Positions 1-64,000 of a DNA stretch of 64,000 nucleotides are shown here, piece after piece (within the stretch, counting starts at the first letter, position 1; every line of letters begins with the position of its first letter). Below the pieces are notes generated by a model. That model was not told the origin of the DNA. It saw only the letters and a program-made list of their open reading frames with translations, and did not search any database. Origin of the DNA: Deroplatys truncata (lineage: Eukaryota > Arthropoda > Insecta > Mantodea > Mantidae). Both the position numbers and the translations under genes were made by a program. The stretch spans positions 278,097,341 through 278,161,340 of the forward strand of contig CM060990.1 of NCBI GenBank assembly GCA_030765065.1, written 5' to 3'.

Positions 1-824
1 CTTTTCCAAAGTACTTCACTGTTTCAAGCTGTTTTATGTTTTACTAGCTCTCCCAGGCCTACACCAAGTAAACGAAATGTGTTTACAAATCCGAGGTTAA
101 TATCCCCAACATACTTTGAGAAGTACACGTAGTTTTCTTATGAATTCGGTACAATATATCGCAAACTGATAAAATTAATGTGAATCACACCCGCTCAACT
201 TCAACTTATGCACGAAAATTGGAATATAATCGGGAGTTTTGAATGCCAGATTACACTTAGGTGCACTTCCACAATATTCATTCTTTTCATGATCGTAAAC
301 TCTTACTTTCCATTTCTGCACTGGGAATTCTTTACCATACAATTGGCACAGTGTAGATGACCCGAAATACTTGTATTGTTTTGCTAGTTTTAGGGTTTAC
401 ACATATATGCCATCGATTTTCTTTAGTAAACTGCGTACTTCAACTTCTCAACTGCATTATAACCTCGCTAAACATATCGTTCTAAAAGAACATCCGTTTC
501 TAGGTGAGCAACAGATTTTGAAATTTTAACACAAGCAAAAAGCTCTTTGGAGAATAGTTCTGATATGCCGCTCTATAACTCATATCAGCATTTGGTGAAC
601 ATGCGCCATATGGAGTGAGAATGTTCGCAAAATCTGCATAGATGACGTATGGTAGTTTCAGCGTCCTCCCCAAAGTTTAAATTGGACAATTGATTGATTC
701 TTACCGGGCATAATACCCCTAGTAATACCACGGTGTCTACAAAATTCTGTTTCTCCAATTTTTCCAGTCCACCTTCGCCATATTGATTGCGAAAATGAAC
801 CATTTTTGCATGTATACATCCTTA
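1..824 (-). pseudogene. PolB relic copy A, exonuclease part (window-truncated)
   Basis: Relic of a family B, protein-primed DNA polymerase of Polinton/Maverick or adintovirus type, which would copy a linear element with terminal proteins. Read on the minus strand, the Exo I region LPYVIYADF is at about 650-626, but the catalytic Glu after D-F is Ala (codon 628-626). Further on, at about 325-195, come KVRVYDHEKNEYCG, KCNLAFKTPDYIP and HKL, a block typical of this family. Reading breaks into several frames with stops. Copies B, C and D in this window carry the same blocks. The C-terminal half lies outside the window. A SINE (825-1121) separates this part from its N-terminal region at 1122-2480. 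Family identity is from conserved motifs; non-functionality is seen directly. Confidence 0.75.
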
Positions 825-1121
825 TATTAAATTAAATTTAGTTTTTATATATGGACGCTATTTAACTGCTGTGGTCTTTAGCGTCCCATTCTATATTGGA
901 CGTGAAAGACCGGTAATTTTGCTCAGAGACCTCTTTACCAGCCTTCAGGTTCTTTTACGTGCCGTAAATCTACGACACGGGACCACCGGCTTTACTTACC
1001 TTCCGAAGGAAGCCATGCTAAGAATTATTACGCCCGAAAAACTCCATTGCCCGCCGCCGGGTTTAAACCCGCGAGCTTGGGAATTAGATACTAGCCTGAT
1101 CCTTCCATTAAGATATGGTTT
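825..1121 (-). repeat. tRNA-headed SINE, copy 1 (inside PolB copy A)
   Basis: Member of a SINE family found five times in the window. On the minus strand it begins with a diverged tRNA-like head with a B-box region (GGGTTTAAACCCG near 1066). A conserved body contains a GGAAGG...CCTTCC hairpin and the phrase CCCGTGTCGTAGATTTACGG. It ends in an AT-rich AAATTTAATTTAAT-type tail at 825-840. It splits PolB copy A, so it inserted after that gene copy arrived. Ends are approximate. Confidence 0.8.
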
Positions 1122-2480
1122 TCTGGTGTAGAATAAGATTGAAACCTTTATACACATACTGTGATGGTGATTAAAGACATCACTTAGCAGTAGCAAATGA
1201 CGAGGCTAAGAAGCTCTTCAGTAACTATCTTTACAGGAAACAGTTAATGTTTTACATCCAGTGGAGAAACATTAACACATCTTATTAATCTTTTTCAAAT
1301 TTTGGGATTTCTTCCATAGAGAAAAACAAAATTACATAAAACATCGTGCTTATCTTCCAGGTCTCTTTAATTCCTGACAACTTGGAGATTGTTTTGCACG
1401 ATTTTTTCCAGGACAGCGTACATAAAACATTTCTCATCACTGAGATTAGGATTTAGTCATTAGCTTCCACAGCTGATGGTAGTGGAACACAGGTGTTTCC
1501 GCGAAGAGGGTTACGCTTATAAATTCTAAGCCGAACGCCTTCAACAGAAAGAAAGACCAACTGCTACCCTTAAGCTAACATTGCTCCATTTCTCTAACAG
1601 TTTTGAATTTCGTTTGTAATGGGACATTTAAATCAGTCTGAAGACAGCGCGGCATCAAGAAATGGATATTGAAAATGATTAATCGCATATTCTTGTGAAT
1701 CCTCATTTCTTTTTAAGCAGCTTTAATGATCCGTTAATTACAGAGAATAAAACATTTGCTTATAACGTCCTTCAAATGCTGTTTTATAATGGCATGTTGC
1801 ATTTTTCGACTAAATCGACAACAGCTGATAACTCCTATGTTGGGTTTTAATTCTCCTCTTACAGCTGATTTACCTGCATGCCACTTCGTGTGGTCGACCC
1901 TTATACTTGTAGTTGAAGAATCTATCATATGCATTCACTTGAAGAGCTGCCTGCAGGACACCTCATTACGTCTCTCAAGAGCTTCTCAGAAAAGTTTTTT
2001 GACGTTTACTACACTTGTAGGCAGGATCCGTAATACTTTTTGGGGTGCGTCCTTCTGCATATTACAATGTGATAAATGCTGTAAGAATACATATCAATGT
2101 GAATCTATTAATGCCTGATGGTATTGAACTAAGGTACACATTTTTTTTAAATATCCTCTGCTCGATGGGGTCATATCTATACCAAATGCACCGGTCTTTC
2201 AAAACGGCCATTTTAAATCCACTGCGTGTTACTCTCCTTGTTTGACACTATTATACAGTTAGATATATTTTGAAGTCCTAAGGTAACATTTATCAAACGT
2301 TTATATCTATTATCCTTTATCTTGGTTTTAGGGACTTTGTCAGACTCAGAATCCAATTTTAACAATGAAACTGAGTATGCGTGTAGAACTGTAAATTTTT
2401 AGACATATCCTTTTAAACATTTCATTCAAACGGTACATGAACGAGAGACAGCTAGTTAATTCATCTCTCAGCCTTTACAT
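1122..2480 (-). pseudogene. PolB relic copy A, N-terminal region and upstream flank
   Basis: Minus-strand continuation of copy A on the far side of the SINE. It parallels copy B over 8420-9660. Shared phrases include AAAAAACTTTTCTGAGAAG (near 2005 here and 8972 there), GAGGATTCACAAGAATATG (near 1700 here) and ACAAACGAAATTCAAA (near 1605). Peptide fragments such as QTKFKTVREMEQC and YKRNPLRG match the region before the exonuclease domain in this polymerase family. No long open frame survives. Beyond about 1750 the similarity to copy B is non-coding flank. Confidence 0.6.
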
Positions 2481-2883
2481 AAACCCGTATTTCACATATT
2501 CAACTCATGTTAGGATTATTGTACAGGCTAACTTGTTCCATATGATGCAATCCATGAACAGAAACAGTATGTCTGAACCTTGCTAATCATTTCTGATCCT
2601 GTCTAATGATCGCTAGAACGGTCCCTCACGCCACATATATAATCCTGAAGCATCATAACCTTAAACTTCGCATATGCCTGTATTTAAAATATTTAAACCA
2701 TATCCAACTGTTTATTCAAGCTGCTCATAAGCATCGCTACCTTACAATCGCAGTATACACCTGTATTCCATTATATTTAGCTCGTCTAGTAGCCTTTGTA
2801 GTTTTTATGACATCACTCGTCAAAGGCGACGAGCTGTCTTGTAGTAATATATGTCAAAGCCGTCACCATCACCACTACCATGA
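2481..2883. other. No gene seen
   Basis: AT-rich sequence with only short chance open frames. It may still belong to the flank of PolB copy A, but I see no specific signal. Confidence 0.5.
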
Positions 2884-3170
2884 AAATAAATTAAATTCAG
2901 CTTTATTTATGGACGTTCCTTAACTGCTGTGGTTCTTAGCGGCCCATTCTATATGGGGCGTGAAAGACCGGCAATATTGCTCAGAGGCCTCTTTATCAAG
3001 CTTGTGGTTCTTTTACCTGCCGTAAATCTACCACCGGCTTTACTTCCCTTCCAAAGGAAGCCATACTAAGGATTTTTACGACCGAAAAAATCCATCGCCC
3101 TCCACCGGGTTTGAACCTGGATCTCGGGAACTAGAGGATAGCATGGTAACCACTATACCACGGAGGACGA
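2884..3170 (-). repeat. tRNA-headed SINE, copy 2
   Basis: Full-length member. On the minus strand the head shows a tRNA-like A box (TGGTATAGTGGTTA, near 3161-3148) and B box (GGTTCAAACCC, near 3119-3108), then the shared body and the AT-rich tail at 2884-2900. Possible imperfect target duplications are ACTACCATGAAAAT on the left and ACCACCATGACAAT on the right. It abuts a degenerate ACC/ATC array. Confidence 0.82.
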
Positions 3171-3480
3171 CCACCATGACAATCGCTACCATCAGAACCA
3201 CTACCATCATCTCCAGAAATACCAAAATCACCACCATTACTACCTCCACCATCACCAACACAATCAGTACCGACATTGCTTCCACTACCAGAGCCATCAC
3301 CTCTGCAATCACTACCATCACATCACCACTATCATAACTATCACCATCATCACTAGCACAACACTACCACTGTGATCGCAACCATTATTACCACCAACAG
3401 CACTAACCAATGCCACCAGCACTAATACACCATAATTGCCACTACAGCAATCACTGCCTTTAGTAGTAACACAGAATAAC
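3171..3480. repeat. Degenerate ACC/ATC trinucleotide array
   Basis: About 300 bases of imperfect ACC, ATC and ACT triplets directly abutting SINE copy 2. Low-complexity open frames on both strands here (Thr/Ile-rich and Val/Met-rich) are artefacts of the triplet period. Confidence 0.85.
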
Positions 3481-3639
3481 GATGTGAATAATATGCTTTT
3501 TCTTTTTCTCTCTATCCTTTCATTCATTCCCTTAACATTACTTTCATTTTATTTCCATCCTTTTTCTCTTTTCTTCTTGCTTTTTCTCTAGTGCTATTGT
3601 GCAATAAGAAATTATTTAACCGATTGTTAGTCTGAAAAT

Positions 3640-4230
3640 TAAGAGGACTATTATATTTTATTCCCTTTATGTGTAACATAGTTTAGAAGTTACACAAAAT
3701 TGAATTTTCTAGAATCCAACCTAAGCCCTTTTACAGTAAAACTACTTAATAACTTGATTCTAATATAAAGGCAATGCTCACAGTTGCTCATTCCCTAGAC
3801 AAACCGGTTGGAGAGGTTTCCGAAATCTACCCCTCGGGATTCGATTCCATGCCCTTTCAAAAATTGCATTAACAATATTTTTCTTGTCGAATTCAACTGT
3901 TTAGTCTTACCACATGGTTCTACGTTCAGGAGTTCAAGAGCTATTTAATTTATAAATCAATTTTGCAAATTCGGTAATCTAAACCAGCCCTTTTTCAATA
4001 GCATTATTTGTGACCCTGGCAAATGAAGAAATCTACACTTTACAGTACTTCTCTAATAACGTTCAGGATACGGGAAAAAAACAAACCGGAATCCAATCAA
4101 CGTAATATTGACTCAAATTATTCACTAACTTGAATATCTGCAATAAAGGCCACTGTTCACACTTAATTCTAATTCGAGAGAGATTTCAGGAGATAACTAA
4201 ACATTTGAATCGAACACAGGTCTTTGGGTA
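3640..4230 (-). repeat. Diverged repeat units, family also at 6480-7100
   Basis: Two diverged units (about 3640-3870 and 3960-4220). On the minus strand they share phrases such as GCCTTTATTACAG, AGTAAATAATTTT and GGGTTCGATTCCAG with units near 6530-6600 and 6950-7060. The GGTTCGATTCC phrase resembles a Pol III B box, so a tRNA-derived repeat is possible, but no complete tRNA-like head is visible. Confidence 0.45.
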
Positions 4231-4558
4231 TTCTAGCGTAAACTAGTCGCGGGCATCCTTTCCCCAACCGGCTTCAAAGCGAACGGAAAGCTTTGAAGCC
4301 TGACCATAAACCCATCAGTAAACGATTAGTAGGGTCTTCCCATCCCTTAAACACAACACGTGGTCCTTTCTCCAGCTCCACCAAAGCAAAGCGTTGTTGC
4401 CGGTTTTAGCAGCTGTGACTGTTCGCTCGTGCTTTTCTTCCATGTTCAGCTAAGCTTCTATATTACTTCTTCAGAGAAGTTATATAGTGTTTTACTTAGT
4501 GCAGTTTTGTAAGTTTAGCAGTGTTTAATAGTTATTAGCGTTTAATAGTTTAATTAAG

Positions 4559-4678
4559 ATGTGGAGACCTTGGGAAACGAACCAAGTTGATGCCCCTCCG
4601 GTCGCACCAGCAAGTGACCCTCTGCCGAATATCAGTAATGCCAAGACCACGAAGAAAAGGGCTACAAAAACTGAATAA
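4559..4678 (+). CDS. Unrecognised 39-residue open frame
   Basis: Opens MWRPWETNQVDAPPVAPASD and ends in a Lys/Thr-rich stretch (TTKKRATKTE). It follows a promoter-like AT-rich leader, and the region from 4330 to 4560 is richer in ordered sequence than its surroundings. It could be the 5' end of a decayed transposase gene with a short acidic or proline-rich start, or chance. I do not recognise the protein and see no homologue elsewhere in the window. Confidence 0.2.
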   Translation: MWRPWETNQVDAPPVAPASDPLPNISNAKTTKKRATKTE

Positions 4679-6479
4679 GCAAAGCCAGATTTTTATGTGT
4701 AATGTTCAAGAACATGTAGAAAAGAACCTTTTATGTGGAAAAATGTTTGTTATTGTTTTGAATTTCTCAAAAACAGCTTAACGATTTTTAGTAAAATACC
4801 GCAAGTTTAAGATATTTGCAGGAAAAATAAAATTTGTATCGTGAATTTTATATTCTGGGAATAACTTGTAAAATTTTCCTCGTTCTCAACTTGTTGTATT
4901 ACTGGTAAATTCTAAGAGAGAGACAAAATCTTACTCTGCGTAAAATGCAATCTCGGTAAAGGACAAATTTTAGGTCAAATTGTGTTAACCATTTCCGAGA
5001 AATTTTTTGTTGTTGGTTTGAATTTTGAAATACAAGTTGGAAGTCTCTGTTTGTATTTTCCTCGTGGTCATGCTAAGAGCATGGAATTTCAAAGTCATCA
5101 TAGTCATCTGTATTTTAAAAATCTGACTATCGCTTTAGCCTATGTATCCTTATATTTACAACGATATGTGCAATGAAATTTTATCTTATTATTTAAGAAG
5201 TAGATAGAATAAGCTTTTGTGAAAGTAGTTTGTAGAAGAGTGAGTAGAGATAATCTTGTGAATATAATACATAAGATTTTTTTTATTTTCTTTCTTTTGC
5301 CTTCGTATTTTTACTTATCCTGCATTTTATAATAAAGCTATTCATTTAAGTAAACAGAAGATGTCATGCTTATAAATCTTACACCTTAAACAATACACAA
5401 CTTCTTGTATTAGCTTTATATTAATAAAACATTGTTGTGATACAAGTGATAAAAAACTTTTTACCATAGCTCCGCGCACAGCATAATCAAAAATGATGCT
5501 TTGATTTGGGAGTAAGAGTTCCTTTCAAAATAAATTAATATTTATGTATTTTAATTATTTAATGATAGTCCAACAACGTATAGTTTATTCGGAACATGTT
5601 TCTAAGTTTCTCTCGGATATGTTAACATGCATTTCTATTCTTGTAGCGCAGTATATTAGTTCAGATCATTCATTAGTTCAGTTATATTTTAAAGCGTTTG
5701 CAACTTAAATGTAATTACTATGCGATTCATAGTTATTTACATAGTTATTTTGTGTGTAAAGCAAGCAGACAAACTGCATGATTGTATTCTGTACATGTGG
5801 AAATCACCTGCAAAGTTTTGCTTTTAAATACTATTTTTAATTTTGGCAACAACGCGCATATGCAGATGGATGTCACTAAGATTTTATGGTGCTTGCGGTT
5901 AGGGAGGGTAGGGAACAAGTGTTTGGCTACTGCACAAAGGTCGCCGCTTGGGGATCCGAAGGCTGCGATGACCATACATTAGGTTTGATCTCCGAAATAA
6001 TAAATGATTAAAATGCATCGCACTATGTAGAATAGTTTAGGAACTATATGGTATTAGTCATAAATCTTTAGGACTACTATCCCGTTGTTTTGTTTTTCAT
6101 TTCTTTTTAATGAAGTTTCACATACGATAGGATGATACTCTGTAAGTAAACAAATTCATTACTTTTTCAGGGGAATCCTATGGAATGATCAGACTTCATC
6201 TAAATAAACCCTTGTGTTACCCCACGTTTCACAGCCCCTTAATGCTCTACTATACTAAGCCCTACATCTTTTGAATGCGATCAGCTAGAGGAATAAGGTA
6301 AAAAGCAATCGATAACTCCATTTGCAGCGCATCATGCTATCATACGCGAAACTTAATAGAGGACCCGAAGATCGAGTTATAAAGGTATATATAAATTTAA
6401 TGTCATACAGCTGCTGAACTACTGCGGATGGACGTGGAATAGCCTGTAACAGATTAACATGACGGACATAAAAATGTAC
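4679..6479. other. No gene seen
   Basis: AT-rich sequence with short unrelated open frames on both strands. No motif, repeat or RNA structure stood out. Confidence 0.5.
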
Positions 6480-7100
6480 ATTTGGGTACTCAAAGACCAC
6501 AGTTCGAGTCTCTCAAGTTCTAAATTGTTTATCCCTCAAACACTCTCCTAGAGAATTGGGTTAAAGTGAACTGTAGTCTTTATTACAGGAAATCAAGTTA
6601 GTAAATGATTTGAAACAAAATGACCTCGGTTAGATTTATGATTTCGTAATGATTTAATATTTCGTCTATATTCTGAACTAAAGCATAGAGAAACGCTATA
6701 CATTCCAGATAGCTGAATTTTCCATAGCAATGAGGCTCATAAATAATGCTATTGAAAGGGGGCTTGGGTTCTATTATAGAATTTGCAATTTTAACTTCGA
6801 AATTAAATAGCTCTTGATTAGACGTAGAGCGCTGAGGGTAAACTTGACAGTTGCTTCCGACATGAAAAGCAGTATTAATTAAAATGTTTTTGAAAGGATC
6901 TTGGATCAAGTACCGAAGGATCGATCTCAGGTACATCTCAAACTAATTCGCCTAGAGAGTCGGGAGAAGCTGTGAACAATAGCCTTTATTACAGAGAATG
7001 AAGTCAGTAAATAATTTTAATGAAAAAGGACTTGGGTTCGATTCCAGAATCTTCAATTTCGTATAAATTTTAAAACATTCTACACAGAAGCGGAGTAAAA
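6480..7100 (+). repeat. Diverged repeat units (plus orientation)
   Basis: Two or three related units. CCTAGAGA..., then CTTTATTACAG, then AGTAAAT recur at about 6547-6610 and 6951-7015. GGGCTTGGGTTC and GGACTTGGGTTCGATTCCAG recur at about 6760 and 7028. They are inverted relative to the copies at 3640-4230. This looks like an old interspersed element duplicated locally. Confidence 0.45.
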
Positions 7101-7204
7101 GTAATGGAGTCCTCAGATTTTTAAGCCGACAATTTCTTAAATAATTCCATTGCATACTAGCACTAACAAAGAATAAAAACGATAACACGAAGTATGTAAG
7201 CAAT

Positions 7205-7362
7205 TACAACAAAAAGTATGCTGCTACTTCTAAAGTAGGGATTTCGTAGTAGTGCTGATGTAAGTGGTAGTGGTAATGGCGGCAGTGGTAGACATTGTGA
7301 CGGTGGCGCTGGTGATTGCTGCGGTAGTGGTTGGTAGTGCTGGTGGTGGTAGTAGCGGCGGT
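7205..7362. repeat. Degenerate GGT/GTA trinucleotide array
   Basis: Imperfect GGT, GTA and GGC triplets running up to the tail of SINE copy 3. It is complementary in composition to the ACC array at 3171-3480. Confidence 0.75.
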
Positions 7363-7650
7363 AAATTAAATTTTTATTTATGGATACTCTTTAACTGCTG
7401 TGGTGCTTAGCGTCCATTCTATATTGAGCGCGAAAGACCAGTAATTTTGCTCAGAAGCCTCTTTATCAGGCTTAAGATTCCTTTACGTGCCGTAAATCTA
7501 CGGCACGGGACCACCGGGTTTACTTCCCTCCCGAAAGAAGCCATGCTAAGGACTTTTACGCCCGAAAAAGTTCATCACCCTCTGCCGGGTTTGAACTCGC
7601 GACCTCGGGAACTAGAGGCAAGCATGGTAACAAGTACACCAGATGATATG
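7363..7650 (-). repeat. tRNA-headed SINE, copy 3
   Basis: Full-length member with tail at 7363-7380, the shared body, and a tRNA-like head ending near 7650. The head has diverged from copy 2 (TGGTAACAAGTACACCAG on the plus strand). It is flanked on both sides by degenerate GGT arrays. Confidence 0.8.
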
Positions 7651-7770
7651 TGGTGATTGAGACAGGTGAAGTAATGGTGGTGATGATGGTTGTAGTTCTG
7701 TTGGTGGTAGTAAAGGTGCTGTGGTGATTGTTGTGGCAGTAATATTGTTGATAGCGGAGTGATGGTGGTA
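7651..7770. repeat. Degenerate GGT trinucleotide array between SINEs 3 and 4
   Basis: Imperfect GGT/GAT/GTT triplets filling the 120 bases between two SINE copies in the same orientation. It contains the left copy of the target duplication of SINE copy 4. Confidence 0.7.
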
Positions 7771-7999
7771 ATTAAATTAAATTTTATTATGGACGATCTT
7801 TTAACTGCTATGGTCCTTAGCGTCCCATTCTATATTGGGCGTGAAAGACCGGTAATTTTGCTCAGAGGCCTCTATCAGGCTTGCGGTTCTTTTACGTGCC
7901 GTAAATCTACGACACGGGACCACCGGCTTTACTTCCCTTCCGAAGGAAGCCATGCTAAGGATTTTTACGCCCGAAAAAATCCATCACCCTCCGCCGGGT
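7771..7999 (-). repeat. SINE copy 4, head-truncated, with target duplication
   Basis: The tail and body are intact, but the minus-strand 5' end stops inside the B box (GCCGGGT at 7993-7999), so the A box and tRNA head are missing. The 14-mer GTGATGGTGGTAAT occurs at 7759-7772 and again at 7998-8011, immediately flanking the copy. This is consistent with 5'-truncated target-primed insertion into a GGT array. Because the target is itself repetitive, part of the match could be coincidental. Confidence 0.75.
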
Positions 8000-8011
8000 G
8001 ATGGTGGTAAT

Positions 8012-8419
8012 GACGGTAGTGGTCGTAGTGATAAGATCCTTCGAACAAATTGTTTTAACACTTCTCTCCTGTAACGAGCGAGGTCATTCGAAGCTACAAA
8101 CTCCGCAAAATGAATTAAACGTGATAAAACGTAGGCGTATACCGAGGTGGGAAGATAGGGATGCTTAGAGTTAGCTTGAAAATAGGGCTGCTGGTGGTTA
8201 AACATTTTAAATATAGGCTTAAGTCTGTAAGGAAACTAAGCTTTAGGATTATACTATGTGGTGTGAGGGAAAGTTCTAAGGACCATGAGACAGGATCAGA
8301 CATGATTAGTAAGCTTAACATACTGTGTCTGTTCATGTGTTACTTATATGGATTGTTTAGCATGTACAAACACCCTATCAGCAGTTGAATATATTAAATA
8401 CGGATTTATTTAAACGCTG
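8012..8419. other. No gene seen
   Basis: Open frames of about 75 codons occur on both strands, but none resembles a known protein. The stretch lies between the SINE cluster and the upstream flank of PolB copy B. Confidence 0.45.
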
Positions 8420-9179
8420 AGAGATTGATTAACTGGTTGTATCTCTCGTACATGTACCGTTTACATGAAACGTTGTTTAATAGGATGTGTCTATGAAAGT
8501 CTGCAGTTCTACAAGCATACTCATAGTTTCATTGTTAAAATTAGATTGTCGATTTGAATGAAAGTCCCAAAAACCAACACCAAAGAATAATAAGTATTTA
8601 GTATATATTCTTCATAACACCTTAACATATATCAAATTGTATAGTAGTGTCAAACAAAGAAAATAACAGGCAGTGATTTGAAATGGCCGTTTTTTAAAAG
8701 GCCCGTGCGTTTCGTATAAAGATGGCCCCATCGCGCAGATATTCGTTTTCATTACAGTTCTATGCGTATTATTCAGTTCTGACTAACGGAACAGCAATTG
8801 AAAGCTCCAGGAAAATGTTTAAAAATTGTACATCAATTCAATGACATCTCGCATTTATAGATAAGCGTTGATCAGTGTTCTTATATCATTTAATAGATTT
8901 TAATATTCAATACGAAACATTTCAATGCGTATTATGAAATACTAATCCCCCACTACTATAGTAAATGTGAAAAAACTTTTCTGAGAAGATATGACAAAAG
9001 ACGTAATCAGGAGCTCAATCTATTGAGATAGATTTTTCAACTACAGGTATAAGGATAAACAGCATGAAGAGCTATGCGGATAAATCAGCTCTAGCAAGAG
9101 GACTAAAAGCGAGCCTACGAGACAGCTGTTGTCGGTGGTTGAAAAATGCAACATGAGTGTATAAAACGGCAATTGAAGG
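8420..9179 (+). repeat. Upstream flank of PolB copy B, shared with copy A
   Basis: Non-coding sequence with clear similarity to the reverse complement of about 1735-2480: the ACATGTACCGT region, the TTGTTAAAATTAGATT region and the GTGAAAAAACTTTTCTGAGA phrase. It shows that the duplicated unit is larger than the polymerase gene. Function unknown. Confidence 0.6.
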
Positions 9180-12090
9180 ACGTTAGAGTCATGTTTATTG
9201 ACTTCTATTCATACCTCAAATATGTAAAATAATGGACGATTCAACCTGTTCAAAAAGAATTGAGGATTCACAAGAATGTAAAACTAATCGTTTTCAATGT
9301 CCATTTCTTGATGCCAACGTTGATATTACACAAAAATCTTTTAAAAGCCATATCCAAACTGTGTTTATTCAGCCTGATGTCAATGTCTTATTAGAAACTA
9401 AATTCAAGATGGTTATAGAAATGGAGGAATGTTAGCTGAAGCGTAGCCTTGGTCTTTGCTTTCTGTTGAGAGGGTTCGGCTTAGAAGTAATAAGCGTAAC
9501 CCTATTCGCGGAAGCACTTATACTCCACTACCATCAGCTGTGGAAACTAGGAAAGTGTGCATAAATCCTCATTATCTCAGTGACGCGAAATGCTTTATAT
9601 ATGCCGTCCTAGATCTCGTGGATAAGGATGTCCAAAGTGTCCGGAAGTAGACACCTGGAAGATAAGCACGATTTTTATGTAATTTTCCCCCTACATCCTT
9701 AAAAGAAATCCCAAAAATTGAAAATATCAACATGTGTTAAATGTTCCTTGCACTGGATGATAACATGAGCTGATTCCTCTAAAGGTAGTCATGAAGAGCT
9801 TCCTGCCCTGATCACTTTGTTCTTATTCCATACCAGAAAACTAAACGTTGATGGAAGTATGTACACATCTACATTACGCGAGATTTCGGTTAAACATGGC
9901 CATTTTGACGCTACCTGACCGGTCTATGAGGGGGTTGCGGTAATCACGGTCCGAGTGCTGAGAAGCACTATCACTAGCACCGTTCACTGTCTAGCCTCTC
10001 AGTATCAATTGTAATAGTGTTGTTGCCAGTTGTACTTTTGGCAGTGAAATATGCAAAATATCCTCATATCTTCGATCGTCCTTGCTTCGTTAGCTTTCGT
10101 ATTGTTACAAGCGGATATTGTTTGTTCTCTTCTAAACTGCACGTTTAAACCTAAGCCAGATTTTAAATAGTAAGTTTCAATAGTAAAGATAGATTGAGCA
10201 GTTACGGGTTACCAACTGTCCTGTGGAATATAATGATCTCTCTTCTTACTTTCCATGTTTCAACTTGAAGCAAATGCACTATGAACATAGTTTGTCACCT
10301 TCGCCATCAGTATGGTGAAAAATGACTGGAAAATTGGAGAAACAGAGAATTCTGTAGACATCGTGGTATTACTAGGGCTACTATCCCTGGTAACAATCTA
10401 TCAATCGTCCAAATTAAAAATGTGGGGAGGACGCTGAAACTACCTTACGTCATCTGTGCAGATTTTGTAAACATTCTCACCTCATGTGGCAGATGTCCAC
10501 CAAATGCTGATAGGAGTTATACGCCATATCAGAATCATTCTCAATGAGCTTTTGAGCTTATGTTAAAACTTCTAAATCTGTTGCTCACCTAGAAACAGAT
10601 GTTCCTTTAGTACCATGTTTATCGAGGTAATGAAACAGCTGAGTTTATTAAGTGCATAACTTATCAAAGAAAATTGATGACATATTTACGTGTGTAAACC
10701 CTTTACAACTCAGAAGAATAGAATATTTCGGGTCAGTTTGTCAATTCTCTGGTAAAGTATTCCCGGGGCAGAACTGGAAAGTAAGAGCTCATGATCATGG
10801 AAAGAGTGAACATTGCGGAAGTGTACATAAGTGTAATCTGGCATTCAAAACTCCTGATTATATTCCAGTTATCATGCATAAGCTGAGCGGTTATGATTCA
10901 GATTTTATAATTTATCAGTCTGCGAGATGTTATCCCGAATTCAGAAGAAAATTACGTGTACTTCTTAAATTATGTTGATATTAAGTTCAGACTTGTAAAC
11001 ACATGTCGTTTTCTCAGTGTAGACCTGGAAAAGCCAGTAGATCATCGAACATAGCTTGAAGTACTTTGGAGAAGAGAAGTTGAGTTTGACGACACATAAG
11101 GGAGCATTCATGGGATGCATTGGACGAGACATGCCTACCGCAGATGAAAGCATTCTGGAATAAATTAACAAAACAGAAATGAATTATTATGGGGACATTT
11201 TAAAATGAGAAGTTAATACAGGGATACTTTCCTAACTTCAGATGTACTTCTCTGGAATGTTTTGGAACTTAGAGAGATAGCACACTGGAAACTCTAAAAA
11301 ATTATTCTGCAATTATTATACATGTCCTAAGATTTCCGTCGGATGCTGTGCTGCTATATACCGGAGTTTAGCTTGACCTATTTATTACTGAATTATGACA
11401 ATTTTCTTATGCTGTAGTTTGGTATAAGAGGCGGGTGTGTCAAATTTCCCATCGGTATGCTGAAGCTAATAACATCTATTTACATGGAGCAGTTTGATCC
11501 AGAAATTCTCTCGATTTATCGTTTACGAACACAAAAATATCCAATATCGGTGGGCTATACGTTATCCCCTAACTTGTGGATTTGTCCAAAACATTATGTT
11601 CCTTTTGTATACACTTTAGACATTAATATGGATTATCCTTCAGAGCTCCTATCTCTATTATTTGCCTTTCCTGCCGGAGTGTATTAAAACATAAGAGGCA
11701 TCTTAGGAGAAACTGATTTTACTTATTGAATGTCAGAAGTATGTAATTCATTACATAGCCTTAAAATGTCTCTCTCGCATGACCTACGTTTAGCAAAAGT
11801 ACTAAGAGTACTTCAATTTTGTCAGTCGCAATGGTTAAATCCTTAGTTTGAATTTAACAAGAAGTTTACAACAGGCAAGAAATAATTTTGCAAAGAAAGT
11901 ATACAAGACGTACAACAATGTCATGCTTGGAAAACATGGAATATTTAGGGAATACGACACATATAACATTTGTAACACAAACTAAGATTCTGGAAATGTT
12001 CATTGCCAAACCAATATTCATTGATAGAATTATATACGAGCACAACCTAGCTGCTGTTCATATTCTTCGCGGAAGCTCACCTTCAATAAG

Positions 12091-12092
<2 letters not shown>
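9180..12092 (+). pseudogene. PolB relic copy B (family B DNA polymerase)
   Basis: Degenerate protein-primed DNA polymerase of Polinton/Maverick or adintovirus type. In order: an N-terminal region (QCPFLDANVDIT near 9297, RSNKRNPIRGSTYTPLPSA near 9485, then NPHYLSDAKCFIYAVLD); Exo I LPYVICADF at about 10443-10466, with Val in place of the catalytic Glu (codon 10467-10469); KVRAHDHGKSEHCG, KCNLAFKTPDYIP and LSGYDSDFIIYQ at 10780-10920; a frame-broken palm region (EFGIRGG-like, then QFDPEILSIY near 11487); and a post-motif-B block (AKPIFIDRIIYEHNLAAVHI at 12007-12066). It ends abruptly at a TA microsatellite before motif C. There are multiple frameshifts and stops. Family assignment is by motif recognition. 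Confidence 0.78.

Positions 12093-12144
<52 letters not shown>
12093..12144. repeat. (TA)n microsatellite
   Basis: About 26 uninterrupted TA dinucleotides that truncate the end of PolB copy B. Confidence 0.97.
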
Positions 12145-12146
<2 letters not shown>

Positions 12147-13180
12147 AATGAGAGGGTTAAACATTTATAAAACTCTTATGTGATCATATTAATATGTACC
12201 GTTACCGTATTACGAAGTTTAAAAGCATATGTATACGGATAAAGGCTCCCTTATTCATCAAATGAGAACCAGTATAAACTACACTTTCTAGAATAACCAG
12301 TTACCTCTGATTATCACGTAAATCATGTAATTTTACACCCTAAGGTGTGGAATAATTTAAAGGTGAAGCGAATGGTAATATGAACGCTTTTCGGCCTCAG
12401 ATCGAAGATGGATACTCTCGCCGCTGATGGAGATGTGATATAAATGTTAGTTATCAAGCATAGCACCATTAAAGGGACAAGATACCTCCTATCTCCACCA
12501 TGTTAAATTTATCAACTCAAGGTAGATTTTCTCAGGAAATATTCCGAGTATAGCACCGAACACAATTTTTCACAATTTTTCACACACACACACACACACA
12601 CACACAACTTCCCAACAAACTGACATGTTAGGAATAACACATCAAAAATGCAATTTTTAAAAACTTATAATAACGACCTTTTTGGGTAAGCTTTTAAAAG
12701 AAAAAACGCTATGGGAGACTTCAACATATTGCTAGAAAACGATAAAAAAATTGTTTATGCACTTGTATTAAACAAATGGACTGTTGAAATTTCAATGTTC
12801 TGGGATGAATAGTTTCAGAGAAAACGAACACCGAAAAAGGTCAAATCAACATGGCGGAGATAGAAGGTACCTTCTCACCTTAAGCAATACATATCTGTGA
12901 ATTGGCTTAAGAGTATGAAATCACAAGAATGTCAACGAACTCTATGCAGTCTCAACAGCATGTTTTTCATAACAGCGCTATAGCCTGATGACATGATAGT
13001 GATTGTGGAATATCTCCATATGTTTATGAACATTACAGCATGTGAAGAGTGAATAAAAAACGGTGCACAGATCTTGAGATAATTATTTTCTTCGTGTAGG
13101 TAGGAAAATGGTATTTTATCTCAATCCTATATCGTGTGGCATGACGAATGAAGAAAGAAAAAGTGGTTAGGAGGGTGGTA
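12145..13180. other. No gene seen; (CA)n microsatellite at 12581-12606
   Basis: AT-rich sequence that holds a 13-unit CA repeat and no recognised coding block. The missing C-terminus of PolB copy B would be expected here but is not readable. Confidence 0.5.
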
Positions 13181-13440
13181 ACTCTGCCTGTAGTACCTTC
13201 TAGTGCTCGTCTCAAGCCCAGAGAGAAGGCGAGATGCCAATCGACAAACCTGAATAAAATTCAAATTTAACAGTAATAACACTAACTTTATATTAATCGA
13301 AAAAAACCTTCAAATAATTCAAAATATATTGAATAAACTAAAACTACAAATAACTGGAAATAAACCAAGATTAAACCGAAATAAACGTGAATAAAGCGCA
13401 AAAATGCATCAAAATAAACTCCTGCTATGTGTTAGGTTAG
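13181..13440 (+). repeat. 3' flank of PolB copy B
   Basis: Contains ACCTTCTAGTGCTCGTCTCAAG, which is close to 26284-26310 downstream of copy D and to the reverse complement of 18590-18640 downstream of copy C. GTTAGGTTAG phrases follow, as in the other two flanks. It marks the same downstream segment in three polymerase copies. Confidence 0.55.
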
Positions 13441-13522
13441 CTCCATATTTCTGAAAACTTCCTCAGCAACATTGTAACCCCGATTTAACTTACCTCACAC
13501 TTCACAAGTTACCGTCTGAACA

Positions 13523-13563
<41 letters not shown>
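13523..13563. repeat. (AAT)n microsatellite
   Basis: About 13 uninterrupted AAT triplets. Confidence 0.95.
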
Positions 13564-13649
13564 GTAGTAGTATCATTCATTTGCAAAAAGTGTTAAGATA
13601 TATTTCACAATAAGTGTAAAACAACTTATACAAAAAAATTACTGTCATT

Positions 13650-13860
13650 AGGTTGATCCAGGACCAGGTTACCTTGGATGGTGTCAGGACAGGTTAACTT
13701 AGGTTTTTAGGTTAAATGAGGTTGCGGCTAACCCATGCTAGGTTAAATTATATGGTGAGAGGCCAGGTTAGCTGATATCAGGTTGGCTTAGGTTTTTGGG
13801 CGAAGTCAGGCCGGTTAGGTTAGCTTAGGAAGGCTGAGATGTACGGGTAGGTTCAGTTAG
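13650..13860. repeat. AGGTTA-rich degenerate repeat
   Basis: AGGTTA, GGTTAGGTTAG and AGGTTAACTTAGG recur at irregular spacing. The composition recalls the insect telomere repeat TTAGG, but there is no regular tandem array. Similar phrases occur near 16380, 17290-17360, 18340 and 26380. Confidence 0.5.
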
Positions 13861-13923
13861 ATGCTTTATTACAAACATTTCACTTCATAAATAAGTCTTC
13901 CATTATACATCATATTTCAAATA

Positions 13924-14902
13924 CAGTGCGTTTTTACAAACTACTGCCACCGAACATTTGCCGCAGCAGCTCGACTCCCACCGAAGCAGCTTTAATATAC
14001 GCGCAAACGCCTCACGTTCTTATATTTAGTTTCAATTATGATAAGCACGTACCTTATCATAAGAGATTCCGGAAATGTCGTCCTCTATACAGACATTTCT
14101 GGCAACGGATCAGCAAATTTTCATTTTCACTCGAGAGTTCAATATCTAAAATTTAGTGAATTTCTCGCCTGGTGCTTTCTTTTGGCTCTTTCCTATCTTC
14201 AACAATTTCCTGAATTAAACTTAATGACTCATCCGCTGTATGCGCGATGGCGAAAAAAATTGCTGAAAATACCGCGACTGACATTCAACATCGGTCAGTT
14301 ATTCAGAACACGCTGTAAATCATTCCTGTGCCTCTGCATTTTACTTCTTCTGAAAATATAGGTCCTATTACTGGTTTTGCATTTACTGCACATCACAACT
14401 TTCGCGTCATACAAGTGACTGTGTAAAACCGGGTTTCTCTGTGCTTCAGTGCGTTATTTCACGATGGAACATAACCATGTAAATGGAACCATGCTTCGTC
14501 AGAGAATATTAAGCATGTGTCAATGACTATCATTGACATATCGCAAAATCCAATTACAAAAATTCACTCGACTCTGGTGATCACGTGAAAAATAAAGTGT
14601 ATGCAACAAACTCCATACACTGGAAGAACTAAAAGAAAAAATCAAGGAGAAATTAACTCAATTTCATATACTGAATTCCCCTGTGTATATGAAAATTTCC
14701 TGAGATGTCAGAAATGTGTAAATAGAGGACATTTCCAACCTCCCTTATAACAAGGTATGTGCTTATCATTGTAATTGTGACTGTAAATATGAGAAGGTGA
14801 GGCGGTTACGCGGATGTTATAACTGTTTCGGCGGGAGTCCGGACTGCAGAGGTTGGCGCGGAAGCTGCCATGCGGAGGCCGCAAAATGGAAGAAAAGCAC
14901 TG
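13924..14902. mobile_element. Foldback/hAT-like non-autonomous element (979 bp)
   Basis: Inverted arms of about 180 bases: 13924-14115 pairs with the reverse complement of 14705-14902. The arms share phrases such as AAGGTACGTGCTTATCAT / AAGGTATGTGCTTATCAT, TGAGGCGKTTRCGCG and TTCGGYGGGAGTC. The ends read CAGTGCGTTTT and, inverted, CAGTGCTTTTC. Flanking 8-mers TTCAAATA and TACAAGCA agree at 5 of 8 positions, a weak target duplication. CAGTG ends with 8-bp duplications suggest hAT. No transposase frame is seen inside. Confidence 0.65.
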
Positions 14903-17429
14903 TACAAGCATCATACATGTACACAGACGACATATACCATACGGCAAACATGCATCTTACAGTATACATATACCGCTAACCCCTAAATAGATGGCTAAAT
15001 TGTTCACTGACCCCCCCATATACTTTCAGCTCCCTCTCTCGAGCTCCTTTCCTCGTATTCCCTATCTCCCCGGCTCTGAATCTGTCCTGTATCCTCTCAT
15101 ATTCAAAAAGCATCTAATAAAGCCATTATTTAATTACAATTAGAAAAAGCATGTCGAAGAAATAGACATCAATATACCTATATTAACAATGCTGAAAGCT
15201 AAATTTTAACTTACAAATGTTGTTGCATGATACATGAAATCTTAACGAATAGTCCACAAACTTCCATTAATAAAATCGTCTACAACATATAGCAACTAGG
15301 ATTATTGCAACACAACTTTTTAACTGGTAAGAACGGATATATCTATAGGAACGCAGTCTTACTTCATGGTCATCTGAGATTCACTTATATTTCTTCTTCC
15401 CTAGTGATGACATTTCTGTGCTCCGGGATGCAATGTTTGTCCTCCGAAATTTGGATAGCACAAATAAATTGGCGATGCTATTACTTGCGCGGTCTAAAAT
15501 CGCGCAAAGCATTCCACATAGCAAACAAGGTCAGAGGTCGGTTGGTCGGTCAATCAGCATCACCAATCGCTGATTGTGCGGAAGTAAATATGAGCTCTAA
15601 GGAGGTGAAATGGTATTCCCCCCCAAAAAACGTCGATTTTTACGTAAACTATGTTCAACAATTCTAAGTGCTTACAGGCCTTCACAGGCAAAGTAGTATA
15701 CGTTAAAATTCTAAGATGGCAATGTGGATGCAGCACTAGTCCAAAGGTAAATATAATCAGTAAGTGGCGTCTGAGATACAGCGGCGTAAATGCTAGAGAC
15801 TGTTGCATTAACTCCAGTCTTTCCTTTCCATTTTCTTTGAATAAAACCATCCCTATTTGAGGTACTCCATACAACGCTTTTCATACGATGGAATGCATAT
15901 CACTTTCTTGTGCTAAATTATTAGTGATTTCTTCCACTTCACCTCCGTAGCAGCGAATGGGTTAATAACGTTGTCGGAAAAGCTTCAAATACGATTTTGA
16001 ACAAAACTGACTATTATGTCCCTTTCAAGGGAGATAAACCTAAAAATAACAATGCTTAATATGATCCGTAATGTTTGGCAGTATTCCTTTAATTTCTACC
16101 ATATAAGTAGAATACTTAGGACAGATCGAGGCTCCCCACATTATGTTTACAAGGAAAATAATGCGAATAGTAGGAAAGGAGGCCGAAAGATGGAGGATAA
16201 TGGTATTCGGGGACGGCCCTAGAAACAATTTAACTTTTTTTGGAGGTGGATAGCAGTGTATGTGCGCATGTAGGTTCGCAGTTACACATCAGGATGTAGG
16301 TACGTTGTGCGATGCATCTGGTGTGCGATATACGCACGATATAACATACGAGCTTTCTATAACGAATGCATCTAGCCCCACCCTAACCTAGACCTTCCTG
16401 CCATAACCTAAAACTGCCCCAAATCCAATCCATGGTAACAATCTATACTGCAGCAACTTAGAAAAAACACCCTGGGGAAGTAACTCACCTGGTCGTATAC
16501 TCCCCCTCTATAACTACCTTGGGCGAGCATGTCTCTCCTACTCTGCCTCTGAGTCGCAGCTTAAGTACCACACGCCATAATTTCGCTTGCCCGTGCTTTA
16601 TTTTATTTCCTCCTCACAAAATCGATTATCACTTCCTCACGCCACTGTTTTAACTATCCAACTGTAGAGAAAGGACTTAAGATACAAGAGCATTGCAACA
16701 AAAATGCCGAGTTTGTAGATTGCTTGGACAGGCCACGCAAAGAGCAAAGTGCAGCAGGTGTGAACATAAGTGTTTGCATATAACTATCGATAACATTTCA
16801 CTTTCATGCGGTATTATCATGATTATTTTCCAAAGTTATTCAGCACTTTTTAGGGTTTTCATACCCTTCACTCCCCCGTGTATCTCTTCAGGCTAAAAAG
16901 TCCCACGTTGATTGATTTGCGTAATAAAGATTATTTCAATTGAAGTTTTACAAAGAAAACTAGCGGCTTTAATTTTTTTACACAGAAACCAATCATACAT
17001 CATCTCGAATCTGTGCTCTTCTTACAGAACTGGAATAAGGATTTTAGTTTCTGAGTTATCATGGTGTAAAACAAGGTCCTGCTAAATTTTTCTACACTAT
17101 AAAATTGCTATGTTCACACCAGTGACGTGGCACTTGTTTCCCATGTACCAGTCACTTCAAGACACTTCATTGGATAACTCAATACCTAAAGGCAAGTCGA
17201 GTGGGGGGGCGATTAATCCCTCTTGAATACTGGGGCAATCCGTAGACGGGGGGATTTTACTAAATTGTTAAACTATAATCTGCTATCTGCCCTGGCATCA
17301 CCCATCATAACCTAGACTACACGCATGTTAACCTAAGCTAACCTGGCATACACCCAGGTTAGCTCTCATCATCCAAATGCAGGCGCTGTAATTGCCTAAA
17401 CGGAGTCCTTGCATCGCTAAATGGCACCT
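14903..17429. other. No gene recognised
   Basis: Frames of up to 120 codons occur near 15305-15667 and 15560-15874 but overlap on opposite strands without recognisable motifs. CCTAACCTAG-type phrases occur at 16380-16410 and 17280-17360. I see no other structure. Confidence 0.45.
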
Positions 17430-18650
17430 TTCCATCAGTAAAATTGGGGACTTTTATGGACGTATTATGTATATTTACGGTCATTTTTAACTTTTAAGGG
17501 CATCGGGCGTACCTTTACAATGATGAGAGCACTTTTACGGCCATTTTGTACACTGTTGGTAATTGTTGGCACTTTGTGAGTATGTTGTTAAGTTTTTATG
17601 GGAGTTTTGTGTGTTTTACTGTAGTTGGCGCGGTTTTCCCACTTTTTTGCACCCTTACGATCTTTTTCCACGCTGTTTCTTATTTCGGTCACTTATTGTA
17701 TTTTTACAGTATTTTGGTGTGATTTTAGTGTCCTATTAGTAATTTATAGGCATTTTGCTATATTTTACAGTCATTTGCTATGTTCATTTACCGCATCTGT
17801 TGTAGTTTAGTATGATTTTGTGTTTTTATGGGAGTTCAGCGTATTTTTACAGTATTTTTTGTGTGCCTTTACCGTCATTTTTGGCACTTTGTGGGCATTT
17901 TCGTTTATCACTTCTATTGCGTTTAACAGTGATTTTCAGCGCCTTCATAGCCGTTTTCTACTGTTACACTTTTTTTTGTTTTTACAATAATTTCTCCCAT
18001 TTTGCAGTAGTTTATGGTCTTTTAGATTGATTTTGTATACTGTTATAGGTATTTTGTGTACTTTTACGGGCATTTTTTGTATTTTAGTAATTTTACTGTT
18101 TTACAAGTTTTTTTTCTGTGTTCAGTAGTACCTGGTAGTGTTTTACAGTCATTGTTACTTTTAAGGTTTTTTTTTTTTTTGCATTTTAGAGACAGTTCAT
18201 GTATTTTAATCTATTTTGTGTAATTTGCAGTGTTTTCATACATTTTCTGAATCTGTTATAAACTTCTGTATGTTCAGATAACATATGAAGTGGGGATAAG
18301 TAGCGGGCTAAGGCTTGCAGTCTTTCTAAGGTATTTAGGCCTGGCCTAGCCTAACCAAACCAAACCTAGATTTGTATTGTTATTATTCAAGCTTGTTTTG
18401 GTGTTATTCCCCTTTTATCAAGGTTTGACTAGCAACAGAACATGCTGTAGGTCGTGTTGTTGAATAATAGAACTCATTAGACATATTTTGAGTACTTGAT
18501 GGTATTCTTTTCCAGCTTTAACGTGGATTTGTATAACGTTAGAGTATTAACTTAATTAGGGCTGGAAATAGGCGACTCTCCTGTTTTTCTGCGCTTGAGT
18601 ACAACACTAGAATTTACTCCTAGTGGCAGAGTTACCACTTTACACTTGCT
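17430..18650. repeat. 3' flank of PolB copy C: left arm of a large inverted duplication
   Basis: Starts with a region in which TTTTAC[A/G]GT and CATTTT phrases recur irregularly about every 20-40 bases (17450-18250). It continues through CAGATAACATATGAAGTGGGG, TAGGCCTGGCCTAGCC and CACTAGAATTTACTCCTAGTG. It matches in order the reverse complement of 28749-29560 followed by 26270-26576. Shared phrases include TTTACGGTCATTTTT, GGGCGTACCTTTACAAT and TTTTGTACACTGTT. The short hydrophobic open frames here are by-products of the T-rich repeats. Confidence 0.8.
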
Positions 18651-18749
18651 TCTGCTTTTATCGTGTGTCTGTGAGCAATAGTCAAGTCAATTTCTGCAGG
18701 CAGGCTCACGGAGAAAACCAATATATTAAGGCATGTTCCACATTATCTT

Positions 18750-21700
18750 ATGCAGGGCACAGAATGATGTAATGGTCATTGGGATAAGCATATATGCCGT
18801 CATCTGCAGCCATCTTCGCTCTTGTCATCATGAGTCGAGTGATTTTGTTGACTTCTACAGATGAAACATGCTGTTGGAACACGATCAAATTCTTGGAGTT
18901 CTTATGGCCTCATTAGTCTTAAGGTAATTCAGCGCTTAATAGCACTAGTTTGATGCCGTTGACTTTTTATGACACCACCGCCGATATCAACGACATACTT
19001 CTTAACCTCGAAAGCAATAAAACCAATGATTTTTCCGTTGACTTAATCTTTAAAGCTTCCCAGAACCTTTTTGTTTTGTGTGGAATAGCAAATATGACCT
19101 GTAGTATAATCCGCTGTATTTAAATGCTCAAGCAACTTGATGGATGAAGCAGTCTGTATCCATGTGTACAGGAGCTTGAGAATTTCAATGCGTTAATATT
19201 GACACATAGTGATAGCGGTACATTAGTGTCTTGGAGATGTCTAACACACACATGTCGATGTATATAAGCTTGTTGAATAGTATCTGAAGTGAAGCCATAT
19301 GTACAGCCACTAGGTGAGATCTAAGTATAGTACCGTCGATGAACGTAGGTTTAGCAATCACCCTTTCCAATGTACTCTTGTTTGTCACAATTCTTATACC
19401 CATACGATTTACGTATATTTCTCATCGTTTTCCAAACATAGCTTTCTTTAAAATCTTGTACGAATTCTACTCATACTCGTTCCCTGCACCTTGTCGTAGT
19501 CTGAAGTTAAATTCGACGAAGGTTTTAACCAGCATGACTGACGAAATTAGAATGGAGGATGCATTTTTGTTGGTCATAACCCATGACTAAGAGCTTGTTC
19601 ATAGTCTTATTGTAATAAATAACATACTTCTTCCAAGGTCCAAGGTGAGGAACTACATTTTTTGTAGACGACTTCTTAGACTACATGCACTCAGGCAGGA
19701 AAGGTAAATCGCTATGTAGGTCATGAAGTTCTATAGGATAATCGACATGAACTTCTAAGATATATTCGAGAGCGTCAAGTTTTAACGATTCCGGGTCGAT
19801 CTCTTCAGAAGAAACCCAATCAATTCCTCCATAAGGAAATGAGAGCACACTGCCCAACCATGTTGATATTTGCATCTTCGCATGCAATAAACTGAGGGTT
19901 TCAGAGGATCAAACTTATCCACGAAGATGTTACAAAAGGCGTAATGATACACCTGGTATAAGCCTCCCATTACACCAAATTCCACCACAAGAAGCTGATT
20001 GTAATCCAGTAGCAACTACAGCTCAGTTCATATATAGAAGCATGGCGTCCCAGGTAAGTCCAGATGTGAAATAATGGGCAGGATTGACTATGTGCTTGCA
20101 GGGTTTTGTCTCTGGTCTCAAAAACAACAGCGAGAAGCACATCTGTAGGTAAGTAAAGGTCAGTGTACTCAATAAAATGTAAAATGCGCTCCCATACATT
20201 TTACCACGTTCGTCATCATAGGTAATTTCTTCATTCAATTTATGGTAGAATACTTCCCTCGAAGGCATGTATGACGTTCGAAGCATTCCACGATGTGACG
20301 TAATCATAAGGGAATATTCCCTTACCTGTCAATCTCAACTTCTCTTGTCCAAAGTACCTTTCTGTTTCAGGATACTCAGGTTTTTTGCTAGCTTATACAC
20401 GCTCGTATTCAGAAAACGGTACGTATCCACAAAACTGAGCTTAATATTTTCAAAATACTTCGTATTATATATAGCTTTCTTTAGAGTTTGGGATTACCTC
20501 TACTCTTTCACTGCTACAACCTAACTCCTTAATGAGGAATGGCGGTCATGTCCACTCAGATTATGCACGAAGACAGGAATATACGTAGTTTTTTACGCGA
20601 CAGGTTACACTTATGTTACAGACTTCCTTGGTATTCGCAGCTTAAGTTGTGGTCTCTCACTTTCCAGTTATGCGCGGTGAATTTTTTACCACACAATCAG
20701 CACTCTGGAGAAGAGAAGAGTAGAAAGATTCCTGCTGCACCTCCGTAAGTTTCAAAACTAAATTTGTATTTAGTTTCTTCGCAAGAGGATTTACGTATTC
20801 CATGAGCTCCTCGGCTGCATTATAACCATGACGCATATATGGTTCCGCAGGAGATCGGTTTCTGGGTGAACAACAGATTGTGCAGGTTACACATAGGCAC
20901 TAAAGCATGGTTTCGTTATGAACATGTATAAGTGCTTTCAGGATTGAGATGCAAGCATGGTAAGGGGTGAGCATGTTCTCAAAATCAGCGTTAGCAGCGT
21001 AGGGCAGTTTTAACACAGTTTTCCAGATTCTTGAACTGGACAACAATTTCCCTTAGTAGACATAACTCTCCTAACAGGCTGCCTACACGCTTCTCTATGC
21101 TTTTCCAGTTTCTGCGATACACTTGCACCATAGCCATTATCAAAATGAGTGAGGCACCATTTGCATGTGCATGTCTTTCCATATCAGGCTTTCTGACGAC
21201 GAATAAGTATCTCAAAATTCTTTAAGTATACAGTGATGTAGACTAACAGCATCACTTAGCAAAGATCACAATGGCCAGGAAGCATTTCAGTTAAGACCTT
21301 TATAAGAAACAATGTTTCTCATCCACATTTATACATTTCACATTTCGTGAGTTCAGCCAAGGTCGTAGAAACGAAACACATAAGAAATCGTTCTTATTTT
21401 CAAGGATCTTGTATTTACCGAAACCCTGGGGTTTGTTGTTGACGAAACCATACATAAAACATTTATCATCATAATAGTGGATTTATGCATGCTTCCTTAG
21501 CTCCAACAGCTTCCTCGGATGGGATGTACTTGTTAATACGGGGTCGAATCCCTTCCAAGCAATGCCAGCTGCTACCCTTAAGCTAAGATTCCTGCATTTG
21601 AGTAAGAATTTCTCGAATTTCAAATTTAATATGATGTCTAGATTCCTTTCTAATAACACTGCTTGTTTTTGTGCTTTAAATGATTTGTCTGTTTCTTCGT

Positions 21701-22100
21701 CAACATTAACGTATCAGCGTTCACCAGGAGGTTAATTTTTAGACCTATGTACTCCTAGTTCTTTTTGTACAGCATGGATTATGCGTTGCTTTGCCTCCTG
21801 GAGGTAAACATTCATGTCCTTAAGTGAATCACAATTTCAGACGTCCTTCAAATGCTGCCTCATACGCTGCCACATTTCTCGCCCATTATCAACAGTTGAT
21901 GTGTCCTACGTTCAATCTTGGTGTTCCTGCTAGAGTTGCTTGACCCGCGTGTATCTTCATGCTGATGTCCTTTATAGCCATAGTTTAAGAATGCGGCGTA
22001 ATCTTTACACTTGACTCGTCTACAGGACATCGTGGCGTCTGTAAGATTCTGAAGCTTTTTTTTCCCCCGCATTTACTACACTTGCTAGCAAGATTGTTTG
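18750..22100 (-). pseudogene. PolB relic copy C (family B DNA polymerase)
   Basis: Minus-strand polymerase relic, the most complete of the four. N-terminal fragments lie near 21500-22070. Exo I is near 21000-20978 and reads LPYAANADFEN: the catalytic Asp and Glu are kept, but Asn replaces the usual Tyr. A KCNL block with a stop lies near 20620. A TSYMPSREVFYHKLNEEITY stretch follows (near 20280-20220), then YVDKFD-like and EYILEVHVDYPIELHDLHSD (19780-19720), KPTFIDGTILRSHLVAVHM (19355-19298), YIDMCVLDISKTLMY (19262-19218) and C-terminal fragments near 18900-18780. Frameshifts and stops separate the blocks. Confidence 0.78.
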
Positions 22101-22349
22101 GAAATACTGCCTGTAATGTAGCGTTCTACTTCTCTACAATATCTGCTAAAATGCCATAAAGTACTTATAATTACTGATCAGTACATTCTTGTTCGCCTTA
22201 TTCAAAGGAGAGCACTTTCTCATAGCAAGTTCTGACACTATTGAAAGCTGATTTCACTAAGAGGAGCTAATCCACTGGACTCGATGCCAACAGACACAAT
22301 AAGGCTCCAATTTTTAACTGAAACGATCGGTGCCGAGATTTTTATATTT

Positions 22350-23740
22350 GGGAGGGTAGTCAGAAGAGCTGGCTCATTTCGCCAGGGAAGGGGGAAACGA
22401 AACGAAGGAAAGAGGGAGGAAATTGATGGTAAGGGTGTGCATTAGCCAGCATAAGCACCTCCGTCGCTGCCGCAAAATCGAGAAATGCCTTCCAATGGAA
22501 TGGTGGGTGTGCGGAATAGGTGCTAGGTTGCGGCCACGACCGAGGCCCTGGCTGGCGCCCAAGGAATTGGCGTAGGATTAAGGGTGTATCTTTATTGATC
22601 ATTCTTAAGACGACATCGTTGCTCGTGGTAGCTTGATACGGAATTATGCTGCGTGGGAACAGGTGACTGAATGAGTAGGTATGTTGATGTCGAAATTCTT
22701 TATCCGCTATATGCTGCCGTCCAGGACTCAAGAGTGGCGTCCATCGTGTCGAGCTATTGTTGACAGGGTGAAGTGAAATAGTGAAGCTGCTGCATGGATG
22801 CTGATATGGCCTATATGTCCTGGACGGCGTCTAATACTGTCCGGGTTTGGTTGTCAGTAGGTGATGGTGCTAAGCTTCTTTCACGAAGCACCTCCTCCAG
22901 GGCTGAGAGCCGTGCCGCGATGTTCAGAATCCTCGTAGAGGTCCTGAACTGCAACTTGGATACCCTGAAGCTCCCTGTTGCCGTTGATGTCGGTGACGAT
23001 GTCTGGTCTGCGGCTGTGGTGATCCTTCTCTCCGTGATGGTTGTACTTCCTGTGGTGATTGTTGTCGACGCGGGTACAAAGGGCACCGCGCTCTGTGAAG
23101 TGATTTTCCACCATAGACACGCAGTACCAGCTAGGCATTGCGTGTACAGCTAGCCGTGGTTGAAGGGCACCACAGTAGTGGCACCGGGATGTTGCGGCGA
23201 AGTTTTCATCAGTGTCTGTAGGCACAGCAGCGGCGACATGGAGCTTGGCGTCCCTGGCAGCTGATCTAGATACGGAGCAGTTACCCTAGCAAGGACAGGC
23301 TGGATCCTCTCGGCTGGCCAGCTCCAGCCTGACGAGTGACGCGAGTCCTCGGACAGATGCCATTTGAGTGGTCTTCCACTGCTGCTGCGCAGACTACAAC
23401 AGGAACCGTGCTGGCAGGTAACGGGGACGCTACAAACTACCATGCTGAGGTAGCTGTGGAACTGAAACTGCGGCGGAGGCTGACTACCCTAACTCCGGGA
23501 CGAAGGCGAGGCCCGGTGCTTGCTGCGGCGCTTCAGATGCGAGGCTGGGCTGTGACTGCTCGTCTTCCTCAGGGGAAGTCATTGCTGCCGCGAGAGCCTT
23601 GTTGGTAGTTTTCCTTCTTGTGCGACCTACCTTCTCTTGCTGAGGACAGAAGCTCGACGGTGTTCTACTTGTACCAAAAGCACGGAACTTCTAGAAATCA
23701 GGTGATTTCAGATCCAGTGTTGCAACGTTTGTTTCCTGTT
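22350..23740 (-). pseudogene. GC-rich insert with degenerate gag-like zinc knuckles
   Basis: About 1.4 kb that is visibly richer in G+C than everything around it, lying upstream of PolB copy C. On the minus strand, CHYCGALQPRLAV followed 7 residues later by CVSMVENHFTERG (about 23180-23085) fits two CX2CX3HX4C zinc knuckles with two ligands lost in each. A Ser/Thr-rich segment and a possible coiled segment (NIAARLSALEEVLRER near 22920-22875) follow. This suggests the gag or ORF1 of a retroelement, frame-broken throughout. No RT is seen. Identity is an inference. Confidence 0.4.
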
Positions 23741-23759
23741 GGGCGTTAGCACGCATATT

Positions 23760-24000
23760 TTATATATTTTGAGGCTTTTTTAACAAAGCTTATATATAAA
23801 ACATTCCTTTATTCCTAATTACTTTCTCGCTTTATACACTTTCAACAAAATCGAGCCTTGGTTTTTACAATGAAACGGTGATTAAGTGTCTGGAACTGTA
23901 GACCTCCACGGACATATTAAGGCTTTTTGAACTATATATCACATAAACCGGAGATAATTCGGTTCTAAACCTTTACATCAAACCGGTTTTCGTTATATTC
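23760..24000 (-). repeat. Possible upstream flank of PolB copy C
   Basis: TTTTACAATGAAACGGTGA...GGAACTGTA resembles 2360-2400 upstream of copy A. If correct, the GC-rich block at 22350-23740 sits inside the duplicated unit. Similarity is modest. Confidence 0.35.
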
Positions 24001-24189
24001 TACTCAGTTTAGCGTGCCGAATTGATGTTGACTTAGCAATATAACGTTACTCCCAAACAGAGACGGGATTATGCCCGAGCCTGTCTTAACGCCCTGTATA
24101 ATAACGCTAGTAAACAGACACAAGCCTCTTACACCCGCTACGACAGGAGTGAATTATAACCAACAAACAAACATCGTCATCACCACCAT

Positions 24190-26260
24190 CACTACTACAC
24201 GAATACCGAGGAAGTCTGCATATTAAGTGTAACCTATTACGTAAATAACCTAATTCTATTCCAGTCTTCGTGCATAATCTGTGGGGATATGACCCCCATT
24301 TCATCATAATGGAGCTAGGTAATAGCAGTAACAGTAAGGAAATACCAAACTGAAGAAATCTTTACATTACTCTCGAAGTATGTTTGAGATGCAAAACTCA
24401 ACTTTATAGATACCTGCAGTTTCCTGAGTACGAGCTTAGATAAGCTAGCATACAACTAACGACACATCCTGAAACAGAGAAGTACTTTGGACAAGTTGAG
24501 ATCAATGACACGTCACATCATGGGATCCTTGGAACGACACGTAGCTGCCTTCGAGGGAAGCATTCTACAGTTAATAGAAAGAAATTACCCACGACGACGA
24601 GTGTGCTAAAATGTATGGCAGCAATTTAATATAACAAATTTAGGCAAGTACACTGACCTCTACGTAACTTCGCACGTGCTTCTCACTGATGTTTCTGAAA
24701 CGTTCAGACAAAACGCTGGACGCAAAGTTTATTCTGCCCATTATTTCAAACATCCTAGACTTAACTGGAGCGCCATGCTTCTATATAAAGAACTGAGCTA
24801 TAGTTGCTACTGGATTACGATCAGCTTCTCATGGTGGAATTTGGTATAAGGGGAGGCTTATACAAGGTTTCTCATCGTTACGCATAACGTAACATCTACA
24901 TGGAGAAATCTGATCCTCTGAAACACACTCAATTTATTACATACGAAGATGCAAATGACCAATGTGGTTGGACGATGCCTACGCCGTCCCTTACTTATGC
25001 AGGGTTTGATTGGTTTTCTCCTGAAGAGATCGGCTTGGAATTTTTAAAAGGTGACCCTATTGGATATATCTTAGAAGTTGACATCGACTATCTTATAGAA
25101 CTGGATCCACTTAACGATTTACTTTCCCAGCGTGATTGCATGGAGCCTAAGGACTCCTCTACAAAGAAATTAAATCCTCATCTTTGGCCTCGGAAGAAGT
25201 ATGTTGTTCATTATATGACTTTGAAACAAGCTCTTAGTCATGGGTTGCGACTAACAAAAATGCATCCTCCACTGCAATTTCGTCAGTCATGCTGGTTAAA
25301 ACTATCCGTCGAAATTAACAACAGGCTACAAGATACAAGAAACGATTTTGAGAAGGATTTGTATAAGATTTTTAACAATGCTATGTTCGGAAAAACCATG
25401 AACAACATACGTAATTGTATGGATATATGAATCGTAAGCCATAAAATGGCATTGGAATAGTTGACTGCTAAATCTACATTCATCGACCGAACTATACACG
25501 GATCTAATATGCAGCTGTACATATGGTTTCACGTCAGAGTAATAAACCCTATATACATCGACATGAATAGTTAAGACATCTCCAAGACACTAATGTACCA
25601 CTATCACTATGATGTGTTGCCACCATACTACGGCATTAAAACCTCGATCTCCTGTACATGGACTACTCCATCATGTTATAACCAGAGATGTACAGCACGA
25701 CAAACTACGATTTCTTGAGCATTCAGATACAGCCGACTATCCTACAAACCATACATGCCATTAAAACAAAACAAAAAGGCGTTAGGAAGGTTTAAAGATG
25801 AAGCCAACGGAAAAAATTATTCATTTTGCTGGTTCAGGCCTAAGGTGTATACACTCGATATCGGCGGTGGTATATCAGAAAACTTAAAGGCATCAAACAT
25901 AGTGCTATTTCGCGATATATCACTTCCAATAGCTATCTGAAATGCCTAAGAACTAATGAGACATTAAGAATCCCAATTAATTTGGTCCTGTTTCAAAAGC
26001 AGATGTTTCGTTTGTAGAAATCAGCACAGTCGGTATATCGTCTCCATGATAGCAAAAGAGTGACTCCGGTGACGGCATATCTACATATCCGTACGGCCAA
26101 TACAGCACTGAGAGCTCTGCATAAGGGAATATGGTGCATGGCTTAATATGCTGGTTTACTTCGTGAGCCTATCTGCAGAAAAATGTAAGTTACTCAATTA
26201 TCTCTCGCATATGTAAGCACACAGACTATCAGTATTCAAAAATGTCTAAGGAGCTCTTTA
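24190..26260 (+). pseudogene. PolB relic copy D (palm to C-terminus)
   Basis: Begins in mid-gene at the KCNL/IPVFVHNL block (24215-24290), so it lacks the exonuclease start. It continues with PETEKYFGQVEINDTSHHG (24469-24525), KYTDLYVTSHVLLTDV, an intact 176-codon frame at 24900-25430, FIDRTI and YIDMN fragments, and a frame at 25755-25940 with LGRFKDEANGK and FRPKVYTLDI. Palm motif A reads YEDANDQCGW near 24943-24972, where the family usually has DxNNLYGW. Motif B reads NNAMFGKTMNN (25372-25404). Motif C (YxDTDS) is reduced to YMDYS at 25656-25670. It is inverted relative to copy C. Confidence 0.8.
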
Positions 26261-26269
26261 GTACTTCAG

Positions 26270-26576
26270 CAACAAGACCTAGAACATCCTCTAGTGCTAG
26301 TCTCAAACCTTGCTAAAAGAAGACACACCAAAAAAGGCCTGAATTTAAAAAAAAACGCTTCAACATCTTGAAAGGAATTCTAGGTTGCGATAGGTTAGGT
26401 CTAAATGTCTTAAGAAGACTGCTAGCCTTACCACCTCTCCCCCACTCCACATGCTATCTGGACATATAGAAGTTTGCAAGACTCAGAAAAGAATGAAAAC
26501 ACCGCAAATTACTGAAAAATTACACCAAAAAGCCGTACAAATACATGAAATGCCTATACAGATAACAAAAAAGATC
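26270..26576. repeat. 3' flank of PolB copy D, part 1
   Basis: Reverse complement matches 18190-18640. Shared phrases, as read on that strand, include CATTTCATGTATTTGTACGG versus TTCATGTATTTTAATC, CCAGATAGCATGTGGAGTGGG, and AAGGTTTGAGACTAGCACTAG versus AAGGTTTGACTAGCAACAG. It is interrupted at TTAA 26577-26580 by the Kolobok-like element. Confidence 0.75.
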
Positions 26577-28748
26577 TTAAAGGACTGAACTAAAAATGCA
26601 CGTGTTTATTTTATTTAACGTTTTACAAGATGTTGGGTTGTAGATAATAATGTTGAAGACCCGAACAATGTACAACTTACTGTTCAGGATCTACAGAGCT
26701 TTTTCCACACCGGCAGCGTACTGTGACGTCATGCGGCAGTTAGCATTCCTGAAGCAAGTGTCCCCTGCCGGAGCAGCTGATAAGTTATAGCGTTCAACGT
26801 GTGATTTCAAGTTTCAACAGGAAGGTGTAGTCATTATAGTGCTTTGAATACCCGTGCTTTAAAATACGTAAATGCGTATTTGATTAGCTTTTTTTGCCAT
26901 TTTCTCAAAAAGGTGATCCAAACCAAGAGAATTATAGGCCTTCTATTTCCTGCTTACTAGGTTTAACTTTCTGGAGCAAGTAATATTATAAGGATGTTAC
27001 TACAGTCAGTAACTCCTGGTACAACACACTCATATTTAAACTTGTGTTCATTTAATTCTCTCACTATTTGTGTTGCAAGTGTCTCCACTCACAAGATTTT
27101 TTTCCTCACGCTTCTTTATACACTCAGTCACCAGCCGATTTAGAATATCTAACGGAACTGCACACTAATTTTTTCCCCTTGGTGAAAACTATGATCTAGA
27201 GCAGCCATCAATGATCTGACATACAAATCTAGAAATGAAACATTCCTGTATGATGAAAATGATTTATATGCGTAATGTCACTTGAAAATCTTCCATTATT
27301 TGTGGCACAGTCATTGTATTCTATGGAATACTTACATAACCAGTTTGAGTTTTTAACTTTTTTTTCACTAACACATGAGCACATGAATGAAATTTCTCGA
27401 AACTTACCCAGTTATGGACATTAGTAATGTGATTTAGGATTGTGAACGTTTCCTTTAGTACACTATCACTTCCCCATGTAGCAGATGTCCACCACAGATG
27501 ATTATAAATAGTGCTTCTATTCACGAAGGACAGATGATTTTGGAATTTTATTGAACATTTTCATAGGCGATTTAGCAAGATGCCATACATCAAATTCATG
27601 GTGTATCGGCGAAAATGTCTTTTTCATCAAAGCTGTGATACCCGTGTGTCTGCCTGGAACAACTTTATAGGCAGATTTTCATTCCTAGAAGTCATTATAT
27701 TTTCGCAAGCAGCTTTCTCAATACCACTACTTGCAGTATCTCTGTATAATTATAAAGTGTAAAATGTTATTTGCTGCCGAATTCATTACAGAATGTCACA
27801 TATTTAGCAGAAAGTCCTCGGGAGTCGTACTGCCCATCCCCACATAAACATAAATTTGGTTCATTCATTGTAATTGCAAAATTACTTTCCTTTTTAATCA
27901 GGCTTTGCTTACAGAAGGGAAAACAAATGTATTAACAAGTCTATAAAAATATGATTCAGAAAAAATAATAGTTATGTTACTTCTAAGGATATCAAGAAAC
28001 GGTTAAATGTCATTCCGCAGAGATACATATCTGAAGCTAAGCACACATTACCTTTCAGACTTCCACTTTCGCCTCTAGAGCACCACTAATAACTGTGCCC
28101 GTTCACACAATGAGTTATAATTCGCATTAATGTCTCTGGTGTGTTAGATTTTCTTGCGGCGACAGGCGCCCACATGTGTGGCAAATACTGAGTAGCGCAA
28201 GGAGAGTATTTACACATACAAACACAAAGCAATATTTTCTGGACATACCTACAACTCCATATTCACTCGGTCTACAACTATCAATTACAGCTGAAGATTC
28301 GTCTTCCTCATCAGTCAAACTTTGGTTCACATTAGCACCGTTTATAGCATTAAAAGTTTCAGTCCCAACTCGCACTGTATTTCAGTATCAATCTTCAACT
28401 CCACGAGTAGACTCAGAATTCAGTGTGGCTTCACTTTCTTGCTGAGAATTGCTTACACTGCACGCAGGCATTCTTGACCTAACTACTCACAGAACACTAG
28501 GAAAGAAACACTGTCCTACAGTCACAACCTAACAGGAATTACAGGCAACGTAAGGCTAACACAAGTGACATTCAGTAGCGTGGCTCGATCCTAACCTCGT
28601 GAAGCTACCGCGAAGCGGGCATTGAATATAAAAGTGTTTCCAGAATGGAAACGAGAGGTCGTAAAACGACGCGGTTGTCAACAATGTGCTCAGAATTGTT
28701 TATATTTTATTGTTAGAAGTCTTTAAAATTTTAGTTCAGTCCTTTTAA
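26577..28748. mobile_element. Kolobok-like DNA transposon with TTAA target sites
   Basis: TTAA at 26577-26580 and 28745-28748 bounds about 2.16 kb. The left end reads AGGACTGAACTAAAA. The right end, inverted, reads AAGGACTGAACTAAAA with one extra A. The insertion splits a repeat whose uninterrupted version exists at 17430-18650, which independently fixes the boundaries. TTAA duplication and an RGG-type start fit Kolobok, and the internal transposase relic supports it. piggyBac also uses TTAA, but its ends and transposase differ. Confidence 0.8.
26700..28500 (-). pseudogene. Decayed Kolobok-like transposase
   Basis: Minus-strand relic. After an acidic N-terminal part (TDEEDESSAVIDS near 28290) come GDGQYDSRGLSAKY (about 27840-27795), SSGIEKAACENIMTSRNE (near 27720), LPIKLFQADTRVS (near 27660), NHLWWTSATWGSDSVLKE (near 27505-27450) and FEKFHSCAHVLV (near 27405). 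This order (DxRGxSAKY, IEKxAxE, an Asp before a V/I, then HLWW and CAH) is that of a widespread transposase-like family in fish, invertebrates and insects that I associate with Kolobok. Several stops and frame changes are present. No THAP domain is readable at the N-terminus. Confidence 0.65.
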
Positions 28749-29560
28749 AGTGTCACCATTACTGTAAAACACCACCAACTACTAATAACACATTAAAAAA
28801 AATACTGTAAAAATACATAAAATACCCTAAAGTACACAAAATACCTGTTATTGTATATAAAATCACTCTAGAACACCACAAACTACTGTAAAACATAGCA
28901 ATACGTGCAAAGTGCACAAAGCGCCAATAAAGATGCTCAAAATCACTGTAAAACCCGATAAAAGTTATTGTAAAACATAGCAAAAAAAAATACGCACGAA
29001 GCGCCAAAAATGACGGTAGAAGTACAGAAAAAAAAAGCTGTAAAAATACGCTAAAAAGCCCATAAAATTACTCAAAATCAATCTAAAACCTAATACATTA
29101 CTGTAAGAAAATAAATGTAAAATATAGCAAAAAATGCCCATAAGGCGCTAACAATGGCAGTAAAAGCGCACACAATACTGTAAAAATGCGCTTAATGCCC
29201 ATAAAACAGCCCGATAGTGTAACAGAGTGCACAAAAAGAAGAAAAAAAAAACGTAGGAGCGCCAAAATGTCTGTGAAAACACCCCAAACTACAGTGACTG
29301 TACGCAAAGCACCCGTAAAGAACTTGACCAAATGCTCATGAAGTGCCTAAAATTACTAACAGTGTACAAAATTACCGTTAAAGTGCTCCATGATTGTAAA
29401 GGTACGCCCAATGCCCGTAAATTCATACAAAATACCTGCAGATCCCCCAAAATGACAGTAAAAAAGGTGAAAATGGCCGTAAAAGTTAAAAAATGACCGT
29501 AAATGTACACAATACTTCCATAAAAAGGAAGTAAGGAGTGACCAATTTTATATTTCCAAA
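28749..29560. repeat. 3' flank of PolB copy D, part 2: right arm of the inverted duplication
   Basis: The ACTGTAAAA, AAATGCCCATAAA and similar phrases are the reverse complement of 17430-18200, in matching order. Together with 24190-26576 and excluding the Kolobok insert, the right arm is about 3.2 kb, the same as the left arm. Confidence 0.8.
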
Positions 29561-29907
29561 ATCCACTTAAATAAGTATAATCTTGATGTAGACACAAGAC
29601 ATCCCTCCCTTGGTCCAAATTGCAAAATCTCTTAATACAAAAAATTTAAATACAAAACTAATAAAAACCACTGTGTGTGTCAAATGCGATATGTGGATAC
29701 GCATATTCATAAAACAAATATGTAATAATGTATTTAATTCCTAACGCATTATTAATTTCCTTAAAACAAACGCTCGTTTCTGTACGCAAACTAATTGCGT
29801 ATACAATTAAATACAAATATGTGATATTTGCTATGGCTATTTTGGCCCCATCCCCTTGGTGTTATACAAATAGCTTGGTCTTCCAAAGGATAAAGTGTAA
29901 CAAGATG

Positions 29908-29940
29908 TGGTGGTGGTGGTGGTGGTGGTGGTGGTGGTGG
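29908..29940. repeat. (TGG)n microsatellite
   Basis: Eleven uninterrupted TGG triplets. The Trp run they encode is an artefact. Confidence 0.95.
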
Positions 29941-30056
29941 TAGAGCATTAGTGAGGAAGAGGACTGTAATACACGCGCATGTAAGAAAAAATCTGAGGTT
30001 TCTATGGACCGCAATTTCATTGGCCGTACCCGCTTGCTCAGATTCTGGCGAAGTTA

Positions 30057-31329
30057 GGCTTCATTCACAATGAAATTTAAGCGCTAACATAATGCAGCAT
30101 AAGCGCAGGCGTGAGTGAACACCATTCACAATGCTGCCGTAGGCGTGACGCAAGAAGTTTGCACGGGCTTCTAGATCCTTAAACTGCGGAAATGTTCCGA
30201 ATGCACCGTAAGTTTCAAATTGAATAACATAACCAACAATACCAAATAAGAAAGTTCACTCAATATTTTATAAATAAGTAGGGCAGAAAAAAAAACACGC
30301 ACGCGCGCGTCCAAAGGCGCCCGTAGCGTTAGTGATAACACGGCTGTTTGCTCAAAACATTGAAAGTAGTGCAAGTACTATGGAAGCAGGGTCATTATTC
30401 CGTATGTGGGTAGTGAGCACTTTCGTTATCAATATGTAACACACGCATTTGCATCATGTTAGCGTTGCTGTCGTTGGCATTCTGCTGCCAAAATTGTAAC
30501 ATCATGGGCCCTAAACCGCAAGGGTCGCACCTACGGAGCGACGATAGGGCGTAGCCAGACACAGAACAACCGTAGGATCTGCGCGTCTAAACTCGAATGA
30601 TCCACTTTAGCTACATTTTCCTTGCTTCGCGACACATTGTTAGCCATATTTTTTTTTCATCACGTTCGCAATATCTTCTGACAAGATTTCCGCAAAAGCT
30701 AAGCGGTCGCCAAAAAGGGCCCAATGTTTTCGATAAAGCAACAACTCCTACAGAATTTAAGAACCCAGGATACTACACAATCAACTCTGCGTATTAAAAA
30801 AAAAACCGATTCCGTAAATTTCTTAAAATTTCATACCTCCTTCTCGCGTACGAAATAATTTGCGGAAACTGCAACAAGTTATACATGTGATGATACAGCT
30901 GCACAAGTTATATTAATGCAATGTTCATTATCTCTTTGCGCCTGAGCCAAGAATCTAGGCACAGATACCAGGTTCATCCACTAAATGAAAGAGGATTCAG
31001 TAAGGACACTCCCATAACCTCTTAAGAGAAATGAGAGATGTCACCCACAATTTATGTGGCACGGCCTAATGGAAGAGTGCACGCATGAACATTAGACGGC
31101 TAAAGTCTCGCATCGCGATCGTCTGCGGTTGAACAGCAGGCAATGCAAAGAGAAAGAAATGCAGAATTCGTCCTCTATGCACGCAACGCAAGCATAAAGT
31201 TTGGAGTTTGCAAACTCTTGCGTTGCGTAGCGCGTTTCGTTACTATGTGAATGCTTCCACTAAATAACATGAATGCAAAGTCTTGTGCTTATGCTACGTC
31301 TGCACTTACATTTCATTGTGAATGGGCCC
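30057..31329. mobile_element. Harbinger-like non-autonomous element (1273 bp)
   Basis: TTA at 30054-30056 and 31330-31332 flanks ends GGCTTCATTCACAATG (left) and, inverted, GGGCCCATTCACAATG (right). Inverted similarity continues inward: AAATTTAAGCGC versus AAATGTAAGTGC, then GCAGCATAAGCGCA versus GTAGCATAAGCACA. ATTCACAATG recurs near 30123. A TWA duplication and a GGGCC start fit PIF/Harbinger. No transposase or Myb-like frame is seen inside. Confidence 0.7.
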
Positions 31330-31943
31330 TTACTGCTCCCACACTCCCACAGCGTTTCACTCATGCTTATAACATGGCGGCGAACGAACGGCTCAGGATG
31401 ATGCATTCTTCGTCTTCTGCCTAACAGGAGGTTTAGGGCATGAGATATGTTGGCATGATATTAAACGTCATAAAATGTGATAATTTAATTCCAAGGAAAA
31501 ACTGAACCATTATCTTTAAATGAATTACTATTATTCACCATTCGCCTTTAACACGTTCGCAAGATAAGAAAATAAAACTGAAGGCTTTGAGATATGACAA
31601 ATCCACATAATATGGCATCAGTTTACCCTGCCTGTTGAGAAATCTGTGATGCTAAGCCTTCAAAAGCAACATATTGTTTTCCATAACACATTAGTCGTTC
31701 TCAGTTTTACTGATTCATACACTTAAATATTTATTTGGCGTGTAGCGGATTTAGCGCTTCCTAAACTGTTTAACATAGAGATCGCATTTTTCAAGATTAT
31801 CGCTGAAATACAGGGGCACAAGAACAGACAGATGTACACAAAAAATCTCCGATAGGTAATGTATCATTACACATTCATATGCTCCGTTTTACTACGGATT
31901 GTTATAAACTTGATTTCAAATACGATTTCATCTTCTCAATATA
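31330..31943. other. No gene seen
   Basis: Ordinary AT-rich sequence between two DNA transposons, with no recognisable motif. Confidence 0.5.
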
Positions 31944-32823
31944 CGAGGGCTGATCAATAAAGACTGAGACTGATGTTTTTTTCACAGTATTTATTACTCC
32001 ATTTCAATGTTGACATGATCTTTTTCAAAGTAGTCCCCTCCTACTTGAATGCACTTTTTATGGCGCCTCTGCCAGTCCTCGAACACATGGTGCAGGCCAT
32101 TCTTTGTCAGGTCTTTGAGAATCACCTCACTTTTCCTTAGCACGCTTCAGTGCTCTCAAATCGAATGCCCCGGAGCTTTGCCTTTAGTGATGGGAATAAA
32201 AATGAAATCACAGGTGGCAAGATTGGGGTTATAAGGTGGATGCAGTACGCAAGTGATGTTGAATTCCTGGACTTGATTTGCGACGTGAGGCCATGCGTTG
32301 TTGTGATTAAGTCGCCACCCATTCTGATGAAGTTTTGGATTTTCCTTGCAATGTGCTCCCTCAGTGTAGCCAATACTGGCGTGTAGTACGCTGCTGTAGC
32401 AGTAGTGAGAGGAAGAACAACAATCACAGCAGCTGTGTTGATGTTGACTTTTCATAGCAGAAGCCGAAGCACCAGGCCCACCTTGCTTAGCACAGAGGAT
32501 TCACCCTTCTTTGAAGTCCTTGAACCACCTAAACACTGTTGCACGAGATAGTGCATCTTCACCGTATGCTTGCTTCAGCTTTTCCAAAGGCTGTATGATT
32601 TAAACGAAAACAAAATTTTATTGCTCCTCTCGTGTCGAGTGGTATGCGAAATTCAAGTAGGGTCAACAATATACAGCATTACTACCATCCTACCGATACA
32701 AGAGTGTTGCCGTCTATGGACATTATACATGAAACCCCGCTATTTTCAAATATTCATGGTAGAGACAGGAAACTATCAAGGAAGCTACAGGAAAAAATCA
32801 ATGTCTTTATTGATCAGCCCTCG
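31944..32823. mobile_element. mariner-like element, internally shortened (880 bp)
   Basis: Perfect 21-bp terminal inverted repeats CGAGGGCTGATCAATAAAGAC, flanked by TA dinucleotides (31942-31943 and 32824-32825). At 880 bp it is well short of the usual 1.3 kb, mostly by loss on the transposase N-terminal side. The two ends are well preserved despite a dead transposase. Confidence 0.92.
32020..32600 (-). pseudogene. mariner transposase relic
   Basis: Minus-strand C-terminal half. The usual HDNAxPH catalytic block reads HNNAWPHVANQVQEF, so the second catalytic Asp is Asn (codon 32302-32300). It is followed by HPPYNPNLATCDF with the third Asp. Only about 30 residues lie between these positions, against 34 in mariner, so codons are missing. 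LRGIRFES and WQRRHKKCIQ follow, the latter near 32070-32040. The first catalytic Asp region is not readable, and a frameshift follows CDF. Confidence 0.8.
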
Positions 32824-32939
32824 TAATTTCGATTTCCAGCGGCCGGCGGATTCCATGATCACTAAACACAGAGGCGTGCGGTAGTAGGATTTGTTACCCC
32901 AACAACTACCGTAAAATTAAGATGTCGCCACCATCTGTA

Positions 32940-33305
32940 AGTATATTGATGAGATCCAAAAGCTTTAGTGTGAGGAAATAAATAACATTACACGGAGCTG
33001 CGATGCGCTAAAAAGAAAGATACTTTAAGAAAGCTGGGAGCTTTTAGGGAAGCTGGTTACAATTATGTTTAAAAATATTTACTGGTTTTATTGACTTGGA
33101 AAATTTGTTTGTTTTATGCTTTATCAATGTGGCATGAAAACTAGAACTAGCGTGATGTTTTGAAAATACATTTGACTAACACATAAATGCACTTTAAAAA
33201 ACAAACAGTACACGAAAGTTGAAATGAGATCTATAGGTTTTAGTGCGAAAAAATAAACAAATGAGGTCATACGGAGCTACGATGCGGTGAAACTAAAAAT
33301 ATTTC
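32940..33305 (+). repeat. Diverged direct duplication, about 265-bp offset
   Basis: GATGAGATCCAAAAGCTTTA...ACACGGAGCTGCGATGCG at 32949-33010 recurs as AATGAGATCTATAGGTTTTA...TACGGAGCTACGATGCG at 33223-33287. Old tandem duplication, no coding content. Confidence 0.6.
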
Positions 33306-34891
33306 TTTGGTCAGCTGAATATTAAAACAAGTTTTAGTTTTATTTTCAAATTTTATTTAATTATGTTTTCGGAATTTCCTCAAACACAAGCACCTTTTAA
33401 GGGGTTTGCAACATATAGTGCGATATAATGATAGAGGCAGTACTATAGGGCGCAAGTACTAACGCTAATGAAACTAAACCCAACACCACTGTTCCCTCGC
33501 AAATCGCAGGCGCAAACGCGCAGCTGACAGGGTGCAGGAAATGCCTGCAGTCTTGTGTATTGTCTTTCAGAATGTCAACAAGTAAAATCAAAACGGTGAG
33601 GAATCTGAAAAATATATTGGAGGTTAACGAACCGAAACAACATATAAATATATTTCATTCTTCATAAGAAAGGAAATATATTTATATCACATGAGCTTAT
33701 AGATCTGATATCAGTCTATTATCAACAACAATCTGCTGCTGGCCGTTCTGTAAACAGCGCAAGTGCAATTGCAACGCAACTGGTACCTAAATACTGTACT
33801 ACTAGTAATCTGTCAGGACCCGCTGGATAACGGACCTGACATTGACATCCAAAATGGCGGCCGTATGTGGTGGGAATGTGGGAAATACTTTAAACAGCTA
33901 TGACTCCTCAGCAGTAAAATGCAATTGCTGTGGTGTAATGACATGCGTTTTGTGCAGATATATGCTCTGTTGTACACAAAAGCGCTGTCTTAAAAGTAAA
34001 CTGAATGCATTTTAACATTAAGTGATGACGAGTGAAATACTCGTATCTAACCTCAAACAACATTCATGCAGTCTACGTTTTGAATGCTATAACTTAACAA
34101 CATTTCTAAACTACATATTTGAATTCAAAATTACATAGCTTTATAAACTACAAGCACTGAAATATTGTATTTACACCAAACAGAACTGCTGATATAGCAG
34201 TTGATACTGATTGATTTCACTCAAAATTATGTCACTACTTACACCATTTATCACACTGTACACAATTGTATATACACAAAATATACACTGGATGGCTCAG
34301 ACACGAAATGCTATTGTTTACAGTAAATATCTACTAAATTTAGAAGCTTTAGGGTGGAAGTTTGCTTTTACTGAAAGCTTTTAATTTCTAAGCTTGCAAT
34401 AATTATTAAAAAAAATGTACCTACTACTTAGCGACTTATAGCATTCCTTACTAGTTTTTACTGAGAGTCCACACCGAAAGACTGAAATACAACAAATAAG
34501 TAATCTTAAACCATCATTGCAGCTGAAATATATGAAATACGTAACATTAAACAGCATTGCAAAACAACATTCATACAGTGTACAGTTTTGCATGCAGCAA
34601 CTTTAGAGCATAATTACGACGGCTAATTTTAAAAAAATTGTCGGAGACGCATCATTCTGCTGTTTTTGGAACCGTTATAAAAGAACCATCGCAAGGCATA
34701 TTTATCCTTTCTGATAAAGTCGGGAAAAACTGATATAAGCATTACAGGTGAATCCTTCGAAGGCGTAAAGAGTTCATGACTTTAGATTATGATCCGTTTT
34801 CTTTTAAATCTTTATATTTTGGAAATATGAATGGCAATACTCCCGTATATGAGAATCACTGGGACTCACTACACGCACTCACATAGGTATC
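33306..34891. other. No gene seen
   Basis: AT-rich sequence up to the boundary of the palindromic element. Nothing recognisable apart from ordinary short frames. Confidence 0.5.
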
Positions 34892-34929
34892 AGTAGGTAC
34901 AATAGAGGAATCCTGGCACAGTTTTTTGG

Positions 34930-35905
34930 GCATATATGGGAAAGGATAGGGAAAACGAGGGCAGATGCGGCGGTTCAAGGAGGAAAATGGGTTTGTATGG
35001 GAGAGATAGGGAATACGACGACCGATACTAGGCTAAACAGGGTTGTAGGAGGGAAGTAGGTTTATATGGAAGAGATAGTGGAGAGGTGTTAGGCTAGACA
35101 GAGATTGAGGAGTAGAGTATGGTTTATATGAGAGGTATAGCAAATCGAGGAGAGGTATTAGGCTAGGAGAGTTTTAGTATGGGTTTATAAGGAGAGACGA
35201 GAAAACGGAGAGAGGTCCAATGTTAGGATAGACAGGTGTTAAAGGTAGAATGTGCTTTATATAGGTAACCAAGGAGAGATACTCAGCTAGACAGGGGCGG
35301 GAGAGAAATACGCTTTATGAGAGGTAGGAGATACGGAGAGAGATGCTAGACTAGACAGAGGTTGAGAGTAGAGTATGCGTTTATATGTATGAGAAGTATA
35401 GGAACAGGAGGAGAGGTGTTAGGCTAGACAGAGTTGAAGGGTAGAGTATGTCTTTTATATGAGGGAGGTAGGGAACAGGAGGAGGGGTGTTAGGCTAGAC
35501 AGGGCTTGAAGGGTAGAATAAACCTTTATATGGGAGATATAGCAAACCGAGGAGAGGTATTAGGCTAGGAGAGTTTGAGTATGTGTTTATAAGTAGAAAC
35601 GAGAAAACGGACACAGGACCTATGCTAGGATAGACAGGTGTTAAACGTAGACTGTTTTATATAGGTTAGATAGGAAAACAAGGAGAGATACTCAGCTAGA
35701 CTGGGGACAGGCGGGGAATGCGCTTATGAGAGGTAGGGGGTACGGAGAGAGATGCTAGACTAGACAGTGGTTGAGAGTAGATTATGCGTTTATATGTATG
35801 AGAGGTATATCAACAGGAGGAGAAGTGTTAGGCTAGACAGATACTGAAGGAGTAGCAATATGGGTTTATATACAGGAGAGAGGGAATAGCAGGGGAGGTG
35901 CTAGA
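34930..35905. repeat. 60-70 bp minisatellite, left arm (14 units, higher-order)
   Basis: About 14 units of the pattern GAGAGGTATAG...AGGAGAGGTGTTAGGCTAGACAG...GTAGAGTATG.TTTATAT. Unit types recur in order with a period of about 402 bases. For example, TATAGCAAATCGAGGAGAGG near 35137 recurs as TATAGCAAACCGAGGAGAGG near 35539, and ACGAGAAAACGGA recurs near 35195 and 35600. This is a higher-order repeat. The mirror copy is at 38700-39725. Confidence 0.85.
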
Positions 35906-35984
35906 TTTGAAAGCGACTTTAGACGAGAACTTCATGGAAGCTGTTATCAATGCTAGAACACAAATTCTAGACAGCTACAGCACG

Positions 35985-36420
35985 TAACCCACTCACGTAA
36001 AAAGGTGACCCACTCACGGAAAAAGGTGACCCAGTCACGCAAAAAGGTGACCCACTCACGTAAAAAGGTGACCAAATCACGTTAAAAGGTCACCCACTCA
36101 AGTAAAAAGGTCACCTACTCAAGCAAAAAGGTGGCCCACTAACGTAAAAAGGTGACCTACTTTAGCAAAAAAGGTGACCCACTAACGTAAAAAGGTGACC
36201 CACTCAAGCAAAAAAGGTGAACCACTCACGAAAAATGGTGTCTCACTCCAGCAAAAAGGTGACCCACTCAGGGGAAAAGGTGACCCACACAGGGAAAAAG
36301 GTGACCCACTCAAGCAAAAAGGTGACCCACTAACGTAAAAAGGTGAGCCACTCACGGAAAACGGTGACCCACTCAGCAAAAAGGTGCCCACACACGCTAA
36401 AAGGTAAGTAACTCAGTATC
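35985..36420. repeat. 21-bp minisatellite, left arm (about 20 units)
   Basis: Unit GTGACCCACTCACGTAAAAAG with substitutions at the CACG/CAAG and GTAAA/GCAAA positions. Because 21 is a multiple of three, it leaves an open minus-strand frame of SGSPFxx heptapeptides, which I read as a by-product. Confidence 0.93.
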
Positions 36421-37045
36421 ACAGGGTAGAACAAATTCCGGGAAGCGGATATAGCCTAGTTCCGTATGATTTCACAGGTAATTTAGATAGTCGTAGGCAT
36501 TTAGGATAATTCAAGTATCATATGTGTTTAGAGTCACTCAGCTAGTATCACAGGAGGCTAGATTCCAGAGGTAATTCAGATAGTACCACAGGATAGATTC
36601 CAGGGTTGGGTATAGCATAGTTTCGTATTTCAAAGGTAATTCAGAGAGTATCGTAGTTATTTAGGACAATTCAAGTATCACAGATGTTTAGAGCAATTCA
36701 GCTAGCATTACAGGAGGGTAGGTTCCGGGGGTCGGTTATAACATAGTTTCATATTTCATAGATAGTTCAGGTAATATCGTAAGTATTTTGCGTAATCGAC
36801 ACAGTTTCATAGATATTAGTGATAATTTGATCAGCGATTTGTATCACAGTTATTTAAGGTAATTGCAGGTGATTCAGGTTGTATCACAAGTATTTGGGCC
36901 ATTTTAACACATAATTCAACTGGTATCATTGATATTTAGGGCAAACCAGATAGTATCACAGGTTCTCGTGCTAATTTAGAGCAGGAATTCGTATCAGAGC
37001 TCGTTAAGGTAATTTCACATGATTCGGGTAGTATCAAAGGTATTT
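36421..37045. repeat. GTATCACAGG-type diverged repeat, left arm
   Basis: Irregular units with CAGGTAATTCAGATAGTATCACAGG and TATTTAGGATAATTCAAGTATCACA phrases, about 40-60 bases each. The mirror copy is at 37530-38215. Confidence 0.7.
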
Positions 37046-37530
37046 AACTCATTGCAGCAGCAGCCGCATTACATAAAAGCTAAAGCAGCAGCAAATACAA
37101 CTGTAGATTCGGCATCCTCAGCAACAGGAAGCATCACAACAGCAACAGCAAATACGACAGATGTAGTAGCAGATACAGCATCTATAGCAACGGCAGCTAA
37201 AGTGATAGCAGCAATAGATCCTGCAGCTACAGAAACATCAGCCGCAGCCGCAGCCTGCACAATAGCCGTAGCAGAAGCAAATACATCAGCTACCGTAGCA
37301 CATACAACAGCTGTACAACAATAGATGCAACAGATCTTACAGATGTAGCAACAGGATCTATTGCTGCTATATTGTAGCTGTTGTTGCTATAGATGCTGTA
37401 TCTGCTACTACATCTCTCGTATTTGTTGTTGCTGTTGTGATGCTTCCTGTTACTGAGGATGCCGAATCTACAGTTGTTGAATTTGCTGCTGCTGCTTTAG
37501 CTGGTATGTAATGCGGCTGCTGCTGCTATG
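37046..37530. repeat. GCA/ACA-rich palindrome centre
   Basis: A GCA, ACA and GTA triplet-rich stretch on the left half and its complement on the right half. CATAAAAGCTAAAGCAGCAG near 37071 mirrors the reverse complement near 37505. Pairing runs in to about 37240/37335. The Ala/Thr-rich 101-codon frame at 37019-37324 arises from the triplet composition. Confidence 0.8.
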
Positions 37531-38215
37531 ACTTGAATACCTTTGATACTACCCGAATCATGTGAAATTACCTCAACTAGCTCTGATACGAATTCCTGCT
37601 CTAAATTAGCACCAGCACCTGTGATACTATCTGGTTTGCCCTAAATATCAATGATACTAGTTGAATTATATGTTAAAATGACTCAAATACTTGTGATACA
37701 ACCTGAATCACCTGCAATGACCTTAAATAGCTGTGATACAAATCGCTGATCAAAATTATCACTAATATGGATGAAACTGTGTCGATTACGCAAAATACTT
37801 ACGATAATACCTGAACTATCTATGAAATATGAAACTATGTTATAACCGACCCCTGGAACCTACCCTCCTGTAATGCTAGCTGAATTACTCTAAACACCTG
37901 ATACTTGAATTGTCCTAAATACCTACGATACTCTCTGAATTACCTGTGAAATACGAAACTATGCTATACCCAACCCTGGAATCTATCCTCCTGTGATACT
38001 ATCTGAATTACCTGTGAAATCATGCACAGCTATGATGCAGTTAGCCTCTGGAATCTAGCCTCCTGTGATACTAGCTGAGTGACTGAACACCTACGATACT
38101 TGAATTATCCTAAATACCTACGATAGTATCTTAATTACATGTGAAATCATACCGAGCTATGCTATATCCGCTTCCCGGAATCTGTTCTACCCTGTGATAC
38201 TGAGTTACTTACCTT
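37531..38215. repeat. GTATCACAGG-type diverged repeat, right arm
   Basis: Inverted copy of 36421-37045, for example ATATCCGCTTCCCGGAATCTG near 38164 against its complement near 36435. The arms have drifted by substitutions and small indels. Confidence 0.7.
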
Positions 38216-38620
38216 TTAGCGTGAGTGGACACCTTTTGCGGGAGTGGGTCACCTTTTTCAGTGAGTGGCTCACCTTTTTCCCTGAATTGGTCACCTTTTT
38301 ACGTCAGTGGGTCACCTTTTTCCCTGTACGGGTCACCTTTTTCCCTGAGTGGGTCACCTTTTTCCCTGACTAGTTCACCTTTTTACGTGAGTGGGTCACC
38401 ATTTTACGCGAGTGGTTTCCCTTTTTGCTTGAGTGGGTCACCTTTTTTGCTTGAGTGGGTCACCTTTTTTGCTTGAGTGGGTCACCTTTTTACGTTAGTG
38501 GGTCACCTTTTTTGCTTGAGTAGGTCACCTTTTTTGCTTGAGTAGGTCACCTTTTTACGTGAATTGGTCACCTTTTTGCGTGACTGGGTCACCTTTTTAG
38601 GTGAGTGGGTTACGTGCTGC
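38216..38620. repeat. 21-bp minisatellite, right arm (about 19 units)
   Basis: Inverted copy of the left-arm array: units GTGAGTGGGTCACCTTTTTVC. Unit order and variants differ from the left arm, so the arrays have changed independently since the palindrome formed. Confidence 0.92.
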
Positions 38621-38699
38621 AGCTGTCTAGAATTTGTGTCCTAGCATTGACAACAAACAGCTTTCCATGAAGTTCTCGTCTAAAGTCGCTTTCAAATCT

Positions 38700-39725
38700 A
38701 GCACCTCCCCTGCTATTCCCTCTCTCCTGTATATAAACCCATATTGCTACTCCTTCAGTATCTGTCTAGCCTAACACTTCTCCTCCTGTTGATATACCTC
38801 TCATACATATAAACGCATAATCTACTCTCAACCACTGTCTAGTCTAGCATCTCTCTCCGTACCCCCTACCTCTCATAAGCGCATTCCCCGCCTGTCCCCA
38901 GTCTAGCTGAGTATCTCTCCTTGTTTTCCTATCTAACCTATATAAAACAGTCTACGTTTAACACCTGTCTATCCTAGCATAGGTCCTGTGTCCGTTTTCT
39001 CGTTTCTACTTATAAACACATACTCAAACTCTCCTAGCCTAATACCTCTCCTCGGTTTGCTATATCTCCCATATAAAGGTTTATTCTACCCTTCAAGCCC
39101 TGTCTAGCCTAACACCCCTCCTCCTGTTCCCTACCTCCCTCATATAAAAGACATACTCTACCCTTCAACTCTGTCTAGCCTAACACCTCTCCTCCTGTTC
39201 CTATACTTCTCATACATATAAACGCATACTCTACTCTCAACCTCTGTCTAGTCTAGCATCTCTCTCCGTATCTCCTACCTCTCATAAAGCGTATTTCTCT
39301 CCCGCCCCTGTCTAGCTGAGTATCTCTCCTTGGTTACCTATATAAAGCACATTCTACCTTTAACACCTGTCTATCCTAACATTGGACCTCTCTCCGTTTT
39401 CTCGTCTCTCCTTATAAACCCATACTAAAACTCTCCTAGCCTAATACCTCTCCTCGATTTGCTATACCTCTCATATAAACCATACTCTACTCCTCAACCT
39501 CTGTCTAGGCTATACCTCTCATATAAACCATACTCTACTCCTCAATCTCTGTCTAGCCTAACACCTCTCCACTATCTCTTCCATATAAACCTACTTCCCT
39601 CCTTCTACCCTGTCTAGCCTAGTATCGGTCGTCGTATTCCCTATCTGTCCCATATAAACCCATTTTCCTCCTTGAACCGCCGCATCTGCCCTCGTTTTCC
39701 CTACCCTTTCCCATATATGCCCAAA
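38700..39725. repeat. 60-70 bp minisatellite, right arm
   Basis: Inverted copy of 34930-35905 with the same higher-order unit order. A short local duplication of CTATACCTCTCATATAAACC at 39460-39540 is not present on the left. Confidence 0.85.
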
Positions 39726-39759
39726 AAAACTGCCAGGATTCCTCTTTGTACCTACTGGT

Positions 39760-42440
39760 AATCCTTAATTGTTTTATTGTACCTCACAAACATACATAGT
39801 TGAATATATTTTATAACGCAAATTATTGTTATAGCATATTTTAAAGTATATATCACAATTATTTACACCTCCATTCATTACAACCAAAGTTCGATTTACA
39901 CCCGGAAACACAACGGTGTTGTAATGTTTTAGGTTAAGTATATGTATGACTATAACGTCCCCAAATGTAATAACTTTTTCTTTATATAACCCCAGTAGCC
40001 GTGACAAATTATATTCCGAAACAGATATATTTAAAAATGTTTAATATATACTTTACACTTAATGTAACCACAGTCTACATGTATTTTGTATTAGTCATAA
40101 GCAACACGTGGAAAGCACATGGCACTGAAAACACATGACTGGGATTATTCCCGTTTCCTAAATTGCACAAATAAAGCTTTTTACACACTATTGCTTCACT
40201 AACAAACTGCCGCAGCTACTAAAATGCTATAAATAGCAAGCATCGAAAGCACAACACAGCAGCTAGCATGTGTAAACAAATCAGGGATCACCACCAACTA
40301 CAGCGGCCATTTTTCTCAATCTCGAACCCAGTGGCAGGTCCGTTGTTTCTATAAGCATCCAAATAAGCATCTATAGAGAGCGGGCATTTTAAAAGTAAAA
40401 CTTTAACCTCAAATACGATATTGCGGTAAATTCTAAAATACTTACACCAGCAGTGCTGGGGTTTATGAGGCTGACTGCACGCCATTAATTGCCACATACC
40501 TACACCGTGCAACCAGCGTTCGCATGCTACTATACCGAGCCAGCCACTTATATGTACCATGTTCACCCTATGCCGAATTCTTCCCGCGATTTGAGATCTC
40601 GCCTTTACAATCTTTTTCTCGTTTACATATTTTCTACCAGCTCTGCTGAATGCTATGACTCCCAGTGGTTCAAAATGAATTCAGGGTGAAACAAACAGGT
40701 GTGTATCGTGTAAAACTTTCAGCAGAGCTAGCAAACTCATATGCAAACCAGCCGAGTAACCTGTATAAAACGTAAATAACACACGCACTTCATTCCGTAA
40801 ATACGGATATCCAAAATCGTATCCTAATCCAAAATAAAAGTCAAAATCAGACCAAAGTCTTACACAGATCATTCAAAAGACAAGTACATTTTTGTGCATT
40901 TCCTTGACATGTTCTATGTTCACAAGCCTTTGTGGCTGCTACTGAACTCACAGAATGCAATCCAATCTAATCTAATGTAGTAGGATGGGCCTGGAGCGCA
41001 CAATGTCATCACAGACGAAGAAAAAGCCCATGTTACATTCACATGAGCTTCTCTGAACACTATCGTTTATTCTTATACAGCTTCTAAAGCTATTTTTACA
41101 AAAGGTTATTTTTCTATATACGTTTCTCGTACTTCGTATTAATCGAGCTTAACATCTGCATACATGGTTTCTTGACATTTCGTTGTTGGTACAAGGCGGC
41201 AACAGAAAATCGAACGGATATTCAGAAGTTTAAAAGCGGTCGCTATATGTTGGCCTTGAAATCCCATATTCTCTTCGACATCGCGAGAAACAACTAAATG
41301 ATGACCCTTAAAAAGCTACGTACAATCTATTGAAAAGCTCAAACTAATAACGCGTATGTCGGAAATGGCTGATATCAGAAAAGAGTTATCTGAAATAAAC
41401 TGTGTGCTTTAAAGAGAGATGCAATTTCTGTGTAGTCAGTTTTCGTTTATCTCTTATGGTTTACCAGTTATACAAAATTATTTCTGAATGAAGGGGACTC
41501 CACAGGCTATTTCCCCGAAACTTCAAGATATACATTTCGTCATGTAAATACCTAGAATGTATGGCATTTTTATCAAAATTGCAGCAATTTTTTTAAAAAA
41601 TAACAAAAAAGCTTCCGTGTAGGCACAATGGGGTTTGGGTTGGGGCGTCGCATATTTGGAAGGTACTTAAACACCAACTTTGTATTCATCCAACACTTTG
41701 TTTTTAGTTATGCTGCTCTTTCTATCTCTTTCTCACCCCGCGCGACCGTTTATTAATAAATCCTCTGGTTTATTCAAGGAGCTCCAAAACATGTATTTCC
41801 TGCGAAACCTCAAATACAATTTTTGGGTGGAATGAAAAAGTTCCTCTACCTAATGGGTACGCGGTACAGAATGTAATAAATCACACATGCCAACGGAAGT
41901 ATGCATCGTAAGTTGTATGTTGAACAGGATTATTAGCAGTTTCCTAGTATCCTGCACAATGAGGGGGGAAAGATTTAGTCCCAGCTTCCATTGGGTAGAT
42001 TTTAAACGGAAAAAGAAAATTGGCATTTACTTATTAATGAAGATACTTTCTTACAGCTCTTTCCTATATAGACATAAGTTTTACTTGAAATATTTTTAAT
42101 ATGCATCAAGCTGTTCAATAGCCTAACTAAACACACATTCTCAACAACTACTGGCGTGGATAAAATTCATTTAGCGCGGGGGGGTCTAGTCTGACCTCAG
42201 TAGTAGAAGTTATACTTTCCCAAAGTGCTTAAGTTATGATTTCAAAGTTAGTTTTTATATATATATCTTACAGAGACAATTTGTATGTGTGTGTGTGTGC
42301 GCGCGCGCCTATCTAGGGTAATGTCCAAACCCACTCCACTCCACCGATTTCATAATTGTGATTATTGCAAAGCCGTAGTCTTTCTGACGGAAATGCGTTA
42401 TAAAAGCTTTCTAATTTCAATTTAGTTGAGTTTGCCATAG
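39760..42440. other. No gene recognised
   Basis: AT-rich sequence. Short open frames near 40288-40872 lie on both strands without recognisable motifs. A TG repeat running into CG dinucleotides lies at 42285-42308, outside any gene. Confidence 0.5.
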
Positions 42441-42442
42441 AG

Positions 42443-42444
<2 letters not shown>

Positions 42445-42507
<63 letters not shown>
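42445..42507. repeat. (TA)n microsatellite
   Basis: About 31 uninterrupted AT dinucleotides. Confidence 0.97.
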
Positions 42508-42510
<3 letters not shown>

Positions 42511-42678
42511 TTGTTACTCCGCTGAAAAGCATGTAAAATAAGACAAATGCAGCCGCTATTTCATTCCAAATATATATGCTCACGATTTAGTAACTAAGAA
42601 AACAGAAGGCGCACCAAAAGAAAGGAGAATCGAGTCCGCTTATACGAACGCTATGCACACGAAACCAATGTCGAAATG

Positions 42679-42840
42679 GCTGGCCCCGTAGCTCAGTCGG
42701 TAGAGCACCTGCCTGCTGTACGAGGTCCTGAGCTGGGGGGTGGGAATTTTTCTCTAGCCAAGATTATTCCCTATCCTTCCCAGAGTCTGCAAGTGTGAAT
42801 GTGTGTCTGTGATCTAATGTTTAAAATACCCAAAGTACAA
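42679..42840 (+). repeat. Second tRNA-type SINE, fragment
   Basis: GGCCCCGTAGCTCAGTCGGTAGAGCACC at 42683-42710 is a good tRNA 5' half with an A box. The expected B box is degraded (GAGGTCCTGAG), and a non-tRNA body follows. It is unlike the five-copy SINE family, so it is a separate lineage. It cannot be a working tRNA gene. Confidence 0.6.
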
Positions 42841-43716
42841 AAAAATCCAACGACAAGTGAGTACGAGTTACCACCATTGCCAATACGCAATAAGTTCCGA
42901 AGGAAAGGGCGCCGACAAGACCAATGTAGTTAAATGCGGGGTAAAAATGGAACTAAAACAAAAAAGTCGAAATACTTTAATAAGCCTCGTGTAAGAAGGT
43001 TTTGCTTTATTTCCTTTGTGTTTGTATTGTAATCAAATTCGTTAGCAGGCCATACTAAATAATTGTACAAAGAGAAAAAATTGCTGACATTAGAAATCAG
43101 TGAAGCAGTATTTTATAGTTAACACAACTGTGAAGATTTCTTTCGATGGACACAGACTGTGTATTTTCCAAAGAGGCTAACTTCTAGGCCTGGGAGTGGG
43201 AATCTTTATTATTCGCCCTCTATTACGTTGAGGCCTATTACGTTCGCCACTTAAGTATTTCTGCATTAAGTGAAAACTATGCAGCTTTTATATTATTAAA
43301 TAATCAAAGGACAAAGAATACGCACCAAGGCTTAAAATTTCACCCACTGTAATTGTCTCAAGAATTGCTCGACCATTGCGATCAAAGAGTACCCCACCGG
43401 CAAAGGGCAAGTTTAAGCAATGCAACCTTTCAAAACTTTGGAGACTATAAGGGGGAGGTTAAGGAAGTCAGACGTTTCGCCGATTTTGCGCGAATATCGA
43501 GGAATTTTTCATCCGTTATCAGGAATAATTGGGGCTGTACGAAAGTACAATTATATGGGGGAGGGGAGGTAAAAGAGGACTAACCATAAAAATCCTCTAG
43601 AACGTCGTACAATAATTTCATACAGAACTGAGTGAGCTAAATGAAATTAATTCGTCATTCGAGTTTAAAAAAACTAACCGCACAATAGAGGGTAAGCCAG
43701 CTGTGTGTGTGCGGTT
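42841..43716. other. No gene seen
   Basis: No recognisable coding block. A 76-codon frame at 43353-43583 has no family features. Confidence 0.45.
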
Positions 43717-44059
43717 TTTTTTTAATTTCCTTTAATAACATCCTGCTATGCTACAGTAAAGTAATACTACATGATTGATTACCTTATTACAATAGTTTAC
43801 AATTACAGTATTATATGCAATACAATTAGTAAGATAATTTCATTTCTACAATCTTATTGTTCAATTTAACAGCATTAACTTTAATAATTGCCTTATTCTA
43901 TTTGTGTTTACAATGCATCAAAGTCTACCGAATTTACGAACTCTAAAAATTCTTTGTGATACAGATATATCGTATTTGTGTTGGTGGCTGGCCATTTACC
44001 CTTCTTACGTGTGATTCCATTCCTAAGTAGCACTCTTTACGACTTCAATTTATGACATT
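43717..44059 (-). pseudogene. LINE 3' end, separated by the 17.2 kb insertion
   Basis: Minus-strand end of the LINE at 61300-64000. Past the GACATT duplication, the reading frame of that LINE resumes with HKLKS, a stop, then RVLLRNGITRKKGKWPATN and HKEFLEFVNSVDFDAL, followed by TAA near 43912. A Gly-x-Trp-Pro segment followed by F-x-F-V-N-S-x-D-F before the stop is the usual C-terminus of RNase H-bearing LINEs. A poly(A) tail appears as T9 on the plus strand at about 43713-43722. Confidence 0.85.
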
Positions 44060-44129
44060 AGTATGTATAATATGGCGACTCTGGCCCACAAACAGATGCC
44101 GACAACTGATAAGATTCTTTGTTCTATGC

Positions 44130-44520
44130 CGTCAAGCCCCGCCCCGCCCTTTGAGGGCTTAGATGCCGCCTGGTCGCGCGTGCCGCTAGCCCCGCCCCCT
44201 CCCTTTATGGGCTTACCTAATGCCGACTGGGTCTGTGTCGTCAGGTCCTACCCCTCCCCCCATGTGGTCTGGTCGCGTGCCGGTGGCACCCTCCCCTTTG
44301 TGGTCTGATTGGTTCCCTGTGGATAGGTGGGAGAGTGTGTATTGTTCCTATACGCTGGTTACATTCCCGCCCCCTCATTGTGACTTGTCTAAATCCCTCC
44401 CGTGTGATTGGTTCCCCTGCGGATATGTGGGAGAGTGTGTATTGTTCCTATACGCTGGCGACGTCACCCCGCTCTCATAGCGTCCTGTCTAAATCCCGCC
44501 CCTGGTGAGGTGTGTGGTAA
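44130..44520 (+). promoter_or_regulatory. GC-rich promoter-like block at the outer end of the left arm
   Basis: CCCCGCCCCGCCC at about 44137, two GATTGGTTCCC CCAAT-type sites (near 44306 and 44406), and a direct duplication of about 100 bases (TGGGAGAGTGTGTATTGTTCC at 44328 and 44430). A perfect TGACGTCA site lies farther in at 44919-44926, with its mirror at 60423-60430. The block is repeated in the right arm (60840-61280). It looks like a CpG-type regulatory region, but no transcript is demonstrated. Confidence 0.45.
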
Positions 44521-44699
44521 GGGAATGGTTTTCTCGATGCCTGCCACCCATCGGAAAATCGTTTGAGTACATAATTGTGTCAATCAATTAGGTAATGTTC
44601 GTCCATGCATAAAACATTATTGAAAAAAATTGGCATTTTATTACAACTAATGTCCGCACATAGCAGTTCTAAAGGGTGATGTAATGAAACGATGCTCCT

Positions 44700-44770
44700 C
44701 GATCGATGAATACAATTAAGTATTTTTTTGGTGGATTAATTGTATATGAATTGACTCGCGCGCAACTGGT
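44700..44770 (+). repeat. Hairpin repeat block 1
   Basis: ATACAATTAA (44710-44719) and TTAATTGTAT (44736-44745) form a perfect 10-bp stem with a 16-base loop, preceded by GATCGATGA and followed by ATGAATTGACTCGCGC. Related blocks are at 45220-45282 and 46841-46910, with inverted counterparts near 58590-58650, 60050-60120 and 60590-60650. Confidence 0.75.
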
Positions 44771-45595
44771 CGCCCTCGTATATGTGTGCTAGCATATGTA
44801 TAACTATCACGCTCGCGGTCTTAACCTCTCTCCGGCAACAGTCCGTCATGTAATGAAAAACCCGGCAGCCGACTTGTCTGGTAATAACCAGTTTCACCCC
44901 CCTCCGCGACTGTGTGCGTGACGTCACTAACAAGTCTCGACGTGTAGACTAGCCCGGCTCCACTCTGCCTCGGTAAATCATGTTAACGATTTGATGAGAT
45001 AATTGTGTCAATCAATTAGGTAATGCGATATTGAAAAAAGAATCAATGTTTATATACTGCTAATGTCCGGCCATCATGCCTCTAAAGGAGTGAGGTTATT
45101 AAACGCTGCTCGTCGACCAATTAAGTATTGATTGATTAATGTAATTGACTTGCGCACCTGGAGCTATCTCCCCCATTTTTCACCTACTGACATTGCACTT
45201 CTAATGAAACGACGCTCGTCGATTGATGAAAACAATTAAGTTTTTTTTGATTGATTAATTGTATATGAATTGACTCGCGCACCTGGTTGTTCTCGTATAT
45301 GGAGGTGTTAAGGTAATGATTAGGTGAATATGATTATTACATCTAATAATACATGTTTAATTCTTCTTTTGAGCGGAGGGCTTATAAAAAATATTACATT
45401 GCTTAGACGAATTAAAAAACCGACTGAAAAGGACGTTGTAAATAGCTAGAGTGAGACGTTAACACGAGAACCCTTTACGAAAAACAACACGAGTGCGACC
45501 GCTGTGCATCGTCTAATACAATGAAGCTTAAGAAACAGTTAAACCAGGAACGCTAGGGTTTTTCTCTGGTACCTGCTCTTAATGGCTTGGGGTTT

Positions 45596-45790
45596 TCACT
45601 ACATTAAACATGTTAAGAGGGTTGAAAAACGCATACTGGGTCCTGTATACCCTCATTAGCGGACAATGGCAGACGTTTCCACTACATTAAACATCTTAAG
45701 AGGCTTGAAGAATGCATACTGGGTCCTGTATACCCTCAGCAGCGTACAATGGCAGACGTTTTTTCCCTACATTAAACATCTTAATTGGTT
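45596..45790 (+). repeat. Tandem duplication, about 90 bp, left arm only
   Basis: ACTACATTAAACATGTTAAGAGG...GCATACTGGGTCCTGTATACCCTC...CAATGGCAGACGTTT occurs about 2.3 times. The right arm has no equivalent duplication, so it arose after the arms diverged. Confidence 0.8.
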
Positions 45791-46433
45791 TCCTAAGTGC
45801 TCTGAAAAACCCCGACCCTCTGGGTAAATAACTTTTAGCGATACAATAGATTTTCTTAATGATTAGCTTAATGGGTTCCTCTGTGCAGAAATTCCACCAC
45901 AAACCGTGGAAAAACCAAGCCTAGCCATGTTTTAAGCTTACAACAATTTTCCCCGATAATTAAGATAAATTCTACATGAAGATTATTAATGATTATGTTT
46001 CATAGCTCTTATTTCTTTCAATAAAATATTGAATATGACTCTAGCGTCAGGAAAAATTAAACGGAGAGAAGCGATATTTTCTTTTTACGCTGAAATTATA
46101 ATTAAACGCATAGCGTTCTCACAGGAAAAACCCTGCTCATATAGATTATAGGAATGCCGTGTGTTTAAACGTAACTATCGCATTTATTTCCAAGTATTAT
46201 ATCCTTCTCAGAGACAATCAAGTTATTATTATTATTACTATTACTATTATTATTATTATCATCATCAATTTTCGTTAAGAAAGCTTATTCCATTTAAACA
46301 GATCGACGTATCACCATTCATCTCTAACAATTTTATATGTAGAAACAATACATTATTTTCACTCTGGGATTATTTTGGTAATGTAACAATAATTAACAAT
46401 GAATTTTAGTGGTGCATCTAAAGAAATAAATAA

Positions 46434-46857
46434 GCGTCTCGCTGATCGATGAATACTAGATATGTTATTAAAAAATAAAATAAATACGGTTAACATTATA
46501 GTTAAATATTATAAATGTTATTAAAAATAAATGATTCGATTAACATTATAGGTGAATATTACATATGTTATTAAAAATAAATAAATACGGTTAACATTAT
46601 AGTTAAATATTACATACGTTATTAAAAATAAATAAGCGTCTCGCTGATCGATGAATACTACATATGTTATTAAAAAATAAAATAAATACGGTTAACATTA
46701 TAGTTAAATATTATAAATGTTATTAAAAAATAAATGATTCGGTTAACATTATACGTGCATATTACATATGTTATTAAAAATAAATAAATACGGTTAACAT
46801 TATAGTTAAATATTACATACGTTATTAAAAATAAATAATGGTCTCGCTGATCGATGA
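46434..46857 (+). repeat. Iteron-like array, left arm
   Basis: Units of about 50-57 bases: TACGGTTAACATTATAGTTAAATATTACATA.GTTATTAAAAATAAATAA. They are arranged in a higher-order unit of about 203 bases headed by GCGTCTCGCTGATCGATGAATAC (46434 and 46637). The inverted counterpart at 58620-59540 is larger. An array of this kind near each end could bind an element-encoded protein or act in replication; this is inference. Confidence 0.85.
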
Positions 46858-47721
46858 ATACAATTAAATATTTTTTAGTAATTAATTGTATATGAATTGA
46901 CTTGCGCATTTTGGTTGCTGTCGTATGTGTTCAGATGTTAAGTTGATTATTACGCGTGTATAACTATTACGACTAATAACATTTGTTTAATTCTAAATAA
47001 ATAATGAAACATGGAGCCTATCCTAAACAAGACGCATTCCTTGTTACTTTTCATTTATTCCATTTAAAAAGATTGGCTTATTCTCTTAGTAAACATAGGA
47101 CGAGAACGTTTTTAAATACCCTCCCTTCGAGAGATATTTTTTGAATATTCCAGCAGAGAGATCGAACCATATTTGTTTAAAAGCTTTTTTCTATAGATGA
47201 ATGAAATATTTGATGAATAACAGCCTTATTTAAGAGGTAAAAGGTGTTTACAGGTTGTTTTTGATAAAAATTACGTTGTGGTAACGTGCGAGGTTTGAAC
47301 AAGAGAGTTCATCGGCTCGATTCCCGGTGACTACCCTAGCCGACTTTAGAACCATTAACGATTTTTTTATAAGCGCGGGTGTAGCCTTACAAAGAAAATT
47401 ATATCAACAGAAACAATAAATTATTTTCACTCTGCGATTATTTTGGTAATGTAACAATAATTAACAATGAATTTTTTAGCGGTACATGTAAAAAAATAAA
47501 ATATATTTTTATTTTCTAGCGTCATATGCAGAAGCATTCCCCTTAAGGAGAGATGGCGTGATGTTGGATTTCCCCATAACAGGTTTAGGCTTGCTTACGA
47601 AATGCCCCTGTTCGAGCATTTCCCTCTCCTTCTACTCGAAGGTTTGGAGTAGCCAATCAAAATCGTTGTATTATATACCATCACACCTCTCATCCCCTTC
47701 AGCTTTTATCGGAGGAAATGA

Positions 47722-47755
47722 TATAAAAGCAGCAGCTTCTCCGACGATTTTCAGT
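47722..47755 (+). promoter_or_regulatory. Core promoter of the left-arm gene (TATA + initiator)
   Basis: TATAAAAG at 47722-47729 and TTTTCAGTG with CAGT at 47752-47755. The initiator A (47753) lies 31 bases after the first T of TATA, which is ideal spacing. The right-arm promoter has the same two elements at the same spacing, although the bases between them differ. Confidence 0.7.
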
Positions 47756-48825
47756 GTATTGTGAGCACACAGCGATCTAAGCACTTCGCAAACTTTATTC
47801 TTTCAACGTGAAATTTCATCGAACATCATGTCTGGTAACTTGTATCACCAATTCATTTTCATTAAAAAGTTAACTTATTACTTAGTACATTTAACTTATA
47901 TTCGCGGGCATTTATTTGTAAATAGGTGAGCATTCTAAAAGTTAATAGCTAGACAGGTGAATTTTCTGAAATGTGAACAGTTTAGTTAAGTATTAATTTT
48001 AGGCAAGCTTATTCTACATTTAATAGCTAACCGCGCGAATTCTCAAAAATATGTGAACAATTTCGTTATGTATTCATCTTGTTGAGTAAGTATTATTCCA
48101 GATATTTAAATACCGGATTTAACAGAGTGAATTATATTCCTTTTAGAGAAAATACAATTATTTAAATACCTTATTAACGTTTTTGCTTTAGAATATTACA
48201 AAAAGTCTGTTGCGCGAATCATTCGCTCTAACAAAGTAAATGTTTACATTATATTAAACCATTTAAATCGAAAAATACAGTACTTAATGAACTTCATTAG
48301 TGAATGAGAACCTCAATTATATTTACACATATTATCATTTTTTTATTATTATAGTATACAGAAAAAAAGTTAATAATTTTGTAACTTTCAAATAAATGAA
48401 ATTTTGTTATGCAACACATTCTCTAATAAAGAATGTTTTTTTTCTGTTCCTAATGCAGAAAGTTTGGCATCTCAACTTAACACATTGGCTGAGGGAGCAT
48501 TTACCCGGCCGTTCAAAGACTACAAGATCTTCAGCCAGAGGAGCCTTATAATATAAAATCCTTAAGAAAAATTGATACGAGATACGGTGCTAAAGTGGTT
48601 GCGGTTTTAGGCAATAAGCAGGTGTTTCTTCCGACAAGATATTCAACCCTAACAAGCCAACAGTTGGAGGAAATGCCAAGGAAGTTTCAAATGGTATATC
48701 ATGGAGTAGTACCATCCGGCAAGTTTAAGACATGTAAATTGTCTTTTCTTCCTGTTAAGGTTTGTAGAAATAATTCAGCTATCCTTTCAAAGCTTCATTT
48801 AGAGTTACATTCGTTGAGTTTATAA
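47753..48825 (+). CDS. Left-arm gene: two-exon small protein, frameshifted
   Basis: Exon 1 (47753-47834) holds an untranslated leader and ATG TCT G, then a GTAACT donor (47835). A strong acceptor TTTTTTTCTGTTCCTAATGCAG ends at 48458. Exon 2 opens in phase as ESLASQLNTLAEGAF, then shifts frame by one base near 48510-48530 and continues PEEPYNIKSLRKIDTRYGAK, VFLPTRYSTLTSQQLEEMP, FQMVYHGVVPSGKFK to a stop at 48825. Short proteins with an FLPxRY...YxG...F pattern are common in arthropod genomes, but I cannot name the family or its function. The frameshift suggests this copy is dead unless the base is a sequencing error. It is transcribed from an arm-encoded promoter toward the element centre. Confidence 0.6.
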
Positions 48826-48835
48826 ATTCACACTT

Positions 48836-49165
48836 CACTAGGATAACACTTGTCTAAAGTATACATCACCGTGTAAATAACGCCTAGGATGTAGTCTGGG
48901 CGAGGACCTGCAGAAAGAAGTTTAATAGTCTATTCACTGATTCTTTACCTCAAGGCAGACACCTACAGCAAGTTGCAAATAATTTCCAGTAGGATAGCAT
49001 TTGTCAAAAGCATGCATCACTGTATTAAAACAAATATGTGTAAATAATGTCTAGATGGTAGTCTGAGTGATTTCGTGCAGAAAGAAGTTTAATACCCCTT
49101 GCAATGATTCTCCACATTAAAGTATATACCCACAACAAGCTGCAAATAATGTGAATGTTTGTTAC
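48836..49165 (+). repeat. Tandem duplication downstream of the left-arm gene
   Basis: AGGATAACACTTGTCTAAAG...GCAGAAAGAAGTTTAATA...CAGCAAGTTGCAAATAAT recurs diverged about 155 bases later (AGGATAGCATTTGTCAAAAG...GCAGAAAGAAGTTTAATA...CAACAAGCTGCAAATAAT). Confidence 0.75.
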
Positions 49166-49599
49166 AGGAATGCCCAGATGAATGTAAATGAAGAGGAAGA
49201 ACGAGATAGCTTAAAACAACATAAATAGAAATGTGATAGGAACATTCTCAACACCTCCCAGTGATCTCATTCAATGAAGAATTGCAGCACAGTGCAGCGT
49301 GGAACATGCAAGGAAAAACATTCGCGTGTGTAGAATATAGCAATAATATATAAATTATGTACTCATTATTACTGCTATACCAGCCAATACCATTGATTTC
49401 ATAAATAATTTCATATTTGTTTAAAGGAGAATGCAATATCTTAAAACATTGATGCTACATGAAATCTAAACAAAAAATTATTGAACTATTACTGCAAGAG
49501 ACTTGAATAAATGGGAATCTAGAAGCCAGAACCATCTTAATATTGGACTGTGTGATATGAGGTGTATAAAAAGATTATTAAAAAAATGAGGCCTATGTA

Positions 49600-50040
49600 A
49601 TATAAACAACATTTATTTTTTATAAACATTATCCTATTACATTCCTTCACAAAAAAAACCCATACATATTTCCTAAAGACAAAGCTGATAGTTTAGACCA
49701 TCTAAACATTCAGTTATATAATCATATTCATCACAGAGGCTAACGCTCGAAGGAATTAAAAGCGAATGAATGAATTCATAACATGCAACTATGTATATAT
49801 CTCGCGTGAGCACAGCGGAGGGGGTATCTCGATCTATGAATAGCAGAGGGAAAGGATGCTCTCCTGAAACATTAGTCATCTATACAGAAATTGTTCAGAG
49901 CCGGAGACGTCAGGATGGATGGAACAGACTCCAAGTTCAAATCTTTAAACGGTAGGGGCACCCCCTTTTTGCCTGTCATGTCTCCTGAACCACCCTTACA
50001 GCTTAACATTACGTTACAATGCCACGTAACCAGATTACCG
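49600..50040 (+). repeat. Inner inverted repeat, left copy
   Basis: Pairs with 53045-53490: AACAACATTTATTTTTTATAAAC, CTCGCGTGAGCACAGCGGAG, CCGGAGACGTCAGGATGGATG and CCACCCTTACAGCTTAACATT recur inverted. It brackets the satellite core of the element. Confidence 0.88.
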
Positions 50041-51135
50041 TCGGCCAGTCACTCAGACCTTTGATTTTTTCGTGGTTTTCCCTGGTCTGTACGCGAATGC
50101 CTGAGCCCCGTATGCTACCATGTTTTCATTGTTTGTCAATCGCATCTTAACCTATGTGCTTCTAAGGCAATCTGACTGGATTACCGTCGGCCAGTCGCTC
50201 AGACCTTTGATTTTTTCGTGGTTTTCCCTGGTCTGCATGCGAATGCCGGTGCTTCTAAGGCACTCTGACTGGATTACCGTCCGCCAGTCGCTCAGACCTT
50301 TGATTTTTTCGTGGTTTACCCTGGTCTGTAGGCGAATGCCTGAGCCCCGTATGCTACCATGTTTTCATTGTATGTCAATCGCATCTTAACCTATGTGCTT
50401 CTAAGGAAATTTGACTGGATTAACGTCGGCCAGTCGCTCAGACCTTTGATTTTTTCGTGGTTTTCCCTGGTCTGCATGCGAATGCCGGTGCTTTTAAGGC
50501 ACTCTGACTGGATTACCGTCGGCCACTCGCTCAGACCTTTGATTTTTTTGTGGTTTTCCCTAGTCTGTAGGCGAATGCCTGAACCCCGTATGCTACCATG
50601 TTTTCATTGTATGTCAATCGCATCTTAACCTATGTGCTTCTAAGGCAATCTGACTGGATTACCGTCGGCCAGTCGCACAGACCTTTGATTTTTTCGTGGT
50701 TTTCCCTGGTCTGCATGCGAATGCTTGTGCTTCTAAGGCACTCTGACTGGATTACCGTCGGCCACTCGCTCAGACCTTTGATTTTTTCGTGGTTTTCCCA
50801 GGTCTGCAGGCGAATGCCTGAGCCCCGTATGCTACCATGTTTTCATTGTATGTCAAACGCATCTTAACCTATGTGCTTCTAAGGCCCTCTGTTTGGATTA
50901 CCGTCCGCCAGTCGCTCAGACCTTTGATTTTTTCGTGGTTTTCCCTGGTCTGCAGGCGAATGCCTGAGCACCGTATGCTACCACGTTTTCATTGTATGTC
51001 AATCGCATCTTAACCTATATGCTTCTAAGGCCCTCTGTTTGGATTACCGTAGACCAGTCGCTCAGACTGATTTTTTTCGTGGTTTTCCCTGGTCTGCAGG
51101 CGAATGCCTGAGCACCGTATGCTACCACGTTTTCA
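50041..51135 (+). repeat. 239-bp satellite core
   Basis: Units repeat at exactly 239 bases (ATGTTTTCATTG at 50120, 50359, 50598 and 50837), then at about 150 bases. Each unit contains two roughly 100-base halves, both with CAGACCTTTGATTTTTTCGTGG and CTCTGACTGGATTACCGTC. Each half ends TTTTCCCTGGTCTGCA[G/T]GCGAATGCC, which resembles a splice acceptor. Units differ by only a few substitutions, so amplification is recent. The 89-codon frames are shadows of the period. Confidence 0.93.
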
Positions 51136-51875
51136 CTTCATTCTATATAATTTGCATCTTTCATTTTATTCACATCTTTTTTGCTTCTAGGTTCCGTTGC
51201 GCATGGCGAATGCCTGCTCAAAAAGATACTTGTCCCTTCCTCGGTTGGCAGCCTCACGAGTTAAGCTTCCGAATCTGCGCGATTATACCCGATCAATACA
51301 TACATCTTCACAATACTTTACTTACTCTAAGCACCCGAACCTGTACGGAGACGTCCGAACACCACCGAGCAATACATTATCGTTGCAATACTTTGCTCAC
51401 TCACTCTAAGCACGCGAAGCTATACGAAGACCTATGAATACAGGAAATCACACATAAACACCGCTGACCGCCTCTAAATACTCGAACATGCAGGAAGACA
51501 TACGGTCATGTGCTAGTCAGAACCCATAATCAGATCGGAATGACAGGCTTTAATGTAGATATTTATTTACAACCATTACAAGAACACATCACATCTAAAC
51601 AATGTCTTAGACAGGAACTTTCTCTTTAAGACACGTTATGTATGCTATTCGCTTGTTTAGATTCAATGGAGATTTCAAACTTTCATCTCGGAAAAAAATT
51701 GTAGGCAATTTAGGGTGCTCTTAAAGTTAAGATAATTTTATCGAGGATTCTCTTAAAGGAACGCCTGACATGCAACATTTTACCAGATAATGGTGCTTAC
51801 AATAGCGAGTTCGCGACTTCAGATGCATGTACCCGACAATAAACTAATTTGTTCACGGTTTTTGCTTGAGAAATC
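51136..51875 (+). other. Unassigned core segment
   Basis: A pyrimidine-rich tract ends TTTTTTGCTTCTAG at about 51190 and is followed by GC-richer sequence with two imperfect repeats (CACAATACTTTACTTACTCTAAGCAC near 51308 and GCAATACTTTGCTCACTCACTC near 51384). It could be an exon of an internal gene. I cannot identify a product. Confidence 0.3.
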
Positions 51876-52102
51876 TTATTGGGCGTGAAAGACTGGTAAT
51901 TTTGCTCAGAGATCTCTATCAGGCTTGAGGTTCTTTTACGTGCCGTAAATCTACGACACGGGACCACAGGCTTTACTTCCCTTCCGAAGGAAGCCATGCT
52001 AAGGATTTTTTACGCCCGAAAATCCATCGCCTCCCCCGTCGGGCTTGAACCCGCGACCTCGGGTCTAGAGGCTAGCATGGTAACCACTACACCACGGTCG
52101 AC
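51876..52102 (-). repeat. SINE copy 5, nested in the element core
   Basis: Head and body of the five-copy SINE family: A box region near 52095-52080 and B box GGTTCAAGCCC near 52052. The AT-rich tail is missing at the 51880 end. Its position shows that the family was active after the 17.2 kb element formed. Confidence 0.82.
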
Positions 52103-52589
52103 GACACACACTTAAGGTCATTTGTGTGTAACAAACTGAGTGGAATGGCTCAGGCGGTAAGTCGGTGACTTGTATTCGGTTCAATCCCACACCCCCTCTG
52201 ATTCCCAGAGGTTTTATCTTCAAGGTTTTCCACTCACTAGACGAATGCTGTGAAGGCTCGTTCCACCTCTGAATTTTTCCTCTCATCCTTTCACCTCCAT
52301 CCTCATTTTACTTTTTTCATCTTCTTGGCTGTTTCAGGGTTGAAACTAGCGGAGAGGGACTCTCGGGCTCTCTGTAACTTTCATCCATGGAATGTGTGTG
52401 GTCCCAGAGTCCTGGACCTCTCAGAGATGTGTAAGTCTGTAGTCCTCGAGAGGAGCCATAGATTGCGTCAACTGCCGCCAGGGAATTTTTTTTATCCGTG
52501 AAAGGTAGAGGCCCTGTCCCCTACCCTTTGACTGTCACACGTCGTCGCCTTGCTTGACAACGTCGTCACACTACGCTACTACGTCGTCA

Positions 52590-52985
52590 CGCTACCTAAC
52601 AACATTCAGAAGGCCCCTGATCATCAACATTCAGGTGACAGAGACGCGGCACGAGTTGGAACGTTCCGAGATCTGGAAACGTTAGGGACATCCAGCGCAA
52701 TGCAAGCAGTACAGATCTAAACCAACCACCAAACTTTACTTTAGAAGGTAACAGATCGTTGACGTGAAGATGGTAGAAGCGTGCATCTAGCTGGAACGAG
52801 CCGATATCTGGAAACGTTAGACACATCCAGCGTAATGCAAGCTATACAGATCTAAACAGGCCGCCAAACTTTAATTCAGGAGGTAACAGTTCGTCGAAAC
52901 GTAGATGACAGAGACGCGTCACGATGTTGAACGGTCCGAGATCTGGAAACGTTAGGGACAATCCGTTGTGCGGATGACAAGTGTT
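52590..52985 (+). repeat. About 130-bp tandem repeat, three units
   Basis: GACAGAGACGCGGCACGAGTTGGAACG...CCGAGATCTGGAAACGTTAGGGACATCCAGCG...TACAGATCTAAACC recurs with GATATCTGGAAACGTTAGACACATCC (52809) and AGATCTGGAAACGTTAGGGACA (52939). Confidence 0.85.
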
Positions 52986-53044
52986 TCCAGAGAGCAACCT
53001 TTTCAACGAATGTTTCCACAGAACAGCCTTTTCCCATGCTCGCA

Positions 53045-53490
53045 CTCGCAATTTTCTGGTTACGTGGCATTGTAACGTAATGTTAAGCTGTAAGGGTGGT
53101 TCAGGAGACATAACAGGCAAAAAAGGGGGGTGCGCTACCGTTTAAAGATTTGAACTTGGAGTATGTTCCATCCATCCTGACGTCTCCGGCTCTGTGAACA
53201 ATTTCTGTCTAGATGACTTATGTTTCAGGAGAGCATCCTTTCCCTCTGCTAGGCATAGATCGAGATACCCCTCCGCTGTGCTCACGCGAGATATATACAT
53301 AGTTTGATGTTATGAATTCATTCATTCGCTTTTAATTTCTTCGAGCGTTAGCCTCTGTGATGAATATGATTATATAACTGAGTGTTTAGAAGGTCTAGAC
53401 TATCACCTTTGCCTTTAGGAAATATGTTTTTTTTTCTTGTGAAGGAATGTAATAGGATAATGTTTATAAAATAAATGTTGTTTATATTAC
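53045..53490 (-). repeat. Inner inverted repeat, right copy
   Basis: Inverted partner of 49600-50040 with scattered substitutions. Confidence 0.88.
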
Positions 53491-54366
53491 TTTTTGTAAA
53501 GTGTTATGGTTTTTTACAGGTATTCTGGTAAATTTAAAGGATTCGGTTTAATGTATAGGAAGAAGGTGAATAAGAATAATCATGTTATGATTGTAAAACC
53601 GCTGGTTTTTTTATTTTATAATTTTTTGTATTATTTGTCATGTACATCCTTAGCATCTATTTGTTGTTTTAAATGCATCCTCTGTCTGTATGTTCTAAGA
53701 CAATCTCTAGTTAGAGGTAGTAGAGGTGGTAGAACCTGAGGTGATTGCTTATACGTTAGACGCCGCCTCGCCTATCTATGGTATTGCCAGATGCGTGGTG
53801 TGGTACTACTGCATTGTGGGATGTTGGAGTTGGTAATATGGGATTGCGGGATGTCGGGGTGGTAGGTGTTAGGGGTAATTTAGCAAATATGTATGGTTTT
53901 TTTTTCTTGTGAAGGAATGTAATAGGATGATGTTTATAAAATAAATGTTGTCTACATTACTTTTTGTAAAGTGTTATGGTTTTTTACAGGTATTCAGGTA
54001 AATTTAAAGGATTCGGTTTAATGTATAGGAAGAAGGTGAATAAGAATAAACATGTTATGATTGTAAAACCGCTGGTTTTTTATTTTATAACTTTTTGTAT
54101 TATTTGTTATGTACATCCTTAGCATCTATTTGTTTTTCTAAATGCATCCTCTGTCTGTATGTTCTAAGACGATCTCTAGTTAGGGGTAGTAGAGGTGGCA
54201 GGGGTGGTAGAACCTGAGGTGATTGCTTATACGTTAGACGCCGCCTCGCCTGTCTATGGTATTGCCGGATGCGTGGTGTGGTACTACTGCATTGTGGGAT
54301 GTTGGAGTTGGTAATATGGGATTGAGGGATGTCGGGGGTGGTAGGTGTTAGGGGTAATTTAGCAAA
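53410..54366. repeat. 478-bp direct tandem duplication
   Basis: Two copies at an offset of 478 bases (GTGATTGCTTATACGTTAGACG at 53741 and 54219) with few differences. The duplicated unit includes the 3' half of the terminal exon of the right-arm gene plus its 3' flank, so a spare gene tail lies downstream of the real one. Confidence 0.88.
53506..53610 (+). pseudogene. Exon-like fragment resembling the left-arm gene's C-terminus
   Basis: After an acceptor-like GTTATGGTTTTTTACAG (ending about 53519), the plus strand reads YSGKFKGFGLMYRKKVNKNN. The left-arm gene reads SGKFKTCKLSFLPVKVCRNN at its C-terminus. SGKFK, a Leu three residues on, then KV and NN align with one gap. A second copy follows in the duplicated unit (about 53985-54070). 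It overlaps the 3' flank of the right-arm gene on the other strand. The relationship is inference from a short match. Confidence 0.4.
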
Positions 54367-54637
54367 CCCTGTTAGAGGGGTTGCTGAATTTTTAATTGCC
54401 TGAGAGGATGCAGGTGATATTGAGGATGTGGATGGGAGGATAAGCGTAAAAATGGGTCGTGGTGTTACTTCAAGCAGTCTTATTGTAGACGCTGAAGAAA
54501 GGGAGGGGGAATGAATTGAAAATGGCTGTGATGTAGGTGTGCTACTAATGGATTGATTTTCGCCTGCCGCCTCTAAGGTGATAAAGCGCGGCATGTCACA
54601 CATATCACAGGCTCCTGAAAGTATAATAATGAGAATG

Positions 54638-54674
<37 letters not shown>

Positions 54675-54946
54675 GCGTGAGAAATTGATTCTTTATACAA
54701 AAACTACTCTGCAAATAAAGTATAAAGATTGTAGTTATTGAATGGAATGATAATTATAAGTGCGAGAAATTGATTTTATATAAAAAACTTCTCTGCAAAT
54801 AAAGTATAAAGATTGTAGTACTTTCAGTTATTGAATGGAAAAAATAATGATAATGATGATAATAATACATGTGAAAAAAATTGAATTTATATTAAAACTA
54901 CTCTGCAAAAAAGTATAAAAATGGTAGTCCTTTCAGTTATTGAATC

Positions 54947-54981
<35 letters not shown>

Positions 54982-55471
54982 TAAGCGTGAGAAATTGATT
55001 TCATATAAAAACTACTCTGCAAATAAAGTATAAAGATTGTAGTTATTGAATGGAAAAATAATAATAGTATAGCATGTTTTAAAATATGCTATTATGATTT
55101 GTTACATTAATTTATATAAAACACTGAAGAATTCTTACCATTCGACTGTTGCTGCACGCATGTGGCAGGGCTCCATCCCTGATCATTTAACCCCAGGAAG
55201 GTTTGGAAGCCAGGAGGTGTCGGTGCAGCGGTCGAAGGATGACCCAATCCAAAATAAAGTCCACTTCCTGGAAATAATAATAATAATGGAAGTATAGCAT
55301 GAGTAAAACAAGCACTTCATAAAAATATTGAAGAAATTCTTACCGTTCGACTGTCGCTGCATGTAAGGATTCTGGAAGGCAAGCGTTTCAGGTGCAGTGG
55401 TCGCGAAGCCAGAGGGTGCCTGTGCAGCGGTCGAAGGATGACCCCTTCCAAAATAAAGTCCACTTCCTGGA

Positions 55472-55505
<34 letters not shown>

Positions 55506-56979
55506 GTATAGCACGTGTAAAACAAAAACTTCATAAAAAATATTTAAACATTCTTACCGCTCAGTGGTTGCTGAGTTCTTGACCCCCCTGGGAAACCGGA
55601 GGGCGCAGACGACTCGTCACTGTCTTCATCAAAATAAAGACCAAAATCTGAAAATAATAATAAACATAATAATAATGATAATAGTATAGCACGTGTAAAA
55701 CAAGAACTTCATAAAATATTGAAAAATTCTTACCGCTCAGTGGTTGCTGAGTTCTTGACGCCCCTGGGAAACCGGAGGGCGCAGACGACTCGTCACTGTC
55801 TTCATCAAAATAAAGACCAAAATCTAAAATAATAATAAAAATTATAATAATAATGATAATAGTACAGCACGTGTAAAAAAAGAACTTCATAAAATATTGA
55901 AACATTCTTATCGCTCAGTGGTTGCTGAGTTCTTGACCCCCCTGGGAAACCGGAGGGCGCAGACGACTCGTCACTGTCTTCATCAAAATAAAGACCAAAA
56001 TCTGAAAATAATAATAAAAATGATAATAAAAATAATAATAATAATGATAGTATAGCACGTGTAAAACAAGAACTTCATAAAATATTGAAAAAATTCTCAC
56101 CGATCGGCGGTTAATATTAATAATAATAATAATAATACTAATGGTAGTATAGCATTTGAAAAACAGGAACTTCATAAAATATTGAAAAATTCTTACAATT
56201 CGGCAGTTGCTGATCGCTTGACCAGGGAAAACCGGAGACGCCGGCGCATCGAAGGCGTCTTCCTAAAAATAAAGACGCCAGTAATTTACACGTTAGATTT
56301 TAGTTATTTATTTACTTAGTTTTTTAAAGAAAAGTTATATTATTAAGTTAATTTATTTTATTGCGAATAGCTTATATACAGAAATGTCCCTGTATTTAAC
56401 AATCAAGAAATTTCTATTACAAATAAAGCAGTTGTTTTATTCGACAGTCATTGGAATTATCTCTTTTAACGTGATGGAAACAGACTGAAAGTATTTACTA
56501 AATAAATGCGCGAGAGGAATGAAACATTAACTGATGAATGTTCGACCAATGCATGCAAACAGGAAGTCCACGGATCGATTACTGTCAATTACCCTCGGAA
56601 GAATATTTATACAGAAAATTTTTATTCGATTCGTAGGGTTTACAAGTAATTGTATTTTCTCTAGAAAGGAATATAATTCACTTGGTGAAAACACGTAGTT
56701 AAATATCCTCAACAAGATGAATACTTAACTAAACTGTTCACATTGTTTTTGAGAATTCGCGCAGCTAGATATTAACTGTAGAAGTTCAACTATTCGCATA
56801 TAAATGCCAGACATTGAAAACAAGAACGCAAATATAAGTTAAATGAACTGAGTAATAATTTAACTTTTAAAGTAAATGAAGTGTTTTTACAACTTACCAG
56901 ACATGATGTTCGATGAAATTTCACGTTGAAAGCGTAAAGTTTGCAGAGGTCTTAGCTCGTTGATGTTAGCTGAGAAACT
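54100..56979 (-). CDS. Right-arm gene with tandemly duplicated phase 1-1 mini-exons
   Basis: Exon 1 (56979-56898) ends ATG TCT G with donor GTAAGT. Internal exons, each bounded by TTTCAG-like acceptors and GTAAGAAT donors, are 56001-55912, 55823-55734, 55647-55558 (90 nt each), 55466-55344 (123 nt) and 55267-55139 (129 nt). The terminal exon is 54614-54100 (515 nt). All junctions are phase 1, and the frames stay open throughout. Each internal exon encodes [F/S]GLYF, then a Ser/Pro-rich part ending SGF or PGF and a Gln-rich tail, so they are duplicates. The terminal exon begins ACDMCDMPRF, is Ser/Thr/Pro-rich and ends basic (RDRLRTYRQRMHLEKQ). AATAAA follows near 54078. One donor is lost (GT to AT at 55911). 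Remnants of further exons lie at 56262-56197 and near 56100. Function unknown; possibly a disordered multivalent protein. Confidence 0.65.
54640..55075 (-). repeat. Four intronic repeats with AAT microsatellites
   Basis: GAGAAATTGATT...AAAACTACTCTGCAAATAAAGTATAAAGATTGTAGT...TTATTGAATGGAA occurs four times at roughly 100-base spacing, separated by AAT arrays. It lies within the last intron of the right-arm gene. CTTTATTTGCAG on the minus strand looks like an acceptor, but the following triplets stop in phase 1, so I do not call exons. Confidence 0.75.
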
Positions 56980-57010
56980 GTAAGAATTTCTGGTGAAACA
57001 GTCTTTTATA
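56976..57010 (-). promoter_or_regulatory. Core promoter of the right-arm gene (TATA + initiator)
   Basis: On the minus strand, TATAAAAG spans 57010-57003 and CAGT spans 56980-56977, placing the initiator A (56979) 31 bases after the first T of TATA. From there exon 1 is 82 nt, the same as in the left arm. Confidence 0.7.
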
Positions 57011-58589
57011 GTGCTCTTTTGCAATATAAAAATGTATGCGGGAAAGTTTAAGATATATAATACAACGATCTTGATTGGCTACTCCAAACCTTCGAGTAGA
57101 AGGAGAGGGAAATGCTAGCCTCGCACAGGGGCATCTCGTAAGCGAGCCTAAACCTGTTATGGGGAAATCCGACATCACGCCATCTCTCCTTAAGGGAAAT
57201 GCTTCTGCATATGACGCTAGAAAATAAAAACATATTTTATTTTTTACATGTACCGTTAAAATTCATTGTTAATTATTGTTATATTACCAAAATAATCCCA
57301 GAGTGAAAATAATGTATTGTTTCTGTTGATATAATTTTCCTTGTAAGGCTACACCCACGGTTATAAAAATCGTTAATGGGTAGACCATGTATTCGTAGAC
57401 CTCCATGCAGGTTCTAAAGGCGGCTAGGGTAGTCACCGGGAATCGAACCGCTGAACTCTCCTGTTCAAACCTCGCACGTTACCACGACGTAATTTTTTAT
57501 CAAAAACAACCTTTAAACACCTTTTTCCCATGTTAAATAAGGCTGTTATTCATCAAATATTTCATTCATCTATAAACTAGATCGTAAAAGCAGGCTAGCT
57601 TCAGAGAACAAAATCTATCAGATACATTCGATCGCTTAATTTTGAATTCAATCTCTCCCATTTTTTTTAATGCCATACTCTTCATATCACCCTCTACAAA
57701 TCATATTTATTTGTTTAGGATTCCATAAAAAATTAGTTTAATTGTCGATATCTCGCAAAAAATTATGATATATTTACACACTCGTCTGTATGCGTGGGGT
57801 TTTCCTTTAAGTACGGTGTTTTCAGAGGAAGAGAAATCATTTTAAAGCACAATAGCCTCCCTAATGAATAAATGTCCAAGATGCCTTCCTGGCGACAGCC
57901 TGTCGCCAGAGGGATTTCCAAGACCCCCCAGCCGGGTATACATTCCTCAAAGGGTATACAAACAATTTTTGCAAGTGGTGTGCACCTGAATAATTCCTCG
58001 AATTTTCTCGAAGATTTCCGGTGAATGAAAAAAAAAGCTTTTAAACAAATATGGTTCGATCTTTTTGCTGGAATATTAAAAATATATCTCTCGAAGGGAG
58101 GGTTGTTTAAAAACGTTCTCGTCCTATGTTTACTAAGAGAATAAGCCAATCTTTTTAAATGGAATAAAACTTGATTGCCTGTGAGAAGGAAATAATACTT
58201 GGAGATAATTGTAATAGTCACGAATGCTTACTGAGACAATCTATACACTACGCGTGAAAAATGCATGTTTTAAACAGAGGCCATTCCTATAATCTATATG
58301 AGCAGGGTTTTTTCCTGTAGGAACGCTATGCGTTTAATTATAATTTCAGCGTAAAAAGAAAATATCGCTTGTCTCCGTTTAATTTTTCCTGACGGGAGAG
58401 TCATATTCAATATTTTTATTAAAAGAAATAAGAGGTAGTATACTATGAAACTTAATCATTAATAATCTTCATGTAGAATTTAAATTACTTATTGGAGGAA
58501 AGAAAATGTTTTATCAGGCTTGTAATTGTCTGGTTTAGGATTTTCCTGTGTTTGCATGGGTGACCTGCGCAGAGCAATTAGGTACAATT

Positions 58590-59077
58590 AATTAATAAAC
58601 AATTATCTAATTGTATTCATCGATCAGCGAGACCATTATTTATTTTTAATAACGTATGTAATATTTAACTATAATGTTAACCGTATTTATTTTATTTTTT
58701 AATAACATATGTAGTATTCATCGATCAGCGAGACGCTTATTTATTTTTTATAACATGTAATATTCACCTATAATGTTAACCGAATCATTTATTTTTAATA
58801 ACGTATGTAATATTTAACTATAATGTTAACCGTATTTATTTATTTTTTATGACATATGTAATATTTAACTATAATGTTAACCGAATCATTTATTTTTAAT
58901 AACATAGGTAATATTCACCTATAATGTTAACTGTATTTATTTATTTTTTTAATAACATGTAGTATTCAACGATCAGCGAGACCATTACTTATTTTTAATA
59001 ACGTATGTAATATTTAACTATAATGTTAACCGAATCATTTATTTTTTTTAATAACATAGGTAATATTCACTTGCAAG
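58590..59077 (-). repeat. Iteron-like array, right arm, part 1
   Basis: Inverted counterpart of 46434-46857: GTTAACATTATAG and TTATTAAAAATAAAT units with CGCTGATCGATGAATAC spacers, about eight units. It continues at 59451-59545 beyond an insertion. Confidence 0.85.
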
Positions 59078-59450
59078 TTCAACGTATTTATTTTTTCAGA
59101 GCCACCCCCTGTGTAAATAAACCCTGGAAAAATATCTTGAAACGTGAAGTTCCTTATCGGACATTTCAAATGATTTATGCTAGCTTTCCTTGGAGTGAAC
59201 ATGGCCGCCGGCGTGCATTCGTTAAACTTCTAAAATGTCTACTTCCGGCATCTTAGTCGTTCAGCGGAAGATTCAGCTTACCGCTCTTCCGCCTAGGGGG
59301 CACGCTCTCTACCACGAGGGAGAGATGGCGGGGGGAGTGAATGCTGGCTGTCTCGCTGCACTTAAGCGACCGGACACTCGAGTGGGACGCTCCATGGAGG
59401 AAGGGTTGCGCGCGGGTTTTCAGCGAAATTATCGAGTGTTAGCGTTATTT
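59078..59450. other. GC-richer insertion inside the right iteron array
   Basis: About 370 bases absent from the left arm, with clearly different composition (CATGGCCGCCGGCG, GAGATGGCGGGGGGAGTG). The array resumes at 59451. No terminal repeats or duplication are evident, and short open frames lack recognisable motifs. Confidence 0.6.
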
Positions 59451-60839
59451 TTTAATAACATTTATAATATTTAACTATAATGTTAACCGTATTTAATTTA
59501 TTTTTTAATAACAAATGTAGTATTCATCGATCAGCGAGACCCTTATTTATTTTCTGTGTTTTTCCTCGACTGTCTCTACCTATATACATTTCTATTGAAG
59601 CTTATTTCAGGCCAAACTATAAATAGCTTAATTAAAAGAGCAACAAAGCAAATCTTTTTATTGCTTCTCTCGAGTGAAAAGGGACATAGCGGTCTTATAT
59701 TTTTTAACATCAGCTGGAGCGTACCCTGGCATACGGCGTGATGGAAACCCCAAGCCATTAAGAGCAGGTACCAGGGAAAAACCCGAGCCTTCCTGGTTTA
59801 ACCGCTTCTTAAGCTTCATTGTATTAGACGATGCACAGCGGTCGCACTCGTGTTGTTTTTCGTAAAGGGTTCTCGTGTTAACGTCTCACTTTAGCTATTT
59901 ACAACGTCCTTTTCAGTCGGTTTTTTAATTCGTCTAAGCAATGTAATATTTTTTATAAGCCCTCCGTTCAAAAGAAGAATTAAACATGTATTATTAGATG
60001 TAATAATTATATTCACCTAATCATTACCTTAACACCTCCATATACGAGAACCAGGTTCGCGAGTCAATTCATATACAATTAATCAATCAAAAAAAAACTT
60101 AATTGTTTTCATCGATCGAGGAGCGTCGTTTAATTAGAAGTGCAATGTCATTAGTAGGTGAAAAATGGGGGAGATAGCTCCAGGTGAGCAAGTCAATTAC
60201 ATTAATCAATCAATAATACTTAATTGGTCGACGAGCAGCGTTTAATAACCTCACTCCTTTAGAGGCATGATGGCCCGACATTAGCAGTATATAAACATTG
60301 ATTCTTTTTTTCAATATCGCATTACCTAATTGTTTGACACAATTATGTCATCAAATCGTTAACATGATTTACCGACGCAGACAGAGTGGAGCCGGGCTAG
60401 TCTACACATCGAGACTTGTTAGTGACGTCACGCACACAGTCGCGGAGGAGGGTGAAACTGGTTATTACCAGACAGAAGTCGGCTGCCGGGTTTTTCATTA
60501 CATGACGGACTGTTGCCGGAGAGAGGTTAAGACCGTGAGCGTGATAGTTATACATATGCTAGCACACATACGAGGGCGACCAGTTGCGCGCGAGTCAATT
60601 CATATACAATTAATCAATCAAAAAAATACCTAATTGTATTCATCGATCGAGGAGCATCGTTTCATTACATCACCCTTTAGAACTGCAATGCGCGGACATT
60701 AGTAGTAATAAAATGCCGATTCTTTTTTTCAATAATGTTTTATGCATGGAGGAACATACCTAATTGATTGACACAATTATGTACTCAAACGATTTGCCGA
60801 TGGGTGGCAGGCATCGAGAAAACCATTCCCCTACCACAC

Positions 60840-61280
60840 ACCTCACCAGGGGCGGGATTTAGACAGGACGCTATGAGAGCGGGGTGACTTCGCCAGCGTA
60901 TAGGAACAATACACACTCTCCCACATATCCGCAGGGGAACCAATCACGCGGGAGGGATTTAGACAAGTCACAATGAGGGGGCGGGAATGTAACCAGCGTA
61001 TAGGAACAATACACACTCTCCCACCTATCCACAGGGAACCAATCAGACCACAAAGGGGAGGGAGGGGGCGGGTGCCACCGGCACGCGACCAGACCACATG
61101 GGGGAGGGGTAGGACCTGACGACACAGACCCAGTCGGCATTAGGTAAGCCCATAAAGGGAGGGGCGGGGCTAGCGGCACGCGCGACCAGCCGGCATCTAA
61201 GCCATCAAAGGGAGGGGCGGGGCTAGACGGCATAGAACAAAGAATCTTATCAGTTGTCGGCATCTGTTTGTGGGCCAGAG
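60840..61280 (-). promoter_or_regulatory. GC-rich promoter-like block at the outer end of the right arm
   Basis: Inverted copy of the left GC-rich block with the same CCAAT-type sites, GC boxes (GGGAGGGGCGGGGC near 61150 and 61210) and duplicated 100-base unit. Its preservation in both arms suggests constraint or recent homogenisation. Confidence 0.45.
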
Positions 61281-61299
61281 TCGCCATATTATACCTACT

Positions 61300-64000
61300 G
61301 ACATTCATACACAAGATGTTCTATTGTCTGGTCACTAGACATGCAGGGACATAATGCAGAATGTATAAGTATAAAACGATGAAAATATGTTCGTAATTTT
61401 CCATGACCTGTTACAAATGTAGTGAAATTTGCAGTGTAGATTCACTTGCAATCTAAGATTTATTTCACTGTGGGAAAGAACGATTTAGTTATTGTAGTTA
61501 TCCCTTTGAAGTAGCTCTTCATAAACCTTCCCACTTCGATAAGCTGCGTTGTCTAATTTCCAGAAATAGTGCTGTTTTGGGAATCCTCTTGAAACAGATT
61601 TTCAATTCACTGTCTTGTGCCTGGTTTGCTAATCGGTCTGCAAGTTCAATGCCGTATTCTCCCACGTGCGCCTTGATCCAGTCAAATGCAATGGTGAGTT
61701 GTCCTGGTTGTCTGTATTTCATCCTACTCTGCTCTATTAATGACCTATGGTTATTTATGTTTTTAGGGCAGTCCTGGGTTATTTGACTATCAGTATAAAT
61801 TTCCACTGTCTTTTCTTCGTTATTTGTATCATTGAGTTCATTTAATGCATCTAAAGCTTTCAAAATTGCCATCTGTTCACCCTAATTATTAGAACATTTT
61901 GCGTCTAGTCTGAATTTCAGCTGGTGTGCAAGTGTTCCATTTATAAATATTACTATTCCTGATCATAGTCCTCTATCGTTTTTAGTACCATCGGTAAACA
62001 TGTCAAACTTGTATGATTTATTTTTATTCACTTTTTCAATTGGTGTAATGTCAAGTGGATGTGTTCATCGATCATATTGTAACATCACGGTCAAAGTTTT
62101 CCCTTCTTGTTGCACTGTATATCTCGGTAATTTCTTTCATTTTCAATGTAATCGGTGTTAGTCCTGTTAAAACGCACAGTGCTTCCGAAGATATGGTCCG
62201 GAATCCTTTTGCCATTTTGATACTAATTTATCTCTGCAGTCTTTGGTATATTAGTTGATTTCGACTTTCCAATGCTTCTATCTACACCGGTACTCCATAT
62301 GACAGACGCAGTATCGCTCCTTTGTATATTCTCCTTAAAACTTCATATCTGAGCCCCCAATCGATCTTAGCAGCTTTGGATAAATAATATATTAATTTTG
62401 TATACCCCTCTGCTACATAATGTGTTCATTGAATTTGAATTTTTTGTCAATGATTGTGCCTAAATATTTGATCTGGTGTTTTGTTCTAGACTTTTATTAT
62501 TTAGATAAATGCTAATATCTCTATTTTCTCTATTAACATCACTTTACATTTTCTTTATTAAATTGTATTTTATTATTTGTAGCCCAAACCTCAATCTTCT
62601 TTAATTCTATGTTAAGTGTAGTTCTCCGCTTCCACTGCACTTTTCCCTTCAGTTAGCAATATTACATATGCAAATCCCACAATCTTTGTATATCTTATAA
62701 ACTGAATTTTGAAAAGAGAATCATACTGTAGATTCCAGTAGATAGGGCCACAACAGGACCCTTGTGGACATCGTTTATTCACTTCTCTTTGTATCACGAA
62801 ATTGTTGATAAAACCGCAGTCCTTTATTTGAAGTAGTTAACAGTAAGATTGTACAAACTCTTTGGGCACTGGAACTGTTGTAGCGCATAAAGAATACTCG
62901 GCCACCATGCTGCATTAAAAGCTCCTTTGACACCGAGACTGACGAGGGCAATACACTTTCCTTGTTCGAGTTGTCCTTTTACGTGTTCCTTGACTGCCAT
63001 TGTACCATCCGCTGTAGTTCTGAGGGGTAAATCTATATTGATTTTTATTTAATAGATCTTTAAAATATACTAAGTGTCAATCCGGTTTATTAATAATTTT
63101 TCCAAAACTTTCCCACTTGTATTCAACAAACTTATGGATCTGTATTTGGTGACCTCTTAACTGTTATCGTTTCCAGGTTTTACAATTGAAATTATTCTTG
63201 ACCGTTTCCACTCCTTAGGAAAGCAGCCTCTTCCTGAACAGCTATTATAAATTGCATAAATGAATGATGGAAATATTTTTAGAACTCTTTACAAAATCTG
63301 CCTAGCTATTCCATCTTCACCGGTAGCTTTTGTGTGATCTATGCTTCCCAAAACTTCTTTAATTTCAAGTTGCGTAAAATGTTTATCGTCAGATGTGTAT
63401 ATAGGGTCTTTGGAGAGCTTCCTAATATAATGATATTGAGTGTCTTTTTCCTCATTATCTGCTGGTGTAAAGTGTACTAACTCAAACTGAGTGTGCCTTC
63501 TGTTCCTGTTGTATATGAGTCATCATTTTCTTTAGTTTTGAAATTGTGGCGACTTTTTTCTTGTTGGATGCAATTTTATACACATCGTTACACGGATTAT
63601 TTGATTGAGAGACACGGCAGTATTACTTCCAAGATTTCGCTTTCTCCCTCCGAATTGTAGTTTGGTATAAACTTTTACCTTGTAAGTTTTGTTCTTTACG
63701 GACTTCTCTGAATACATTTTCTATCGCTTTTTGGTATCTTCTCCTCATGGCACTGTCTCTCTTCCTCAAGTTCCTGAGCCCACCAAGGTACAGATTTATA
63801 TCTTCCTTTTTCCCTGTTGATCTTGAGACTTTGAAGGATTTAGTGCATGCTTCAGTCAATGCCTGTTGATACTTCTTCGCAATAATTTCTGTTTTCGTCA
63901 GTTAGCTATTGTACTTAATTTACGGTCTAATGCATTTCAATATTTTTCGCAACTGCTTATGCCGAAACACGCGGTGATGCCCCTGGCAAGGTTTGCATAA
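61300..64000 (-). pseudogene. RNase H-bearing LINE (R1/LOA/I-like), ORF2 relic
   Basis: Minus-strand non-LTR retrotransposon, truncated by the window. In order: a region between endonuclease and RT (AMRRRYQKAIENVFREV near 63740); RT blocks WKRSRIISIVKPGND (near 63210), YRSISLLNTSGKVLEKLLIN (near 63130-63080) and VSLGVKGAFNAAWWPSIL (near 62950-62900), where catalytic Asp of motif A is Gly; CPQGSCCGPIYWNLQYDSLF (62765-62705); and FAYVILLTEG in place of the FADD box. RNase H shows EIYTDSQ (about 61800) and DWIKAHVGEYGIELADRLA (61685-61630). The C-terminal segment HLVYEC (61319-61302) is cut by the 17.2 kb element. Many frameshifts and stops; dead copy. Confidence 0.88.

Follow-up and report, generated by a model that had tools for sequence, protein, structure and literature searches.

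Our analysis of a 64,000-nucleotide stretch of the Deroplatys truncata genome (the window) suggests that the 17,240-bp element at 44060-61299, target duplications excluded, is a gutted Maverick (Polinton) that would have arisen by copy-back in protein-primed replication and then integrated in trans. We put the probability of this reading, whose route is our reconstruction, at roughly 0.78. The host sequence at the insertion is a LINE, and the element sits between two copies of GACATT, at 44054-44059 and 61300-61305, which immediately adjoin its AGTA...TACT ends. A sequence-only reading had proposed a 17.24 kb element bounded by GACATT, with AG...CT ends, a 6-bp duplication and a minus-strand LINE frame continuing across it, and all of these proposals held: the frame resumes over the joined flanks, and all five related LINE copies fetched (L046-L050) are empty sites, continuous across the junction at 77-84% identity and with the GACATT bases present once in each. 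The empty copies are stronger proof of the boundaries than reading-frame continuity. Two nested insertions are ruled out by the single duplication pair and the five empty sites. A misassembled inverted repeat is unlikely as an assembly-level judgement, the arms differing by ~5% and matching ends with their own clean duplications occurring at many loci. The features of the element are listed below.

44054..44059, no strand: left 6-bp target-site duplication GACATT (sequence and empty sites)
44060..44986, plus strand: left terminal inverted repeat, AGTATGTATAATATGGCG..., common to both ends of the 251.6-Mb coding Maverick; 92.6% to L010 285-1230
44990..48173, plus strand: left-arm extension of Maverick right-end sequence, unmatched in the sequence lying inward of the left terminal repeats in the four coding Mavericks
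48174..49150, plus strand: core stretch shared by the 264.9-Mb and palindromic copies, with no counterpart found in the coding Mavericks
48493..48822, within 48174-49150: readable piece of a 132-aa frame, broken in the window copy (sequence comparison)
49152..49669, plus strand: remnant of the left Maverick region that adjoins the capsid gene; its main block, 49309-49669, is 62-63% to 4/4 coding Mavericks
49597..50034, plus strand: inner inverted repeat, mate of 53055-53490, 93.7%
50033..51135, no strand: tandem array with a 239-bp unit and shorter units (repeat analysis)
51874..52094, no strand: dispersed repeat inside the core, also four times in window 830-7999 (self-comparison)
52636..52955, no strand: short tandem array, homologous to longer mid-element arrays of the 276.7- and 484.5-Mb copies
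53055..53490, minus strand: inner inverted repeat, remnant of a second palindrome half (self-comparison)
53491..53636, plus strand: remnant of the Maverick integrase gene (3' end and flank), 71-73%, present again at 53961-54106
55054..56112, minus strand: AAT-rich region, upstream of pPolB in coding Mavericks; 60-70%, partly simple repeat, weak
56272..59741, minus strand: inner right arm, of which 56634-57296 groups with coding-Maverick right ends and not with the left arm
59742..61299, minus strand: outer right arm, 95.3% to 44060-45598
61300..61305, no strand: right 6-bp target-site duplication GACATT (sequence and empty sites)

Searching the genome for other copies recovered matching ends with their own 6-bp duplications at other loci, among them gene-bearing relatives. 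Four end-to-end copies encode relatives of capsid, pPolB, integrase and ATPase and are Mavericks; these relatives were found in 4/4 coding copies and in 0/6 of the other copies fetched. A Pfam scan of frames from the 251.6- and 476.5-Mb copies returned a DJR capsid (E 1e-108), DNA_pol_B_2 (E 2e-20), rve (E 5e-10), a Pox_A32 ATPase (E 1e-6) and a PLA2-like protein (E 3e-13). Searches with the Maverick capsid protein found no relative in IMG/VR and none in PDB. The terminal repeat of the 251.6-Mb Maverick (C16) spans 949 columns at 95.8%. Those of the other three coding Mavericks measure 0.55-1.0 kb and two are more diverged. The 476.5-Mb copy has an eroded left end, beside which its 6-bp duplication lies, and a terminal repeat of 555 columns only, and the terminal repeat of the 482.5-Mb copy is broken. 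Across the ten end-to-end copies counted, the target duplications are identical 6-bp sequences in nine and agree at 5/6 bases in one (415-Mb), and the termini of several other copies are AGTAGG or AGTAGT. Ten further single ends were read for end type only and excluded from the duplication counts. The tandem array at C16:287.7 Mb, which has a spacer of complementary ends, was left out of the ten because it has no duplication.

The window element has the 6-bp duplication and AGT-type inverted ends of an autonomous Maverick/Polinton and lacks its pPolB, integrase, capsid and ATPase. As had been read from the window alone, polymerase, integrase and capsid frames are absent: a Pfam scan of 97 of its 137 stop-to-stop frames (at least 45 aa) gave nothing credible (best E 0.004; many of the 40 frames outside the scan were 50-94 aa and overlapped others or repeated the tandem array), and no match below E 0.4 turned up in 44060-61299 when the capsid, ATPase, integrase and pPolB of the resident Maverick served as tblastn queries. 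The capsid-to-integrase body and pPolB are missing, the only integrase trace being the 146-bp tail relic, present twice, as DNA. The surviving relics stand in Maverick order, namely capsid-side left region (its part 49152-49280 matching one coding copy only), integrase tail, pPolB upstream region and right end, so the element combines termini shared with a coding copy with ordered relics, as a non-autonomous derivative of a resident Maverick would. The satellite core noted earlier is also real, as the tandem arrays at 50033-51135 and 52636-52955. The earlier doubt about a Polinton/Maverick identity is not supported, given these relics together with the four same-ended, gene-bearing copies with 6-bp duplications; the earlier proposal of a giant non-autonomous element or virus-derived cargo was right on non-autonomy, and on cargo only insofar as Mavericks resemble viruses.

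The outer arms (44060-45598 and 59742-61299) are 95.3% identical over 1,566 columns (~1.54 kb), and further inward the homology is broken into blocks of about 75-94%, the last ending at 48173 / 56634. The inverted repeats of more than 4 kb seen in the first reading survive as broken homology to about 4.1 kb, not as a continuous repeat, which is 1.54 kb long. The two arms match the left end of the 251.6-Mb copy at 92.6% and 94.8% over about 945 bp, and both match its right end for several kb. The left end of the window element bears about 3 kb that coding Mavericks have at their right end, although short pieces of the first 312 bases of 44990-48173 (up to about 165 bp) recur within the left terminal repeats of some copies. 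Both arms, then, derive from the same Maverick end beyond the normal terminal repeat, which is the structure of a copy-back product (polarity unrooted). Copy-back of the right end alone does not account for the left arm, since the relic beside the capsid gene (49152-49669) shows that left-end sequence follows. Given this relic, we read the window copy as a right end copied over a left end, plus mosaicism. In a tree of 47437-48173 the two arms of the window copy are split between opposite clades (SH-aLRT 100 each). The inner left arm would belong to a palindromic lineage and the inner right arm to the coding lineage, and the outer 1.5 kb may have been made alike again.

Four relatives (C16:276.7 Mb, C3:57.36, C16:484.5 and C16:482.0) are palindromic, with arm blocks of 86-98%, the longest arms being those at C16:276.7 Mb (7,176 columns, 95.4%, 7.2 kb). 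The copy at C16:264.9 Mb is asymmetric, with a 0.94-kb terminal repeat and one inner block. At C12:103.62 Mb the arms are 97.6% alike for 2.4 kb and the outer left side is unrelated DNA, the element end not being found in the two pieces fetched. One alternative, which we judge unlikely, is that the long arms formed in the chromosome after insertion, by inverted duplication, gene conversion or repair template switching. In the 47437-48173 tree the arms are sisters within each of the three palindromes tested (SH-aLRT 95, 97, 99), as ongoing chromosomal conversion would also predict; two other arm-region trees resolve such pairs in part (276.7 Mb unresolved in both, C3 in one). The window holds other inverted structures, which fit a post-insertion origin as well. 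At 34892-39756 the window has a second element, palindromic throughout. Against this origin, in the four palindromic copies the target duplications flank the entire structure, so these palindromes entered as units. Further, the 132-aa frame from the core gave 7,096 first-look candidates (family samples scored were 40/2,983 and 150/7,096 candidates), and among the 150 scored, 34 of 37 close frame pairs were convergent and none divergent, the 34 being distributed across 12 contigs.

Slightly less probable still is that the ancestral element had long right-type ends at either side and that the coding Mavericks of this genome later replaced their left ends. The direction of change is inferred and its polarity unrooted, so coding Mavericks could have lost long left repeats, and many of the copies examined have long arms. 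However, complete palindromes cannot precede a gene-bearing element, and the terminal repeats of intact vertebrate Mavericks are given as 46-1,447 bp, mean 402, in PMC8097293. The same paper reports sizes of 12.7-24.6 kb and an end motif of (AGT)2; measured against it, the window copy is Maverick-like in its 6-bp duplication, AGT-type ends, terminal inverted repeats and size, and unlike in being gene-less, in its terminal repeat (1.5 kb continuous, about 4.1 kb broken), in its tandem-repeat core and extra 132-aa frame, and in having some palindromic relatives.

For the 132-aa frame, or the piece of it in the window, Pfam, a sequence search of PDB and Foldseek of a single-sequence AlphaFold model (mean pLDDT 59) returned nothing below E 0.1. 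Too few differences separate seven copies for dN/dS, and among nine copies the frame is 96.9% alike against 95.6% for the stretch upstream, with variable sites by codon position of 14/10/16; we do not take this slightly higher identity as proof of selection. The coding copies found do not account for the 48174-49150 stretch with its frame. An unrelated giant transposon or independent virus-derived element, Polinton-like at its ends only, would fit a frame that gave no credible match in Pfam, PDB or fold searches and a window copy with no Maverick gene frame, but is very improbable given about 945 bp of terminal sequence common to a gene-bearing Maverick at 93-95% and the ordered internal relics, unless the shared ends are later exchanges.

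We therefore return to the gutted Maverick made by copy-back. During protein-primed strand-displacement replication, a displaced or incomplete strand would fold back and be copied, using one end, with its origin, twice; the products would retain two working ends, and the pPolB and integrase of the coding copies could replicate and insert them in trans. Copy-back genomes of protein-primed replicons include adenovirus end-duplication defectives and hairpin or inverted-dimer derivatives of the yeast linear plasmid pGKL1, which share the doubly used end and the palindrome or hairpin; theirs are free, whereas those described here are chromosome-integrated. Foldback (FB) transposons likewise have inverted ends that are very long and contain repeated subunits, whereas here the ends belong to a gene-bearing Maverick family and carry a 6-bp duplication. 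Tm1 is a Mutator/Foldback family. In the part of the literature on palindromic or non-autonomous Polintons that was searched, no description of palindromic Polintons was found. The N in Polinton-1N1_DR marks a non-autonomous Repbase entry. Polinton-1N1_DR is the name of a zebrafish Polinton in PMC9341505, and gene-less Polinton-ended elements seem already to have been named in that species, a likeness by name alone.

The family of the window element is abundant and many of its copies are giant palindromes. We tentatively suggest, at somewhat unfavorable odds, that the palindromic Mavericks act as self-renewing hairpin replicons and form a satellite parasitising Maverick pPolB and integrase, with one arm remade from the other each cycle, its own small gene present twice and perhaps thousands of copies concentrated on one chromosome. 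The replication mode of Mavericks has been deduced from their genes; once integrated, copy-back products would preserve an inheritable record of it, with breakpoints, arm identities and mosaicism readable from assemblies. If the palindromic lineage does amplify itself, it would be a satellite of a virus-like transposon, resembling defective viral genomes but chromosomally inherited, and may make up a sizeable part of the 4.3-Gb genome.

The window element is a 17,240-bp insertion (44060-61299) in a minus-strand LINE, and its boundaries are established rather than inferred, because removing one of the two flanking GACATT copies restores the frame of the split host LINE and because all five other LINE copies fetched align through the junction uninterrupted (77-84%). 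This bears out the flanks and the LINE interruption described in the sequence-only reading. The element starts with AGTATGTATAATATGGCG and its other end is the near-complement of AGTATGTATAATATGGCG. Inverted repeats of more than 4 kb had also been claimed: arm homology does extend that far, its last block ending at 48173 on the left and 56634 on the right, but only the outer 1.54 kb of the arms match at 95.3%, and further inward the match is lower, broken by insertions and 56-95% per 500 bases.

The proposed search for further copies was carried out across the assembly (4.29 Gb, 818 contigs; the window is at C16:278097341-278161340) with the outer 301 bases. The 40 places scored, out of 2,983 candidates, fell into 29 clusters, which include one tandem array and 10 plus/minus pairs of ends spaced 3.8-21.6 kb. 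Flanks of 6 bp are identical at nine of these pairs, among them C16:476.5 Mb, where the left end is eroded, and agree at 5 of 6 bases at the tenth. The array (C16:287.70-287.72 Mb) repeats the element plus a ~240-bp spacer with a period of ~11.5 kb; the two ends of the spacer are complementary and a target duplication is absent.

Four copies with the same ends (C16:251.6, 415.06, 476.5 and 482.5 Mb) are ~19-20 kb each and carry long frames, several of them interrupted. A Pfam scan covered 10 frames, of which the 251.6- and 476.5-Mb copies supplied nine and the 484.5-Mb copy one. It identified a double jelly-roll capsid, DNA polymerase B, rve integrase, A32-like ATPase and a PLA2-like domain in the former two copies, and gave no match for three of the frames scanned. 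Searched piece by piece with tblastn, all four copies have relatives of all seven Maverick proteins used, and none was found in six other copies (C3:57.36; C16:264.9, 276.7, 287.7, 482.0 and 484.5). These predicted proteins identify the four as Mavericks (Polintons); with capsid, pPolB, integrase and ATPase relatives in copies of the same ends, the earlier doubt about Polinton/Maverick identity falls away. A vertebrate survey describes AGT-type ends and 6-bp duplications, both in common with this family, and terminal repeats of 46-1,447 bp in intact elements (PMC8097293).

We put the probability that the window element is a non-autonomous Maverick at about 95%, and the following features bear on its layout.

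Features of the window element
44054-44059: left GACATT flank
49309-49669: capsid-adjacent relic, matching the left-side region by the capsid gene in 4/4 coding Mavericks (best E 2e-25)
53491-53636: integrase-tail relic (best E 5e-18), in all 3 coding copies whose relevant piece was searched
55054-61299: pPolB upstream region and right end, matching coding Mavericks (pPolB-upstream part weak and AAT-rich)
61300-61305: right GACATT flank

The terminal repeats of the 251.6-Mb Maverick span 949 columns at 95.8%; those at 476.5 Mb span 555 columns, those at 415 Mb ~1 kb at 82%, and those at 482.5 Mb are broken into blocks. Compared with the 251.6-Mb copy, both window arms share only ~945 bp with the left end but several kb with the right end. 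The interval 44990-48173 matches nothing in the sequence that lies inward of the left terminal repeats in the four coding Mavericks. Short fragments from its first 312 bases do recur within some left terminal repeats. The Maverick order of the relics and this pattern of matches together show that the window copy has a Maverick layout from which body and pPolB have been lost and whose left end bears right-end sequence. A ~230-bp dispersed repeat, possibly a SINE, occurs inside the element (51874-52094) and at 830-1088, 2887-3174, 7362-7641 and 7770-7999 (80-93% alike).

Four other copies are palindromic.

Palindromic copies elsewhere in the assembly
C16:276.7 Mb: arms of 7,176 columns, 95.4%
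C3:57.36 Mb: 9.8 kb, nearly all arms, blocks of 92-98% with gaps between
C16:484.5 Mb: arm blocks of 92-97%, interrupted by a Mutator insertion
C16:482.0 Mb: 4.1 kb, arm blocks of 86-98%

The 6-bp flanks match at all four, which shows that every palindrome integrated in one piece. The frame within the 484.5-Mb copy (5076-6659 of fetched piece L019) encodes a Mutator-type transposase (Pfam E 2e-53) and therefore marks a later insertion. Trees were built for three arm regions. The 47437-48173 tree includes three palindromes and pairs the arms of each as sisters (support 95, 97 and 99); in it the window left arm groups with the palindromic and 264.9-Mb copies, and the window right arm groups with the coding Mavericks (clade support 100 each). 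The other two trees resolve the palindrome sister pairs in part only, and in that of 44990-45598 the window arms both cluster with the right end of the 251.6-Mb copy (support 93). Opposite clades inward and a common one outward thus point to a mosaic copy in which the outer 1.5 kb of the arms was homogenised.

The window contains further inverted structures.

Other inverted structures in the window
1-11074: older large inverted repeat, centre near 5.5 kb
18160-26581: older large inverted repeat, centre near 22.4 kb
34892-39756: second, wholly palindromic Maverick-like element (4,865 bp), aligning end-to-end with its own reverse complement at 88.9%

Both older repeats (67-79%) carry pPolB fragments oppositely oriented on their two sides, and element ends were not found in either. 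The second palindrome begins AGTAGGTACAATA, has ends of the AGTAGGTACAATA type and is flanked by GGTATC and GGTAAT (4/6 bases alike). Both its arms hold a Maverick ATPase gene fragment (DNA-level E 1e-6 to 7e-6 against 4/4 coding copies; as protein, E 7e-5 in one arm). Outside this fragment it has no match to the family loci compared, so palindromes seem to have formed in more than one Maverick lineage.

A 132-aa frame, broken in the window copy (48434-48822), occurs at six places in four other non-autonomous copies, two of which have it in both arms, and was not found in the searched pieces of the four coding copies; its predicted structure, a low-confidence model, gave no match. Genome-wide, scoring covered the 150 best-matching of 7,096 first-look candidates, each at >=92% and 14 with a stop. 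Among these, neighbours within 25 kb are convergent in 34/37 cases, same-strand in three (one local cluster) and never divergent, so inverted doubling is common in the lineage with this frame, as judged on the best-matching set. At C16:648.25-648.30 Mb, a local cluster of five scored copies, four on one strand, in steps of ~9.2 kb or double, suggests tandem amplification.

C16 (707 Mb, 16.5% of the assembly and the largest contig seen) has 22 of the 29 end clusters (p 3e-12) and 53 of 110 clusters of the 132-aa frame (p 1e-14) among scored hits; a small LINE control, with places merged by hand, has 3/11 (p 0.4). With counts limited to the best-scoring candidates and so small a control, this excess is a lead only. 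One possibility is that C16 is a sex chromosome or acts as a refuge.

Polinton-1N1_DR presumably denotes a non-autonomous entry. The name, which is of the gene-less kind, is already in use (PMC9341505). Gene-less Polintons seem already named, and no description of the palindromic form was found in the literature searched, which did not extend to subscription papers or Repbase Reports.

The elements have their ends in common, integrated as units, carry one end doubled and have arms alike within each element. Mavericks encode a protein-primed polymerase, and their repeated end motifs fit jumping-back initiation (PMC8097293). Copy-back, in which one end is used twice, is a somewhat favoured route to these elements: during strand displacement an unfinished strand would fold back and be copied, yielding a molecule that bears the same end twice. 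Such a molecule would retain both origins and integrase sites, and its replication and insertion in trans may therefore be possible.
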